DNA of 49,288 nucleotides from the IMG/VR virus record IMGVR_UViG_3300043331_000681, positions 1 through 49,288 of that record, one strand, 5' to 3'. This document shows positions 1-49,288 of the stretch, piece by piece. Source of the stretch: a virus. The position numbers and the translations under genes are program-made. The notes beneath the pieces are model-generated. The model made no database searches and was not told the DNA's origin. It saw only the letters and a list, made by a program, of their open reading frames with translations. The number at the start of each line of letters is the position of its first letter. Position 1 is the stretch's first letter.

Positions 1-93
1 CCCCGGCCGGGGCTGACCCCGGAGCAATCAACCCCTCCGGGAAAGGAGCAGAGCATGGAAGGGCTCGGACGAGTCTTCAACGTCCTCCCCGTC
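1..93. repeat. Terminal direct repeat, left copy
   Basis: Bases 1-93 are identical to 49196-49288. This is the signature of a circular assembly, or of a circularly permuted or redundant phage genome cut at an arbitrary point, giving a unit of about 49,195 bp. The repeat contains the right arm of a hairpin, a ribosome binding site and the first 13 codons of the first gene. Nothing marks it as a physical virion end. Confidence 0.95.
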
Positions 94-468
94 GCCGATG
101 ACGTGTACGTGTACCTGGGCGATGCCAGCGCGGTGTCGTTCGTGGGGGTGCTCGCCGCTGGCGACACCTGGACCTTGACCGAGGCATCGGATGCGGCCGG
201 AACCGGCGCTGCCGCGCTGGCCACCATGACCCACTACCACATCTCGGCGACCGTCGGCGCCGCCTGGTCCGAGCAGACCCAGGCCGCCGCCTCGACCATC
301 GTGACCACCTCCTCCCAGGACGTGGTCGTTGTCACCGTGCATGAGAGCGAGCTGTCGGCCGGGATGGACTGGGTCAAGCTCGCGTCCACCTCGACCGGGA
401 CCGTCGTGGCGATCCTGCACGACCTCAAGGTTCAGCGGAAGCCGCAGAACCTGCCCGCGCTCGTCTGA
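55..468 (+). CDS. Small virion protein next to the capsid gene, function unknown
   Basis: 137 residues, starting at an ATG with a strong upstream GGAAAGGAG. On the circle it is the first gene after the major capsid protein, about 85 bp downstream and separated from it by a hairpin. It is rich in Thr, Ala, Ser and Val with alternating beta-strand-like segments and no membrane segment. Position and composition fit a capsid decoration or head-stabilising protein, but I see no diagnostic motif. The gene spans the artificial contig junction, and its first 39 bases are repeated at the other end. Confidence 0.8.
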   Translation: MEGLGRVFNVLPVADDVYVYLGDASAVSFVGVLAAGDTWTLTEASDAAGTGAAALATMTHYHISATVGAAWSEQTQAAASTIVTTSSQDVVVVTVHESELSAGMDWVKLASTSTGTVVAILHDLKVQRKPQNLPALV

Positions 469-488
469 TCCCTGGAAGGAGCTAAACC

Positions 489-932
489 ATGAGTGTCCGT
501 GATGGCATCGCCTACCGTAAGGCGGTGCTGGGGATCGGCCCGGTTGAGAAGGCCACCGGCACACTCGACGAAGATGTCACCCCCAGCCTGTTCACCATCG
601 CTGGCGGTGAGGTCCTCATCACGGCCCTGTGGGTCAAGGTGACAACCGCCGTGACGGTGGCCAACACCGTGACCATCCAGGCCAACCCAACCACCGGCGA
701 CACGAGCGCCATCGTCGCTGGCGACATCGGCGGTACTGACACCGCCGCGGGGACCGTGCTCGGCTGGGAGCCCGACTCGGCCGCGTTCGTGCGGAACGGC
801 CCACCGGTCTCGGCTGTGGTCTCCACGGGCACGGTCGAGATCGACTCCAACGGGACCAACGTGGATGGTGCCCTGACCGTCTACTGCACCTGGGTTCCAC
901 TGACCACCGGGGCGACGCTGGTCGCTGCCTGA
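489..932 (+). CDS. Putative head or decoration protein
   Basis: 147 residues with a good RBS (GGAAGGAG) about 8 bases before the ATG. It is beta-rich and acidic, with many Thr/Val/Gly repeats and no Cys pairs or transmembrane helix. It sits between the capsid gene and the head-tail connectors, so a head-surface role is likely. Like the previous gene it may be a decoration protein. The assignment rests on position and composition only. Confidence 0.75.
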   Translation: MSVRDGIAYRKAVLGIGPVEKATGTLDEDVTPSLFTIAGGEVLITALWVKVTTAVTVANTVTIQANPTTGDTSAIVAGDIGGTDTAAGTVLGWEPDSAAFVRNGPPVSAVVSTGTVEIDSNGTNVDGALTVYCTWVPLTTGATLVAA

Positions 933-997
933 TCGCTGCTCCGCAGGGCCCGGCTGGTGGTGGCTGGCCGGGCCCTGCGAGGGCCGAGGAGGTCCCT

Positions 998-1438
998 GTG
1001 ACGCTGTTCGTCTGCAACCGCTGCACCACCAAGTACGCCCAGGGGCTTCCCTACTGCCCGAACTGCACCTCGACGAGCTACCGAGAGGATGGAGACGTGG
1101 CCACGATCACCAAGGCCAACGGCGCGACCTACACCGACCGCGAAGTCGAGGACGGGTCGTCGGCCGCTCCTGAGCTGGCGCTCAGCGCCCCGGGCCCGGC
1201 GCAGGACCTGAGCCCTGCCGATGAGGCCGGACAGGACACCGCGCCGGGCCCGGACACCGACAGTGGCTATGCGGCGCTGACGGTGGTTGAGCTGCGCCAG
1301 CTCCTCCGCGACCGCAACACCGAGCGGGCCGAGGATGACCAGCTTCCGCTGTCCGGCAGCAAGGCCGAGCTGGTCGAGCGGCTCCAGGACGACGACGAGG
1401 CAACAGCCGGGGCCGACAACCCGGCGGACGACGGTTAG
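998..1438 (+). CDS. Zinc-ribbon and SAP-domain protein
   Basis: 146 residues from a GTG start with RBS GAGGAGG. The N-terminus has a CNRCTTKY...YCPNC zinc ribbon (about residues 5-24). The middle is a low-complexity acidic Pro/Ala linker. The C-terminus (about 88-130) reads as a SAP helix-linker-helix (LTVVELRQLLRDRN then GSKAELVERLQ), a fold that binds DNA or acts as a small tether. Short SAP-type proteins are common just after the capsid gene in actinobacteriophages. Role in head assembly is inferred. Confidence 0.8.
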   Translation: MTLFVCNRCTTKYAQGLPYCPNCTSTSYREDGDVATITKANGATYTDREVEDGSSAAPELALSAPGPAQDLSPADEAGQDTAPGPDTDSGYAALTVVELRQLLRDRNTERAEDDQLPLSGSKAELVERLQDDDEATAGADNPADDG

Positions 1439-1442
1439 CCCG

Positions 1443-1616
1443 ATGTCGTGGGAGCAGCTCCTGAGCATCCAACGCGAAGCCGCCGAGATCGCGCTGGAAG
1501 AGCGGTCCCGGCCACCGGCCGCCTGCCCGAACGACGGTGAGCCGCTCCGCACCGGACCCAACGGCGAGCTGTTCTGCCCCTATGACGGCTGGCGAGACGA
1601 AGGGATGAGCCGATGA
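1443..1616 (+). CDS. 57-residue zinc-ribbon protein
   Basis: ATG at 1443, four bases after the preceding stop; it overlaps the next gene by 4 bases (ATGA). The protein has a short amphipathic N-terminal helix and a compact ribbon (CPNDGEPL....LFCPYDGW) with only two cysteines, so metal binding may need dimerisation. Similar short proteins lie between capsid and connector genes in many actinophages. Function unknown. Confidence 0.7.
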   Translation: MSWEQLLSIQREAAEIALEERSRPPAACPNDGEPLRTGPNGELFCPYDGWRDEGMSR

Positions 1617-1900
1617 GCGCGCTACGGACCCGGTCCATCGCGTTGACTGGCAGCGACCAGGCGGTATCAGCGGCGCGTGCGCTCTACAAGGGGTTCACGA
1701 TCCGCGAGACCGCCGGGGCGGCTGCGGTGGTCGACATCTACGACGACCCGAACAGCGCCGACGGGACACTGCTGGAATGCATCAGCCTGGCCGCTGACGA
1801 GTCGGTGTCAGTGCTGTACCCGGACGGGTTGGAAGCCTCCACCGGCATCTATGTCGACATCGTCTCTGGCACTGTCCAGGGGTCCATCAGGGTTGGCTAA
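1613..1900 (+). CDS. Hypothetical structural protein
   Basis: 95 residues, translationally coupled to the previous gene. It has alternating beta-strand character without hydrophobic segments, and a short linear N-terminus (MSALRTRSIALTGSDQAV). It lies in the head/connector block, so a minor virion role is likely. I do not recognise a family. Confidence 0.65.
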   Translation: MSALRTRSIALTGSDQAVSAARALYKGFTIRETAGAAAVVDIYDDPNSADGTLLECISLAADESVSVLYPDGLEASTGIYVDIVSGTVQGSIRVG

Positions 1901-1903
1901 CCA

Positions 1904-2650
1904 ATGACTGTCCGCCATTTCACCCGCGCCAGTCAGGAATACCTGACGTTCGCGCCTGGATCGGCGCTTAACGCGGTTGACTCTGACGTTATGACGGTCG
2001 CATGGATATGGCGGCCAGCGAGCGTGCATGCGGGCTGTATCGTCTATGGCGCCGATGCCGCTGGTGGCGGCAGCCGGAAATGGGCGGTCAACGAGTATTC
2101 CGACGGGAACACCTGGTTCGGCACCGATTCGGATGGTCAGATCACGGGCAGCTACACTGCCGATGACGAATGGTTGCTTAACGCCAGCGCTAACAATGTC
2201 GCCGGCAGTGATCGCCGCGCCCACCGCTACAACTTCACTGACGAGACTTGGTCGCATACCGATCCTGGTGGCTCAGTAGCTAAGACGGCGCCGGGCACTC
2301 TCGACCACGTGCGGGTTGGACGCATGGCTAACAGCGCCACCGAGTACCTCGACGGCGACCTGGCCGTTCTCGCCATCTTCGACAGCTACTTGTCCGATGG
2401 AAATATGGAGACCCTCACCAGTGGCCTCTCAGCATGGGTCGCTCTGAGCCCAGTTGCTTTGTGGGCGTTCAATCAGGCTGATACGAGCGACGATGTGCTC
2501 GACCTGACCGGCAATGGCGCCGACCAGACCGCCATCACCGGCACCACCGTGGTAACCGGCGACGACCCACCCGGGTTCAGCTTCGGACTAGGCCAGGCTG
2601 GCAACAACCGCGTCTTCGCTCCTGGCATTCCGATTCGGAGTGGAGGCTAA
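1904..2650 (+). CDS. LamG/concanavalin A-like domain protein
   Basis: 248 residues. The sequence has the pattern of a LamG-type jelly roll: an opening (HFTRASQEYLTF), a central stretch with W/F-rich strands, and a closing DGDLAVLAIFDSYLSDGNME typical of LamG domains that describe a body surface or sugar site. It is placed unusually early, before the connector gene. It may be a head fibre or surface lectin binding host glycans. GC is slightly lower than in its neighbours, which could reflect recent acquisition. Confidence 0.7.
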   Translation: MTVRHFTRASQEYLTFAPGSALNAVDSDVMTVAWIWRPASVHAGCIVYGADAAGGGSRKWAVNEYSDGNTWFGTDSDGQITGSYTADDEWLLNASANNVAGSDRRAHRYNFTDETWSHTDPGGSVAKTAPGTLDHVRVGRMANSATEYLDGDLAVLAIFDSYLSDGNMETLTSGLSAWVALSPVALWAFNQADTSDDVLDLTGNGADQTAITGTTVVTGDDPPGFSFGLGQAGNNRVFAPGIPIRSGG

Positions 2651-2653
2651 ACG

Positions 2654-3724
2654 ATGGCGGCGACCTGGTGGCTCTGCACCCGCGAAGATGTGATGCGGGC
2701 CCTGGACGTGAAACTGTCGGCCCGCAACATCGCCCAGGTTGATCGCTGTATCGGGACCGGTGCCCGGCTGGTCGAGGCTCGCCTCGCCCGCACGTTCCGG
2801 CCTGTCACCGCGACCCGCTACTTCGACTGGCCCAACCGCAACAGCCCGACCTCCTGGCGGCTGTGGTTGGACGCCAACGAGATCATCAGCCTCACCAGCC
2901 TCGTCGCTGGCAGCACAACCATCGCCTCAACCGACTACTTCCTGGAGCCGGCCAACAGCGGCCCGCCGTACAACCGCATCGAGATCGACCTCAGCTCCTC
3001 AGCTGCGCTCTCGGCCGGCTCCACCCACCAGCGCGCCATCGCCGCGACCGGCCTGTTCGGGCACTCCAACAACGAGGCCAGCGCCGGCCTGGTCGACGAG
3101 GCCCTGGACGACTCCGAAACCGACGTGACCGTCACCGACGCCAGCCTCGTCGGTGTCGGCGACATCCTCCGCGTCGACTCTGAGCGGCTCCGAGTGACCG
3201 AGCGGGCCATGGTCGACACCGGGCAGAACACGACCGCCCTGACCGCGCAGGCCAGCTCGAACACGATCACCAGCATCACCGCCGGGACAATCAAGGTCGA
3301 CGAGGTCATCCTGATCGACTCAGAGCGGATGCTCGTGGTCGATGTGTCCGGGACCACCGTGACCGTCAAGCGGGCATGGGACGGGACGGTCCTGGCCGCT
3401 CACTCCAACGGCGCCGACATCTATGCCCCGCGGGTCCTCACGGTTGAGCGGGGCGCGCTCGGGACCACCGCCGCTGCCCACAGCGACCAGGCCGTGTTGT
3501 GGCGCCACTTGGTCCCTGGGCCAGCGCGGGACCTGAACGTTGCTGAGGCGATCAACTTGCTTCAGCAGGAGGGCACCGGCTACGCCCGCCGGTCTGGGCT
3601 TGGTGAGGCTCGGGGCACCGGCAAGCCGAACAGCGACATAGAGGCGTCCGGTCGCGGCCTGGACGATCTCCGCTATGAGGTCGAGGTTGCGCTCGGCCGT
3701 CAGGCGAGGATACGGGCGATCTGA
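2654..3724 (+). CDS. Head-tail connector protein with inserted beta domains
   Basis: 356 residues. Residues 1-130 are alpha-helical with Trp/Arg-rich segments (TREDVMRAL, RTFRPVTATRYFDWP), and the C-terminus (about 290-356) returns to helices (AEAINLLQQEGTG). This resembles HK97 gp6-type connectors. Two related beta units (RVDSERLRVTER, LIDSERMLVVDV) are inserted in the middle, so the protein is about three times the usual length. It forms a ring under the portal in related phages. Stop and next start share one base (TGATG). Confidence 0.6.
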   Translation: MAATWWLCTREDVMRALDVKLSARNIAQVDRCIGTGARLVEARLARTFRPVTATRYFDWPNRNSPTSWRLWLDANEIISLTSLVAGSTTIASTDYFLEPANSGPPYNRIEIDLSSSAALSAGSTHQRAIAATGLFGHSNNEASAGLVDEALDDSETDVTVTDASLVGVGDILRVDSERLRVTERAMVDTGQNTTALTAQASSNTITSITAGTIKVDEVILIDSERMLVVDVSGTTVTVKRAWDGTVLAAHSNGADIYAPRVLTVERGALGTTAAAHSDQAVLWRHLVPGPARDLNVAEAINLLQQEGTGYARRSGLGEARGTGKPNSDIEASGRGLDDLRYEVEVALGRQARIRAI

Positions 3725-4182
3725 TGGCGCTGGACATCCTTGGTATCCAGGACCGGCTGACCTCACATGCGCTCGCGTCGGGCTATTTCGACTCGGTGAA
3801 CGAGACGAAGATTGATGAGCCGACTGGTGGCGGCAATATCACCTGTGGCATCTGGGCCGATGACATCACCCCGCTCCGCTCCTCCGGGCTTGCCTCGACC
3901 TCGGTCCGGATCGTGTTCAAGGTCCGGCTGTTCACCAGTACGGAGGCTTCGCCGGAGAGCTATGTCGAGCGGGTCATGGTCGAGGCCGCCGACGCCCTGT
4001 TCTCGGCCTACTCGGGCGACTTCGAGCTGGGCGGTGAGGCCCGCAACATCGACTTGCTGGGCATACACGGCGCGAGCCTGGCCTGCAATGCCCACTACAT
4101 GAACTTGAGCGGAACCATCTACCGGGTGATGGACCTGACGGTCCCGATCCTGGTCAACGACGTGTACGACCAGAGCGCATAG
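3724..4182 (+). CDS. Putative tail terminator / tail completion protein
   Basis: 152 residues directly after the connector and before the first tail-tube-like gene, the usual place for the protein that caps the tail tube and joins it to the head. It is mixed alpha/beta, with an N-terminal helix (LDILGIQDRLTSHAL) and a C-terminal strand ending in VPILVNDVYDQ, which fits the tail-terminator fold. Identified by synteny and fold pattern. Confidence 0.6.
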   Translation: MALDILGIQDRLTSHALASGYFDSVNETKIDEPTGGGNITCGIWADDITPLRSSGLASTSVRIVFKVRLFTSTEASPESYVERVMVEAADALFSAYSGDFELGGEARNIDLLGIHGASLACNAHYMNLSGTIYRVMDLTVPILVNDVYDQSA

Positions 4183-4192
4183 GAGCTGCACA

Positions 4193-4939
4193 GTGGCCAA
4201 ACAGGGCGGGCTGTCGGATAACTTCTACGTGGCCGAGTTCGACCTGTCCGGCGACGTGGGCTCCATCAGCAACGTCAGCGGCGGCCCGGCTGCGCTCGAC
4301 GTGACGCCGGTCAACAAGAGCGGGCACGAGCGGCTCGGTGGGGTCCGGACCGGGATGATGGAGTGGTCGACGTTCTTCAACGATGCCACCGGCCAAGCCC
4401 ACGATGCGCTGTCAAGCCTGCTCCGTACCGACCGGGTAGTGAGCTACTTCCGGGGGACGACGCTGGGTAACCCAGCCGCGTCCCAGGTCGCCAAGCAGGT
4501 GACCTACGACCCACAGCGAGCCAACGACGGCGGGTTGGTCTTCGGTGTCCAGGCGCTGGCCAACGGCTACGGCGTCCAGTGGGGCCGCCAAGCCACCGCT
4601 GGTGTCCGGACCGACACCGGCGCCACAAACGGCTCCCCAATCGACGACGGCGCTGGCAGCTCGTTCGGGCTCCAGGCGTTTCTGCACGTCTTCGCCTTCA
4701 CCGGCACCGACGCAACCGTGAAGCTTCAGGAGTCGAGCGACAACAGTGGCGACACCTACGCCGATGTGACTGGTGGCGGCTTCACCCAGGTCACCGGCGT
4801 TACCTCCGAGCGGATCGCCACCGCCGACGACCTCGCTGTCGAGCGGTACCTGCGAGTGATCACGACTACAAGCGGTGGGTTCTCCGACATGGATTTCGCT
4901 GTTGTCGTGGTTCGCAACACGACGGCGACGAGCTTCTGA
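4193..4939 (+). CDS. Major tail (tube) protein
   Basis: 248 residues from a GTG start with RBS AGGAG. The core contains features of phage tube proteins: an N-terminal strand pair, FFNDATGQAHDAL and RANDGGLVFG. The last about 100 residues form a separate Thr/Ser/Gly-rich domain that may project from the tail surface. The product should polymerise into hexameric rings. A shorter relative is encoded at 5733-6137. Confidence 0.7.
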   Translation: MAKQGGLSDNFYVAEFDLSGDVGSISNVSGGPAALDVTPVNKSGHERLGGVRTGMMEWSTFFNDATGQAHDALSSLLRTDRVVSYFRGTTLGNPAASQVAKQVTYDPQRANDGGLVFGVQALANGYGVQWGRQATAGVRTDTGATNGSPIDDGAGSSFGLQAFLHVFAFTGTDATVKLQESSDNSGDTYADVTGGGFTQVTGVTSERIATADDLAVERYLRVITTTSGGFSDMDFAVVVVRNTTATSF

Positions 4940-5013
4940 TGGGCCGCGCCGCGCTCCTCGCGCTCGGCCTCGGCGTGCTGTTCGGGTTTCTGTGGGGCGG
5001 AGGTGGCCTGTGA
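4939..5013 (+). CDS. 24-residue single-pass membrane peptide
   Basis: A short frame beginning in the previous stop (TGATG) and ending in the next gene's start (GTGA). It encodes MGRAALLALGLGVLFGFLWG and a few glycines, an ideal single membrane segment. The exact double coupling argues that it is translated. Its place inside the tail operon is odd; it may help lysis or membrane insertion. Function unknown. Confidence 0.5.
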   Translation: MGRAALLALGLGVLFGFLWGGGGL

Positions 5014-5309
5014 TCTTCACACCTTGCACCACCAGCACCGAAGCGCTGTTCCTCCGCCTCGACGCCGAAGGACTCCCTGACCCGACGCTCGGTGTCCTCG
5101 GGGTGCCGGTTGAGGCATGGGACGACACCGGGACACCGTATGTCGCCGGCCGCAACGGGCTGGTGTCGGTGGACAACTTCCGCTCCAACCGGTTCGTGTT
5201 CTCCCGCCTGTCGTTCCCCACGAGCGCGAGCGCGCCCGATGCGGAGGAGCCGCAACGATTCCCGATCAAGGACCCCGGCGAAGACCCCGGCCGAGGAGGA
5301 GCCCGATGA
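5010..5309 (+). CDS. Hypothetical tail-region protein, 99 residues
   Basis: GTG start overlapping the preceding stop. The sequence is beta-rich (ALFLRLDAEGLPDP, GVPVEAWDDTG, FRSNRFVFSRL) with a proline/acid-rich tail. It sits between the two tube-like genes. Such proteins recur at this site in actinophages without known function. Confidence 0.6.
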   Translation: MIFTPCTTSTEALFLRLDAEGLPDPTLGVLGVPVEAWDDTGTPYVAGRNGLVSVDNFRSNRFVFSRLSFPTSASAPDAEEPQRFPIKDPGEDPGRGGAR

Positions 5310-5740
5310 CTCGTCCACTTACCCGTATCGACCCGGCCATGCCTGCCGGCGCCTACCAGACGTTCCAGGCCGCCCACCCGACCGACGAGACGGTTATCGC
5401 CGCCTGTCAGAGTGTCGGCTGCCAGGCCTACGCCAAGGGCTGGGACACCGTGGTCGACGAGACCTCGGCGCTCGGCATGGCCCAGGCCCGCTACATCCGC
5501 CGCGAGTCCGGCCGGACGTTCCGGGAGCTACGCACCGAGGACGGCAAAACCGTGTTCCGGTTCGACGCCTTCCAACGCTGCTTCGCCGACCACCACACCA
5601 AGCCGACGGTGTACCTGGTCCGCGGTGGCGACTGGCGCGCCAACCTCGGCCTCATCCGTCCGCATGTGCGGGTCGGCGACTGGGTTGAGCACTTCGCAGA
5701 GCACCAGGACCAACTAGCAGAGAGGATCAGCCGTGGCTAA
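5306..5740 (+). CDS. Hypothetical tail-region protein, 144 residues
   Basis: Starts at the ATGA overlap with the previous stop and runs eight bases into the next gene. It contains two Cys (AACQSVGCQAY), a basic region (YIRRESGRTFRELR) and an aromatic C-terminus (VGDWVEHFAEHQ). No membrane segment or catalytic motif is visible. Likely a minor tail or assembly component because of its neighbours. Confidence 0.65.
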   Translation: MTRPLTRIDPAMPAGAYQTFQAAHPTDETVIAACQSVGCQAYAKGWDTVVDETSALGMAQARYIRRESGRTFRELRTEDGKTVFRFDAFQRCFADHHTKPTVYLVRGGDWRANLGLIRPHVRVGDWVEHFAEHQDQLAERISRG

Positions 5741-6137
5741 GGAATCCGGCCTCGGGTTCTCGGTCGCCGTCGATGACAGCTCGACCTCGGCCCAGACCAT
5801 CAGCAACGACTTCACCAACTTCGAGTTCGCCACCCCCCGCGGCGTCCAGGACGTGACCGGCGTCGACAAGAGCGCCATGGAGCGGCTCCTGCTCCTGGCC
5901 GACTTCAGCATCACCTTCAACGGCGTCTTCAACGACGCCGCCAACATGTCGCACGCGGTCTTCAAGACGGTCCCCTCAACCTCGGTTGCCCGGACGACCA
6001 CCCTGACCCACTCGGGGCAGACCCTGGCACCAGAGGTGCTTTACACCGACTACGCCATCACCCGAGCCAACGACGGCGCCCTGACCTTCTCGGCGCCGGG
6101 TGTGCTCTCGGATGGGACCGTGCCCACCTGGTCGTAG
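5733..6137 (+). CDS. Second tail-tube-like protein
   Basis: 134 residues, a compact single domain. It has the features of actinophage tube proteins: SGLGFSVAVDDSS at the N-terminus, NDFTNFEFATPRGVQDVTG, FNGVFNDAANMSHAV and RANDGALTFSAPG, ending SDGTVPTWS. The FNDA..H and RANDG.L.F motifs also occur in the 248-residue protein at 4193-4939, so the two are likely paralogues. Which forms the tube and which a minor ring cannot be decided here. Confidence 0.75.
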   Translation: MAKESGLGFSVAVDDSSTSAQTISNDFTNFEFATPRGVQDVTGVDKSAMERLLLLADFSITFNGVFNDAANMSHAVFKTVPSTSVARTTTLTHSGQTLAPEVLYTDYAITRANDGALTFSAPGVLSDGTVPTWS

Positions 6138-6174
6138 CAGCCGCTACGACCCTGGAGCCAATGGAGGAGGCCCA

Positions 6175-6510
6175 GTGACATACGAGCCGGTGAGGATCGA
6201 CTCGACCAAGGTCGTCGATGAGGAGCGGGAGCCGCTGTTCTACATCGACGACCGCGAGTACACGATCCCCAAGGAGCTGCGCGCCAACGTCGTTGCCCGC
6301 TATCTCCAGGATGTGCTCGACCACGGCCAGGAGCACGCCCTGGCCGCAGCGATGCGTGAGGTCCTCGGCGAGGAGGCCATGGAGGCGCTGGCCGACAGCG
6401 ACGCCGTCACCAGCGACCAGATGCAATCCATCATGCGGATCGTTGAGCAGAAGCTGATGGGCCAGATGAAGCAGTCACTGGGAAACTCCCGCAGCGGACG
6501 GCGGAGGTAG
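6175..6510 (+). CDS. Tail assembly chaperone, short form (G-like)
   Basis: 111 residues from a GTG start with RBS GGAGG. It is acidic and helical, just upstream of the tape-measure gene, as for lambda gpG. The frame carries the slippery heptamer GGGAAAC near its 3' end, seven codons before the stop, so most ribosomes should make this short form and a fraction the GT fusion (see 6175-6878). It binds the tape measure during tail assembly. Confidence 0.85.
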   Translation: MTYEPVRIDSTKVVDEEREPLFYIDDREYTIPKELRANVVARYLQDVLDHGQEHALAAAMREVLGEEAMEALADSDAVTSDQMQSIMRIVEQKLMGQMKQSLGNSRSGRRR

Positions 6511-6878
6511 CCTGGATTGCCTCCCACCTCGACGACCTCGACGCGGATTTCCGCGCCTTCTACCGCATCGACGGCATCGGCGATAGCCGCTTCGGTGGGC
6601 TGTCCGCTGCTCGGTTTGTGCTGCTCTGCGAGCGGGTCTTTGCCTACCGCGGAGTCATGCGCGCTCTGGCCGAGGCTGAGGACGAGAAGGGAGGCGCTCC
6701 TGGTGACCTGGCCGACCTGATCGAGGAGGAGGACCTGGAGGACGAAGTCGACCCACAGAACCTAGACGAGCTGGGACTGACGATGGAGGTGAGGACAGAT
6801 GCGGATAGTGATGGTGCCGGGCTGGCAGGCCAAGGTTCGGGGGCCGATGCTCCAGTTGCAGCGCAAGATCGCGGGTGA
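6175..6878 (+). CDS. Tail assembly chaperone frameshift product (GT-like)
   Basis: Reading the short form to Asn at 6484-6486 and slipping back one base at GGGAAAC enters a frame that stays open to 6878. The fusion would be about 234 residues. The added part starts LPQRTAEVAWIASHL and contains helical, very acidic segments (LADLIEEEDLEDEVDPQN). There is no good independent start for the second part. Programmed -1 frameshifting between chaperone genes is well established for siphoviruses. Confidence 0.85.
6480..6486 (+). promoter_or_regulatory. -1 programmed frameshift site GGGAAAC
   Basis: The heptamer lies in the exact X XXY YYZ phase of the upstream frame (G GGA AAC). Both tRNAs could re-pair after a one-base backward slip. 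The new frame (relative phase -1) is open for 130 codons. It lies 21 bases before the stop of the zero frame. Confidence 0.88.
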
Positions 6879-7158
6879 GGTCGCCGACGACGCCCGAACC
6901 AACATCATCCGCGCCGGCCTCATCGACACCGGCGACCTGCTCATGAGCATCAACCAGCAGGGCACACGGGTCTACGTCGGGACCGACCACTGGGCGCCGC
7001 ACGAGTACGGCGCTCGCCCTCACACGATCCGCCCGGTTATCAAGCGCGCCTTGTGGTGGGAGGACATGCACGTCGGCCATCCCATCGCCTTCGCCAACCA
7101 CCCCGGCAACCGCGAGTCCGCGTTCATGCGCCGGGCCCTGTTCACCAAGAGAGGCTAA
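6799..7158 (+). CDS. Minor tail / HK97 gp10-like protein
   Basis: 119 residues, overlapping the end of the chaperone fusion by 80 bases. It has the pattern of HK97 gp10-type proteins: an N-terminal helix with ARTNIIRAGLIDTGDLLMSI, then YVGTDHWAPHEYGARPHTIRP. In other phages this protein links neck and tail. Here it sits between chaperone and tape measure, an unusual order. Assignment by motif pattern, moderate certainty. Confidence 0.6.
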   Translation: MRIVMVPGWQAKVRGPMLQLQRKIAGEVADDARTNIIRAGLIDTGDLLMSINQQGTRVYVGTDHWAPHEYGARPHTIRPVIKRALWWEDMHVGHPIAFANHPGNRESAFMRRALFTKRG

Positions 7159-8717
7159 GGGGGTGTGTCCGAATCGCGTTCAAAATCGCGGATGGCTACG
7201 TTGAGGTATCTGGCCGTCTAGACGAGGCCTCGTTCCGCCGGGCTGCCAAGGACGCCGGCGAACGAGCTGGCCGTGACGCCTCCGGCCACTTCACAACCGC
7301 CTTCGGGCGAGGCCTGACCCGTGACCGGGAGCGGAACCGCCGCGGGTTCTTTCACTTCCTGCGGATGCTGTTGACGCCGGACAAGGCCCGGATCGGGGCA
7401 CTGCTGCATCCCCTGGAGAGCGCCCTGTCGGTCCCTCTGGTGGCCATGCTCGGCGCCAGCATCGTGTCGATTGGCGCCGGCGCCATCGCTGCCGCGATCT
7501 CCTCGGCCATCCTCCTCGGCATCGGCGGGGTCGTGGTCGGCGGGGCAGCGGCGCTGCTGGGCAACAAGCTGAAGGGCCCGTTCGAGCGGGCCAGCAATAC
7601 CATCATCGCCTCTCTGCGCCGGGCCGCAGCTCCCCTACAGAACGAGTTTGTTCAGGCTCTGCGGGATGTCGCACATTGGGTCCAACATAACGAGGGCATG
7701 TTTGCCGCCCTTTTCAAGGCGGCGGAGCCGATCATCCCTATTTTGGTTGACATCTTCAAAGAGTTCGGCGACGAGATTTTGCCGACCATTGGCCAGATCA
7801 TGCCGTTCATCGTCGATGCCTTCAAGATCCTCGCAGCTAGGACACCTGAGATCGCTGACGCCATGACGAAGCTTCTGAAGGCCATGGCGGACGAAGAGAC
7901 CTTGATCGCCTTCAACACCTTGCTGTCCGGCCTGATCGGCACCATCAATTTCCTGGCCGGCGCCTTCAGCTTCCTCACCAGGTCTTTCAACAACGACATC
8001 GAGGACCTGAAGGAGGGCAAGCATCGTCTCGGCATGCTGATCGAGGACATCCGGGGCTTCCTGGACCGCATCCCGGGCCGGAAAGTCCTGAAGTTCCTGT
8101 TCCAACCAGGCAATGCCATCGGGACCATCCTGCGGGTGACCGGCCTGACCAAGGCCATCCCCAAGGCCTGGCGGACCCTGATGCGGTTCCTCGGCGGAGG
8201 TGGCGCTGTTGGCTGGGCGCTGCGGGTGACCGGGGCGATCAAGCGCATCCCCAAGAGCTGGCGGACCCTGATTCGCGCCATCGTCAACACGGGCCCGATC
8301 CGCTCGTTCATCGGCTGGCTGCGCCGCATCCCCCGGAATGTGACCACGACTATCACCACCGTCACCCGCAACATCGTCCGGAGCATCTTCCAGTCGGTCA
8401 ACCCGTTCGCCCGCGCCAGCGGCGGCATCGTCGGCGCCCAGGGCATGCAGACTGGCGGCGTGGTCGGGGCCCGCCAGGTCCTGGTCGGCGAAGCTGGGCC
8501 GGAGCTGGTCGACCTGCCGTTTGGGTCACGGGTCCGCTCCGCTGGCGACACCCGACGAGCCATGACCGAGAACACCTCGGGGCGAGGTGGGCGGCCCATT
8601 GAGGTTCGCCTCATCATCGACTCAGCCGGCGCCCGCATGGACGACCTCTTTGTCGAGGTCCTCCGCAAGGCTGTTGCCTCACGAGGCGGCAACGTCCAGG
8701 TGGCGCTCGGCCGATGA
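7053..8717 (+). CDS. Tape measure protein
   Basis: The open frame codes for 554 residues from a GTG at 7053, but the protein probably starts near 7158-7170 (RIAFKIADGYVEVSGRLDEA matches usual tape-measure N-termini). No normal start codon is in frame there: the sequence reads GTC, and a GTG at 7163 is out of frame. An indel or unusual start is possible. It has two long hydrophobic segments (about 127-170), a helical middle and a glycine/Arg-rich C-terminus. Two 30-residue units containing IPK(A/S)WRTL lie 90 bp apart at 8131 and 8221. About 515-550 residues suggests a short tail of roughly 80 nm. Confidence 0.8.
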   Translation: MVGGHARRPSHRLRQPPRQPRVRVHAPGPVHQERLRGCVRIAFKIADGYVEVSGRLDEASFRRAAKDAGERAGRDASGHFTTAFGRGLTRDRERNRRGFFHFLRMLLTPDKARIGALLHPLESALSVPLVAMLGASIVSIGAGAIAAAISSAILLGIGGVVVGGAAALLGNKLKGPFERASNTIIASLRRAAAPLQNEFVQALRDVAHWVQHNEGMFAALFKAAEPIIPILVDIFKEFGDEILPTIGQIMPFIVDAFKILAARTPEIADAMTKLLKAMADEETLIAFNTLLSGLIGTINFLAGAFSFLTRSFNNDIEDLKEGKHRLGMLIEDIRGFLDRIPGRKVLKFLFQPGNAIGTILRVTGLTKAIPKAWRTLMRFLGGGGAVGWALRVTGAIKRIPKSWRTLIRAIVNTGPIRSFIGWLRRIPRNVTTTITTVTRNIVRSIFQSVNPFARASGGIVGAQGMQTGGVVGARQVLVGEAGPELVDLPFGSRVRSAGDTRRAMTENTSGRGGRPIEVRLIIDSAGARMDDLFVEVLRKAVASRGGNVQVALGR

Positions 8718-11455
8718 CATTCCCGGCCACCCCCCTGGATGCCACCTACGAGCTACATCTTGATGGCGCCTGGACCGACATCACTGCCTTGGTCTATGGC
8801 CGCGACGATGTCACCATCAGCCGCGGCCGGTCCAGCGAGGGCAACCAGGTCGACCGCTCAACCTGCTCCCTGACCGCCAACAACCGCTCTGGCGACCTCA
8901 CCCCCAGGAACCCCACCGGCGCCTACTACGGCGCCATCGGCCGCAACACCCCCCTCCGCGTCCGTGTCGAGCCAGCCACCGACCCCCATGTGCAGCTCGA
9001 CACCAACCTCGCCAGCATCCGCACCCCCGACTCGACCGGACTGTCCATCACCGGCGACCTGGACGCGCGGATCGACCTGGAATGCGACGACTGGAGCAAC
9101 ATCACCGGTCTATGCGGTAAGTGGGGCGCTGCCGGGCAACGCTCCTGGCAATTCGTCATCGACACCGACCACACCCTGCGGCTGCTGTGGTCAGCGAACG
9201 GCACCACCGAGCTATCAGCCGACTCAACCGCAGCAGCAACCATCGCTGACGGCGACCGGATCGCGTTACGGGCCACCATCGACGTGAACAACGGCGCTGC
9301 TGGCCGAACCATCACCTTCTACACCGCTTCCACCATCGACGGGTCATGGTCTCAGCTTGGCAGCGCCGTCGTTCAGGCCGGGACGACCAGCATCTTCGAC
9401 TCGACCGCTGACACCCAGGCCGGCGAGCTTGAGAACGGCGCCTACTTCGGTCCCGTGGGCCGCGTGTACGGGCTGGAGGTGTATTCCGGGATCGCTGGGA
9501 CTTTACGGGCTGCCTTCGACGGCTTCGACGATGTTGCTCCAGCTCGCGCCACCATGACCGACTCGCTGGGGAACATCTGGACTCCTGACGACGACGCCTA
9601 CCTCGTCGACCCTCGCATCCGGTTCTGCGGAGAGGTGTCGGACTGGCCGGTTCGCTGGGATATCAGCGGCACCGACGTGTATGTGCCGTTGGAGGCCTCC
9701 GGCATCCTGCGACGCCTCGACCAAGGCCAGAGCCCGCTACGGTCCACCATGTACCGCGGCACCATCGGGACCTCTGGGCTTCGGGCGTACTGGCCATGTG
9801 AGGACGGCGAGGACGCAACTGCGCTCGCCTCTGCGCTGGATGGCCACCCACCCATGATCATTCCCGGTACTGACGATCCGAACTTCGCGGCATTCTCCGA
9901 CTTCAAATGCTCTGGGTCGCTTCCCACTCTCGGCGATAGCGCATGGGTCGGCGCGGTCCCCACCTACACCAACACCAATGTCATTCGGGTGTGGTTCCTG
10001 TGTGCGATACCCGCGGGCGGCGCAACTGACGGCGAGGCGCTCATCCACATCCATACCTCCGGAACGGCGTCCCGGTGGCGGCTGCTGTATGGCACCGGCG
10101 GCAATCTGACTCTCAAAGCCAATGACGGCGCCGGCACAGAAATCCTCTCCTCCGGACCGTGGGGATTCGACCTCAACGGCAAGCTGGTGCGGATCGCAGT
10201 CCAGCTTTCCGAGGATGGCGCCGATGTTGATTGGGACCTGGCCACGCTTGAGGTGGGCTCCACGATCGGTGTCGGCACCTCTGACACCCTTGCCTCGTAC
10301 AGTGTGAACCGCTGCACGACGATCGTGGTCAATTCCGGCGATACCGTCGGCGAAGAGGTCGCCATTGGCCACGTCGCGGTCTGGGACGAGACAGCCAGCA
10401 TCTACGACCTCGACGATGAGCTGAACGCTTATGCCGGGGAAACCGCTGGCCGCCGCATTCTGCGGCTGTGCGAGGAGGAAGGCATCGCGGCCCGCAGCGT
10501 CGGCGACCCGGACGACTCGACCCCGCTGGGCTACCAGCTCCCCAACACCCTCCTCGACCTGCTCCGGGAGGCCGAGCAGGGCGACGGCGGCATTCTCTAT
10601 GAGCCTCGGGACATGCTCGGGTTGGCCTATAGGACCCGCGAGTCGATGTACCGGCAAACCGCCAAGCTCACCCTCGACTACGCCGCCAATGACCTCTCCG
10701 GCATCGAGCCGGTCGACGACGACCAGCATGTCCGCAACGACATCACCGTTACCCGCATCGGGGGCAGCTCAGCGCGGGCAGTGCGGGAGACCGGGGCTCT
10801 GTCCACCTCGGCGCCACCGGACGGCGTCGGCCGCTACGACGAGGGCGTCAACCTCAGCCTGGAAGCAGACCACCAGGCTGCCGATCAGGCCGGATGGCGG
10901 CTGCATCTTGGCACCACCGACGAGTATCGGTACCCGGTCCTTAGCGTCGACCTCGCCCGCTCCAACTTCACCAGCGACAGCGCGCTCACCCTCGCCGCCC
11001 AGGATCTCGACATCGGCGACCGCCTGGTGGTCGAGAACCCGCCGGCGTGGCTGCCTCCTGACGACATCAGCCAGCTCGCCCAAGGCTTCACCGAGACCCT
11101 GGCGAACTTCATCCACCGAATCGGCGTGAACTGCTCCCCGGAAACACCGTGGCAGCAGACCGGTGAGTACGACGCTACCGATGTTCGCTACACCAGTGAC
11201 GGCACCGTCACCGCCGAGGCGCTAGACACCACCGAGACCGGCGTGGATGTGACCACCGCGTCCGGGCCGGTCTGGTCGGATGCCGACGGCGACTTCGACA
11301 TCGTCATCGGTGGGGAGCGCATGACCGTCACCTCAATCAGCGGGTCCGGCGCCAGCCAAACATTCACTGTGACCAGGTCGGTCAACGGTGTCGTCAAGAG
11401 CCATTCGTCCGGCGCGGCTGTTGAGCTGGCCGAGCCAACCGTCTACGTCATCTAG
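8714..11455 (+). CDS. Large minor tail protein (baseplate hub / central tail protein)
   Basis: 913 residues, overlapping the tape-measure stop (ATGA). Residues 1-100 carry the common actinophage minor-tail start (YELHLDGAWTDITALVYGRDDVTISRGR). Residues about 100-260 and 350-560 look like LamG/ConA-like jelly rolls. Residues 570-800 hold the hub-like region (RRILRLCEEEGIAARSVGD, TLLDLLREAEQGDGGILYEP). The C-terminus is a small beta unit resembling the inserts of the connector protein. It likely forms the tail tip that touches the host surface. Confidence 0.8.
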   Translation: MTFPATPLDATYELHLDGAWTDITALVYGRDDVTISRGRSSEGNQVDRSTCSLTANNRSGDLTPRNPTGAYYGAIGRNTPLRVRVEPATDPHVQLDTNLASIRTPDSTGLSITGDLDARIDLECDDWSNITGLCGKWGAAGQRSWQFVIDTDHTLRLLWSANGTTELSADSTAAATIADGDRIALRATIDVNNGAAGRTITFYTASTIDGSWSQLGSAVVQAGTTSIFDSTADTQAGELENGAYFGPVGRVYGLEVYSGIAGTLRAAFDGFDDVAPARATMTDSLGNIWTPDDDAYLVDPRIRFCGEVSDWPVRWDISGTDVYVPLEASGILRRLDQGQSPLRSTMYRGTIGTSGLRAYWPCEDGEDATALASALDGHPPMIIPGTDDPNFAAFSDFKCSGSLPTLGDSAWVGAVPTYTNTNVIRVWFLCAIPAGGATDGEALIHIHTSGTASRWRLLYGTGGNLTLKANDGAGTEILSSGPWGFDLNGKLVRIAVQLSEDGADVDWDLATLEVGSTIGVGTSDTLASYSVNRCTTIVVNSGDTVGEEVAIGHVAVWDETASIYDLDDELNAYAGETAGRRILRLCEEEGIAARSVGDPDDSTPLGYQLPNTLLDLLREAEQGDGGILYEPRDMLGLAYRTRESMYRQTAKLTLDYAANDLSGIEPVDDDQHVRNDITVTRIGGSSARAVRETGALSTSAPPDGVGRYDEGVNLSLEADHQAADQAGWRLHLGTTDEYRYPVLSVDLARSNFTSDSALTLAAQDLDIGDRLVVENPPAWLPPDDISQLAQGFTETLANFIHRIGVNCSPETPWQQTGEYDATDVRYTSDGTVTAEALDTTETGVDVTTASGPVWSDADGDFDIVIGGERMTVTSISGSGASQTFTVTRSVNGVVKSHSSGAAVELAEPTVYVI

Positions 11456-11466
11456 GAGCTGCTGTC

Positions 11467-11919
11467 ATGCCAAGCGCCGGCGACCTTGTCCGAGCCAGCG
11501 ACATCCTGGTGCGCTGCGGTTGCCGGGTCCGCCGCGTCGCCACCCAAAGCATTAACAACAACGCTGCTGCCTCGATGTCATGGGATACCGAGGATGAGGA
11601 CACTGACGGCTTCATCGCCGTCACCTCGACCACCGTAACCATCCCGACCGACAAGGGCGGCCTGTACGCCATCACGGTCATGCTCGACCCGGCCGGCACC
11701 ATGAGCAACCGGCTCCTGATGGACCTCAAGCCAACCAGCTCTATCACCGGCCTCCCGGCCCAGTTCCGCTCCGAGCCGAACACCGACCAGACCATCTACT
11801 CGGCCTCATGGACGATCCCACTAGCCGAAGCCGACACCTTCGTCGTCGAGGCATTCCACACCGACGGCGCAGCGGTCGACTTCACCGGCTGGATGTCTTG
11901 TTACCGGGTGGGCGTGTGA
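11467..11919 (+). CDS. C1q/TNF-like minor tail or fibre protein
   Basis: 150 residues, beta-rich. It opens MPSAGDLVRASDILVRCG, has a TIPTDKGGLYAITVMLDP strand pair and ends DFTGWMSCYRVGV, a pattern seen in small trimeric tail-tip proteins of actinophages. It follows the tail hub gene after 11 bases. Probable receptor-contacting fibre head, by fold pattern and position. Confidence 0.6.
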   Translation: MPSAGDLVRASDILVRCGCRVRRVATQSINNNAAASMSWDTEDEDTDGFIAVTSTTVTIPTDKGGLYAITVMLDPAGTMSNRLLMDLKPTSSITGLPAQFRSEPNTDQTIYSASWTIPLAEADTFVVEAFHTDGAAVDFTGWMSCYRVGV

Positions 11920-12380
11920 CAGTCGCTGCCCGGGTGCGGCGGGCCATCATCCGGCACATCCCGCTCGCGCTGCTGCGCGAGTCGCTGGTGCTGTTCATCG
12001 CCGCCCAAGGTGTGCTCGTGGCCGCCATCCACTTCGCCGGGCTCGGCACCCCAACCCGCATGACCCAGCTCCTCCCCGCATGGATGATCGAGCTATGGCA
12101 CGGCGAGGTCCTCATCGGCTGCCTGCTGGTCCTGATCGGCCTGATCCGCAACTACCCGCGCATGGAAGCCGTCGGCCTCAGACTCATGGCGCCCTGCCAG
12201 CTCGTCTACGCCATCGCCATCATCATCGTGGCTGGCTGGGCTGGCACCGGCTCCGCGCTCCCACAGGTGATGTTCGGTGTGGCCTGTGTCGGCCGGGCGC
12301 TGTGGCTCACCGAGTACCTCCAGGCTCTCCGCGCCGGGCGCGAGCTGGCCGCGGAGTTACAGGCAGAAGATGAGCCGTGA
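11916..12380 (+). CDS. Four-helix membrane protein, possible holin
   Basis: 154 residues from a GTG overlapping the previous stop. Four hydrophobic segments are visible: LVLFIAAQGVLVAAIHF, VLIGCLLVLIGLI, LVYAIAIIIVAGWAG and MFGVACVGRALWL. A basic start and an acidic C-terminus (ELQAEDEP) fit a cytoplasmic tail. Membrane proteins at this place, just before the endolysin, are usually holins or lysis regulators. Confidence 0.6.
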   Translation: MTVAARVRRAIIRHIPLALLRESLVLFIAAQGVLVAAIHFAGLGTPTRMTQLLPAWMIELWHGEVLIGCLLVLIGLIRNYPRMEAVGLRLMAPCQLVYAIAIIIVAGWAGTGSALPQVMFGVACVGRALWLTEYLQALRAGRELAAELQAEDEP

Positions 12381-12634
12381 ACTCCCGGGAGTGGCTGATC
12401 CCCCTGGTCGCCGCGCTCCTGGGGGGTGGTCTGGTCGCCGCCTTGCGGTCCTGGTTCACCCTCGGCCCCGAGCGCGGCAAAACCCTCGCCGAGGAGGAAT
12501 CCCTGAGCGTGACAACGCTCCGCCAGGTCATCGCCGAGCTACGGCAGCTCCGCGCCGCCGATCTGGAAGAGCTGGCCCGGCTCCGCGCTGTCATCACCCA
12601 CCTGGAGGACTTCCGAGGGAGCGAGGAGGCATGA
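12377..12634 (+). CDS. Membrane-anchored coiled-coil protein, lysis cassette
   Basis: 85 residues, GTG start coupled to the previous stop. One N-terminal membrane segment (LIPLVAALLGGGLVAAL) is followed by a basic loop and a long charged helix (LRQVIAELRQLRAADLEELA). The shape resembles small holin-associated or spanin-like proteins. Function inferred from location. Confidence 0.6.
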   Translation: MNSREWLIPLVAALLGGGLVAALRSWFTLGPERGKTLAEEESLSVTTLRQVIAELRQLRAADLEELARLRAVITHLEDFRGSEEA

Positions 12635-12852
12635 TCGAGTACCAGCCCGCCGACAACGGCGAGGAGCACCTAGAGCTGACACGGACCGCCCAGGAAGGCG
12701 TCGACATCCTGGAGCGCGCTGCCCGCGCCGGTGACCCTACCCACTACCAGGAAATCCAGGCGCTGCTATTGCGCGACAGCGACCCAGGCGGCGACGACCA
12801 CCCCGACCAGACACCGGGACCGCTGCCCGAGGGGCTGGAGGTGGATGGCTGA
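12631..12852 (+). CDS. Small acidic protein, lysis cassette
   Basis: 73 residues, ATGA overlap upstream and a one-base overlap with the endolysin start. It has one helical segment (TRTAQEGVDILERAARAG) and a Pro/Asp-rich tail. No homology recognised. It is co-translated with the lysis genes. Confidence 0.55.
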   Translation: MIEYQPADNGEEHLELTRTAQEGVDILERAARAGDPTHYQEIQALLLRDSDPGGDDHPDQTPGPLPEGLEVDG

Positions 12853-13637
12853 TGGCCACAGCCGCCCAGTACGGCGCGCTCATGCGCTCCCAGCTCGGCG
12901 TCAAAGAGAACCCGCCCGGCTCCAACCAGGTCCCCTACTCGGCCTGGTACGGCGTCGCTGCCCCCTGGTGCCAGATGTTCCAGAACTGGGCACACGTCCG
13001 GCTGGGCATGACTCCACCCGGGTATGTCGCCGGCACCGTCCCCAAAGGGTCGGCCTACACCCCCACCTGCGCCGACTGGTTCCGACGCCTCGGCCGCTGG
13101 ACAACCCGGCCGACGGCTGGCGCGCTCGTCTACTACGACTTCCCCGGCGACGGCGTCAACCGCATCAGCCACGTCGGCTGGGTCGAGGAGGTCCGCCCGG
13201 ACGGCTCCATCGTGGCCATCGAGGGCAACACCGACTCAGCCGGGAGCCGCACAGGTGGCCAGGTCATGCGCAAGATCCGCAGCTCAGGAATCGTCGGCTA
13301 CGGCCGGCTGGCATACGAGGAGGATGACATGGCCCTATTCGACGACGTAGCCGCGTTCGAGCGCGCTGTCGAGCGCGCCGTCGACCACATCATGAGCCAA
13401 GGGCTCACCGGCGACCGCGAGGGCGCCATCTTCGGCTGGGCATCGCGGCTACCCCGGGTCGAGAAAGGCATCAACACCCTCCTTGACCGTCCCAGCCCAT
13501 CGCCGGCCGACATCGCCGCCGCGGTGGTGGCCGCCCTACCCGCCGGGTCGGTCGACACCGCCGTCGTCGAGGCCGCTGTCGAAGAGGTCATCGGCCGAAC
13601 CCACCTGGCCGTCCAACCAGAAGGAGCGCCGTCATGA
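12852..13637 (+). CDS. Endolysin, CHAP peptidase
   Basis: 261 residues. The first about 160 form a CHAP amidase/peptidase domain: the nucleophile is Cys40 (APWCQMFQNW), the general base His107 (ISHVGWVEEV) and a polar residue lies in AIEGNTD (about 123-127). The rest is a helical region (FERAVERAVDHIMSQGLTG and ADIAAAVVAALPAG) that may bind the wall or regulate the enzyme. It should cut peptide bonds of host peptidoglycan. No mycolyl-esterase (lysin B) gene is seen, so a mycolic-acid outer layer in the host is not indicated. Confidence 0.85.
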   Translation: MATAAQYGALMRSQLGVKENPPGSNQVPYSAWYGVAAPWCQMFQNWAHVRLGMTPPGYVAGTVPKGSAYTPTCADWFRRLGRWTTRPTAGALVYYDFPGDGVNRISHVGWVEEVRPDGSIVAIEGNTDSAGSRTGGQVMRKIRSSGIVGYGRLAYEEDDMALFDDVAAFERAVERAVDHIMSQGLTGDREGAIFGWASRLPRVEKGINTLLDRPSPSPADIAAAVVAALPAGSVDTAVVEAAVEEVIGRTHLAVQPEGAPS

Positions 13638-13897
13638 GCAAGCTCACCACCTCGGCCTGGAACCGAGTAGGCCGGACCATCCTCCAGTTCCTGCTGTCGG
13701 CCGGCTTCGTCGAGCTGGTTCTCCAGCAACTCGCCGACCTTAACCTTGACCCGCAGGCCCAGCTCGCCGTGACCGGCGCCGTCCAGGCCGTGGTCGCGTT
13801 CCTGCATCGCCGGCTGCTCGACCCATCGCCGATTCCGTCGCTGGTGGACGGCAACGGCCACCTCACCACAGCAAACGGAGGCCTCACGCAGGTCTAA
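13634..13897 (+). CDS. Small hydrophobic protein after endolysin, holin candidate
   Basis: 87 residues overlapping the endolysin stop by 4 bases. It has two moderately hydrophobic helices (TILQFLLSAGFVELVLQQLA and LAVTGAVQAVVAFLHRRLL), basic flanks and a polar tail. Size and position match small class II holins of actinophages. It is the last gene of the rightward late operon. Confidence 0.6.
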   Translation: MSKLTTSAWNRVGRTILQFLLSAGFVELVLQQLADLNLDPQAQLAVTGAVQAVVAFLHRRLLDPSPIPSLVDGNGHLTTANGGLTQV

Positions 13898-13934
13898 GGA
13901 CCGGTGGCTAGGATTCCTCCGCCTAGCCGCCGCA

Positions 13935-13970
13935 AGCAGCGGGCCCGACGCCCACCTCGGGCCCGCTGCT
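13935..13970. terminator. Bidirectional transcription terminator
   Basis: A perfect 14-bp stem (arms 13935-13948 and 13957-13970, core GCAGCGGGCCCGA) with an 8-base loop lies between the convergent late operon and the relaxase gene. It has no long T-run, usual in high-GC actinobacteria. It can serve both strands. Confidence 0.8.
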
Positions 13971-13987
13971 GCTGTCCGGAGAACCAG

Positions 13988-16900
13988 TCACTCCTTGCGG
14001 TCTAGGCTCAGCTCAACAACCCGCTCCATCACCGGGCCGCCCACCTCCCGGCCACGCTCAACCGCTCTGCCGGCCTGCTCAGCGACCCGGGTGAACATCC
14101 CACTAACGGCGTCTTTCGCCTTGCCGGCCACCTCACCAGCCTGCCGCCACGCCCGAAGCTGACCAAGATCCTTCGGCTTGTCACCCAACGCCCGCTCACC
14201 ATATGACCGGTACCGGTCACGGTAGGCCTCAACCGCTGCGGCGGCCTGCCGCCACGCCTCCCGGGCTGGCGCCGTCCACTCCACCGTCGGGCGGCCCAGC
14301 TCGGCGACCAGATGCGCGGGCGGATCTATCTCTAACGTACGAACGCCGAGAAGTGTCCGCTGTCCCAGCTCGGCCGTGACCGCTTGCGCTCTAGCCCGGG
14401 TCGGCGCTGTCCGCTCAGCCCAGCCGACGCGGCGGCGCTCGTGGTCGTCGACCTCCCGGAACCGCTCCTCAGCCCGATCCGCCCCGACCCGGTTCAGCCC
14501 GGACGGGTCACGCTCGTAGGCGCGCTCGGCCTGGTCGCGCTTGTCCCGCAGCAGCCGCCACTCTGTCCGTCTGGACCGGGGCTGGCCGGCCAGCTCGCGG
14601 TCGAGACGGGTACGTTCCCGCCGGAGCTGGCCGACGCTCATGTGCCGCAGGACAGCGCCGGCCTCCTGGTCGATGCCGACGGTCTCCCCACCGGGTCGGC
14701 TCATGCCGGCCTCGACCTGCTCGCGGTTTGTCCGCCGGGCCCCGTAGCGTTCCACGCCGTCGGGGCTCTCGATGTCCGGCTGGACGCCGTAGATCCGGAC
14801 GGCTGTCCGGACACGGGACAGCGCCACGTAGAACCACTCCGAGGTGCCGGACCCTCCGGCGCGGACGAACGCTCGGTCAACGCTCAGGCTCTGCGTCTTG
14901 TGCGTGGTCGTGCTGTAGGCGTGGCCGAGGCTGGGCCCGCCTCCGGCGCCGTCCTTGGCCAGGTAGGAGCTGGTGAGGGTGATGTGCTGGCCGTCCTCCC
15001 GCTTGATGAGGATGGTTCCTTGCTTCTTGTCGAACGCCTCGACACGGGCCCGGGTGCCGTTGGCCACTCCCTCCTTGCGGTTGTTCCGGCGGCAGACCAC
15101 CAGGTCGCCGACCGAGTAGCGCCGGCCCCGGACCTCGATCTCGTCGGCGCCGAGGTGGCCGGCGGCCCGGCGGAACTCGCGGGCGAGCTGGTTGAGCCGC
15201 TCGGCGTCGCCCCGCAGGTAGGTCAGCATCACGGCCGAGTCGCCCCGGCGGAAGGCCTCCCACCAGTCGCGGAGCATGGCCGCGTCGGCGGTCTGCTGGT
15301 CGCGGGCCCAGGTGACCCGGCCGCCGGCGCCGTACACGGCCAAGGCCTCGGTGCCCTTGCCCTGGCGGACCAGCTCCAGCGCGCTCTTGTCCAGCTCTGA
15401 CCGCTGCCGGCGGTTCACGGTCAGCTCGGACGCGCCGAGGCGCTGGCGGAGCGCCTTGAACCCTCCGCCCGCCTCGATGGCCTGGAGCTGGCGCTCGTCG
15501 CCGACCAGGACCACCTTGCAGCCGGCCCGCTCGGCGTGCTCCAGGAGCCGGGCCAGCTTGCGTGTCCCGACCATGCCGGCTTCGTCGACCACAAGCACCC
15601 CTTGGGGAAGCTGGTCGCGGTCGGCATCGAGGCCGAGGAGCAACGAGTCCACTGTCGATGTGGGTAGGGCAGCAGATTGCTCCAACTGGGTAGCCGCAAT
15701 CCCTGTTGGCGCTGCTCCTCGAACCTCGATCCCTTGACGGGTCCAGGCGTCCCTCGCAACGCCTAGCGCGGTTGTCTTCCCGGTGCCTGCCCGGCCTACG
15801 GCCACGGACACCCCGGAGCCGTCGCCGCACACAGCGCGGACCATAGCCGCCTGGTCGTCGCCTAGCGTGATAGGCGAGGCAGCTAACGCGGCCCTAACGT
15901 GGCCGGGCTCGACGACGGCGACGCCCTCGCCCTGGCGGCGGACAGCTCCGGCGACCAGCTCGCGCTCGGTCGCCTGAAGCTCGGCGGTTGTCCAGCGGGC
16001 CGTCTCGCCCAGGACCGGACAGACCCGGGGGTCGCGGACGAAGGCGGCGGACACGTTGACCCACTCTGTCCGCGAGGTGGCCTCGTGTCCGGTCCGGCGG
16101 ACAGCATCCCGGACATCGCGGAGGTCGAAGGTGGCCGAGTGGGCGGTGATGCCATCTTGTCCGGACAGACGTGCGAACAGGGCGTCGAGGTTGTCCGGCC
16201 GCTGTCCGGACGACTGTCCGGTGACGGCGGACACGTCGAAGCCGGCCGCCTGCTGGGCCCACCGGTCACGCAGCGTCGCCTCGGACACCTGCTCCTTGTC
16301 CGGACGGGTCGCGGTCGCCACGTACTGGGCTACTTTTGGGGACCAGGCCTCCCCTCGGGCCTCCTTCGACTCCTTGGCCAGCTCGATCTCGCCTCGCCGC
16401 GTCGAGAACTGCTGGAGTAGCTCGTCGGGGATGCCTCGGATCTCCCACTGGCCCGTGCGCGGGTTCTGCTCCCAGTCGACGCCCAGCGCCTCCCGGAGCC
16501 GGCCACGCATCAGGACCTCGTAGGTTGCGTCGGCGCCCAGGGCCCAGTGGTAGAGGTCGTGGCCGTCCAGGGTGGTCCACTTCCCATCGACGCCCTGGAT
16601 GCGGTTGGCGATGATGCCGTGCGAGTGCAGCAGCGGGTCACCGGCCCGGCTCTGACGGTGCCCGTACACGGCCACGAGCAGCCCCTGCCCGTCGATGTGG
16701 ATCTTCCCGCCAGCGCCTCGCCTGGTCCCGACGTTCTCCTCCAGGTCGAGGATGGCGTCGGCCACGCTCTGCCGGTGGATGGCCTCAACGGTCCGCTGGA
16801 CATGCTCGGGCCCGAGTCCCCACAGCACCGACACGCTCTTGACCGGCCGAAACACCATGTCAAAGGCAGGACGGCCGTTCTTTCTGCTGGTCGCCCGGCC

Positions 16901-17134
16901 CAGCTTCTCGCCGGTCGCCGGGTTCTTGCCGTCGAACAGGGCCCGGAACTGCTCCGGGGTGACGTGTCCCTCCAGGCCGAAACGGGCGGCCATCGTGCCA
17001 GCCCAGTAACCAGGCGCTTCGCCGTGGCCGGAGTAGTAGCGCTCAGCCTGGAACACGCCCAGCTCGTCCTGGGCGACCTCGCGCAGGTAGTAGTTCGCGC
17101 TCTGCGCCCCCAGGTGGGCGATGTCTGCAACCAT
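13988..17134 (-). CDS. MobF-family conjugative relaxase-helicase (TrwC/TraI-like)
   Basis: 1048 residues with RBS GGAGAGGAGG. The N-terminal relaxase domain has the tandem tyrosine pair Tyr15-Tyr16 (SANYYLRE) and a three-histidine metal site at His159, His170 and His172 (GHRQSRAGDPLLHSHG), with exactly the 11 and 2 residue spacing of TrwC. A RecD-like helicase follows: Walker A GRAGTGKT (447-454), Walker B VLVVDEAG (513-520), and late motifs STTTHKTQSLSVDRAF and VALSRVRTAVRIY. The C-terminus is helical and charged. This enzyme family nicks plasmid DNA at oriT, stays bound to the 5' end and unwinds the strand. All catalytic parts appear intact. It is not a standard phage gene. Plasmid-like rolling replication is an alternative role. 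Confidence 0.93.
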   Translation of the reverse strand: MVADIAHLGAQSANYYLREVAQDELGVFQAERYYSGHGEAPGYWAGTMAARFGLEGHVTPEQFRALFDGKNPATGEKLGRATSRKNGRPAFDMVFRPVKSVSVLWGLGPEHVQRTVEAIHRQSVADAILDLEENVGTRRGAGGKIHIDGQGLLVAVYGHRQSRAGDPLLHSHGIIANRIQGVDGKWTTLDGHDLYHWALGADATYEVLMRGRLREALGVDWEQNPRTGQWEIRGIPDELLQQFSTRRGEIELAKESKEARGEAWSPKVAQYVATATRPDKEQVSEATLRDRWAQQAAGFDVSAVTGQSSGQRPDNLDALFARLSGQDGITAHSATFDLRDVRDAVRRTGHEATSRTEWVNVSAAFVRDPRVCPVLGETARWTTAELQATERELVAGAVRRQGEGVAVVEPGHVRAALAASPITLGDDQAAMVRAVCGDGSGVSVAVGRAGTGKTTALGVARDAWTRQGIEVRGAAPTGIAATQLEQSAALPTSTVDSLLLGLDADRDQLPQGVLVVDEAGMVGTRKLARLLEHAERAGCKVVLVGDERQLQAIEAGGGFKALRQRLGASELTVNRRQRSELDKSALELVRQGKGTEALAVYGAGGRVTWARDQQTADAAMLRDWWEAFRRGDSAVMLTYLRGDAERLNQLAREFRRAAGHLGADEIEVRGRRYSVGDLVVCRRNNRKEGVANGTRARVEAFDKKQGTILIKREDGQHITLTSSYLAKDGAGGGPSLGHAYSTTTHKTQSLSVDRAFVRAGGSGTSEWFYVALSRVRTAVRIYGVQPDIESPDGVERYGARRTNREQVEAGMSRPGGETVGIDQEAGAVLRHMSVGQLRRERTRLDRELAGQPRSRRTEWRLLRDKRDQAERAYERDPSGLNRVGADRAEERFREVDDHERRRVGWAERTAPTRARAQAVTAELGQRTLLGVRTLEIDPPAHLVAELGRPTVEWTAPAREAWRQAAAAVEAYRDRYRSYGERALGDKPKDLGQLRAWRQAGEVAGKAKDAVSGMFTRVAEQAGRAVERGREVGGPVMERVVELSLDRKE

Positions 17135-17166
17135 GCCGCTCCTCCTCTCCGGCCGTTAGGAGCCAC

Positions 17167-17652
17167 TCACGGCCCGGGAATGACCACTTTTCGAGCGCGC
17201 CGTCGCTCGAACTGGCGCCGGATGTTCTCTGCGCGTGTCACAACCTCCAGGTGCTCTGGCCTGACGCACCAGACGACCTCGCACAGATGGTCGGGCTCCA
17301 TCCCCTCCGGGATAGCTCGGCCGTCGAGCTGGACTGCGTACTGGTGGGCGTAGACGACCTGCTCACCAGTCCAGAAGACGCCATATGGCGCTGGCGTCGA
17401 CCGGGCCCCGGTCCAGACGTGGCACGGGCCCAGCTCCGGGTGATACGGCGGTAGAGGTCCGTCCTGGTCGACCTTTGCCCGGAACCGCTCCTCGGGCGTG
17501 CCCTGATGAAGCACCATCCGCACGACGGTCGGGTCGCCGTGGCGCTGGAGTCGCTTGTTGTGCTTCTGGCATAGCCCGTTGCCGGCGTACCGGCCGTCGC
17601 AGCCGGGCATCAAACAGGTCAGCGGTCGCAGCTTTAGCGGCGTCTCAAGCAT
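17167..17652 (-). CDS. HNH endonuclease (HNH_3 type)
   Basis: 161 residues from ATG 17652, chosen because AAAGGA lies upstream; a GTG at 17679 is an alternative. The N-terminus has a zinc-like cluster (CLMPGCDGRYAGNGLCQKH). The HNH core reads AHQYAVQLDGRAIPEGME-PDHLCEVVWCVRPEHLE followed by RAENIRR. Such genes are often free-standing homing endonucleases. It lies 32 bp upstream of the relaxase, so it may be a mobile insertion in this operon. Confidence 0.85.
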   Translation of the reverse strand: MLETPLKLRPLTCLMPGCDGRYAGNGLCQKHNKRLQRHGDPTVVRMVLHQGTPEERFRAKVDQDGPLPPYHPELGPCHVWTGARSTPAPYGVFWTGEQVVYAHQYAVQLDGRAIPEGMEPDHLCEVVWCVRPEHLEVVTRAENIRRQFERRRARKVVIPGP

Positions 17653-17768
17653 GGGCCGGAGTGTCCTTTGCTTGGGCACCTAGCGGAGCTAGTGCATAGA
17701 CTGTCCTGGCGTTTGAGCGTTCGTGAATCGGTGACAGAGCAGATGCCGGCGAGCAGGGCTCGCGGAGG
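17653..17768. other. Intergenic segment with inverted repeat, weak oriT candidate
   Basis: 116 bp between two leftward genes. It holds an imperfect stem (CTAGC-GGA-GCTAG at 17680-17692, extended by CAC/GTG with one bulge) and a lower-GC stretch to its right. MobF origins of transfer usually sit next to the relaxase and contain such inverted repeats, but I cannot recognise a nic sequence. Confidence 0.25.
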
Positions 17769-17984
17769 CTAGTCGACGTGTGCGTCGAGCCAGCGGGCGA
17801 GCTGGCGTGACTGCGGGCCGTCGAGCGGGATGAGCGTGTGCTCGGTGCCGTGGAACACGGTGACGCGGAGGCCGGCGCCTTCGGCGGTGAGGTGTAGCTC
17901 ACGATGCTCGCCGCCAGCGTCGATAACGACCAAGGTCCACGACTCGTCGGTCTCGACCAGGCTTAGCTCCTGGATGCTGGCCAT
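17769..17984 (-). CDS. Small beta-rich protein, 71 residues
   Basis: ATG with a strong RBS (AAGGAGG). Sequence features: SLVETDESWTLVVIDAGGEH, a central LHLTAEGAGLRVTVFHGTE and a C-terminal helix SRQLARWLDAHVD. Its start overlaps the 3' end of the coupling protein by 86 bases in another frame, an unusually long overlap for this genome. Function unknown; the linkage to the mobilisation genes is notable. Confidence 0.65.
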   Translation of the reverse strand: MASIQELSLVETDESWTLVVIDAGGEHRELHLTAEGAGLRVTVFHGTEHTLIPLDGPQSRQLARWLDAHVD

Positions 17985-19809
17985 CCACCATCCCCTCCTT
18001 GTCGGGCGGGCCGGCTGCCCGCTGGGCCAGGGTCTTGTCCTTCTGCCACCACCGTAGCCGCAGCTTGCACGCTGGGAGGTGCCCGTACACGAGCACGCCT
18101 TCACCTGGCCGGGTCTCGCGGAGTAGCGCGGGCGGTGCAAGCCGGCGGTAGGCGACGTGCTCGGTTGCGGAGCGGCGGTCCTCCCCGGTCGTGGTCGACC
18201 GCTCGACCTCGGCGGAGTCGCCGATCAGCCTGGAGACAAGCTCTAGGCTGTCCTGGTCGGACAGGCCGGACAGGATGAGCTTGGCGCGGTGGTTGTTGAT
18301 GACCGTGGCTGCTTGCCGGCCGTACCGGTGTCGGACCTGGGCGCCGTCTTGGAAGATGGTGACGAGCTGGATGCCTTGTCCGGCGCCGGTCGAGGCGAGC
18401 TGGGCGAGTGCCCGGACAGGGGCGATGTTGCCGGCCTCGTCCAGGAGGACAAGGAGCCGGACATCCAGCGGTGTCCGTGTCCGCGCTGTCCGGTCCATCG
18501 CTGTCCGGACAACGGACATCACGAGCGCCTCCATGACCGGGCGGAGCCGCTCCTGCTCGTGCAGCGGCGCGTGCAAGTAGAGGGTGTTGGCGCCGTCGAG
18601 GAGTCGCTCGGGGACGATGGTGCCGCCGTCGAGCTGGCCGGGGGTGCATGCCCGCTCGACGTTCTCGTCGGCGAACACGTCCAGGGCGGCTTGGGCCGAG
18701 GTGATGGTGCCGGACCGCTGCCGAGGGTCTTCGTCCATGACCGACTTGAGTGCGAGGATGGCGTCTTCCTCGTCGTGGTCGGCGAGGATCTCCAGGATGG
18801 CCTCGGCCGCGTCGTTGTAGCGGGCGGCGGTGATCGCGTCTCTGGGGCTGCCGGGGGCGACGGCGCCTAGCTCGTCGATCCACCGTCGGACCTGGCCGAT
18901 GGGCTTGCCGGCGAGGACGGCGGCCCAGATGGCGGCGGAGACGATCCGCTCGCCGCGCTGCTCGAAAAAGCCTTTGGTGGCGTCGCCTAGCTCCTTGGTC
19001 TCCGCGCTCGCCTCGGTGAGCCAGCGGGCCAGCTCCCGGGCTTGGCGCCAGCTTGTGACGCCGGCCAGGATGTTCCAGGTTGCGCCCTGGACACCGAGAA
19101 GCCCGGCGGGGTCGAACACGAACACCTCTCCCTCGCGCCAGCGCGCAAGCCGGGTCGCCTCCAGGAGATCGCCCTTGACGGAGGTGACGACGGCGCAGCC
19201 TTCCCACTCCAGGAGAACGGGGATGGCGAGGCTGGAGGTCTTGTAGCTCTGGGTTGGGCCCATGACGAAGACGCTGTGCAGCTCCTCGACGGCGACCTGG
19301 AGACGCTGGCCGAGGTGGGCGGCGTAGGTGCCGAGCACGAGCCGGCCGGTGGCCTGGCCGGGGCGGACCAGGATGGAGCGCAGGTCGCGGGCGGTCCCCC
19401 ACCGGGCAGCTTGCCGCTCGCGGTGGGATCGGCCACGACGGCGGGGGCCGCGGAGGCCAGCCTTGAAGTTGTCGTAGAGCGCTCCGATGGTCAGCGCCAC
19501 CCATGACACGGCCGCGAGGACCAGGAACGCGACCAGGGCGACGACCCATTCGGGGGCGGGCAGCGCCTGGACGGCGGCAGGGGCCCCATTCTCCCGGCCG
19601 CCGAGCAGCAGGTCACCCCAGGAGATGAGGACGACGGCGGAGTCGGCGAAGGTGAGGTTGTTGTCCTGGAAACTGATGAGGGCCAGGAAACGAGCGGCGG
19701 CATAGACGAGCGCGGACAGGAACACGAGCACGGCGCCGGCGGCGATGCCGAGCGTGCCGAGCGGGCTAGCCGGCTTGCCGGTCACGAGGTTACGTTGTGG
19801 CTGTCGCAT
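17899..19809 (-). CDS. Type IV coupling protein, TraG/VirD4 family
   Basis: 636 residues with RBS GGGAGGA. Two N-terminal membrane segments (about 18-45 and 86-110) anchor a cytoplasmic ATPase. Walker A is GPTQSYKTS (184-192), with Tyr where the last Gly of the P-loop is usual. Walker B is LLVLLDEAGNI (452-462). VTSVKGDLLEATR and IFQDGAQVRHRYG are further family-like motifs. These hexameric motors carry relaxase-DNA complexes to a secretion channel. No VirB4/VirB6 channel genes are visible here, so the phage could at most be mobilised with a helper system. Confidence 0.9.
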   Translation of the reverse strand: MRQPQRNLVTGKPASPLGTLGIAAGAVLVFLSALVYAAARFLALISFQDNNLTFADSAVVLISWGDLLLGGRENGAPAAVQALPAPEWVVALVAFLVLAAVSWVALTIGALYDNFKAGLRGPRRRGRSHRERQAARWGTARDLRSILVRPGQATGRLVLGTYAAHLGQRLQVAVEELHSVFVMGPTQSYKTSSLAIPVLLEWEGCAVVTSVKGDLLEATRLARWREGEVFVFDPAGLLGVQGATWNILAGVTSWRQARELARWLTEASAETKELGDATKGFFEQRGERIVSAAIWAAVLAGKPIGQVRRWIDELGAVAPGSPRDAITAARYNDAAEAILEILADHDEEDAILALKSVMDEDPRQRSGTITSAQAALDVFADENVERACTPGQLDGGTIVPERLLDGANTLYLHAPLHEQERLRPVMEALVMSVVRTAMDRTARTRTPLDVRLLVLLDEAGNIAPVRALAQLASTGAGQGIQLVTIFQDGAQVRHRYGRQAATVINNHRAKLILSGLSDQDSLELVSRLIGDSAEVERSTTTGEDRRSATEHVAYRRLAPPALLRETRPGEGVLVYGHLPACKLRLRWWQKDKTLAQRAAGPPDKEGMVDGQHPGAKPGRDRRVVDLGRYRRWRRAS

Positions 19810-19834
19810 GGCGGGGGTCCTCCCGTTGTGCGAA

Positions 19835-19875
19835 GGCCCGGCCGGCGGCTAGTGTCCTCGCCGTTCGGCCGGGCC
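19835..19875. terminator. GC-rich hairpin before the coupling-protein gene
   Basis: Perfect 10-bp inverted repeat (GGCCCGGCCG / CGGCCGGGCC) with an inner GGCG/CGCC stem, between the stop of the upstream gene (19915) and the coupling-protein start (19809). It could end or attenuate leftward transcription. A second small repeat (GACAG..CTGTC, 19892-19911) lies just upstream of it. Confidence 0.6.
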
Positions 19876-19914
19876 GCTTCCCGACAGGGTAAATCCGGAC
19901 AGGTCGGTCTGTCA

Positions 19915-20157
19915 CTACTTGGGGGTTGCCTCACACCTCCCTGTGACGGCGATGAGGTCCTCGGTGATCGGGGCGGCCTCCCACTCCCACGGGCTCACCG
20001 GCTGAGCCGAGCCGTGGGAGAGAGCGCGACGCCAGAGCTGCTCCTTGGTCGGCCACACCAGCCGCATGTACTGGTCGAGCAGACCTAGGTCGGCGACCAC
20101 TTCGGTTGGGATGTAGAAGCGGACGTTGAGCGGTGAGGTCTCGGCGACGGCGGTCAT
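19915..20157 (-). CDS. Hypothetical protein, 80 residues
   Basis: ATG overlaps the stop of the upstream gene (ATGA). Features: FYIPTEVVADLGLLDQYMRL, then WPTKEQLWRRALSHG and a Trp-rich C-terminus. No family recognised. Directly upstream of the coupling-protein gene, so an accessory mobilisation role is possible but unproven. Confidence 0.6.
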   Translation of the reverse strand: MTAVAETSPLNVRFYIPTEVVADLGLLDQYMRLVWPTKEQLWRRALSHGSAQPVSPWEWEAAPITEDLIAVTGRCEATPK

Positions 20158-20375
20158 GGTTTCGGGTGGCCGTTGCCGACGTGGGCGAGGTCGACGTTGG
20201 GGATGGTCAGGATGCTCTCGTTGACGGCGATGGCGATGGTTGCCCAGGAGCCGGCGAGCTTGGCGTAGCCGATCCCTTGGGCGCCGGAGGGGGTCTTGGG
20301 GTTGGCGAGGATGGTCTCGGCGTCGTGGGCGGCGCGGATGGCGTTGCTGATGGCTTCTTGCCAGGTGATGTCCAT
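20154..20375 (-). CDS. Hypothetical protein, 73 residues
   Basis: Start chosen at ATG 20375 because GAGGAG precedes it; the frame stays open further upstream only as GC-driven noise. Mainly helical (TWQEAISNAIRAAHDAETIL, IGYAKLAGSWATIAIAVNES). Small helical proteins like this recur in actinobacterial mobile elements. Function unknown. Confidence 0.6.
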   Translation of the reverse strand: MDITWQEAISNAIRAAHDAETILANPKTPSGAQGIGYAKLAGSWATIAIAVNESILTIPNVDLAHVGNGHPKP

Positions 20376-20440
20376 GCCTGTGCTCCTCAGTGCCGCGGTG
20401 GACGGCCGGGACCGGCCCGGCCGACTGGGGCGCGGGAGTG

Positions 20441-20830
20441 TCAGGGAGCGCGAGGACGGAGCGGCCGGCGTCGCGCCGGCGCTGGTCTCGGTGTTAGGGA
20501 ACCGGTCGGCCGGGGGATGACAGGCAGCGCCGGCCGGGTCAGGACGAGGACGGTCAGGAAGACCGCCACGGGTGGGGGGAGCAGCAGGAGGGCGCGCTGG
20601 TGCCAGCGTTGCACCTGGCTTAGCTCCTCGGCGGTGTCGACAGCGGCGACCAGGACCTGGTGGCCGGTTTCGGCCTGGTTTGGCTGGGGCTCGGTCTGGA
20701 GTGCGACGACGAGCGAGTGGGGGACGATGCCGGCGGCGTAGGTCCGGCCGCCGGTCATGGCGCGGACGCCGAACAGGACGGCGACAAGGCTGATGAGCAG
20801 CAGTGTTGCCTGCCATCGGCGGGCTGGCAT
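20441..20830 (-). CDS. Two-pass membrane protein
   Basis: 129 residues with RBS GAGAGGGGGA. The first hydrophobic segment (ATLLLISLVAVLFGVRAM) follows a basic start. The second (ALLLLPPPVAVFLTVLVLT) comes after an extracytoplasmic loop of about 60 residues, and the C-terminus is very rich in Arg and Pro. It belongs to the block with the coupling protein and may be part of a membrane assembly. Confidence 0.6.
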   Translation of the reverse strand: MPARRWQATLLLISLVAVLFGVRAMTGGRTYAAGIVPHSLVVALQTEPQPNQAETGHQVLVAAVDTAEELSQVQRWHQRALLLLPPPVAVFLTVLVLTRPALPVIPRPTGSLTPRPAPARRRPLRPRAP

Positions 20831-20949
20831 GGGTGTCCCCCTCTCGGCGTGGGCTCTGGTCAGCCTCGCCGGTTACGGACATGGTGTCACGCTTGCCCTG
20901 GTCGCCGTCAACCGGGGTCTCCGGCTGGTGTCGAGACTGGTTCATAGCG

Positions 20950-21435
20950 TCACTCGTCCCCGCCCGGGTCGTCTACCCGGTCCTCGGGGTCTTCCTGGCC
21001 GAGCGGGACCATCGCGCACCCCCGGCACCGGCCGAACAGCCACGCCGGCTGGTCACACCCCGGCTCGCTACAGGTCCGCATACGGGTTCTCTCCTGGTTC
21101 AAGGCGTCACTGAGTAGCCGGTAGCGGCGCGCAGTATCGGGGAAAGACAGCACGTACTCTCGGCTACGTGGTTCAGGCGGGGTGGTGGGGCGGTAGGTGG
21201 CGAACTGGTCGCGGGTGAGATCCACATCTTGGCCGTTGATGTGGTTGTAGTAGTGCGACCCGGTACCCATCTTGACGCGAAGAAGGTCGCCGCCAAACCG
21301 ATCTTGGACGGCGAGGGCAGTGACGGCGCATTGGCCCAGGGCTGGGTTGTCGGGGGTCCAGGTGGGGTCCGCAGAGGTGTCGGCAATCCAGGCTTGGCGA
21401 ATGGCGCCGGCAAGGTCAGCAAGGTCGTTGGTCAC
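20950..21435 (-). CDS. YunG-like protein with C-terminal zinc motif
   Basis: 161 residues from a GTG overlapping the upstream stop. The core (NPALGQCAVTALAVQDRFGG, then SHYYNHINGQDVDLTRDQF) matches the YunG-type pattern of a Cys/His-containing, possibly papain-like fold. The C-terminus adds a cysteine cluster (CSEPGCDQPAWLFGRCRGC). Biochemical role unknown. It is coupled to the Mom-like gene. Confidence 0.6.
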   Translation of the reverse strand: MTNDLADLAGAIRQAWIADTSADPTWTPDNPALGQCAVTALAVQDRFGGDLLRVKMGTGSHYYNHINGQDVDLTRDQFATYRPTTPPEPRSREYVLSFPDTARRYRLLSDALNQERTRMRTCSEPGCDQPAWLFGRCRGCAMVPLGQEDPEDRVDDPGGDE

Positions 21436-22013
21436 AGCGTTACACCTAGTGCCATCTGCTCGCCCGGGGGTCGCCGGACTCGGGCAAGAGCTTCCGGGCT
21501 ACCGATTGGGTCGCACGGCTCGGGCATCTGCTCGGGGAGCAGCTGGTAGGCCAGCAGCCCGCCTTGGGTCTTACCGACCAGCGTGAACCCGGCGTACTCG
21601 TAGCAGGCACCGGGGTTCTCCTTGGCGCGGACCTTGTCCGTGTCCACGAAGGTGACGAGGCCGAGCGGTGGCGGGTCGCCCTTGAGTGCGAGGGTCGCGG
21701 CGACGGCTTCGCGGATCAGCTCACTAGAGAGGTGCTTGGGGCAGGCGACGCCTTCGGGTAGCTGGCAGCGATGCCGCCGGGGCGGGTGCTCGTTACGGAA
21801 GGTGGAGTTGATCCACGCTCCCGCCCAGGCGTGCTTGACGTACCGGGCATAGGGCGTGGAGGTGATCCACACGGCGGTAGCGTGTTGGGTCCGGAGCACA
21901 ACCGCGCCGCCAGCTTGGGCGAACTGTGCCGACTCCGGGTTCTGCCGGTTGTAATGCCGATCAGCGATTGGTTTGGCGATCGGGTCAGCCCGATCAGAGA
22001 GATACCAGCGCAT
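21432..22013 (-). CDS. Mom-like DNA-modification protein (GNAT fold)
   Basis: 193 residues. The family pattern is visible: an opening MRWYLSDRADPIAKPIADRH, VKHAWAGAWINSTFRNE, SSELIREAVAATLAL, GLVTFVDTDKVR and PGACYEYAGFTLVGKTQGG, as in actinophage relatives of phage Mu Mom. Mom modifies adenine in viral DNA and blocks many restriction enzymes. A four-cysteine/histidine-like insertion (RHRCQLPEGVACPKH) could hold metal. Start at ATG 22013 after GGAG. I rely on remembered family patterns, so certainty is moderate. Confidence 0.6.
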   Translation of the reverse strand: MRWYLSDRADPIAKPIADRHYNRQNPESAQFAQAGGAVVLRTQHATAVWITSTPYARYVKHAWAGAWINSTFRNEHPPRRHRCQLPEGVACPKHLSSELIREAVAATLALKGDPPPLGLVTFVDTDKVRAKENPGACYEYAGFTLVGKTQGGLLAYQLLPEQMPEPCDPIGSPEALARVRRPPGEQMALGVTL

Positions 22014-22046
22014 CCCCGGCTCCAGTGTCGCTTCCGGCCCGGGTCG

Positions 22047-22109
22047 TCATTCGGCTCTCCGTCCTGGCGGGTTGGCGCAGGTGACGAAGTGGTTGAGGTG
22101 GAGCATCAT
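22047..22109 (-). CDS. 20-residue peptide, partial copy of a neighbouring protein's end
   Basis: Short frame starting in the previous stop (ATGATGA context) and ending at the next ATGA. It reads MMLHLNHFVTCANPPGRRAE. The HLNHFVTCANPPGR segment equals the C-terminus of the 87-residue protein at 23210-23473, and the DNA is also repeated. It is either a decayed duplicate or a micro-protein. Confidence 0.4.
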   Translation of the reverse strand: MMLHLNHFVTCANPPGRRAE

Positions 22110-22693
22110 CCGATCCCCTCCAGGGCCTGCTGGGACAGCAACCGTAGCGCGCCGGGAAGATGACGGGCGGTGAACTTGACGTAGCTGGTGCCGTCAACCG
22201 AATCGCAGCCAATCAGCCTTGCCCGCTTCATCCGCTCGTCGCTGTTCACCCGGCCCATGTGGCACCACTTGCCGCGGGCCTTGGCCTCCCCGACCAGCGC
22301 CGTTGCCATCGGGGAGAGTTTCCATTCGGTCGATCCGCCGACGAAGAAAGCGTCCAGGTCGTCCCAGGGCACGGTCAGCTCCTCTAGACCGTCCTGGCCG
22401 GCGAGAGCGACGGGGAGGCCAAGGCTACGGATCTTGTCGGACCAGGGGCCGAACTGCTCCAGGGTGGCCTGGGCATCGGCGACCACATCGGGAGCGGAGA
22501 CGAACAAGCAGCCGGGTCGCCCAGCGAGCGCGTTCAGCATGATGCCGAAAGCGTCGGCGTCGAAACCGGAGAAGGCATCGTTGTCAGCCGCCCACGGGAT
22601 GCCAGCGGCGACCATGCCATCAAGGTTGGTGTAATGCCGTGGGGTGACGAGACGCCCAAGGTTGGGATGCGCGTAGCGCACGAGGGTCGGCAT
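22106..22693 (-). CDS. Queuine tRNA-ribosyltransferase-like (TGT/DpdA-type) protein
   Basis: 195 residues, TIM-barrel-like. Key segments: VRYAHPNLGRLVTPRHYTN, GIPWAADNDAFSGFD, CLFVSAPDVVADAQATL, FVGGSTEWKLSP and KWCHMGRVNSDERMKRAR. This matches short phage proteins annotated as TGT-like. In phages, DpdA-type transglycosylases place 7-deazaguanines in DNA. The adjacent precursor transporter (five bases upstream) strongly supports that pathway. ATG 22693 is chosen because it follows the transporter stop; ATG 22717 is an alternative. Confidence 0.7.
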   Translation of the reverse strand: MPTLVRYAHPNLGRLVTPRHYTNLDGMVAAGIPWAADNDAFSGFDADAFGIMLNALAGRPGCLFVSAPDVVADAQATLEQFGPWSDKIRSLGLPVALAGQDGLEELTVPWDDLDAFFVGGSTEWKLSPMATALVGEAKARGKWCHMGRVNSDERMKRARLIGCDSVDGTSYVKFTARHLPGALRLLSQQALEGIG

Positions 22694-22697
22694 GGCC

Positions 22698-23213
22698 TTA
22701 GTCAGTAGCAGGAGCATGGACGGGAATCGGGCGGAACCGAGCCAGCAGTAGCGACCAGAGAAACCCGCCGGCCACCTTCGCCACAAACAGGGCACCCGTG
22801 AGGCGCCAGTTGAGACCGCCGAACGCGATGAGCGGGAACACGAGTGAGTCGAGCGCGGCGGCGGTGAGGTTCGAGGCGTTGACGCGCTGCAACCAAGGGC
22901 GGCGGCGGGCACGCTGGTAGACGAGGGCGTCGGCGGTGAAAGCGATCCCGAACGACAGCGCGGAAGCGAGCGCGATCCGGCCGGCGTCGCGGTTCAGCAT
23001 CCAGGACAGCAGCGACCCGGCGACCACCAGCGCGGTCATGTAGGCCGGGAGACGACGGCCTTGCCAGCGGTCGTGGAGGGCATCGCGGGTGGTGAGGTCG
23101 AGGCCGATGAACAGGAAGGCGTTGATCGGTGCTGACACTGGGCCGAAGTAGGCGAGTGAGAGGTTTGCCGCGACGATGGCGGCGAGGTAGAGGCTGACGA
23201 GGATGATGGTCAC
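22698..23213 (-). CDS. Queuosine-precursor transporter, VUT/YhhQ family
   Basis: 171 residues from GTG 23213 (overlapping the upstream stop) with a purine-rich RBS. About five to six membrane helices are visible. Family motifs: NAFLFIGLDLTTRDALHDRW, ASALSFGIAFTADALVYQR and ASNLTAAALDSLVFPLIAFG. Members import preQ0/preQ1-type 7-deazaguanines. In a phage this would feed DNA modification by the neighbouring TGT-like enzyme. Confidence 0.82.
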   Translation of the reverse strand: MTIILVSLYLAAIVAANLSLAYFGPVSAPINAFLFIGLDLTTRDALHDRWQGRRLPAYMTALVVAGSLLSWMLNRDAGRIALASALSFGIAFTADALVYQRARRRPWLQRVNASNLTAAALDSLVFPLIAFGGLNWRLTGALFVAKVAGGFLWSLLLARFRPIPVHAPATD

Positions 23214-23473
23214 GCAGTTTCCCCTTTCCGACCGGGCGGGTTGGCGCAGGTGACGAAGTGGTTGAGATGAAGCCGGTCGCCAGCCTCCCGCGCCTTGTCC
23301 AGGTCGCCCTTGGCCAGGACGATATAGCGGCCGGTGTCGTGGTCCACCAGGATGTTCCCGGCCTCGGTCGGATCGGCGTCGACCGGGGCCCGGCCACCGG
23401 TCCGGAGGTGGCGAACCCACAGGATCGGGGCGGCGCAGCCGGATCGGCCGCAGCGGGCCAGGTCGAGGGTCAC
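23210..23473 (-). CDS. Small Cys/His protein, 87 residues
   Basis: Contains an N-terminal CGRSGC, a central strand block (GNILVDHDTGRYIVLAKG) and a C-terminal HLNHFVTCANPPGR. This pattern is frequent in small actinophage proteins that may bind zinc. Coupled to the transporter by GTGA. A fragment of its C-terminus is repeated at 22047-22109. Confidence 0.65.
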   Translation of the reverse strand: MTLDLARCGRSGCAAPILWVRHLRTGGRAPVDADPTEAGNILVDHDTGRYIVLAKGDLDKAREAGDRLHLNHFVTCANPPGRKGETA

Positions 23474-23661
23474 GAGTGGCCTCCCTGCTCACGTTCCAGC
23501 AGGACCCACCAGGACCCGTGTCTCGGGTCGGCGTCGTGGACCCAGGTCAGGGAGCGGGCCACCCACCTGCGGCGGGCGTACTCGTTGAGGTCCTCGTTGA
23601 CCAGGGCGGGGTCGACAGCCATGAGCTGTACAAGCTGGAACCGGCCATCGTCGTCAGTCAC
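23470..23661 (-). CDS. Hypothetical protein, 63 residues
   Basis: GTG start in the GTGA overlap. Features FQLVQLMAVDPALVNEDLNE and SLTWVHDADPRHGSWWVLLE, a likely small alpha/beta fold. Function unknown. Confidence 0.55.
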   Translation of the reverse strand: MTDDDGRFQLVQLMAVDPALVNEDLNEYARRRWVARSLTWVHDADPRHGSWWVLLEREQGGHS

Positions 23662-23753
23662 GAGCTGGCCTCCTCTTTGCGCTTGGCCTGAGCAGCCAGC
23701 AGCTCATACACCGCAGCGTCCAGGAACCACTTCTGGGCCGGCTTATCGGTCAC
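23658..23753 (-). CDS. 31-residue helical peptide
   Basis: Short frame with GTGA overlaps at both ends. It encodes MTDKPAQKWFLDAAVYELLA and a Lys/Glu-rich end, a single amphipathic helix. Translational coupling on both sides makes it credible. Confidence 0.5.
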   Translation of the reverse strand: MTDKPAQKWFLDAAVYELLAAQAKRKEEASS

Positions 23754-24172
23754 GAATGGCCTCCTTCGCGGTAGCTGTGCCGGGGTGCCTTCAGGCCATG
23801 GCGGAGCCAAACGTCCAGGAGCCCCTGACGGCTGATATCGAGCGCGACGAGGACCTCGGCTATGGACCTGTCAACGCAAAGCTGATGCACCTCCACAGCT
23901 AGGCCACGGTCCGCCAGCAGGGCGGCGCGGCGACCAGCCCAGCGGTGCCGGCTGCCTTTCGCGTGGATCTCGGCGACCTTGGCGTCGATCCGGGCCAGCA
24001 GCTCAGCGGAAACGGTAACTGGCGGGTCGGGTCGGTCGATAGGGATGGGGAAGCCGAGGACCTCACGGGTTGGCCGTCGTCGCGGCTTCGACCGTCCTTC
24101 TAGGAGGCGACGGACCCGCTCCCGCCGCTGCTCCTCTAGCTCGATCCAGCGGTCCACCTGCATGTAGCTCAT
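23750..24172 (-). CDS. Putative DNA-binding protein, 140 residues
   Basis: N-terminal coiled-coil-like basic helix (DRWIELEEQRRERVRRLLEG), then a Pro/Arg linker, and a C-terminal helix-turn-helix-like unit (DRSIAEVLVALDISRQGLLDVWLRHG). It may regulate phage genes. No family name can be given. Confidence 0.6.
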   Translation of the reverse strand: MSYMQVDRWIELEEQRRERVRRLLEGRSKPRRRPTREVLGFPIPIDRPDPPVTVSAELLARIDAKVAEIHAKGSRHRWAGRRAALLADRGLAVEVHQLCVDRSIAEVLVALDISRQGLLDVWLRHGLKAPRHSYREGGHS

Positions 24173-24414
24173 GCGATCACCGGTCCAACGATGAACGCGC
24201 CGGCTGGTTGGCCTGCGCAGCGGATGAAGCCGTACCCGACGACGATGTCGACGTAGACGGCGATGGGGCGGGGCGGGTCGGTCATGGCGGCCAGCAGCGG
24301 CCGGACGTAGGCGAGAACCTCGTCGGCGACCTCCTCGTCGGTGCCACCGGCGACCTCCAGCGCGGGAACCTTGGAGCTCGACCCGACGGCGGCGAAGACG
24401 ACGCGGCGGCTCAT
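24169..24414 (-). CDS. Hypothetical protein, 81 residues
   Basis: ATG 24414 is chosen because it overlaps the upstream stop (ATGA). Features RRVVFAAVGSSSKVPALEVA and PIAVYVDIVVGYGFIRCAG suggest a small alpha/beta fold. Function unknown. Confidence 0.55.
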   Translation of the reverse strand: MSRRVVFAAVGSSSKVPALEVAGGTDEEVADEVLAYVRPLLAAMTDPPRPIAVYVDIVVGYGFIRCAGQPAGAFIVGPVIA

Positions 24415-24827
24415 GCTGTACGCCCTAGCCATGCCATGAACGCCTCGAAGTCGGGGAACCAGCGCACATCAGGCAGGGTGTGAAACACGTGCTCGCGGGG
24501 ACCGACAAGGGCAAGCTGCTTGCGGGCGGCGTAGGCCCAACCCATCTCCCAGTGGCGCCCACCCTTACCGCCACCGTCTGCTGAGGTGAAGTTCACCACC
24601 ATGTCGGCGGCGGCCAAGTCGTCGAGGTCGACCTTTGCATACTTGGCGCAGTGGGCAGGGTCCTCGTTCAGCTTGGCGGCGACGAAGGATTCCAGGACAT
24701 CGCCGCCGTGCTGGTCGATCCAGCGTGACGAGACGGTGATGCCGATGCCGGCCAACTGGTCACGGTAGCTACGCATTTCAGCGTTCCGTGAGTAGCGGGC
24801 GGCAAGATAGACAACGTCAACACTCAC
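24411..24827 (-). CDS. Nucleoside 2-deoxyribosyltransferase-like protein
   Basis: 138 residues, Rossmann-like. Motifs: VYLAARYSRNAEMRSYRDQL, SRWIDQHGG, DLDDLAAADMVVNFT, GGRHWEMGWAYA and REHVFHTLP. This is the family layout of deoxyribosyltransferases/DUF4406-type proteins that exchange or cleave bases on nucleosides. In a phage it may adjust nucleotide pools or base-modification precursors. Confidence 0.7.
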   Translation of the reverse strand: MSVDVVYLAARYSRNAEMRSYRDQLAGIGITVSSRWIDQHGGDVLESFVAAKLNEDPAHCAKYAKVDLDDLAAADMVVNFTSADGGGKGGRHWEMGWAYAARKQLALVGPREHVFHTLPDVRWFPDFEAFMAWLGRTA

Positions 24828-25639
24828 GAGCTGCTCCTCTCGGCGTCGATGCGGGCGAGGGTCTTGCGGACCGTGTCGCGGGAGAACTGCGGTTCGACGG
24901 CGAGGATGCCGTCGACCGTCAGGACACCCTCGTCGACCAGCTCCCGGACCCTGCCGGCCACGGTTCCGTTGCGGGAGGTGCGGGCCGTGACCTGGCGGGT
25001 CTCGGTCACGGTCAGCTCGTCGACCTGCTCGGCCTCGACGGTCTCAGGACGGGCCAGGACCTGCGCCGGTTCCTGCTGGTCGGCGCGCTCCTGCCGTCGG
25101 ATGGCGGCGGCGTGGATGGCGTCACCTGGCGAGGTCAAGCCGAGGTCGACAGCGGCGCTCCAGGCCTGGAACGTGCGCACGGGGAACCGCGCCCACCGCG
25201 CGAGGCGGAACCGTGGCAGCGGCGCCTCGACAGCACCCTGGGCGCGCAGGTCGCGGCGGCGGAGCTGGCGGAGGATGACCTCGAACGTCAGGTACACGAG
25301 CAAGGTCATGGCGCCGAAGTAGATGGCGGCCGCGCGGCCCTGGCCGACGACCTCGGCATGCCAGTAGTTGAGGCCGGCGCCGAGACCGACCACGGCCCAG
25401 GCGAGGAGTCGGGGGAACACGGCGGCGTCGCCGGCGAGGACGGAGCGGAGGCCGAAGAAGGCGAGAGTGACGGCGAGGCCGTCGAGGGTCACGGGCACGA
25501 TGTACCGGGCGTCGCCGGTCAGGTCGAGGATGTCGGAGGCGAAGCCGACCAGGCCGGTCCAGCTCGCGGCGACGACGCAGGCGCCGACGACCACGAGCCA
25601 AGCGTAGCCGGCGCGGGCCGCCCACCTCTCGGCGGTCAT
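24824..25639 (-). CDS. DUF2637 (plasmid spread/Spd-like) membrane protein
   Basis: 271 residues. Four membrane segments in the first about 130 residues (AGYAWLVVVGACVVAASWTG; SDILDLTGDARYIVPVTLDG-LAVTLAFFG; FPRLLAWAVVGLGAGLNYWH; AAIYFGAMTLLVYLTFEVIL) match DUF2637, a family found with Streptomyces-type conjugative plasmids. The cytoplasmic C-terminus ends with a winged-helix-like region (RVRELVDEGVLTVDGILAVE). It adds to the plasmid-transfer character of this operon. Confidence 0.75.
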   Translation of the reverse strand: MTAERWAARAGYAWLVVVGACVVAASWTGLVGFASDILDLTGDARYIVPVTLDGLAVTLAFFGLRSVLAGDAAVFPRLLAWAVVGLGAGLNYWHAEVVGQGRAAAIYFGAMTLLVYLTFEVILRQLRRRDLRAQGAVEAPLPRFRLARWARFPVRTFQAWSAAVDLGLTSPGDAIHAAAIRRQERADQQEPAQVLARPETVEAEQVDELTVTETRQVTARTSRNGTVAGRVRELVDEGVLTVDGILAVEPQFSRDTVRKTLARIDAERSSS

Positions 25640-25902
25640 GAGCGCGCCTCCTTGATGGCAGCGATTAGGCGGCTCAGGTCCTGCTGCATCTCGTCGTGGG
25701 GGAGGTCGCTGTAGGTCGGGTCGACCTTACTGGCGAACAGGTCGAGGAGGTCAAGCCAGCGGATCAGAGCCTCCAGATGCTCGACCGAGGGGACGGCCTC
25801 AACGACCTCGCGGGCGGCCCGCAGCTCGGCGACCAGGGCGAGAACGGTGTCCGGGGGCGCCCAACCGTTCGAGACGATGGCGTCCAGGTCAACCCGGGTC
25901 AC
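25636..25902 (-). CDS. Hypothetical helical protein, 88 residues
   Basis: GTG start overlapping the upstream stop. Mostly helices (TVLALVAELRAAREVVEAV; EHLEALIRWLDLLDLFASKV). Unknown function; one of a run of coupled small genes. Confidence 0.55.
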   Translation of the reverse strand: MTRVDLDAIVSNGWAPPDTVLALVAELRAAREVVEAVPSVEHLEALIRWLDLLDLFASKVDPTYSDLPHDEMQQDLSRLIAAIKEARS

Positions 25903-26135
25903 GAGGTCACCTCCTGGTCGTAGGCGGTGAGGGCTTCCATGATTTCGACCCACTCGGCGCTATCGGCGCCGGCCATGATCGCGCCGAGGCTGTAGCAGGC
26001 GTTGACGACTCGGACAGCCGCCTCCAGGGTGTCGGCCGCTTCCTGGAGCAGCAGGCTCCGGTCGGGTGGGGTCCCGTCGAGGGTGCCGTGCTCTGCGGCG
26101 GCAGCCTGGAGCCGACGGATCAGGTCGGCGGTCAC
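25899..26135 (-). CDS. Hypothetical helical protein, 78 residues
   Basis: GTG start. Helical segments DLIRRLQAAAAEHG and LLLQEAADTLEAAVRVVNAC. Typical small early-gene product. Function unknown. Confidence 0.55.
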   Translation of the reverse strand: MTADLIRRLQAAAAEHGTLDGTPPDRSLLLQEAADTLEAAVRVVNACYSLGAIMAGADSAEWVEIMEALTAYDQEVTS

Positions 26136-26329
26136 GAGTTGTCCTCCTCAGTCAACTCAGCCGGGACTGGGACCTCGACGGCCTGGAGAACTACATAGCC
26201 ACCTTTGGTGGTTGGCTGTCCCCGCATTAGGTAGTAGCTGTCGCCGACCTGGACGAACACGTCTTTCCCAGATGGCAAAGACGTGGCATCCCATAGATCC
26301 TGGAGCAGCTTGTCGAGTGTGTAGCTCAC
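26132..26329 (-). CDS. Hypothetical protein, 65 residues
   Basis: N-terminal helix (YTLDKLLQDLWDA) followed by strands (DVFVQVGDSYYLMRGQ; GGYVVLQAVEVPV). Its DNA is slightly less GC-rich than its neighbours. Function unknown. Confidence 0.55.
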   Translation of the reverse strand: MSYTLDKLLQDLWDATSLPSGKDVFVQVGDSYYLMRGQPTTKGGYVVLQAVEVPVPAELTEEDNS

Positions 26330-26643
26330 CGGTCCACCTCCTCGGGGTCCGCGTCACCGATGAAGTCACTGACGGTGATCTTCAGGGCACGCTCAGCCGT
26401 GGCCGGGAAGTCGTCGACCTGGCCAGTATCGAGGTCCTCCAGGAGTCGGCGGACCCGCTCACTGTTGGCCTCCTGCCAGGCCCGGGCGAACGCCAGGCCG
26501 ATCTGGCGGAGCGGCTCATGCTTGCTGTAGGCGGACAGCTCGACCCAGCCGCCGTCGACCTCGTCTTCGTCGCGCATGAGGGTCCATTCGACGTGGGAGA
26601 CCATGTCCTCGACGATGATGGTGTAGATGGGACGGGCGGTCAT
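26326..26643 (-). CDS. Hypothetical protein, 105 residues
   Basis: Strand-rich start (IYTIIVEDMVSHVEWTLMRD), then helices (LAFARAWQEANSERVRRLLE). ATG overlaps the upstream stop. Function unknown. Confidence 0.6.
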   Translation of the reverse strand: MTARPIYTIIVEDMVSHVEWTLMRDEDEVDGGWVELSAYSKHEPLRQIGLAFARAWQEANSERVRRLLEDLDTGQVDDFPATAERALKITVSDFIGDADPEEVDR

Positions 26644-26792
26644 GGGGTCGCCTCCAGTAGCTCGATCTGGACGGGCGGCTCTGGCGCCGGCGGCGGGGTT
26701 GGGTGGACGGCCAGGACCGCCACTGGGAAGTGCCGGCGGAGGACCTGGAGTGCCGCGAGCTGGTCGCGGTCGACCGTGGCCGACTGGGTCAT
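26640..26792 (-). CDS. Small protein, 50 residues
   Basis: Frame with ATGA couplings on both sides. It has a helix (DRDQLAALQVLRRHF) and a Pro-rich C-terminus (VHPTPPPAPEPPVQIE). Function unknown. Confidence 0.5.
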   Translation of the reverse strand: MTQSATVDRDQLAALQVLRRHFPVAVLAVHPTPPPAPEPPVQIELLEATP

Positions 26793-26923
26793 TCGCCCAA
26801 CCGTTCGTAGATGGCATCACGGACATGGCTTATCTCGTCACGTAGCCGACCCTCGTGGTACTCGGTCGTCTCGCTCAACTTGAGAAGCAAGACGAGGAGA
26901 CGCCTCAGCTCAGTCCGGGTCAC
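26789..26923 (-). CDS. Small helical protein, 44 residues
   Basis: GTG start and ATGA end coupling. Amphipathic helices with many Leu and charged residues (TRTELRRLLVLLLKLSETTE). Function unknown. Confidence 0.5.
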   Translation of the reverse strand: MTRTELRRLLVLLLKLSETTEYHEGRLRDEISHVRDAIYERLGE

Positions 26924-27174
26924 CGCAGCCCCCTCCTAACTTGGCCGTCGATCAGGTAGCGGCGCTGGTAGCGGGCGGCCGGCGCCGGCCCGCCGTCGAG
27001 GCGGACGGGGCAGCCGGCATAGATGGCCAGGGTCGAGACGTAGTCGGCGTTGCCGGTCAGCATGTGACTGGCCCAGCGCATCGGCCGCTCGTCGATGGTG
27101 ATGGCGTTCTCACAGATGGCGGCATCATGGATGCGGTCGCCCAGCTCCAGGCGGACCAGCTCGTCGCCGGTCAC
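26920..27174 (-). CDS. Hypothetical protein, 84 residues
   Basis: GTG start in a GTGA overlap. Contains ICENAITIDERPMRWASHML and a C-terminal basic region. Function unknown. Confidence 0.55.
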   Translation of the reverse strand: MTGDELVRLELGDRIHDAAICENAITIDERPMRWASHMLTGNADYVSTLAIYAGCPVRLDGGPAPAARYQRRYLIDGQVRRGLR

Positions 27175-27551
27175 TGGACGACCTTGGCCAGCTCGTGCTC
27201 GACGACCTCGGCCAAGACCCGACCCGGGTTCCCGCCGGCCTTCTCAACGGCCCGGCAGATGTCGAGCTGCTCCAGCTCCCCGTAGGCGGTCCAGGTCCGG
27301 CCCAGGTCGAACCCGACCCGCAGGGCGACCGTCTCGGCAGCGCTGATGGCCTCAACGACGGCGTCTAGGACCTCGTCGACCTGCTCGGGGTCGAGGAACT
27401 TGGCCAGGACCCGGCCGAGCTGGTGGGCGGCTTCCCGGTAGTGCTCCGGCCAGGCCTGCTCGGCGGTGAGGATGTTCTCCCACAGCCAGGCCTCGGCCTC
27501 CTCCAGGTCCTGGTCGGCCTTCGCTTGCTGGTCTGGGTTAGGCTGGATCAT
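27171..27551 (-). CDS. Hypothetical acidic helical protein, 126 residues
   Basis: ATG with RBS GAAGGAG. Almost all helical and acidic (QDLEEAEAWLWENILTAEQA; QVDEVLDAVVEAISAAETVA). Overlaps the next gene by 4 bases. Function unknown. Confidence 0.6.
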   Translation of the reverse strand: MIQPNPDQQAKADQDLEEAEAWLWENILTAEQAWPEHYREAAHQLGRVLAKFLDPEQVDEVLDAVVEAISAAETVALRVGFDLGRTWTAYGELEQLDICRAVEKAGGNPGRVLAEVVEHELAKVVQ

Positions 27552-27588
27552 GACGGGCTCTCCTTCACCGGGGTCTGCCTGTTTGCCC

Positions 27589-27631
27589 GGCCGGGGGCGG
27601 GTGGCCTGCACTCGGCTTCCCGCCCCCGGCC
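27589..27631. terminator. Intergenic GC hairpin terminator
   Basis: Perfect 13-bp stem (GGCCGGGGGCGGG with CCCGCCCCCGGCC) and 17-base loop in the 89-bp gap between leftward genes. Likely a partial terminator or processing site inside the long operon. Confidence 0.7.
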
Positions 27632-27640
27632 CGGAGCTTG

Positions 27641-27838
27641 CTACGGGTAGGTCATCCCGTTCGCTCGTGCCGACGCCTCCAGGTCGGTCACGGTCGGAGT
27701 CCTGATCTCGGTCCGGAGCCTGGCTAGCTCGACCGTGACCTCGCGGAGCGCCTCCTCCAGGTCGTTCACTCGTTCCCGCACGCTGGCGAGGTCACGGGCT
27801 AGAGCTTCCACCGTGGTAGATGCTGCGTAGTGGCCCAT
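27641..27838 (-). CDS. Coiled-coil protein, 65 residues
   Basis: Heptad-like helix through most of the protein (ASVRERVNDLEEALREVTVE). ATG lies nine bases after the SSB stop with a purine-rich RBS. Probably multimerises; may assist DNA metabolism. Function unknown. Confidence 0.55.
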   Translation of the reverse strand: MGHYAASTTVEALARDLASVRERVNDLEEALREVTVELARLRTEIRTPTVTDLEASARANGMTYP

Positions 27839-27847
27839 GCTGCCCGC

Positions 27848-28276
27848 CTAGAAAGGCGGGGCGTCGTTGAAGTCGCCCCGGCTGGCCTTGGTCTCCTCGT
27901 CGGCGGCCCCGCTCTTGCGGGGGACCTTCGACAGCTTCACGGTGGCCCAGCGCAGCGTCGGCCCGATCTCCTCGGCGGTCACGTCCAGGCTGGAGCGCTT
28001 CTCGCCGTCATTGGTCTCGTACTCGCGGGTGATGAGCCGACCCATGACCAGGACCTGGTCGCCCTTCTGGAGGCTCTCGGCGACATGCTCGCCGTAGTCC
28101 TGCCACACGGCCACCCGGTAGAACGTCGGGGACCCGTCCTGCCACTCGCCGTCGCGGCGGACGCGGTTGTTGACGGCCACGGTGAAGTTGGCGACGGCGG
28201 TTCCGGACGGGGTGTAGCGCAGCTCGGGGTCGGCGGTCAGGTTGCCGACGAACTGGACTTGTGTTGCTCCCTGCAT
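27848..28276 (-). CDS. ssb: Single-stranded DNA-binding protein
   Basis: 142 residues, a single OB fold: VQFVGNLTADPELRYTPSG, VANFTVAVNNR, FYRVAVWQDYGEHVAESLQK, GDQVLVMGRL. It ends with the acidic hydrophobic tip DFNDAPPF used by SSBs to recruit replication and repair proteins. It protects replication, recombination or transfer single strands. A start-associated GCCC-AGGAG-GGC leader precedes the ATG. Confidence 0.95.
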   Translation of the reverse strand: MQGATQVQFVGNLTADPELRYTPSGTAVANFTVAVNNRVRRDGEWQDGSPTFYRVAVWQDYGEHVAESLQKGDQVLVMGRLITREYETNDGEKRSSLDVTAEEIGPTLRWATVKLSKVPRKSGAADEETKASRGDFNDAPPF

Positions 28277-28298
28277 GATGCCCTCCTGGGCTCTCTAG
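28277..28298 (-). promoter_or_regulatory. Start-associated leader upstream of ssb
   Basis: On the - strand the leader reads CTAGAGAGCCCAGGAGGGCA just before the ATG. It contains the ribosome binding site in a small GCCC...GGGC dyad. The same arrangement occurs at 29122-29141, 34054-34078 and 40829-40848. Confidence 0.65.
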
Positions 28299-28352
28299 AT
28301 GTGGCTGTCTGCCTGCGTGGTCTCGGCCGCCTCCTCGGCCTCGACGGTGTTG

Positions 28353-28565
28353 TCAGTCCAGGTCTGGGTCCGGCATGTGGTGACCGCAGAAGTCGCACAC
28401 ATACCGGCGGAGACTGGGGCTCCAGACGGTCTCGTGCTCCTTGCAGTAGAACGGCTCCGGCGGCCCGTCCTCCTCCGGCCCGTCGTAGCGGAGCTGGTCT
28501 TCGCCGTAGTTGCCGGTGATGTACCGGTCGAGTGCCTCCCGGTCGATCCGTCCCCAGTCGCTCAC
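28353..28565 (-). CDS. Zinc-ribbon protein, 70 residues
   Basis: GTG start. The C-terminal half has FYCKEHETVW and YVCDFCGHHM, a plausible metal site. The N-terminus is helical and acidic. Lies one gene downstream of the GIY-YIG protein, in a GTGA-type overlap. Function unknown. Confidence 0.6.
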   Translation of the reverse strand: MSDWGRIDREALDRYITGNYGEDQLRYDGPEEDGPPEPFYCKEHETVWSPSLRRYVCDFCGHHMPDPDLD

Positions 28566-28957
28566 CTGGTCGCCTCCTCGGCCTCGATGCTGTGTCCGAA
28601 CGGGCCGGCGGTGTAGACCTCGGCCAGCTGCTCGCGCTCGTAGTCCATCTGCGCGAGCAGCTCGTCACGCTCCCGCTGCTCCCTCCTCTCCTCCCGGCAA
28701 ACTGGGCAGATCCGCGGCGCGTCGTGCCGGCGCTTCAGACGCTTCTCCAGGTCGGGCCCACCCTCCCAGGTCTGCGCCACAACGAAGCCGATGCCAGCCT
28801 CGATGACGTACCGGACGATCTTCGCGCCGTTCCCGCTCGTGTGTCGAGCGATCCTCGCCGCAGGCTCGGGGCTGTGCCCGATGTAATGCTGGGCCAGGCC
28901 GTGCGGGGTGCCCGGGTTCCCGATGGGCTCCAGGAAGTGGAGGAGGTAGACGGTCAT
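28562..28957 (-). CDS. GIY-YIG family endonuclease-like protein
   Basis: 131 residues. The GIY-YIG core is recognisable as VYLLHFLEP (first strand) and HYIGHSPEPAARIARHTSGN, then GFVVAQTWEG and a Glu/Arg helix (LEKRLKRRHDAPRICPVC) with a zinc-like CPVC. The canonical GIY tripeptide is changed, as is common in such phage proteins. It may cut branched or foreign DNA. Confidence 0.7.
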   Translation of the reverse strand: MTVYLLHFLEPIGNPGTPHGLAQHYIGHSPEPAARIARHTSGNGAKIVRYVIEAGIGFVVAQTWEGGPDLEKRLKRRHDAPRICPVCREERREQRERDELLAQMDYEREQLAEVYTAGPFGHSIEAEEATR

Positions 28958-29121
28958 GTCAGTAGCAGGTCAGCGGCCCGGACCCCCAGCTCGATCTGAG
29001 CTAGCTCCCACTCGGCTGTCCAGCCCTGCGCTACGTCGAGGTATTCCTTGATGAGGTCGGCTGCCAGTCCTTGGCCAAGGACTTCCAGCATCTGATCCTC
29101 TATCGCGGCCATCGCGCTCAT
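28954..29121 (-). CDS. Small helical protein, 55 residues
   Basis: ATG with RBS GGAGGG inside a start-associated leader. Helices EDQMLEVLGQGLAADLIKE and EWELAQIELGVRAADLL. Overlaps the GIY-YIG start by 4 bases. Function unknown. Confidence 0.55.
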   Translation of the reverse strand: MSAMAAIEDQMLEVLGQGLAADLIKEYLDVAQGWTAEWELAQIELGVRAADLLLT

Positions 29122-29141
29122 AGTGCCCTCCGGGCTGCTAG
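29122..29141 (-). promoter_or_regulatory. Start-associated leader
   Basis: Leader CTAGCAGCCCGGAGGGCACT directly before the ATG at 29121 on the - strand. It shares the CTAG(C/A)-GCCC-GGAGGGCA pattern with three other genes. Confidence 0.6.
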
Positions 29142-29219
29142 TGGTTGTCCGTCGTCGGTCCGGGCTGCCGTTGCCTCGGCGCCCTGCGAGGCCATGGTTC
29201 CGGACCATCCGAACCGGCC

Positions 29220-29286
29220 GCCGTCAAGGGTCTGCCGAAGGCTGCGAGGAACGGAGCGAAGCGAGTACCGGAGCACCCTTGACGGC
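29220..29286. repeat. 12-bp inverted repeat in an apparently noncoding gap
   Basis: Arms GCCGTCAAGGGT (29220-29231) and ACCCTTGACGGC (29275-29286) are perfect and enclose 43 bases with GAGCGAAGCGAG-like internal symmetry. The surrounding 29122-29383 gap has only a low-quality Arg/Pro-rich frame (29118-29387) that I do not believe is a gene. It may be a recombination, protein-binding or structured-RNA site. Confidence 0.6.
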
Positions 29287-29383
29287 ACTAGGCCGGGGCG
29301 GGTGGTACGGACCTGGACGACGGCTCGACCGGGACGGCCGGGGTCGGGGTCCCCGGCCGGCAACGAAGTGTGTAGGTCGAGGT

Positions 29384-30688
29384 TCACCGGTCACCACCGA
29401 TTACGACGGGCCGCTCCTGTGCTGTTGGGGTGGTTGCCGTCAGCTCCTCCACCATGCGTCCCCACAGCACAGCAAAGGCGAGCGCGCCCTGCTGGGGAAC
29501 CACGGTGTTTCCGAGTGCCTTCAGGCGCTGCCCTCGGTAGGGGACGGTCCGGGCTTGGACTGTCCGCGGTGGCTCCCCCGGGTATTGCTCCGGGCCCGGG
29601 GGAGATGGCCAGCGATGACCGTCCAGCCCTCCGGGAATCCCTGCAAGCCCTCGACCCACGCCGGATTTAGGGCCCCGCCCGCTTGTGTGGGGAGGCTCAG
29701 CGAAGCCGATCCCCGAGGGTCGTCTTTCGCTCGTTGCGTCTTGGCGTAGTCCGGCCCTCCGTCGCTGGCCTTCGGCGTCGCCCACCGTTGTTCGTTCACC
29801 TGGACCGGGAGGCTTGGGCTCTGCCGGCCCGGCATGTCCTCGCTCCGCCAGTCCCGCGCCGTCGGGGTCGCCCATCGTTGCACCCAATCGTCGAGGTTGT
29901 AGCCGCCGTGGCGGGCTGGGTCGCCTACCCGATTCGGGTCCGCTCCCCGGCCGTCGCCGTCCCTCGCCTGCGAGGTCGGCCACCGCAGCGCCTCGGCTTG
30001 CAGGTCGCCCCGGTCGTTCTCCCGAGGCCTTCCCGCCTTGTCGCCATTCGACGCCTTCGGAGTCGGCCACCGCTGCCGCCATTCTTCCGCCGTCCAGTTC
30101 GTCGGCAGACCCGCGTCGGCCAGCCTCGCCGCTGACTCCAGCGTCGGCCGCCAGGTGTCCCGGTTCGACCCGCTCATGTAGCCCGTCCCGCCCTCCGCGT
30201 TGGGCGTAGGCCAGGACGAAGACCCGGTCGCGTTCGTGGGGGGCGCCCACGTCGGCCGCCTGAAAGCAGTCCCAGACCGCATTGAACCCGAGCGCGGCCA
30301 GGTCCCCGAGAACATCACCAAACCCTCGGCTAAGGAGTCCGAGGGTGTTCTCCAGGAAGACGAAGGGGGGTCGTAGTATGCGAAGGCATCGGGCAACTTC
30401 CGGCCAGAGCCAGCGCGCGTCCGCTTGCGCCTTGCGGTGGCCGGCTTGGCTGACGGGCTGGCAGGGGAACCCTCCGGCCACAAGGTCAACGGGTCCGTGG
30501 GCGGCTTGGAACTCATGCCAGTCAACCTCCGTGATGTCGCCGTAGCGGGCCACTTGCGGCCAGTGGCGCTCCAGCACGGCGTTGCAATAGGCGTCGTTTT
30601 CAACCTGAGCGATGACTTGGAACCCGTGAGTCTCGACGGCAAGCGCGAGGCCACCGATGCCCTCGAACAGACTGAGTGCGGTATTCAC
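29384..30688 (-). CDS. C5-cytosine DNA methyltransferase, middle part possibly frameshifted
   Basis: 434 residues from a GTG. Conserved motifs are intact: I (SLFEGIGGLALA), IV (GGFPCQPVSQAG, catalytic Cys76), VI (FLENT), VIII (VGAPHERDRVF, about 147-157) and the end motif (YRGQRLKALGNTVVPQ). Between about 30216 and 29560, however, the family-like target-recognition sequence lies in the overlapping frame of 29521-30654, while this frame reads Arg/Gly-rich VADSEG / VGDAEGQ repeats. Either frame may be real; a +1 then compensating shift would give the classical protein. It would methylate cytosine in phage or host DNA. Confidence 0.8.
   Translation of the reverse strand: MNTALSLFEGIGGLALAVETHGFQVIAQVENDAYCNAVLERHWPQVARYGDITEVDWHEFQAAHGPVDLVAGGFPCQPVSQAGHRKAQADARWLWPEVARCLRILRPPFVFLENTLGLLSRGFGDVLGDLAALGFNAVWDCFQAADVGAPHERDRVFVLAYAQRGGRDGLHERVEPGHLAADAGVSGEAGRRGSADELDGGRMAAAVADSEGVEWRQGGKASGERPGRPASRGAAVADLAGEGRRRPGSGPESGRRPSPPRRLQPRRLGATMGDPDGAGLAERGHAGPAEPKPPGPGERTTVGDAEGQRRRAGLRQDATSERRPSGIGFAEPPHTSGRGPKSGVGRGLAGIPGGLDGHRWPSPPGPEQYPGEPPRTVQARTVPYRGQRLKALGNTVVPQQGALAFAVLWGRMVEELTATTPTAQERPVVIGGDR
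29521..30216 (-). other. Overlapping frame with methyltransferase target-recognition repeats
   Basis: In the +1 frame, four repeats of R-W-(P/A)-T-x-x-A-(R/S)-(D/N) occur (RWPTPKASNGDKAG, RWPTSQARDGDGRG, RWATPTARDWRSED, RWATPKASDGG), then LNPAWVEGLQGFPEGWT. These are the hallmarks of phage cytosine methyltransferase C-terminal regions. The switch point is just after RDRVFV of the main frame, where skipping one C joins V to WPTPNAEGG. Confidence 0.65.
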
Positions 30689-30691
30689 CGG

Positions 30692-30976
30692 TCAGGCGCT
30701 CCTCCGCCGGGCGGCGAGAATCGCCCGACGTTCCGGTGCCAGCTTGCCGCCCCACACACCCGTCGGCTGCTCGGTATCGAGCGCGAAGTCGAGGCAGGCC
30801 TCCCGGGCTGCGCATCCGGACTGCACGCAGAACCGGGCGGCGTCCTGGAGGTGCTGGGCGTCCTCACCCTCACCCTCGATCGGGGCGAACAAGTCCGGGT
30901 CGAGGTCACGACAGGCAGCCTGGTCGCGCCAGTTGGCCAGCGGGAGCGTCACGATGACGGGTCCGGCGGTTGGCAT
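30692..30976 (-). CDS. WhiB-like transcription factor
   Basis: 94 residues. WRDQAACRDLDPDLFAP, then FCVQSGCAAREACLDFAL and GVWGGKLAPERR give the four cysteines for a 4Fe-4S cluster and the G(V/I)WGG turn. The second and third Cys are separated by four residues instead of the usual two. WhiB proteins are restricted to Actinobacteria and their phages; phage copies can redirect host sigma factor or block superinfection. Confidence 0.88.
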   Translation of the reverse strand: MPTAGPVIVTLPLANWRDQAACRDLDPDLFAPIEGEGEDAQHLQDAARFCVQSGCAAREACLDFALDTEQPTGVWGGKLAPERRAILAARRRSA

Positions 30977-30986
30977 GAGGGTCCTC

Positions 30987-31361
30987 TCACGCGGCCCGGC
31001 CGCAGTCACGGCACACGGGCGGGTCCATGCCGAGTAGATGCTTGACGAGGCGGATGAACAGCCAGAGGGGTAGGACGACGTAGGCGTCGCGGACGTTTTT
31101 GTTGCGACGCTTGATGATGGCTGCAAACCAGCTTGTGCCGGCGTTGGCGGCCTCCAGGGTGGCCTCGTCGACCGCGGCGGCAAGCTGGATAGTCCGCTCG
31201 TTCTTGCACTCCAGCGTCCAGTCCTCGATGCCGGTCACGTCGCCTTGGTCGCGCTGCCCGCGCTTGGTCTTGCGGTCCGCCCACAGGAACCCGGCATCGG
31301 CGAACAGGTCGGCAACGGCGCGCTCGAAACCGGCGCCCTTGCGACCGTTCGGGTTGCTCAT
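30987..31361 (-). CDS. Holliday-junction-resolvase-like nuclease (PD-(D/E)XK)
   Basis: 124 residues from ATG 31361, overlapping the upstream stop. Active-site pattern: KGAGFERAVADLFADAG (Glu), RGQRDQGDVTG (Asp) and WTLECKNERTIQL (E-x-K), followed by a helix and a C-terminal CRDC. It resembles Hjc/RecU-type enzymes that resolve recombination or replication branches before packaging. It lies five genes from the Rad52-like gene. Confidence 0.75.
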   Translation of the reverse strand: MSNPNGRKGAGFERAVADLFADAGFLWADRKTKRGQRDQGDVTGIEDWTLECKNERTIQLAAAVDEATLEAANAGTSWFAAIIKRRNKNVRDAYVVLPLWLFIRLVKHLLGMDPPVCRDCGRAA

Positions 31362-31507
31362 GCCACCCACCACCAGGCGATAGCGAACGAGCCGGCAAGG
31401 ATAACCATGGCGACGGCGGCCCAGAAGGCGCCGACGAGGCCGGTCATGGGCGGGTCACAGTCGGGGCAGCCACGGAACGGCCGGTTGTGCTCGCAGAGGT
31501 CGCTCAT
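31358..31507 (-). CDS. Small zinc/membrane protein, 49 residues
   Basis: N-terminal CEHNRPFRGCPDC followed by one membrane helix (GAFWAAVAMVILAGSFAIAW). Coupled on both sides. Function unknown. Confidence 0.55.
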   Translation of the reverse strand: MSDLCEHNRPFRGCPDCDPPMTGLVGAFWAAVAMVILAGSFAIAWWWVA

Positions 31508-31653
31508 GCCGCCCACCTCCGCCAGCTCCAGCGGACGAGGTGGGCGACGGCCGGCGCGAGGTCGTACACGAGGATGAGCCCGGCGATCCAGCCGGCCGCA
31601 GCCGTGGCGACCAGCGCGACGCCGAGAAGCTGCGTGTCGGTGAGGCGGGTCAT
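31504..31653 (-). CDS. Small membrane protein, 49 residues
   Basis: One or two membrane segments (LLGVALVATAAAGWIAGLIL) and a Trp/Arg-rich end (VRWSWRRWAA). ATGA overlaps at both ends. Function unknown. Confidence 0.5.
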   Translation of the reverse strand: MTRLTDTQLLGVALVATAAAGWIAGLILVYDLAPAVAHLVRWSWRRWAA

Positions 31654-31958
31654 AGCCGGTCACGCTCCAGCATGGCCTCGGCCGCAGCGTCGAGGATCGA
31701 GGCCACCAGCCACAGCGCGAGCAGGCCGGCGAAGCTGAGAATCCACGGCCACGGCCAAGCGCCAGTCTCGTGATGAACGATGAACGGCAGGGCAAGGTCG
31801 CTGATGGTGAACAGGCCAACCACGAGACCGACGAGGCCGTAGAGGTGGGCCCAGACGACCATTGACCACAACCACCAGACGGCACCTCCGACCATCACGA
31901 CAGTCGACAAGACGGCGCTGGCGACATGGAGGACAGCGACGCGGGTTCGGCGGGTCAT
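31650..31958 (-). CDS. Membrane protein, 102 residues, three helices
   Basis: Segments HVASAVLSTVVMVGGAVWWL, LYGLVGLVVGLFTISDL and WILSFAGLLALWLVASIL. It belongs to a trio of coupled small membrane genes. May act in superinfection exclusion or membrane association; function unknown. Confidence 0.6.
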   Translation of the reverse strand: MTRRTRVAVLHVASAVLSTVVMVGGAVWWLWSMVVWAHLYGLVGLVVGLFTISDLALPFIVHHETGAWPWPWILSFAGLLALWLVASILDAAAEAMLERDRL

Positions 31959-32653
31959 GCCTCGGCCCTGCCCATGACTTCGCTGGTGGAGTGGTCGGCC
32001 AGGGCCTGGCGGATCACCTGGACCTGCTCAGGCTTGCGCACACCCTGGAGCTGCTCGACCGTGACGCCGGGCTGAACGGTCTGCATGATCTCGGCCAGCT
32101 CGTCCCAGGTTCTCCCATGCTCCCGAAGCAGCGCCTCAACCTGCGAGCGCGGAGCAAGACTGTCCTTCAGCTCGTGGACGGTGGCCTGCTCGCGGGCCAG
32201 GCTGACGTCGAGGAAGTAGTGCTCTTGGGCCCATAGGTGCAGGCCGAGACCGATCCGCATCGCGCACCGCTTCAGCGCATCCGACGCTGCGTCCTTGAGC
32301 CGGGCGCCGTCATGGGGCCAGTTGTGCGCGTCGCCTACGTCGCCGACCTCCTCGACCTGGACGCGCCGGCCGTCGATGGTGGCGGTCAGTCGCCAGATGC
32401 CACCCACCACCACCTGAGACAGCGCCGGGGTGCCAGCTCGGGCGCGGGGGCTCTTGCCGCCCGGGTTGGGCTCTCGCCCGGCCACACTGCCGCGGATCAC
32501 CTCGACCAGGGTGAAGTCGAATGGGCCCACCACGGCCAGGAGCCGCTGGTTGACGACGTGGTGGGCGACGTAGTCCTGGCCCTCCTTGCGCTCAACCAGG
32601 TTGGCGGGGAATGGCCGTGCCAGCTCGACCAGGTCCTCGCGGGCGGCGGTCAC
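31955..32653 (-). CDS. Rad52-family single-strand annealing protein
   Basis: 232 residues, GTG start. Rad52/DdrA core: YVAHHVVNQRLLAVVGPFDF, VVVGGIWRLTATIDGRRVQV and the diagnostic DGARLKDAASDALKRCAMRI followed by GLGLHLWAQ. The C-terminus is helical. It should anneal complementary single strands, with the SSB and resolvase forming a phage recombination system. Confidence 0.8.
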   Translation of the reverse strand: MTAAREDLVELARPFPANLVERKEGQDYVAHHVVNQRLLAVVGPFDFTLVEVIRGSVAGREPNPGGKSPRARAGTPALSQVVVGGIWRLTATIDGRRVQVEEVGDVGDAHNWPHDGARLKDAASDALKRCAMRIGLGLHLWAQEHYFLDVSLAREQATVHELKDSLAPRSQVEALLREHGRTWDELAEIMQTVQPGVTVEQLQGVRKPEQVQVIRQALADHSTSEVMGRAEA

Positions 32654-32967
32654 TGGAGGCCTCCAGGGTGGTTGGCGGGCGGGGTAACGGTCAGATGCTG
32701 GACGTTGTAGACCTCACGGCGGCCGAAGATGGCCATGGCGAATAGCGACAGCACGCATGGGATGAACAGGGGTAGGAACAGCAGACCGCCCCAGCCTTCG
32801 GGGTCGCCGTTGGCGACAGCGGCTAGGCCAGAGATCGGCAGGATGAGCGCCGGAAGGCCCCAGAAGATGGCCCAGAGGACACACCAGACTCTCCAGAGGG
32901 TTCGTCCGAGGTGATGTGGTGGTGGGGTGTGCTCGGCCCACGGGGCGGGCCGATTGTGGGCGGTCAC
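32650..32967 (-). CDS. Membrane protein, 105 residues
   Basis: Two long hydrophobic segments (VWCVLWAIFWGLPALILPIS; LLFLPLFIPCVLSLFAMAIF) with short polar ends. GTG start, coupled to the Rad52-like gene. Function unknown. Confidence 0.6.
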   Translation of the reverse strand: MTAHNRPAPWAEHTPPPHHLGRTLWRVWCVLWAIFWGLPALILPISGLAAVANGDPEGWGGLLFLPLFIPCVLSLFAMAIFGRREVYNVQHLTVTPPANHPGGLQ

Positions 32968-33173
32968 GGCCGACCCCCGGACAGGTCGTCAAGGCGCATG
33001 CCGACACTCTCAGCCTCGACGGCCTCATATGCCTCGCGGGTCATCCCACCAGCCGGACACGGCTCCTGAGTGCTGCCCAGCCGGTGGTTGTAGAACCGGC
33101 GCGTCTTGGCGTACACGGCGCGCTCGATACCGCACGGCGGGCAGAACTCCCGCGGCTTGGCTTTGACAAGCAT
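32964..33173 (-). CDS. Small zinc-binding-like protein, 69 residues
   Basis: ATG 33173 with RBS GGGAGG. FCPPCGIERAVYAKTRRFYN and EPCPAGGMTREAYEAVEAE give Cys pairs. Function unknown. Confidence 0.55.
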   Translation of the reverse strand: MLVKAKPREFCPPCGIERAVYAKTRRFYNHRLGSTQEPCPAGGMTREAYEAVEAESVGMRLDDLSGGRP

Positions 33174-33310
33174 CAGCGACCTCCCAAGGTCTCGACGAGG
33201 GTCCGCCACTCGGCCGCCAGCTCCTCAACAGCCCACCGGACCGGGTGGATGGCCTGGTCAAGGTGTCGCGCCTCGCGGACACGGCGACGGACAGCGCGGT
33301 AGGCCAGCAT
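33173..33310 (-). CDS. Small basic protein, 45 residues
   Basis: ATG sits right after the upstream stop; its stop shares a base with the next start (TGATG). Helical and basic (YRAVRRRVREARHLDQAI) with an acidic end. Function unknown. Confidence 0.5.
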   Translation of the reverse strand: MLAYRAVRRRVREARHLDQAIHPVRWAVEELAAEWRTLVETLGGR

Positions 33311-33859
33311 TCAGTCCTCCTCCAAGCTCAGGTCCTGCCAGCGGGGGATCGGCTCGCCGGTCACCTCAGCCCGCAAGAACCCGCCCAGCGCCCGATGCGC
33401 GCACGCCCCAGCCCGGTTCCAGCGGCTGGCGCGGGCCGCGCACGTGCACGTGGCGAACCAGATCCCGCTGGTCGTCGCCCACACCCGCAGCAGATACCAG
33501 TCGTCGCTCGACTCGGACTGGACCTCGAAATCGTTCGGGCCGTGCGCCTTCCAGCGGTCGGCCACATACAGCCGGCCCGCCTTCTCAACCATCGCCGGGC
33601 TGAAGTTCTGCGGGCGGAGCTGCACAGCGCGGATGTCATGGTCGCCCTGGTAGCCGGAGTGGACGGCCGGCTCACGCTCGGGCCCGTCCGCGGCGATGTC
33701 CAGCCGGTGGACCTCAGCCTCGCGGCGCACCTCGGCGAGCCAAGCCTGCTCGACAGCGGCGCCGTCGTCCAGCAACCTCCGGGCTCCGTGCGACTCTGCT
33801 GCGCGACAGGCCGGAGTACAGAACGGCCCACAAGGAATGGAGATGGTGGTGGCGGTCAC
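33311..33859 (-). CDS. SWIM-type zinc-finger protein
   Basis: 182 residues. The C-terminal half reads WYLLRVWATTSGIWFATCTC then AGACAHRAL, a CxC...CxH SWIM-like finger. The N-terminus has GPFCTPACRAAESHGARRLL and acid-rich strands. SWIM domains bind DNA or proteins. Function in the phage is unknown. Confidence 0.65.
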   Translation of the reverse strand: MTATTISIPCGPFCTPACRAAESHGARRLLDDGAAVEQAWLAEVRREAEVHRLDIAADGPEREPAVHSGYQGDHDIRAVQLRPQNFSPAMVEKAGRLYVADRWKAHGPNDFEVQSESSDDWYLLRVWATTSGIWFATCTCAARASRWNRAGACAHRALGGFLRAEVTGEPIPRWQDLSLEED

Positions 33860-34053
33860 GAGGGGTCCTCCTCGGTCAGCTCACGATGAAGCCAGCTCTT
33901 GCTCACGGCTGCGCCCTTGCGGGCCAGGTAGTCGGACACGTCGCGGATCGACTCGGTCGCGGCGTGCAAGCGGCGGAGACGCGCTGGGACCTCGTCCTCA
34001 GCGATCCTCAACACCTCAGCGACCCGGCGCCGGTTGGCGGCTGGTCTGCTCAT
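33856..34053 (-). CDS. First gene of the leftward operon, 65 residues
   Basis: Basic helical protein (PAANRRRVAEVLRIAEDEVP; SDYLARKGAAVSKSWLHREL), possibly with a helix-turn-helix near the C-terminus. RBS AGGAGGG within a start-associated leader. Being promoter-proximal and basic, it could regulate early transcription. Confidence 0.6.
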   Translation of the reverse strand: MSRPAANRRRVAEVLRIAEDEVPARLRRLHAATESIRDVSDYLARKGAAVSKSWLHRELTEEDPS

Positions 34054-34078
34054 ATGTGCCCTCCTGTCGGGCTGCGAG
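34054..34078 (-). promoter_or_regulatory. Start-associated leader of the leftward operon
   Basis: Leader ends GCAGCCCGACAGGAGGGCAC followed by ATATG on the - strand. The same block as upstream of ssb and two other genes, here with a three-base insertion between GCCC and AGGAGGG. Confidence 0.6.
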
Positions 34079-34081
34079 TGA

Positions 34082-34098
34082 TACTCGACCGGTGAGTA
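34082..34098. promoter_or_regulatory. Operator-like dyad at the leftward promoter
   Basis: TACTC-GACCGGT-GAGTA, 5-bp arms with 7-base centre. It lies 12 bases downstream of the -10 of the leftward promoter, where a bound repressor would block RNA polymerase. Related dyads occur at 34816, 40861 and 41367. Confidence 0.6.
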
Positions 34099-34110
34099 CC
34101 GCTCGACATC

Positions 34111-34139
34111 AGTATGAACACCCACGGTTGTCCCGTCAA
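34111..34139 (-). promoter_or_regulatory. Leftward (early) promoter
   Basis: On the - strand, TTGACG (34139-34134), a 17-base spacer and CATACT (34116-34111). It drives the long leftward operon beginning at 34053. Position upstream of the first gene and next to a dyad supports it. Confidence 0.7.
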
Positions 34140-34203
34140 GTAGCAAAATAGGGCGACGACCAGCAGTTTCCGGATCGTCGGAGTGCGGTAGGATGTCCCG
34201 TAA

Positions 34204-34232
34204 TGGACACGGCGGGGTCGCTGCCGTATCGT
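34204..34232 (+). promoter_or_regulatory. Rightward promoter of the regulator gene
   Basis: TGGACA (34204-34209), 17-base spacer, TATCGT (34227-34232), about 70 bases before the regulator start. Divergent from the leftward promoter. Confidence 0.6.
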
Positions 34233-34302
34233 GACCTTGGCGTTGACCAGGACGCCGACCGGTCGAGCCAACCGGATTCAGGGGGGAAGGCAAGGAGAGC
34301 CG

Positions 34303-34644
34303 ATGAGCACCACTCAGGGAGCCAGCCTGAGCTGGAGGGAGCGGGTCCTGGTCGCCATGGACCGACAGCACACCTCAACTCGTCAGGTCGTCATCCAGGC
34401 CAAGCGAGCAGGCCTCAAGATCAGCGTCGGCACCATGGCCGAAGCCATGACCGGCAAAGTCCCACCGTCAGACCGGGTCGTCGCCGCCTACTCGATCGTC
34501 CTCGGTATCCATCCCGACGAGTTGGGGTTCACCCGCTCGGAGCTGACCGAGCTGGGCTACCTCGCCTACGAGGCCTCCACCCTCGGGTTGCCGCCTATCG
34601 GGCGGCGGGACGAGGACGCCTCGGGGGGTAGAAGGGCCGCGTAG
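34303..34644 (+). CDS. Putative Cro/CI-type repressor
   Basis: 113 residues, ATG with RBS AAGGAGAG. A helix-turn-helix-like stretch (TRQVVIQAKRAGLKISVGTM, then GKVPPSDRVVAAYSIVLGIH) resembles the XRE type but with unusual spacing. The C-terminus is short and acidic. Standing between divergent promoters and ahead of a strong terminator, it is the best candidate for the phage immunity repressor or lysogeny switch. No repressor cleavage domain is present. Confidence 0.65.
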   Translation: MSTTQGASLSWRERVLVAMDRQHTSTRQVVIQAKRAGLKISVGTMAEAMTGKVPPSDRVVAAYSIVLGIHPDELGFTRSELTELGYLAYEASTLGLPPIGRRDEDASGGRRAA

Positions 34645-34664
34645 CCGACGCGGCCAGCAACAAC

Positions 34665-34701
34665 AGCAGCGGCGCCCTGGAGCCAGCAGGGCGCCGCTGC
34701 T
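34665..34701 (+). terminator. Terminator after the regulator gene
   Basis: Perfect 14-bp stem (AGCAGCGGCGCCCT / AGGGCGCCGCTGCT) with a 9-base loop, 20 bases after the regulator stop. It should separate the regulator from the replication genes. Confidence 0.85.
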
Positions 34702-34765
34702 GCGTGAGCGGTCTCCCTCCCGGGCCGCGTGAGGGACCGGCGCACGCACCGCGAGTGTACCTTGA

Positions 34766-34800
34766 CCTGCTGCGTAAGCAGTCAGGTGGCCTGCTGCGTA
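34766..34800. repeat. Direct repeat CCTGCTGCGTA
   Basis: Two identical 11-base copies, 24 bp apart, follow the terminator (a related CTGCTGCGT is inside the terminator arm). They lie upstream of the replication operon and could be protein-binding sites. Confidence 0.5.
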
Positions 34801-34815
34801 GCCTCTTTTAGCTTC

Positions 34816-34845
34816 TGCTCGATAGTCGAGCGAACATGCTAGGCT
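34816..34845 (+). promoter_or_regulatory. Dyad and weak promoter for the replication operon
   Basis: TGCTC-GATAGTC-GAGCG (34816-34832) is a dyad with the same form as the one at the leftward promoter. A -10-like TAGGCT follows at 34840-34845, with no good -35. The dyad would overlap the -35 region. Regulation by the repressor is inferred. Confidence 0.5.
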
Positions 34846-34857
34846 CTGGAATGCAAC

Positions 34858-34943
34858 GGGCCCGCCGACGGGTACTGGACGATCCCCGTGACGGGCCCTC
34901 CGGTCGGATGGCGCCGACCGTGTTGCTTGGGCCAAGCGTAACA
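34858..34943. other. Three successive stem-loops upstream of prim-pol
   Basis: Stem 1: GGGCCCG/CGGGCCC with inner ACGGG/CCCGT (34858-34898). Stem 2: CGGTCGG/CCGACCG (34901-34920). Stem 3: TGTTGCTTGG/CCAAGCGTAACA with a small bulge (34921-34943). No credible gene lies from 34645 to 34993. The structures may form a leader that attenuates transcription or part of an origin. Confidence 0.5.
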
Positions 34944-34993
34944 CATAGGCCTGACTGACCGGTCGCCGCCTCCCAGAACACGGGAGGCCACCC

Positions 34994-35965
34994 ATGACCT
35001 CACAGCTCCAGACGGAGCTACCCCGCGAGACAACCCGCCTCGACGAGGCCGCGGTTGCCTACGCCGCCCGTGGTTGGCGGGTCTTTCCCCTCCACGACGT
35101 AATCGGCGGCCGGTGCTCGTGCGGGTCCGACTGCGGCGCCGACGCCGGTAAGCATCCACGCACCCGGCACGGCTGGCAGGACGGCTCCCTCGACCCCGTC
35201 AGGGTCCTCAACTGGTGGATACGGTGGCCAAACGCGAACATCGGCATCGTCACCGGCGAGGCCTCCGGGATCGTCGCGCTCGATGTCGACCTCGACAAAG
35301 GCGGCTACCAGGCGTTCCTCCGCCTCCTCGACGAGCTGGGCCGCCCCACTCTCCTGTCGCTCGTTCAGGGCACCGGCGGCGGCGGGTTCCACGTCATCTA
35401 CCGGCACCCTGGCCACCGGGTCGGCAACAGCGCGAAAGCCCTCCGCGACCGGTTCGGCCCAGGTTTGGACGTGCGAGGCGACGGCGGCTACATCGTCGCC
35501 GCGCCCAGCCTGCACCGCTCCGGGCGGCGGTACGCCTGGCAGACCGACCTCGACGCGCCGCTTACTCGCTGGCCGGCGGACCTCAACCAGCTCCTAGTAG
35601 CCACCGTCGAGCGGGAGGAGGTGGGCGGCCAGCTTGAGGTCCTCGACGACCACCGGCGGGCCCGGACCGACCTCGACTACTACTGGCGGATGGTCTTCCG
35701 CCGACGCCTCAACGAGCTACGCGCAGTCACAAGCAACCGCAACGACGCCCTCAACGCGGCCAGCTTCCGCATGGGCCAGCTCGTGGCCATCGGCGCCGAC
35801 CGGGCCGCCATTGAGGGATACCTGATCGAGGCCGGGCGCATTCTGTCAGGGCTCGGCGACCATCCGATGCCGGAGCGGGAGATCCTGAAGACAGTCCGCT
35901 CCGGCCTGGAGGCCGGGCTGGCGCATCCCGACCGGTGGTTCGTGGGCCAGGCGGCCAGCTCGTGA
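34994..35965 (+). CDS. Bifunctional DNA primase-polymerase (prim-pol)
   Basis: 323 residues with RBS GGGAGG. The N-terminal domain carries the prim-pol catalytic pair Asp97-x-Asp99 (VALDVDLDKGG), the GGGGFHVIY motif (128-136) with a key His, and CSCGSDCGADAGKHP that may bind zinc. The C-terminal part is helical (NALNAASFRMGQLV-type layout). It should make primers and short DNA at the phage or plasmid origin with the RepA-like ATPase encoded downstream. Confidence 0.9.
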   Translation: MTSQLQTELPRETTRLDEAAVAYAARGWRVFPLHDVIGGRCSCGSDCGADAGKHPRTRHGWQDGSLDPVRVLNWWIRWPNANIGIVTGEASGIVALDVDLDKGGYQAFLRLLDELGRPTLLSLVQGTGGGGFHVIYRHPGHRVGNSAKALRDRFGPGLDVRGDGGYIVAAPSLHRSGRRYAWQTDLDAPLTRWPADLNQLLVATVEREEVGGQLEVLDDHRRARTDLDYYWRMVFRRRLNELRAVTSNRNDALNAASFRMGQLVAIGADRAAIEGYLIEAGRILSGLGDHPMPEREILKTVRSGLEAGLAHPDRWFVGQAASS

Positions 35966-36369
35966 GCGGCGACCGTTACTTCCACGGCGGCAAACCTGGC
36001 ATTCAGGTTGGCGAGCTGCTGATCCCGGGGCCGCCGAACTTCCTCGATGACTGCCCCATCTGCCAGGAGGTCAAGGCCGGACGCTCCACGCTGGTCGAGC
36101 AGCCAACGGGCAGCCCGGATCGGCTCTACATCACCACCGACAAGGCCTACGCCCGGTTCTACGCGAGCAAGTACCCTCTCGGCACGCTGTACGTTGTTGA
36201 GCCGGTCGGTGAGCTGGAGCCATCCACCGAGGACCGGTTCCCAACCTGGAAGGTGGCTGAGGCGCGGGTCCGGTCAGTCTATGACCGGTGCGTGCTGCTT
36301 ACGCCGTCGCAACGTCGGGTCCTGTTCCGCCGTTGGGGCGAAGCGGATCGGAAGGCGGCCAGCTCGTGA
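35962..36369 (+). CDS. Arr-like (rifampin ADP-ribosyltransferase-fold) protein
   Basis: 135 residues from a GTG overlapping the previous stop. YFHGGKPGIQVGELLIPGPP, LYITTDKAYARFYASKYP and GTLYVVEPVGELEPSTEDRF follow the Arr fold (HG near the start, a YxTxD strand, VEP). Two cysteines (CPICQEV) are extra. Arr proteins ADP-ribosylate rifampicin; divergent relatives may target proteins or RNA. Its place inside the replication operon is curious. Confidence 0.6.
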   Translation: MSGDRYFHGGKPGIQVGELLIPGPPNFLDDCPICQEVKAGRSTLVEQPTGSPDRLYITTDKAYARFYASKYPLGTLYVVEPVGELEPSTEDRFPTWKVAEARVRSVYDRCVLLTPSQRRVLFRRWGEADRKAASS

Positions 36370-37538
36370 GCGCCGACGACCCGTTCGGGGGTCTCGACGC
36401 CAAAGTGGTCGACGACGGCAAGGCGGTCAGCAACGGGCAGCCATCCACCTCCACAGTGGGACCGCTGATCTACCGACAGGCCGGGACTCCGCCGGATCGA
36501 CCCCGGCCGCCTGTTCTCGTCGAGGGGCTCCTCGACGCTGGCGACCTCCTTGTCCTCGGCGCCGCTCGTGCTGTCGGCAAGAGCTGGTGGGGCATGAGCC
36601 TGGCCGACATGCTCGCCCGGGGCGCTGGCCGGTTCATGGGCGAGTTTCCCGTCCGTCAGCAGGCACGGGTCCTCTACTGCCACGGCGAGCTGGACGACTG
36701 GGGCGCCGTCGACCGCTGGGCCAAACTTGCTGGCGGACAACAGCTCCCCGGCGGGCTCGTGGAGACATTTGAGCCGTGGCGGGTCCGCGTTGCCTCTCGC
36801 CAGGTTCGGCGTCAACTCGGGCCCGACCAGGTGACCGACACGACCATCGAGGCTGTTCTCGACGGCCGACTAGAGGCCACGGTCATCGACGCACAGGTCC
36901 AGGTCCTCATCCTCGACCCGTGGGCGGCATTCTACGGTGGCCGGGAGAACAGCAACGACGAGGTAGAGGCGGCGCTCGGCGAGCTGCGCCGACTCCAGAC
37001 TGCGCACGGGCTGTCAGTCGTGGCGTTGCATCACTTCGGGAAGGGTGTAGCCGACCTTGTGAAGGAGCCGGAGGATCTCTGGCGCGGCGCTGGCGTGCTT
37101 GCCGACCGGGCCGCGACCAGAGTCACCCTCACCCCGCTCTACTCAGCCCGGCAGGCAGAAGACCAGGGCCTCGACCGTCACCAAGCTAGGCGCTACGCAC
37201 GGGCCCACTTCCTGCGACGCCGACACATCCCCCCGGCGGACATGGCCATCCGGTGGGACGTGGAGACCGGACAGTGGGAGCACTTCCAGTCAACCCTCGT
37301 CGACCAGGCCGGGCCCGGGTCGAGGTCGGGCACGAGCCTGACGGACATGCTGGCCAAGATGCCGGAGGGTGGATGGCCGTCCGTCGGGCAGGCAGCTTCG
37401 ACGCTCGGGCTCAGCGAGCAGACCGCCCGGCGGCTCCTCGAACAGGCCACCGTCGCCGGCCACCTGGAGGAGTACCGGGGCGAACGTGGCCGACGCTCGT
37501 TCCGACGGCCAGCAGCGAAGGGGGACGCGACACTATGA
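36366..37538 (+). CDS. RepA-like hexameric ATPase/helicase (AAA_25)
   Basis: 390 residues, GTG start in a GTGA overlap. The ATPase core has Walker A GAARAVGKS (65-73), LYCHGELDDWG and Walker B QVLILDPWAAFYGG (Asp184), then VVALHHFGKG. A winged-helix-like C-terminus (PSVGQAASTLGLSEQTARRL) could bind the origin. With prim-pol it forms a plasmid/phage-type replication unit. Confidence 0.85.
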   Translation: MSADDPFGGLDAKVVDDGKAVSNGQPSTSTVGPLIYRQAGTPPDRPRPPVLVEGLLDAGDLLVLGAARAVGKSWWGMSLADMLARGAGRFMGEFPVRQQARVLYCHGELDDWGAVDRWAKLAGGQQLPGGLVETFEPWRVRVASRQVRRQLGPDQVTDTTIEAVLDGRLEATVIDAQVQVLILDPWAAFYGGRENSNDEVEAALGELRRLQTAHGLSVVALHHFGKGVADLVKEPEDLWRGAGVLADRAATRVTLTPLYSARQAEDQGLDRHQARRYARAHFLRRRHIPPADMAIRWDVETGQWEHFQSTLVDQAGPGSRSGTSLTDMLAKMPEGGWPSVGQAASTLGLSEQTARRLLEQATVAGHLEEYRGERGRRSFRRPAAKGDATL

Positions 37539-37760
37539 ACAGCGGTCACACCACACCCCGCGACCCCGCGACACGACCCCGCGACAGCATCGCCGCGACA
37601 TACCCTCTCGCGGGCTCAACACCCCGCCCCCACCTGCACTTTCGACCCCGTGATAGGGTCCAGCCCGCGACAGACGTATCGCGGGCTTCTGACCTGCGAG
37701 TTTCCAACCCTCCACACCGCCACCCCCTACGGGGGTTCCACCCGCACTTGCGTCGCGGGG
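37525..37760. repeat. Iteron-like CCCGCGAC repeats, candidate origin
   Basis: Copies of CCCGCGAC lie at 37557, 37565 and 37578, with GCCGCGAC at 37592 and one more at 37664; inverted copies lie at about 37608, 37679 and 37752. The 9-bp arms AGCCCGCGA and TCGCGGGCT (37662-37687) form a hairpin, as do GACCC/GGGTC (37644-37660) and ACCCCC/GGGGGT (about 37722-37736). The reading frame here (from 37535) is Arg/Pro-rich and unlikely to be coding. Location after the RepA-like gene fits an iteron origin. Confidence 0.6.
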
Positions 37761-37841
37761 TGAACCCGTCGAGACGTGAGCGACGCTCAGACAGCGAACG
37801 GGCCCCAGCACCCGGCCAGGGCCCGCCGTCTAGTGGATGGC

Positions 37842-38057
37842 CTAGACGTTCACAGCGGCACACTGCTTGCAGACCGCGCTACGGCCGAACACTCGCGCGA
37901 GCTGCTCCAGGTCGATCGTGCAAGGCGACTGGCCCTCCGGAGTCCGACCGCAGAGCGCGTCAAAGTCGCTCTGGTTGGCAATCTTCAGGGAGCGATCCGG
38001 GCCCGGCGTCAGATGCCACTTCCCCCGAGCATGGATGCCATAACGAACACCGATCAT
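37842..38057 (-). CDS. Small Cys-containing protein, 71 residues
   Basis: Start ATG 38057. Contains ALCGRTPEGQSPCTIDLEQL and SAVCKQCAAV, a plausible metal site. Last gene of the second leftward cluster. Function unknown. Confidence 0.6.
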   Translation of the reverse strand: MIGVRYGIHARGKWHLTPGPDRSLKIANQSDFDALCGRTPEGQSPCTIDLEQLARVFGRSAVCKQCAAVNV

Positions 38058-38188
38058 GTCTCCAGCTCCTCCACGTCCTCATCCAGCGGCGCATCACCCG
38101 CGATGATGCACAGGTAGCAGTAGCGGCTCGTGCCGTACGGCGTGTCCTCCTCGCACAGGTCGCATACCTCGACCATCCGGAGCGTCAC
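38054..38188 (-). CDS. Zinc-ribbon protein, 44 residues
   Basis: GTG 38188 is chosen for the GTGA overlap; ATG 38176 is possible. CDLCEEDTPYGTSRYCYLC is a clear C-x2-C...C-x2-C site, followed by an acidic end. Function unknown. Confidence 0.6.
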   Translation of the reverse strand: MTLRMVEVCDLCEEDTPYGTSRYCYLCIIAGDAPLDEDVEELET

Positions 38189-38280
38189 CCGATCACCCCC
38201 AGCGCATCCAGCACCCTGCCCACGATCCCGGCCGCGACCAGCAGCACAGCAACCAGCGTCGCCCACTCGTCCAACCTCAC
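38185..38280 (-). CDS. 31-residue membrane peptide
   Basis: GTG start and end in GTGA overlaps. Single hydrophobic helix (WATLVAVLLVAAGIVGRVLD). Function unknown. Confidence 0.5.
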   Translation of the reverse strand: MRLDEWATLVAVLLVAAGIVGRVLDALGVIG

Positions 38281-38477
38281 CGGGTCACCTCCAGCCCCAC
38301 CTCCCGCAACGTCCCCCGATAGCTGTCCGCCCGGCCGCCCAGCTCCACATACCGCGTCGCCTGGTCACGGCCACCCAGCGCCCCGACCAAGTCAGCGAAC
38401 GGCTCAGCCTCATGCACCGTCACCAGGTCACCGTAGCTGTCGTCCTCGCGCCAGTGGTAGGAGTAGATCGCGCTCAC
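38277..38477 (-). CDS. Hypothetical protein, 66 residues
   Basis: GTG start. YSYHWREDDSYGDLVTVHEA and ALGGRDQATRYVELGGRADS. It is a short alpha/beta protein. Function unknown. Confidence 0.55.
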   Translation of the reverse strand: MSAIYSYHWREDDSYGDLVTVHEAEPFADLVGALGGRDQATRYVELGGRADSYRGTLREVGLEVTR

Positions 38478-39085
38478 GCGGACACCTCCAGCAGATCGAG
38501 CTGCGCCGGCGACGCGGGCACCTCGGGAACATGGAACGCGCAGTCAGGCCGCGGCATGCCGTGATGCCGGCCAGGGCAGTCACGAGCGACCTGACGATCC
38601 TCACGGTCGACGACATGGCCGGCGATGTACGCCCGAGTCTCCGCCTCCAGCTCATCCATCGCCGCACCATGCAACGCCTCATAGTGCGCCAGCTCCGACG
38701 CTAGGCCCGGCTGCTCCAACGACGGGAACGCCCGACGAAACGACCGCAGATACAAACCGCACGCCGCGCCATGCATCGGCGTCACCTGCGACACCTCCAT
38801 CAGCGCAACACACACCTCCGCCAGCGTCCCAGCCCGCAACTCCGCCGGGCCCGCACCCTCCGCGACACGGCCCAGCAGCTCCCGCGCATGCGACCGCACA
38901 ACCGGCTCGACCAGAGGCATGCTCACGGTCGGCCGGCACAAGCTGAACGAGTGGTAGAACGCATCGGCCAGCTCCGGCCGACGCCGGCCAGCCTTCGCCA
39001 GCTCATCCTCGACCCACTCCATAGCCTCGAAGATGCCAGCCAGCGACTGCGCCAGGTCGTCGTACTGCTTCGCCAAGTCCTGCAT
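38474..39085 (-). CDS. Hypothetical helical protein, 203 residues
   Basis: ATG preceded by GGGAGG in a repeated leader. Mainly helical (DLAQSLAGIFEAMEWVEDEL; ELAHYEALHGAAMDELEAET), with a His/Cys cluster near the end (RDCPGRHHGMPRPDCAFHV). Function unknown. Confidence 0.6.
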   Translation of the reverse strand: MQDLAKQYDDLAQSLAGIFEAMEWVEDELAKAGRRRPELADAFYHSFSLCRPTVSMPLVEPVVRSHARELLGRVAEGAGPAELRAGTLAEVCVALMEVSQVTPMHGAACGLYLRSFRRAFPSLEQPGLASELAHYEALHGAAMDELEAETRAYIAGHVVDREDRQVARDCPGRHHGMPRPDCAFHVPEVPASPAQLDLLEVSA

Positions 39086-39105
39086 GTGGGAACCTCCCTG
39101 CTAGA
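39084..39105 (-). repeat. Repeated leader, copy 1
   Basis: The 22 bases (on the + strand ATGTGGGAACCTCCCTGCTAGA) recur exactly at 39606-39627, each carrying the RBS of the gene to its left. Confidence 0.75.
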
Positions 39106-39118
39106 GAAAGAGAAGCGG

Positions 39119-39604
39119 TCAGCCGGCCAGCCACGTCCGGTCGGCGAGCTGCTCACGCAACAACGGATACAGGCGCGCATCCAGCGGACGCACGCAGCCG
39201 GCGAAGACCTGGGCGAGGTTCGCGTCCGACGCCGGCCACGGCCCGTCGGTCCGGTCCTCGTGCTCCGTCTCCGCGATCCAGCGGGCAGCGAACGCACGGG
39301 CCCGCCTGATGTCCTGCCAGCGTGCGACCCGGTAGTCAGTCCGCACCGTCGCACCATCGGCCGGCGAGTACAGGCACAGGCAGCCGGCCGCCGTGACCAG
39401 GTGAACGACCCCCAGCCGGCTAGGTCCTTGGATGTCCTGGACGACAGCCCAGACACCACGCACGCGGACCAGATGGCCAACCTCGACCCGGTCACGAGGG
39501 TAGAAGTCGGAGGTGACGAACCCTCCGGTAGGACTGGCGTGCTGCCAGTCCAGGTCGAGCGACGCCTGGCCAGCCGCCAGGTCACGCACGGGGATGATAA
39601 GCAT
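39119..39604 (-). CDS. Hypothetical protein, 161 residues
   Basis: Start at 39604 next to the second repeated leader. Strand-rich N-terminal half (IIPVRDLAAGQASLDLDWQH; HLVRVRGVWAVVQDIQGPS), helical C-terminal half (ARAFAARWIAETEHEDRTD). No family recognised. Confidence 0.6.
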   Translation of the reverse strand: MLIIPVRDLAAGQASLDLDWQHASPTGGFVTSDFYPRDRVEVGHLVRVRGVWAVVQDIQGPSRLGVVHLVTAAGCLCLYSPADGATVRTDYRVARWQDIRRARAFAARWIAETEHEDRTDGPWPASDANLAQVFAGCVRPLDARLYPLLREQLADRTWLAG

Positions 39605-39605
39605 G

Positions 39606-39627
39606 ATGTGGGAACCTCCCTGCTAGA
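39606..39627 (-). repeat. Repeated leader, copy 2
   Basis: Exact copy of 39084-39105. Just to its right are GATGCATGCAACCATGCAATG-like repeats that may be regulatory. Confidence 0.75.
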
Positions 39628-39673
39628 CGATGCATGCAACCATGCAATGCGCGGGTGACCTCATGAACAACGC

Positions 39674-40573
39674 TCACCCCTGCAAACCGATCTGCACCCA
39701 CGCGCCAACCATCGCGGCAACCGTCATCACCCGCGCGACGTTCGCCGCGGTCCTGATCCAGTAGCGCCTCCCTCCTGCTGCCTGCTGAACGTCGACCCGT
39801 TGATACCGGCCGCGTCGTACGCTGCTGCTGCTGGCACGCCTGCCTGCTTCGCCTCTCGCACCAGTCGGTTCCGCTCCTTGATCGAATCCCGCCAGCGGCG
39901 CTCGTTCTCCTCCACCGTCAAGCGGAATCGGCGCAAGCGGTCTAGGTGCTGGTCGGTGGTCATCGGCTAGCCTTCCTCTGGTAGGGGTGCTTCGGTCACG
40001 GTCCCGGCCCATGCCTTCGAGTGGTAGGCGCGTGGCACCGTCACGGGTAGGGCCTGCTGCTGGCCGCGTAGGCTCTCGAACGACGGGCCCGGGGTACGGG
40101 GCGGGCCGGACTCGACCACGTTCCCGTCCAGGTCCATCTGCCCAGAGCCCGGGCTGGTGTCCGCTGGCGGTGAGGTGGGCGGCTGGTCGGACGACCATCC
40201 GCACAGTCCGCATCTGGCGAGCAGGGCGGGGTGTGGGAACCCGTGTAGCGGGCAGAGCGCCATTGCTTGGCTCCTCTCTTATGGTGATGGTCCGAGCGGC
40301 GACTGCGGCGGCCGGCGCCAGCTCGACGGGCTCGGGCTCCAGCTCGTCGTCTCCGAGCTGGCCTAGCTCTGCTTCGACCATGGCCAGGTATGCGTCGTGC
40401 TCGCCGGCGCGTGGCGACCATGCGGCGTCGGTCTGGTAGTCGAGCGAGCACTCGTGCTCTTCCCACTCCTGGTGGTACTCGCGCTCGTTGGCTTGGTAGT
40501 CGTCGTGTCCGTCGGCCCGCGACCGGATGAACCGGCCACAGCCGGCGCACCTGGTCGCTGGGCTGTTGGCCAT
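39674..40573 (-). CDS. Zinc-ribbon protein; 3' extent uncertain
   Basis: The open frame is 299 residues from ATG 40573, next to the previous stop. The first about 105 residues look genuine: CAGCGRFIRSRADGHDDYQA, EYHQEWEEHECSLDYQT and an acidic helix. From about 40263 the frame becomes Arg/Pro/Gly-rich and overlaps two better genes (39967-40263 and 39727-39963), so the natural protein may be shorter or disrupted. A short ATGA-coupled frame in the last 54 bases ends MVGAWVQIGLQG. Function unknown. Confidence 0.4.
   Translation of the reverse strand: MANSPATRCAGCGRFIRSRADGHDDYQANEREYHQEWEEHECSLDYQTDAAWSPRAGEHDAYLAMVEAELGQLGDDELEPEPVELAPAAAVAARTITIREEPSNGALPATRVPTPRPARQMRTVRMVVRPAAHLTASGHQPGLWADGPGRERGRVRPAPYPGPVVREPTRPAAGPTRDGATRLPLEGMGRDRDRSTPTRGRLADDHRPAPRPLAPIPLDGGGERAPLAGFDQGAEPTGARGEAGRRASSSSVRRGRYQRVDVQQAAGGRRYWIRTAANVARVMTVAAMVGAWVQIGLQG
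39727..39963 (-). CDS. Putative helix-turn-helix protein, 78 residues
   Basis: RBS AGAGGAAGG. The core NRLVREAKQAGVPAAAAYDA then AGINGSTFSRQQEG resembles a sigma-4/HTH-like unit of small phage regulators. Coupled in a run of small leftward genes. Confidence 0.6.
   Translation of the reverse strand: MTTDQHLDRLRRFRLTVEENERRWRDSIKERNRLVREAKQAGVPAAAAYDAAGINGSTFSRQQEGGATGSGPRRTSRG
39967..40263 (-). CDS. Zinc-ribbon protein, 98 residues
   Basis: RBS GAGAGGAG. N-terminal CPLHGFPHPALLARCGLCGW is a clear C-x2-H...C-x2-C site; the rest is Pro/Ser-rich. Function unknown. Confidence 0.65.
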   Translation of the reverse strand: MALCPLHGFPHPALLARCGLCGWSSDQPPTSPPADTSPGSGQMDLDGNVVESGPPRTPGPSFESLRGQQQALPVTVPRAYHSKAWAGTVTEAPLPEEG

Positions 40574-40576
40574 TGG

Positions 40577-40828
40577 TCAGTCGGTGGCCGGATCGATGGC
40601 CATGACTTCGGCCCCGGTCGGTGGCTGCTGGCCGTTGGGGTGGCGGTAGTCGTTGTCGACCTGACGCCACGCGCCACGGTCGTACTCGTACCGCGCTGCT
40701 GGATCCAGCTCGCACGTGACTCGGCTGTCCTCGGTGGGAGCTGGACACGTCTGGTCGTAGTCGGCGCCGTCGCAAGTGGCAACGGCGAGCAGCAGGAGGC
40801 CTGCTGCGAGGTAACGGCGGTAGGTCAT
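40577..40828 (-). CDS. Putative secreted or lipoprotein, 83 residues
   Basis: Signal-like N-terminus (RRYLAAGLLLLAVATC) with a near-lipobox Cys (AVATC; the -1 Thr is unusual). The rest is acidic with two further Cys. A surface lipoprotein on a carried phage could alter host superinfection. First gene of this cluster, preceded by a start-associated leader. Confidence 0.55.
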   Translation of the reverse strand: MTYRRYLAAGLLLLAVATCDGADYDQTCPAPTEDSRVTCELDPAARYEYDRGAWRQVDNDYRHPNGQQPPTGAEVMAIDPATD

Positions 40829-40848
40829 ATGCCCTCCTGGGCTGCTAG
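40829..40848 (-). promoter_or_regulatory. Start-associated leader
   Basis: CTAGCAGCCCAGGAGGGCAT on the - strand, the clearest example of the repeated leader, directly before ATG 40828. Confidence 0.65.
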
Positions 40849-40860
40849 GTAGTTGAGCAT

Positions 40861-40906
40861 CGCTCGATCTATGAGCACCCTTTCATGGATGCATGCTCTC
40901 TGTCAA
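40861..40906 (-). promoter_or_regulatory. Leftward promoter with operator-like dyad
   Basis: Perfect TTGACA (-35, 40906-40901), 18-base spacer and AAGGGT (-10, 40882-40877) on the - strand. A dyad (40861-40877; on the - strand TGCTC-N7-GAGCG) overlaps the end of the -10, as expected for a repressed promoter. Confidence 0.6.
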
Positions 40907-41360
40907 GCATGGATGTATGGAGGGAGGTAAGTAGTTCTACGCATCCATGCATGGCAGGGCAGGGGGAGCAGGGCAGGGCAGGGCAGGCAGGGCAGGGCAG
41001 GCTAGGGCAGGCAGCTCGGGAACGAGCAGATGCGTACCAAGCTTCCGCGCAGGGGCCCATGGGGCCCCCCGGCCACAGGTAGCAGGACCCTCTGGGCTAA
41101 TTCGGTTATTCTCCGCTTTCGCCTTGCCGCTAAGGCTGTGACCTGGGGAGGTCACGGAACGGTTGCGATGCTCGACCTGCGAGTGTCGTATTCGGTCGTA
41201 CGGCGCGTCTGGAGTGTTCTGCTGATGGTGTGGGTGGGTGGCTGGTGGCATTGTCGCTGGGTGTCACGCGGGGTCGGGCTGGTCGTGTGTTGCTCCTGGC
41301 CCCCCGGGGGGATGCATCTTGACCCTCGATCCCGCGTGGCTTGCCATCCACTCGCGGGGC
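40907..41360. other. Noncoding region ahead of the late genes, packaging-site candidate
   Basis: About 450 bp with no credible gene. It holds CATGGATG-type repeats (40884-40955), the GGGCA tract, a GTGACC/GGTCAC hairpin (41138-41155) and a 12-bp perfect palindrome CCCCCCGGGGGG (41300-41311). Lying upstream of the terminase genes, it could contain cos/pac, but I cannot identify a cut site. Confidence 0.45.
40953..41014. repeat. GGGCA pentanucleotide repeat tract
   Basis: At least seven GGGCA units with variants in about 60 bases. The G-rich strand is the + strand and could fold into G-quadruplex-like structure. Located about 0.8 kb before the small terminase-like gene. Confidence 0.85.
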
Positions 41361-41389
41361 TTGCAGCGCTCGATAGTCGGTCGTAGGGT
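41361..41389 (+). promoter_or_regulatory. Candidate late promoter with operator in its spacer
   Basis: TTGCAG (41361-41366), 17-base spacer, TAGGGT (41384-41389), 7 bases before the ATG at 41397. The spacer CGCTCGATAGTCGGTCG shares 12 bases (GCTCGATAGTCG) with the dyad at 34816 and would place the repressor exactly between -35 and -10. The transcript would be nearly leaderless. Confidence 0.6.
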
Positions 41390-41396
41390 TGCTGGC

Positions 41397-41663
41397 ATGG
41401 ATGCTACGGGCCAGGTAGTGGTGTTGTTCTGGGTCACGGTTGTGGCGGTGGGCGCTGGGGCGTTCGCGTCGGGGCTGCTGGTGTATCACTCGTGCTTGGG
41501 CTGGTTCATTAGTCGTGCCAGCAAGCAGCATCTGGAGAATGCGGTGGAGGATGCGGAGCGTCATATGGTGCGGCGCGCTCGCCGGCGGCATGAGGGGGAG
41601 CGTCGGCGGCGGGTGTTGCGGCAGGCGAGGGTGCGGCCGGCGGGTCGTCATCTGGCTCCGTAG
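41397..41663 (+). CDS. Membrane protein, 88 residues
   Basis: Short N-terminus, one or two hydrophobic segments (VVVLFWVTVVAVGAGAFASG, LLVYHSCLGWF) and a strongly basic C-terminus (RRARRRHEGERRRRVLRQAR). Followed by a strong terminator, so it forms its own unit. Possible immunity or exclusion function; unknown. Confidence 0.6.
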   Translation: MDATGQVVVLFWVTVVAVGAGAFASGLLVYHSCLGWFISRASKQHLENAVEDAERHMVRRARRRHEGERRRRVLRQARVRPAGRHLAP

Positions 41664-41697
41664 GGTAGGGTGGGTGGCGTAAGGGGAGTAGGGCCAC

Positions 41698-41731
41698 AAG
41701 GGACCGGTACTCGACAGGGCGCCGGTCCCTT
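41698..41731 (+). terminator. Terminator between membrane gene and terminase genes
   Basis: Perfect 10-bp stem (AAGGGACCGG / CCGGTCCCTT) with 14-base loop, followed by a short T-containing sequence. Transcription of the terminase genes must start downstream or read through. Confidence 0.75.
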
Positions 41732-41820
41732 GCGCTTTGGGTGGGTGTGTTGACGAACTGCTCGTCTTGAACGCACTATTCAGGGGTCGAGCACCCTTCG
41801 TGATTCGAGGACCGCCCCCT

Positions 41821-42177
41821 GTGAGGTCGAACGAGATCCTGTCCGGTATAGCGGGGGCGAGGCGTTGCCGGGCACGGTCCAAGCGGAGCGGGCAGCAATG
41901 TAAGCGGTATCCGATCCCTGGTGGGCTGGTGTGCAACATCCATGGTGGGCTGGCGCCGCAGGTTCAGCGGAAGGCGGCTGAGCGGCTCCGGGACGCGGCG
42001 GATACCGCGGCGGCGAGGTTGGTGGAGCTGGTCGGCAGCCCGGATGAGCAGATCGCCGTGCGGGCGGTGCAGCTGCTGCTGGACCGGACCGGCCATGGGC
42101 CGACGGGGACGCAGGTGAACGTGGACGGCGGCAAGGTCCGCTACGAGATCCCCGGCGTCGACCTGGAGGCGCTCTAA
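41821..42177 (+). CDS. Small terminase-like protein
   Basis: 118 residues from a GTG at 41821 (an earlier GTG at 41737 is in frame). RCRARSKRSGQQCKRYPI, CNIHGG and QVQRKAAERLRDAAD form the Cys/His-HGG start and helical DNA-binding region seen in small actinophage terminase-like proteins. A C-terminal strand (GKVRYEIPGVDLEAL) may contact the large subunit. Immediately before the large terminase cluster. Confidence 0.7.
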   Translation: MRSNEILSGIAGARRCRARSKRSGQQCKRYPIPGGLVCNIHGGLAPQVQRKAAERLRDAADTAAARLVELVGSPDEQIAVRAVQLLLDRTGHGPTGTQVNVDGGKVRYEIPGVDLEAL

Positions 42178-42365
42178 TGGCAGGCGGCGCTGCTGTGACC
42201 GGCGAGCGTTGCACCCTCCATTCTTTCGCTGATTGCCCGTTGTGCTGGCGGCTGGAGCAGGAGCGCTTGCTGTTTCGGGAGGGAGAGCTGCTCCAGGGGC
42301 GACTTCTCCGTCAGGTGCTGTCGATGCCGCAGCGAGAGGGCAACCTGTGGGCGGGGTCGCTCTGA
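42177..42365 (+). CDS. Small Cys protein, 62 residues
   Basis: Starts in the previous stop (TAATG). CTLHSFADCPLCWRLEQER has a C-x2-C site, then helices. Function unknown. Confidence 0.55.
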   Translation: MAGGAAVTGERCTLHSFADCPLCWRLEQERLLFREGELLQGRLLRQVLSMPQREGNLWAGSL

Positions 42366-42469
42366 TGCTGACCCTTGGTCTGCTGCTCATCTTCCTCGGG
42401 ATGGTCGGGGCCGCTGGTGTGGTGGTCACGCTGGTCCTGGTCGCGCTGGTGAAGGCGGCGTCCCGGTGA
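42365..42469 (+). CDS. 34-residue membrane peptide
   Basis: TGATG coupling upstream and GTGA downstream. One hydrophobic helix (LGLLLIFLGMVGAAGVVVTL). Function unknown. Confidence 0.5.
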   Translation: MLTLGLLLIFLGMVGAAGVVVTLVLVALVKAASR

Positions 42470-42708
42470 CCACCCTGAGCGAGGAGTACATCGCTGGGGC
42501 GACCGCCGAGGCTGAGGCCCGCAACGAGGGGCTGAGCAAAGCGGCCCGGTCGGTCCGTGACTGCGCTGAAGGTCTCGCCCGCCTACCCGGTTTCGCTGAT
42601 GCCGATGAGGAGGAGCTGGTGGAGGCGCTCGCCCGCATCTTCCTCAGTCGCCGGGTCCGCTGGCGGCTGGCGTGGCGGAGCCTGCGCAAGCTGAGGAGTC
42701 GCTGGTGA
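42466..42708 (+). CDS. Hypothetical helical protein, 80 residues
   Basis: Helical, acidic N-terminal part (EEYIAGATAEAEARNEGLSK) and a basic, Trp-rich end (RRVRWRLAWRSLRKLRSRW). GTG start; coupled to terminase by GTGA. It may assist packaging. Function unknown. Confidence 0.55.
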   Translation: MTTLSEEYIAGATAEAEARNEGLSKAARSVRDCAEGLARLPGFADADEEELVEALARIFLSRRVRWRLAWRSLRKLRSRW

Positions 42709-44003
42709 CGGTGCTGGCGGAACCTCGGGCTGTCCACCGGTTCACCCCGCGTGGGGCGTGCGCGGAGCTGTGGGCCCACCGCGACGACGAGGTCCTGGTC
42801 GCCGGCCCCGCCGGCACCGGCAAATCCCGCTCGTGCCTGGAGAAGCTCCACCTGGCCGCGCTGAAGTACCCGGGGATGCGTGGGCTGATGGTCCGCAAAA
42901 CCCAGGTGTCGCTCTCCTCGGCAGCGCTGGTGACCTGGCGGCAGTTCGTCATCCCCGAAGCCGAGCAGGCCGGCGTCGTCTCGTTCTACGGCGGGAGCGC
43001 GCAGGAGCCACCCCAGTACCGCTACGCCAACGGTTCGCGGGTCGTGGTGGGTGGCATGGACAAGGCGACCAAGGTCATGTCGACCGAGTACGACATGATC
43101 TACGTCCAGGAAGCCGTCGAGCTGGATGAGGAGGACTGGGAGGCCCTCACGACCCGTCTGCGGAACGGGCGGATGCCGTACCAGCAGCTCATCGCCGACT
43201 GCAACCCGGACGTGCCGACCCATTGGCTCAAGGCCCGCTGTGAGCGCGGCGTGTGCGTCGAGCTGCAATCGAAGCACACCGACAACCCGGTCTTGTTCGG
43301 TGACGACGGGAAGGTCACCGACTTCGGCGCCCGCTACATCGCCAAGCTGGAGGCGCTGACCGGGGTCCGCTACCAGCGGCTCTATCTGGGCCGGTGGGTC
43401 GCTGCCGAAGGTGTCATCTACGAGCATTTCGACACGGCCATCCACGTGATCGAGCCGTTCGAGATCCCGCTGGAGTGGACCCGGTGGATCACCGTCGACT
43501 TCGGTTATGTCCACCCGTTCGTGATGCAGTGGTGGGCGGAGAACCCGGACGGGAAGCTGTTCCTGTACCGGGAGCTGTACCGCACCCACCGCCTCGTCGC
43601 CGACCATGCCGCCGATGCCAAGCTGTTCATGGCCGGCGAGCCCAGGCCGCGGGCGGTCCTGTGCGACCACGACGCCGAGGACCGCGCCACCCTGGAGCAG
43701 GCCCTTGGGATTGGCACCCAGCCGGCGGTCAAGAAGGTCCTGGAGGGCATCGACGCCGTCAACACCCGCCTCCGTGACCGGCGGCTGTTTCTGTTCAGAG
43801 ACGCCCGCGTCTACCGCGACCCGGAGCTGGACGACCGGCACAAGCCCACCTGCACCGCTGAGGAGATCCCCGGCTATGTGTGGGCGGACCACAAATCGAA
43901 GGATCAGCCCGTCAAGGAGGACGACGATGGCTGCGATGCACTCAGGTATATGGTAGCGCAGCGTGACCTCGGCGGGCGTCCGAGGGTGAGGTGGATGGCA
44001 TGA
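42705..44003 (+). CDS. terL: Terminase large subunit
   Basis: 432 residues from GTG 42705, overlapping the previous stop. The ATPase has Walker A VAGPAGTGKS and Walker B/catalytic Glu in MIYVQEAVELDEEDWEALTT. The RNase H-like nuclease starts WITVDFGYVHPFVMQWW, followed by ADHKSKDQPVKEDDDGCDAL with the last Asp pair. It packages DNA through the portal and cuts genome ends. Confidence 0.93.
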   Translation: MTVLAEPRAVHRFTPRGACAELWAHRDDEVLVAGPAGTGKSRSCLEKLHLAALKYPGMRGLMVRKTQVSLSSAALVTWRQFVIPEAEQAGVVSFYGGSAQEPPQYRYANGSRVVVGGMDKATKVMSTEYDMIYVQEAVELDEEDWEALTTRLRNGRMPYQQLIADCNPDVPTHWLKARCERGVCVELQSKHTDNPVLFGDDGKVTDFGARYIAKLEALTGVRYQRLYLGRWVAAEGVIYEHFDTAIHVIEPFEIPLEWTRWITVDFGYVHPFVMQWWAENPDGKLFLYRELYRTHRLVADHAADAKLFMAGEPRPRAVLCDHDAEDRATLEQALGIGTQPAVKKVLEGIDAVNTRLRDRRLFLFRDARVYRDPELDDRHKPTCTAEEIPGYVWADHKSKDQPVKEDDDGCDALRYMVAQRDLGGRPRVRWMA

Positions 44004-44005
44004 CC

Positions 44006-44485
44006 TCACCGGCCGCGCTTGTTGCGCTCCTGTTCGCTGCGTGTCGCCCATCGGCAGTTGCCCGGCTCGTAGGGCCCATCGTTGTTGATCCGGTCCAGCG
44101 AGTGCTGCGCGCTTGGACGCGGGCCCATGTCGGCCAGGAACGCCTCGAAGCTGGCCCATCGCTCGCAGACCGTGATGCCTCGGCCGCCATAGCTGGGAAA
44201 GCGTTGGCTGTCCGGGTTCAGGCACCGCTGACGCATGCTGCCCCAGGCTCGATACTCGGCGGTCCGGTGTCGGCCGCTTTGCCCGTGGCGGGTGTTCGAC
44301 CGTCGGCGCCGCTCGATGGTCTCAGGCCGCCAGCGCCAGCCACGGAACGCCGCGCTGATCTTCGCTCGTGCTTCGGCCGTGACCTCGTGCCCCATCTTCG
44401 CCGCGCTGATCTTCGCTCGCGTCTCGGCCGATCGAGGCTGGCTGACGTGCCGGTTGCAGGTGCATCCGGGCTGGCACTTCGCCAC
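44006..44485 (-). CDS. HNH homing endonuclease, antisense next to terminase
   Basis: 159 residues on the opposite strand in the only gap between terminase and the downstream genes. N-terminal CTCNRH-type Cys/His, two NUMOD-like repeats ([30 protein letters not shown]), then [20 protein letters not shown] and the end block [20 protein letters not shown]. This is a well-known phage homing-endonuclease family. Orientation against all neighbours suggests insertion. Confidence 0.85.
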
Positions 44486-44544
44486 CGTTCCGCCTTTCTG
44501 AGCAGGGACGTTGTACTCCCTACGCTATCACGTTGGAGGACGCG

Positions 44545-44898
44545 ATGAGCGAAACCGATCACACGAGTCCATTCGACTTCTGGGCTGTTGTCGAGCTGTT
44601 CGGCCGGGTCCGCCTTGGCGGCAAAGCCGTCGAGGAGACCCATCTTGGCCAGGCGATGCTCCGCCTCGACATTCCCGGCCCGGACGGGGAGATGCGGACC
44701 CGCTGGTTCGGTGGCGGCGCGATCTACAGCGTCTCCCCCTGCTCGGAGGAGTTGGCCCGCATGGTCGCCGCCGGCGTCGACCCGGCCCCGGTGAAGCGGT
44801 GGGAGCTGCCCGCCCCGCCTCGGTCGGCCGCAGAGCGCGAGGAGTTGGGCGAACTGGACGACGAAGACATCGACCTCTACCCGGGACCGGTGCGATGA
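44545..44898 (+). CDS. Hypothetical protein, 117 residues
   Basis: ATG with RBS TTGGAGGA. FDFWAVVELFGRVRLGGKAV, HLGQAMLRLDIPGPDGEMRT and IYSVSPCSEELARMVAAGVD indicate a small beta-barrel-like fold common in phages of this type. The C-terminus is acidic. Function unknown. Confidence 0.65.
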   Translation: MSETDHTSPFDFWAVVELFGRVRLGGKAVEETHLGQAMLRLDIPGPDGEMRTRWFGGGAIYSVSPCSEELARMVAAGVDPAPVKRWELPAPPRSAAEREELGELDDEDIDLYPGPVR

Positions 44899-45119
44899 CC
44901 GAGACGTCGATGAATCTGGTTGACCGGCACCCGGCAACCCAGCAGATCGCCCGCTTCTTCGAGTTCGGTCATCTGGCGGAGCCGCAGCGGTCCGTGTCGG
45001 GCTCCTGCTACCTGCTTGCTGAGCGGATGATCGGCGCGCTGCCCGATGGGCCCGAGCTGACCACCGGCCTTCGCAAGCTCCTGGAAGCCAAAGACTGCTT
45101 CGTGAGGGCGTCGCTGTGA
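44895..45119 (+). CDS. Acb2/Tad1-hairpin family protein (putative anti-CBASS/anti-Thoeris sponge)
   Basis: 74 residues in an ATGA overlap. The pattern HPATQQIARFFEFGHLAEPQ, then CYLLAERMIGALPDGPELTT and RKLLEAKDCFVRASL is characteristic of the Acb2/Tad1 hairpin domain of actinophages. Characterised relatives bind cyclic oligonucleotide signals and so block CBASS or Thoeris immunity. Activity here is inferred from family membership. Confidence 0.7.
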   Translation: MTETSMNLVDRHPATQQIARFFEFGHLAEPQRSVSGSCYLLAERMIGALPDGPELTTGLRKLLEAKDCFVRASL

Positions 45120-45271
45120 TCCCGCTCCTCGGCATCTGTTGTGAGTACCACTCGACGACTTGTGAGCCGTTAGGCGAGCTGTGCTGTCCCGACTGTTCGG
45201 AAGTGAACCACCCGGAGCATCCGCCGGCTGCGCGCTGCGTCTTCGACCTCCAGAGGGAGCTATCCCGATGA
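45116..45271 (+). CDS. Cys-rich small protein, 51 residues
   Basis: GTG start in a GTGA overlap; ends ATGA into the next start. ICCEYHSTTCEPLGELCCPD and CSEVNHPEHPPAARCVFDL give many Cys/His for metal binding. Function unknown. Confidence 0.55.
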   Translation: MIPLLGICCEYHSTTCEPLGELCCPDCSEVNHPEHPPAARCVFDLQRELSR

Positions 45272-45543
45272 CCACGATGCAGACGTTCACCGACGAGCTG
45301 GCGAGGCTGCGCGCCCGACCGGCACGCGCCGCCCGCCGGCCGCTGCTGGCCACCCTCGCCGTACTCGCCGCGAGGGTGGTCGCAGCGGTTCCTCGCGCCA
45401 GGACGGCGCTGCTGTCGGTGGCTGGCTTCGGGTGCCTGACGGCGGCAGCGTGGTCGATAGCCGTCCCCGCCGGCCTCGCCGCCGCTGGTGTGTCGCTGCT
45501 GGTGCTGGAGTACCTCGCCGACGACGGAGGCCGACGCCGGTGA
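45268..45543 (+). CDS. Two-helix membrane protein, 91 residues
   Basis: Basic N-terminus, then hydrophobic helices (PLLATLAVLAARVVAAVP; LSVAGFGCLTAAAWSIAVPA and AGLAAAGVSLLVLEYLA). Coupled to the portal gene. Such proteins are frequent before actinophage portals. Function unknown. Confidence 0.6.
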   Translation: MTTMQTFTDELARLRARPARAARRPLLATLAVLAARVVAAVPRARTALLSVAGFGCLTAAAWSIAVPAGLAAAGVSLLVLEYLADDGGRRR

Positions 45544-46787
45544 GGTCCCCTGTCGGTGCGCTGCTGAACCGGGTACCGGTCCGCTACGTCAACGAGCGCA
45601 GCTCGTTCGGGCTGGCCAGCCTCCAGCAAAGCGATGCCGAGCAGATGATGCGCCAGTACGGCAGTGTCGGCACCCTCTTCCAGATCGTCAACCGCATCGC
45701 CAACGCCACCTCGGGTGTGTCCTGGCGGCTGTACCGGCGCCACGTCGACCAGCGCCGCCGCTACGGCCCCGTCGAAGACTCCCGCGTCGAGGTCACCTCG
45801 CATTGGGCGCTGGACGTGTGGAATCAGCCCAACCCGTTCATGCCGCAACAGGAGTTTGTCGAGGTCTTCTCCCAGCATATCGAGCTGGTCGGCGAAGCCT
45901 GGTGGGTGGTTGGCCGTGACAAGCGCAGCGACCTTCCCCTGACCCTGTGGCCGGTCCGCCCCGACAAGATGGAACCGGTTCCCCACCCGACCGAGTACCT
46001 GTCGGGCTACATCTACAAGGGTCCCAACGGCGAGCAGGTCCCCCTCGGCCGCGACGAGGTGGTCTTCTTGCGCTCGCCCAACCCGCTCGACCCCTACCGG
46101 GGCATGGGACCGGTGCAGAGCCTGCTCGTCGACCTGGACGCAACCAGGTATTCGGCGGAGTGGAACCGCAACTTCTTCTACAACGACGCCTCACCCGGCG
46201 GGATCATCGAGGTCGAGCGTCGGCTGTCCGACGACGAGTTCGACGAGATGACGATGCGCTGGCGCGAGCAGCACCAGGGCGTCCGCAACGCCCACCGGGT
46301 CGCTGTCATCGAGCAAGGCAAATGGGTCGACCGGGCATTCTCGATGCGTGACCTCCAGTTCGGCGAGCTGCGTGAGGTCGGCCGAGAAGTCATCCGCGAA
46401 GCCTACGGCTTCCCGAAGCCGATGTTGGGAGCGGTGGACGATATAAATAGGGCAAATGCGGCTGCTGGTGAGGTTGTTTTTGCCCGTTGGGTCCTCAAGC
46501 AGCGCCTGGACCGCATCAAAGGCGCCTTGAATCACGACTACCTGCCGCTGTTCGGCGCGTCGGATCTGGAGTTCGACTACGACGACCCGACACCCGAGGA
46601 CCGGGAGGCTGACCTGGCGGAGCGGGTCGCCGCTGTCGACATGGCGGTGCAGCTCATCAGCGAAGGGTTCGACGCCCCGCAGGTCCTGGAGTTCCTCGGC
46701 TTGCCGGACATGGACTACACCCGGCCGCCCACCCCCAAGCCGGCCACGCCGGCGCCGGCACGCAAGGAGTCCGCCGATGCCACGTAA
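45540..46787 (+). CDS. Portal protein, HK97 type
   Basis: 415 residues from GTG 45540. Typical segments: YGSVGTLFQIVNRIANATSG, SQHIELVGEAWWVV, LPLTLWPVRPDKMEPVP, DEVVFLRSPNPLDPYRGMGP, GGIIEVERRLSDDEFDEM and REAYGFPKPMLGAVDDINRA. It forms the dodecameric ring through which DNA enters. The 3' end overlaps the protease start by 11 bases. Confidence 0.92.
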   Translation: MRSPVGALLNRVPVRYVNERSSFGLASLQQSDAEQMMRQYGSVGTLFQIVNRIANATSGVSWRLYRRHVDQRRRYGPVEDSRVEVTSHWALDVWNQPNPFMPQQEFVEVFSQHIELVGEAWWVVGRDKRSDLPLTLWPVRPDKMEPVPHPTEYLSGYIYKGPNGEQVPLGRDEVVFLRSPNPLDPYRGMGPVQSLLVDLDATRYSAEWNRNFFYNDASPGGIIEVERRLSDDEFDEMTMRWREQHQGVRNAHRVAVIEQGKWVDRAFSMRDLQFGELREVGREVIREAYGFPKPMLGAVDDINRANAAAGEVVFARWVLKQRLDRIKGALNHDYLPLFGASDLEFDYDDPTPEDREADLAERVAAVDMAVQLISEGFDAPQVLEFLGLPDMDYTRPPTPKPATPAPARKESADAT

Positions 46788-47787
46788 CCGCCGTCTGATT
46801 CCCCAGGCGGTCCTCACCCCTGTCCTCGCGGTGCTCCGGGCCCGCGACGAGACCCGCCCGCCCGGGGCTCCTGACCGGACTCCCCAGGTGTTCCTGTCCA
46901 GCAAGAACGGCAAGGACGACGGCAACCCGGCTGTGCTGCGCCTGTACGACGCCATCGGCGGCTGGTTCGGCATCACCGCCTCCGACGTGGCCGAGCTGCT
47001 CGACGACGTTCGGGACGACCGTGACCTGGTCGTGCGGATCAACTCGCCTGGCGGTGACGTGTTCGACGGGACCGCGATCTACAACCTGCTCGCCACCCGC
47101 GGCGGCCAGGTCGACGTGATCGTGGACGGCCTCGCCGCCTCGGCCGCGAGCTTCATCGCCCAGGCCGGCGACACCATCACGATGAACCGCGGCACCCAGA
47201 TGATGATTCACGACGCCCACGGCTTCACCATCGGGAACGCCGCCGACCACCGCACCACCGCCGACCTACTCGACGGCGTCTCGGACGAGATCGCCGGCAT
47301 CTACGCCGCCCGCGCCGGCCTGACCAAAGCCGAGTGGCGCGACCAGATGCGCGAGGACAACGGTAACGGCAAGTGGTACAACGCCGAAGCCGCCGTCGAG
47401 GCTGGGCTGGCCGACAAGACCGCCGACAGCGACGACGACGAGGGCGAGGAGCCGCAGAAGGCCGCCGCGTCCTGGTATCAGCGGGCCGTCGCGGAGCACC
47501 AGGCGGCCATCGCCGCCCAGGCGACCACCGAGGCCTCACCCGCGGAGGTGGACGGCCCCGTTGTCGAGGAGCTGGACCCGGCCGTCTTCACCAGCCTGGC
47601 CGAGTGGCTCGACGAGGTCTTCGACCCGACCGCCGGCTACGACCCCCAAGTTCTCGCGGCCACGATCCAAGACGTGTACGCGAACGCGCCGGCGCCGCCG
47701 GCACCACCCACGGCGCCGGAAGCGCCACAGTCCGTGGTCTCACTCGCCGAGCTGGCGGAGGCCATCATGGAAGGAGCCTGCCCGTGA
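46777..47787 (+). CDS. Prohead protease, ClpP (S14) type
   Basis: 336 residues. The ClpP-like core has RINSPGGDVFDGTAIYNLL, nucleophile Ser122 in DGLAASAAS and catalytic His145 in MMIHDAHG. From about residue 200 an acidic Ala/Pro/Glu-rich tail probably acts as internal scaffold. It should trim the capsid protein's N-terminal delta domain during maturation. Confidence 0.9.
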   Translation: MPRNRRLIPQAVLTPVLAVLRARDETRPPGAPDRTPQVFLSSKNGKDDGNPAVLRLYDAIGGWFGITASDVAELLDDVRDDRDLVVRINSPGGDVFDGTAIYNLLATRGGQVDVIVDGLAASAASFIAQAGDTITMNRGTQMMIHDAHGFTIGNAADHRTTADLLDGVSDEIAGIYAARAGLTKAEWRDQMREDNGNGKWYNAEAAVEAGLADKTADSDDDEGEEPQKAAASWYQRAVAEHQAAIAAQATTEASPAEVDGPVVEELDPAVFTSLAEWLDEVFDPTAGYDPQVLAATIQDVYANAPAPPAPPTAPEAPQSVVSLAELAEAIMEGACP

Positions 47788-49163
47788 CCGCGACCGCCCC
47801 CGAGAAGGTCGAGGACATCACGATCCCGACCACCCAGGAGGGATTCGAGGAGGTCCTCGCCGACGCCAAGAAGATGACGGCGCTGTTCAAGCAGAAGGAC
47901 GGCTTCGCCAACTTCGTCCGCGGCTACGCCAAGGCCATCCACGACCACGACCAGAGCGTCGCCGCTCAGGTCCGCGACGAGACCCAGCGTGTCCTGGGCG
48001 CCTGGCTGCGGGAGCAGAAGGACGAGGAAGGCGTCGCCCCCATCAACCTCGGCTTCCGCAACCCCGCCGAGGTCGTCGACCGGGCGCACGCCCGCGCCGG
48101 CCTCTTCAACCCCCAGGCGATGGGCGCCGCCATCGACAAGGAGTTCAAGGGCTCCGGCGACTACTTCGCCAGCATCTGGCACAACCGGCAGAAGGACGCC
48201 TCGCTCCAGGCCAAGCTGATGCGGGTCCGCAACGCCTTCAGCTCGACCGTGCCGTCCGAGGGCGGGTTCCTGGTGCCTGAGACCCTCCGGAGCGAGCTGC
48301 TCCGGGTGTCGCTGGAGACCAGCGTCGTCCGTCCCCGCGCCCGGGTCATCCCCATGGAGACCCTCCGCGTGCCCATCCCCGCCATCGACTCCACCAGCAA
48401 CGTGTCCAGCGTGTACGGCGGGATCGTCGGCTACTGGACCGAGGAGGGCGCCGCGCTCACCGCGTCGCAAGCCTCGTTCGGCCGCGTGGTGCTCGACGCC
48501 AAGAAGTTGACGGCCTACACCGAGGCCCCGAACGAGCTGATCTCCGACAGCCTCGTCTCGTTCCAGGCGCTCATCGACCAGATCTTCCCCGAGGCGCTCG
48601 GCTTCTATGAGGACGACGCCTTCCTCAACGGGTCCGGCGTCGGCGAGCCGCTCGGGGTGCTCAACGGCACCGCTGCCATCAGCGTGACCAAGGAGACCGG
48701 CCAGGCCGCCGACACCATCGTCTGGGAGAACGTCATCAAGATGTACGCCCGGATGCTGCCCCAGTCCCTCAGCCGGGCCGTGTGGGTCGCCTCGATCGAC
48801 ACCTTCCCCGAGCTGGCCACCATGGCGCTGACGGTGGGGACTGGTGGCGGCCCGGTGTGGCTGTCCAACGGGGTCGAAGGCCCCCCGATGACCATTTTGG
48901 GCAGGCCCGTGATCTTCACGGAGAAGGCCCCGGTCATCGGCGACGCTGGCGACCTCAACCTGATCGACTTCGGGTTCTATCTGATCGGCGACCGCCAGGT
49001 GATGAGCGCCCAGTCGAGCGAGCACTACAAGTTCGGCAACGACATGACCGCCTACCGGATCATCGAGCGCGTCGACGGCCGCCCCTGGTTGTCCAGCGCC
49101 ATCACCCCCAAGAACAACGGCGCGACCCTGTCGCCGTTCGTGAAGATCGCCGCCCGCGCCTAG
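47784..49163 (+). CDS. Major capsid protein, HK97 fold
   Basis: 459 residues from GTG 47784. Residues 1 to about 150 are helical and charged (delta/scaffold part), followed by SSTVPSEGGFLVPETLRSEL, RARVIPMETLRVPIPAIDST, GGIVGYWTEEGAALTASQAS, FYEDDAFLNGSGVGEPLGVL and a last strand block. These are the usual N-arm, E-loop and P/A-domain features. The N-terminal part is likely removed by the protease. Confidence 0.93.
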   Translation: MTATAPEKVEDITIPTTQEGFEEVLADAKKMTALFKQKDGFANFVRGYAKAIHDHDQSVAAQVRDETQRVLGAWLREQKDEEGVAPINLGFRNPAEVVDRAHARAGLFNPQAMGAAIDKEFKGSGDYFASIWHNRQKDASLQAKLMRVRNAFSSTVPSEGGFLVPETLRSELLRVSLETSVVRPRARVIPMETLRVPIPAIDSTSNVSSVYGGIVGYWTEEGAALTASQASFGRVVLDAKKLTAYTEAPNELISDSLVSFQALIDQIFPEALGFYEDDAFLNGSGVGEPLGVLNGTAAISVTKETGQAADTIVWENVIKMYARMLPQSLSRAVWVASIDTFPELATMALTVGTGGGPVWLSNGVEGPPMTILGRPVIFTEKAPVIGDAGDLNLIDFGFYLIGDRQVMSAQSSEHYKFGNDMTAYRIIERVDGRPWLSSAITPKNNGATLSPFVKIAARA

Positions 49164-49176
49164 CCGGCGACGTAGC

Positions 49177-49208
49177 GCCCCGGCCGGCATTCACCCCCCG
49201 GCCGGGGC
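49177..49208 (+). terminator. Hairpin after the capsid gene, across the contig junction
   Basis: 11-bp perfect stem (GCCCCGGCCGG / CCGGCCGGGGC) with a 10-base loop, 13 bases after the capsid stop. It could partly terminate transcription so that capsid mRNA is more abundant than downstream mRNA. The right arm is repeated at 3-13 because of the terminal redundancy. Confidence 0.7.
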
Positions 49209-49288
49209 TGACCCCGGAGCAATCAACCCCTCCGGGAAAGGAGCAGAGCATGGAAGGGCTCGGACGAGTCTTCAACGTCCTCCCCGTC
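49196..49288. repeat. Terminal direct repeat, right copy
   Basis: Identical to bases 1-93. It includes the first 39 coding bases (49250-49288) of the gene that is complete at 55-468, so those bases should not be counted as a second gene. Confidence 0.95.

Follow-up and report, generated by a model that had tools for sequence, protein, structure and literature searches.

A circularly closed tailed-phage genome encodes a MobF relaxase-helicase and a type IV coupling protein and may be a mobilisable virus

Phages with conjugation genes and the genome under study

Transfer by phages and transfer by conjugative elements are generally regarded as distinct routes of DNA movement. Rare exceptions reported among P1-like phage-plasmids carry a relaxase or an oriT (PMC10879196): such a gene or site was noted in two P1-like phage-plasmids, and also in 30 of 38 P1-like plasmids (Pfeifer and Rocha 2024, PMC10879196; tyPPing 2026, PMC12977533). 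Two P1-related oriT cases examined in 2026 lacked virion proteins and were reclassified as plasmids (tyPPing, PMC12977533). In Streptococcus pyogenes, the transfer of the conjugative prophage Phi1207.3 fits the operational definition of conjugation, its mechanism not being known (PMC4260502). We analyzed the IMG/VR virus record IMGVR_UViG_3300043331_000681 (the window: all 49,288 nt of it, positions 1-49,288), in which a MobF relaxase-helicase and a type IV coupling protein (T4CP) are encoded together with phage genes. The preliminary description of this DNA called it a new kind of phage-plasmid, which is too strong given the P1-like precedents (PMC10879196) and the other relaxase-bearing phage records described below.

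The exact terminal repeat (Table 1) shows that the record is circularly closed. Hence, the relaxase and the coupling protein are internal, flanked by the lysis genes on one side and the early phage genes on the other, and not at a contig edge. The codon use of the pair matches that of the phage, with a GC3 of 0.857-0.859 versus 0.869 in the structural and 0.848 in the early genes. The genome is also as long as those of its relatives (46-51.5 kb, with 49.4 kb in the closed relative G041), so that the entire genome could be packaged. The terminal repeat and the self-closure were missing from the preliminary description.

The genome is of the siphophage type and its structural half comes from a common phage group, the closest relative having a capsid and terminase 71-77% identical. 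Pfam matches and synteny with relatives agree with the earlier statement that the capsid, portal, terminase, and tail genes are complete, and complete structural and packaging genes are what is expected of a phage-plasmid. In Streptomyces phage Dagobah (MT711977) the head and tail genes are syntenic with those of the window, several at 45-65% identity. The terminase of Thermobifida phage P1312 (KT021004) is 59% identical, but this phage, unlike the window genome, has an annotated FtsK-like ATPase and a recombinase.

Table 1. Features of the window, with coordinates, strand, and supporting evidence.
Feature	Coordinates	Strand	Evidence or remark
Direct terminal repeat	1..93	+	exact 93 bp, identical to 49196-49288
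Head-tail and tail genes	2654..12380	+	syntenic with G001, G003, G005, G006, G041, and phage Dagobah
Lysis cassette, CHAP endolysin and small downstream gene	12852..13897	+	PF05257 E 1e-8; phrog_21825 endolysin
GC-rich hairpin between convergent lysis and relaxase genes	13930..13975	.	read directly from sequence
MobF (TrwC/TraI-type) relaxase-helicase	13988..17134	-	1048 aa; PF08751, AAA_30, PDB matches, aligned catalytic residues
HNH endonuclease, between relaxase and coupling protein	17167..17652	-	HNH_3 E 2e-11
Putative 54-aa ORF that overlaps the coupling-protein gene at its end	17769..17933	-	gene caller; no family match
Type IV coupling protein (VirD4/TraG family)	17899..19809	-	636 aa; PF02534; two N-terminal hydrophobic segments
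10-bp perfect inverted repeat, 21-nt loop, upstream of coupling protein	19835..19875	.	possible terminator or oriT element
DUF2637 membrane protein	24824..25639	-	PF10935 E 8e-12; phrog_10376 E 1.5e-22
Single-strand DNA-binding protein (SSB)	27848..28276	-	PF00436 E 7.5e-32
Rad52/Erf-like annealing protein	31955..32653	-	74% identical stretch in closest phage relative
HTH protein, divergent from gene 33856-34053; possible CI-type repressor	34303..34644	+	weak
Primase-polymerase	34994..35965	+	PF09250 E 5e-40
RepA/DnaB-like AAA_25 replication helicase	36366..37538	+	PF13481 E 2.6e-26; phrog DNA primase/helicase
Iteron-like cluster (CCCCGCGAC and variants), candidate replication origin	37555..37767	+	
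Terminase large subunit (TerL)	42711..44003	+	PF04466 E 7e-10; 77% identical in G001
Portal protein	45540..46787	+	PF04860 E 1.7e-53
ClpP-like head maturation protease	46777..47787	+	PF00574 E 3.7e-25
Major capsid protein (HK97-type)	47784..49163	+	PF05065 E 7e-52

All four exact copies of the iteron-like repeat in the genome lie within 205 bp, which has a chance probability of about 1e-6. No integrase was found among the long ORFs, as the preliminary description had it; every ORF of integrase size is otherwise accounted for. A complete phage genome with an intact mobilisation pair and without integrase makes the phage-plasmid reading plausible, and the phage is probably episomal when dormant. 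No partition gene was seen in the genome, and a single-sequence model of the HTH protein (pLDDT 73) had nearest folds that include phage CI/c2 DNA-binding domains, at an E of only about 0.2-0.3. With no partition gene seen and the repressor weakly supported, episomal lysogeny is uncertain.

The relaxase, the coupling protein, and their surroundings

Both proteins appear intact, as first described. The relaxase domain (TrwC, PF08751, E 4.4e-77) spans residues 11-297 and positions 3-284 of the 286 of the model. It is followed in the same protein by a C-terminal SF1 helicase (AAA_30, E 1e-53) with the Walker A (GRAGTGKT at 447), Walker B (VVDEAGM at 515), and later motifs, and a TraI helicase-associated domain is also detected (E 1e-8). 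The matches in the PDB are TraI (E 2.7e-26) and TrwC (E 2e-17). Alignment with 16 bacterial relaxases was used to judge the catalytic residues: two tyrosine pairs (Y15-Y16 and Y33-Y34), whose distance is 6 residues longer than in the relatives, the catalytic D92, and a three-histidine metal site (H159/H170/H172, spacing 11 and 2). The protein thus has both the HUH domain with N-terminal tyrosines, Asp, and three His and the linked helicase that characterize MobF.

The coupling protein matches PF02534 (E 1.7e-37), TraG-D_C (E 8.6e-20), and TrwB_AAD_bind (E 4.8e-12), and its profile matches the TrwB structure and Cag5. Two hydrophobic segments, starting at residues 27 and 90, precede the ATPase domain, giving the N-terminal membrane anchor and ATPase expected of a coupling protein. 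Its Walker A, GPTQSYKT, has a Tyr where the textbook GxxxxGK[ST] has a Gly. Bacterial T4CP homologues have H, R, or M at this position (GPTQTHKT, GPTQSRKT, GPTQTMKT). Since the position is variable among them, the Tyr does not indicate decay, and we rejected a decayed coupling protein after this alignment. Strong Shine-Dalgarno sequences precede both genes.

The pair had been placed in the same operon as phage genes. It does lie on the same strand as the early genes, but a gap of about 106 bp with the 10-bp inverted repeat separates them, and the HNH gene splits the pair. On the other side, the hairpin facing the lysis genes is likely, from its sequence, to be a bidirectional terminator. No sigma-70-like promoter and no Rfam RNA was found. 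The DUF2637 gene, described as near the module, is present but 5 kb away and brings no plasmid evidence; it was rejected as a plasmid marker because it also matches a phage family (phrog_10376).

An inverted-repeat search of the genome recognized no oriT, only unspecific hairpins, and no relaxosome accessory protein was recognized in the genome. The AAA_10/VirB4 profile had no match in the genome either. In the absence of VirB4 the element is at most mobilisable, and we rejected a self-conjugative element. Its gene content is that of mobilisable elements, which have a relaxase, with or without a T4CP, and lack a type IV secretion system (T4SS).

Kinship and distribution of the module

We sampled homologues of the two proteins mostly from Acidimicrobiia. 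Both group with Acidimicrobiia homologues, on long branches, the T4CP with a clade support of 97/96 and the relaxase of 91/94. The best plasmid match of the T4CP is on the Iamia plasmid NZ_CP050949 (Iamia sp. SCSIO 61187), which also has mobF and SCO6880. Genome G293 has a homologous relaxase adjacent to a homologous T4CP, accompanied by an integrase, and in G182 the T4CP adjoins VirB4 and a TrbL/VirB6-like gene. These Acidimicrobiia MobF elements share with the window a homologous relaxase and/or T4CP, at a best identity of 35-47%. Unlike the window, they carry genes of plasmids or ICEs, in some cases together with VirB4/VirB6, and phage structural genes were not seen in the stretches read. 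TerL relatives were not found in 395 Acidimicrobiia genomes and were found on two Streptomyces plasmids. Gene kinship tentatively suggests an actinobacterial host.

Neither gene was found above the cut-off in 46 related virus records and two isolates; in the isolates, Dagobah and P1312, the profile search showed both the TrwC relaxase and the T4CP to be absent. Below the cut-off there were weak TrwC matches in G025 and G026 and a weak T4CP match in G046, whose protein looks FtsK-like. A single-sequence search of IMG/VR gave no close phage relatives of the relaxase or the T4CP, and a high-GC relaxase motif pattern matched nothing there. Four IMG/VR phage records (G061, G055, G464, and G465) have, like the window, head or tail genes and a TrwC relaxase. 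However, they lack a T4CP and are unrelated phages. Two other candidates were rejected as phage genes: the one T4CP obtained from profile scans, that of G461, is in a T4SS-type gene cluster adjoining a prophage, and a relaxase from these scans, that of G462, is outside its prophage, in a neighbouring element. The combination of MobF relaxase and T4CP was thus found in no other phage record searched, in line with what had been proposed. The further relaxase-bearing records suggest that the association of relaxase and phage may have arisen more than once. The preliminary description had named two signs against its reading, homologues confined to plasmids and a chimeric join at 13.9 or 20 kb. The other homologues do lie in bacterial conjugative elements, but the join is not supported, as the record is closed and homogeneous in codon use.

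Possible roles of the module and comparison with known systems

Our preferred reading, to which we give an even chance, is that of a complete, closed genome of an actinobacterial tailed phage with a captured mobilisation module, i.e., a virus mobilisable with a helper T4SS. The source of the two genes would be a conjugative element, either from Acidimicrobiia or from a group close to them. The circular phage DNA could be maintained in the cell as an episome, since it encodes a primase, a helicase, and an SSB and has an iteron-like origin. On this circle, an oriT would be nicked by the relaxase, which would remain attached to the 5' end and unwind the DNA. The phage-encoded coupling protein would then hand the complex to the type IV secretion channel of a conjugative plasmid or ICE present in the same cell. 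The oriT, conjugative transfer, and dual transmission are what we infer from this gene content. Mobilisation is favoured by the full-length domains with conserved catalytic residues and by the homologues that lie in elements equipped with a T4SS; the other members of the phage group being without the module, and the oriT and accessory protein not being recognized, count against it.

HUH relaxases can start rolling-circle synthesis, and the relaxase could instead be a nickase-helicase for rolling-circle replication or packaging, with the T4CP moving phage DNA at the membrane and conjugation not involved. A replication role would fit the phages whose records have a MobF relaxase without T4CP. 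Yet we consider it unlikely here: the genome already has a primase-polymerase, a replicative helicase, an SSB, and an iteron-like cluster, its relatives manage without relaxase, and we know of no role of a membrane T4CP in rolling-circle replication. Equally unlikely, in our view, is a recent or accidental passenger, functionless in the phage at present. Its single occurrence in the phage group and the unseen oriT would be expected of a passenger, but not ORFs that remain intact over 1048 and 636 codons, retain all key motifs, and share the codon use of the phage, nor the retention of two long ORFs in a genome whose size is limited by packaging.

False pairs such as G462 and G461, with a relaxase or T4CP outside the prophage, do occur in IMG/VR, and the record might be an assembly chimera or a mobilisable plasmid with an inserted prophage. 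The exact self-closure, the size typical of related complete phages, the uniform codon use, the lack of an integrase around the structural genes, and the position of the module between lysis and early genes make this unlikely. Finally, the two proteins might serve to counter rival conjugative plasmids or to protect the lysogen, e.g., by jamming a resident system, without moving the phage. Plasmids are known to block rival coupling proteins, PifC and Osa being examples (PMC5696584), and a lone T4CP with a relaxase could titrate the channel. Against this, both proteins have full catalytic motifs, which would argue for normal activity. Known conjugation inhibitors of the PifC/Osa kind are other, smaller proteins, and we regard this role as very unlikely.

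If the genome is that of a mobilisable virus, a packaged virus could cross between cells without phage adsorption, carrying neighbouring DNA, and together with the relaxase-only phages of other groups it would suggest that mobilisable phages form a recurring class. The case offers a concrete, testable genome, and also a caution that relaxase-based mobility typing overlaps virus typing. We propose tentatively, at somewhat less than an even chance, that it is a fully viable phage also mobilised by conjugation, using a relaxase and a coupling protein that it encodes itself, and has two independent routes between cells. Phi1207.3 resembles the window in its size (about 52 kb) and in its terminase, portal, ClpP-like protease, capsid, and tail genes (PMC4260502), but it is chromosomally integrated and the source does not mention a relaxase or coupling protein. 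P1-like phage-plasmids and P1-derived mobilisable plasmids, like the window, combine phage-type and conjugation-type genes on one replicon. However, the P1-derived plasmids have lost their virion genes, whereas the window has complete virion genes and a coupling protein, in an unrelated phage group and host.

The two conjugation-type genes and their phage genome

The window, 49,288 bases long, is one virus record of IMG/VR. It begins and ends with the same 93 bases, without a mismatch, which indicates that it is circularly closed at about 49.2 kb. Terminase, portal, ClpP-like protease, HK97-type capsid, and CHAP endolysin were each recognised, and the structural series runs on over the record ends. 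The genes for the MobF relaxase-helicase and the type IV coupling protein (T4CP) lie within this closed record, with the lysis cassette on one side and the early genes on the other. Their third-position G+C (0.857 and 0.859) can be taken as equal to that of the structural (0.869) and early genes (0.848), and the total size of the window, with both genes included, is within the range of its relatives.

The preliminary description had reported a complete relaxase with a tyrosine pair, a 3-His site, and a helicase, and a coupling ATPase anchored in the membrane by two segments. Both were borne out. A sequence comparison with the PDB matches the relaxase to TraI and TrwC. In an alignment with 16 bacterial homologues, both of its tyrosine pairs, D92, and H159/H170/H172 have counterparts, and the spacing between the tyrosine pairs is 6 residues longer than in the homologues. 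The coupling protein has two hydrophobic segments at its N-terminal end. Its P-loop is GPTQSYKT and those of aligned bacterial homologues are GPTQTHKT, GPTQSRKT, GPTQTMKT, or GPTQSGKT, so the odd residue is a habit of the family. Both genes are preceded by good ribosome-binding sites.

Features of the window and their coordinates
Feature	Position	Strand	Remarks
Head-tail and tail genes	from 55		continuation across record ends
MobF relaxase-helicase	13988-17134	-	TrwC-type domain and fused SF1 helicase, complete
Type IV coupling protein	17899-19809	-	VirD4/TraG/TrwB ATPase domains
DpdA-like tRNA-guanine transglycosylase and Vut_1/YhhQ-type queuosine-precursor transporter	22106-22717 and 22698-23213	- (both)	adjoining
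C5 cytosine DNA methylase	29384-30688	-	PF00145, E 6e-36
WhiB-like regulator	30692-30976
Small HTH protein	34303-34644	divergent from neighbour	weak likeness to CI-type DNA-binding domains
GCAGG-rich low-complexity tandem array	40949-41014
Head genes	42.7 kb to 49,163		terminase through capsid gene

Relatives and occurrence in phage records

A related terminase is encoded at 70 IMG/VR loci. The nearest relative, the virus record G001 (50.2 kb), has a terminase, portal, and capsid 77%, 73%, and 71% identical to those of the window and most tail genes in common with it. The structural half is also syntenic with Streptomyces phage Dagobah (MT711977) and further IMG/VR records. Most of the long relatives in the gene-by-gene comparison measure 43-51.5 kb, and the related record G041 (49.4 kb) likewise closes on itself. 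The non-structural half is largely the window's own; in these relatives, matches were limited to a few genes, among them the Rad52-like gene and the primase. Two Streptomyces plasmids of about 100 kb (NZ_CP109332.1 and NZ_CP108279.1), with terminases 48-52% identical to the window's, are phage-plasmids of the same terminase clade; the former has annotated capsid and head genes besides the terminase.

Neither TrwC nor the coupling protein was found above the cut-off in 46 related virus records (about 25 of at least 35 kb), Thermobifida phage P1312 (KT021004), or Dagobah. Among 50,697 phage records, the coupling protein had no match and the relaxase only partial ones. DNA-pattern and profile scans of IMG/VR revealed further TrwC relaxase records, with phage head or tail genes in the same record (G061, G055, G464, and G465), with a terminase (G466), or with the relaxase outside the prophage (G462). 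In one other record (G461), a prophage is directly followed by a T4SS-like cluster that includes a coupling protein. In none of these scanned records, from collections that may omit the window's very close relatives, do a relaxase, a coupling protein, and phage genes occur together. The preliminary description had proposed a search for this combination; in the phage records searched, it was not found outside the window. Other phage records with a relaxase do exist.

Some of these records deserve mention in their own right. Besides phage head and tail genes, G061 (IMGVR_UViG_2866922325_000003, 42.8 kb) encodes a DarB-like antirestriction protein and a full-length MobF relaxase that shares 44% identity with those of Arthrobacter plasmids; it is possibly a mobilisable phage-plasmid of Micrococcales. 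In G464 (75 kb) and G465 (64 kb), a TrwC relaxase domain, complete in both, accompanies phage structural genes, and no coupling protein was found. In the AT-rich G055 (30% GC), the TrwC domain is in a 733-aa protein where no helicase domain was seen. G461 illustrates how a conjugative element next to a prophage can be drawn into a virus call.

Origin and likely working

Many MobF relaxases of the plasmid collection share about 30% identity with the window's relaxase. For the coupling protein, the best match there (37%) is on a plasmid from the acidimicrobial actinobacterium Iamia that also has mobF and a SCO6880 gene. Genome searches gave Acidimicrobiia homologues at most 42% (relaxases) and 47% (coupling proteins) identical to the window's. 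In one bacterial genome (G293) the two homologues are adjacent, with a tyrosine integrase nearby, and in another (G182) the T4CP homologue adjoins VirB4 and a TrbL/VirB6-like gene. Both window proteins group with acidimicrobial ones in trees, on long branches and with no close partner; since most homologues in these trees were taken from Acidimicrobiia, they give modest indication of the host. A search of 395 Acidimicrobiia genomes for a related terminase found none.

The window genome lacks VirB4 and is therefore not capable of conjugation on its own; the simplest use of the relaxase and coupling protein is mobilisation via a helper T4SS. No site in the window could be assigned as oriT. The primase-polymerase, RepA/DnaB-like helicase, and SSB fit autonomous replication of a circle, as does an iteron-like cluster, where a span of 205 bp contains every one of the genome's four exact CCCCGCGAC copies. 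Every integrase-sized ORF is otherwise accounted for, in agreement with the initial remark that no integrase is visible. Together with the weakly CI-like HTH protein, these features make episomal lysogeny plausible.

The DpdA-like protein, which shares 55% identity with an annotated counterpart from Arthrobacter phage Sonali, and the adjoining transporter are likely a 7-deazaguanine DNA-modification pair. The GCAGG-rich array is placed in a stretch of about 1 kb with little coding signal, ahead of the terminase region.

Comparison with known mobilisable elements

A relaxase or oriT is rare in P1-like phage-plasmids, where only two have one, and is present in most P1-derived plasmids of the same survey (PMC10879196). 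Two P1-related cases with an oriT have no virion proteins and were classed as plasmids in 2026 (PMC12977533); in the window, the virion genes are complete and accompanied by those for a MobF relaxase-helicase and a T4CP. The streptococcal conjugative prophage Phi1207.3 shows conjugation-like transfer of unknown mechanism, and the paper's text does not mention a relaxase (PMC4260502). In the collections and literature searched, no other genome was found that is closed and unites a complete set of virion genes with a complete MobF relaxase-helicase and a T4CP. The initial proposal of a new kind of phage-plasmid goes too far, because phage-plasmids with a relaxase or oriT had already been reported as rare exceptions. 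The window would be a mobilisable phage-plasmid in a variant not met before, possibly with dual transmission.
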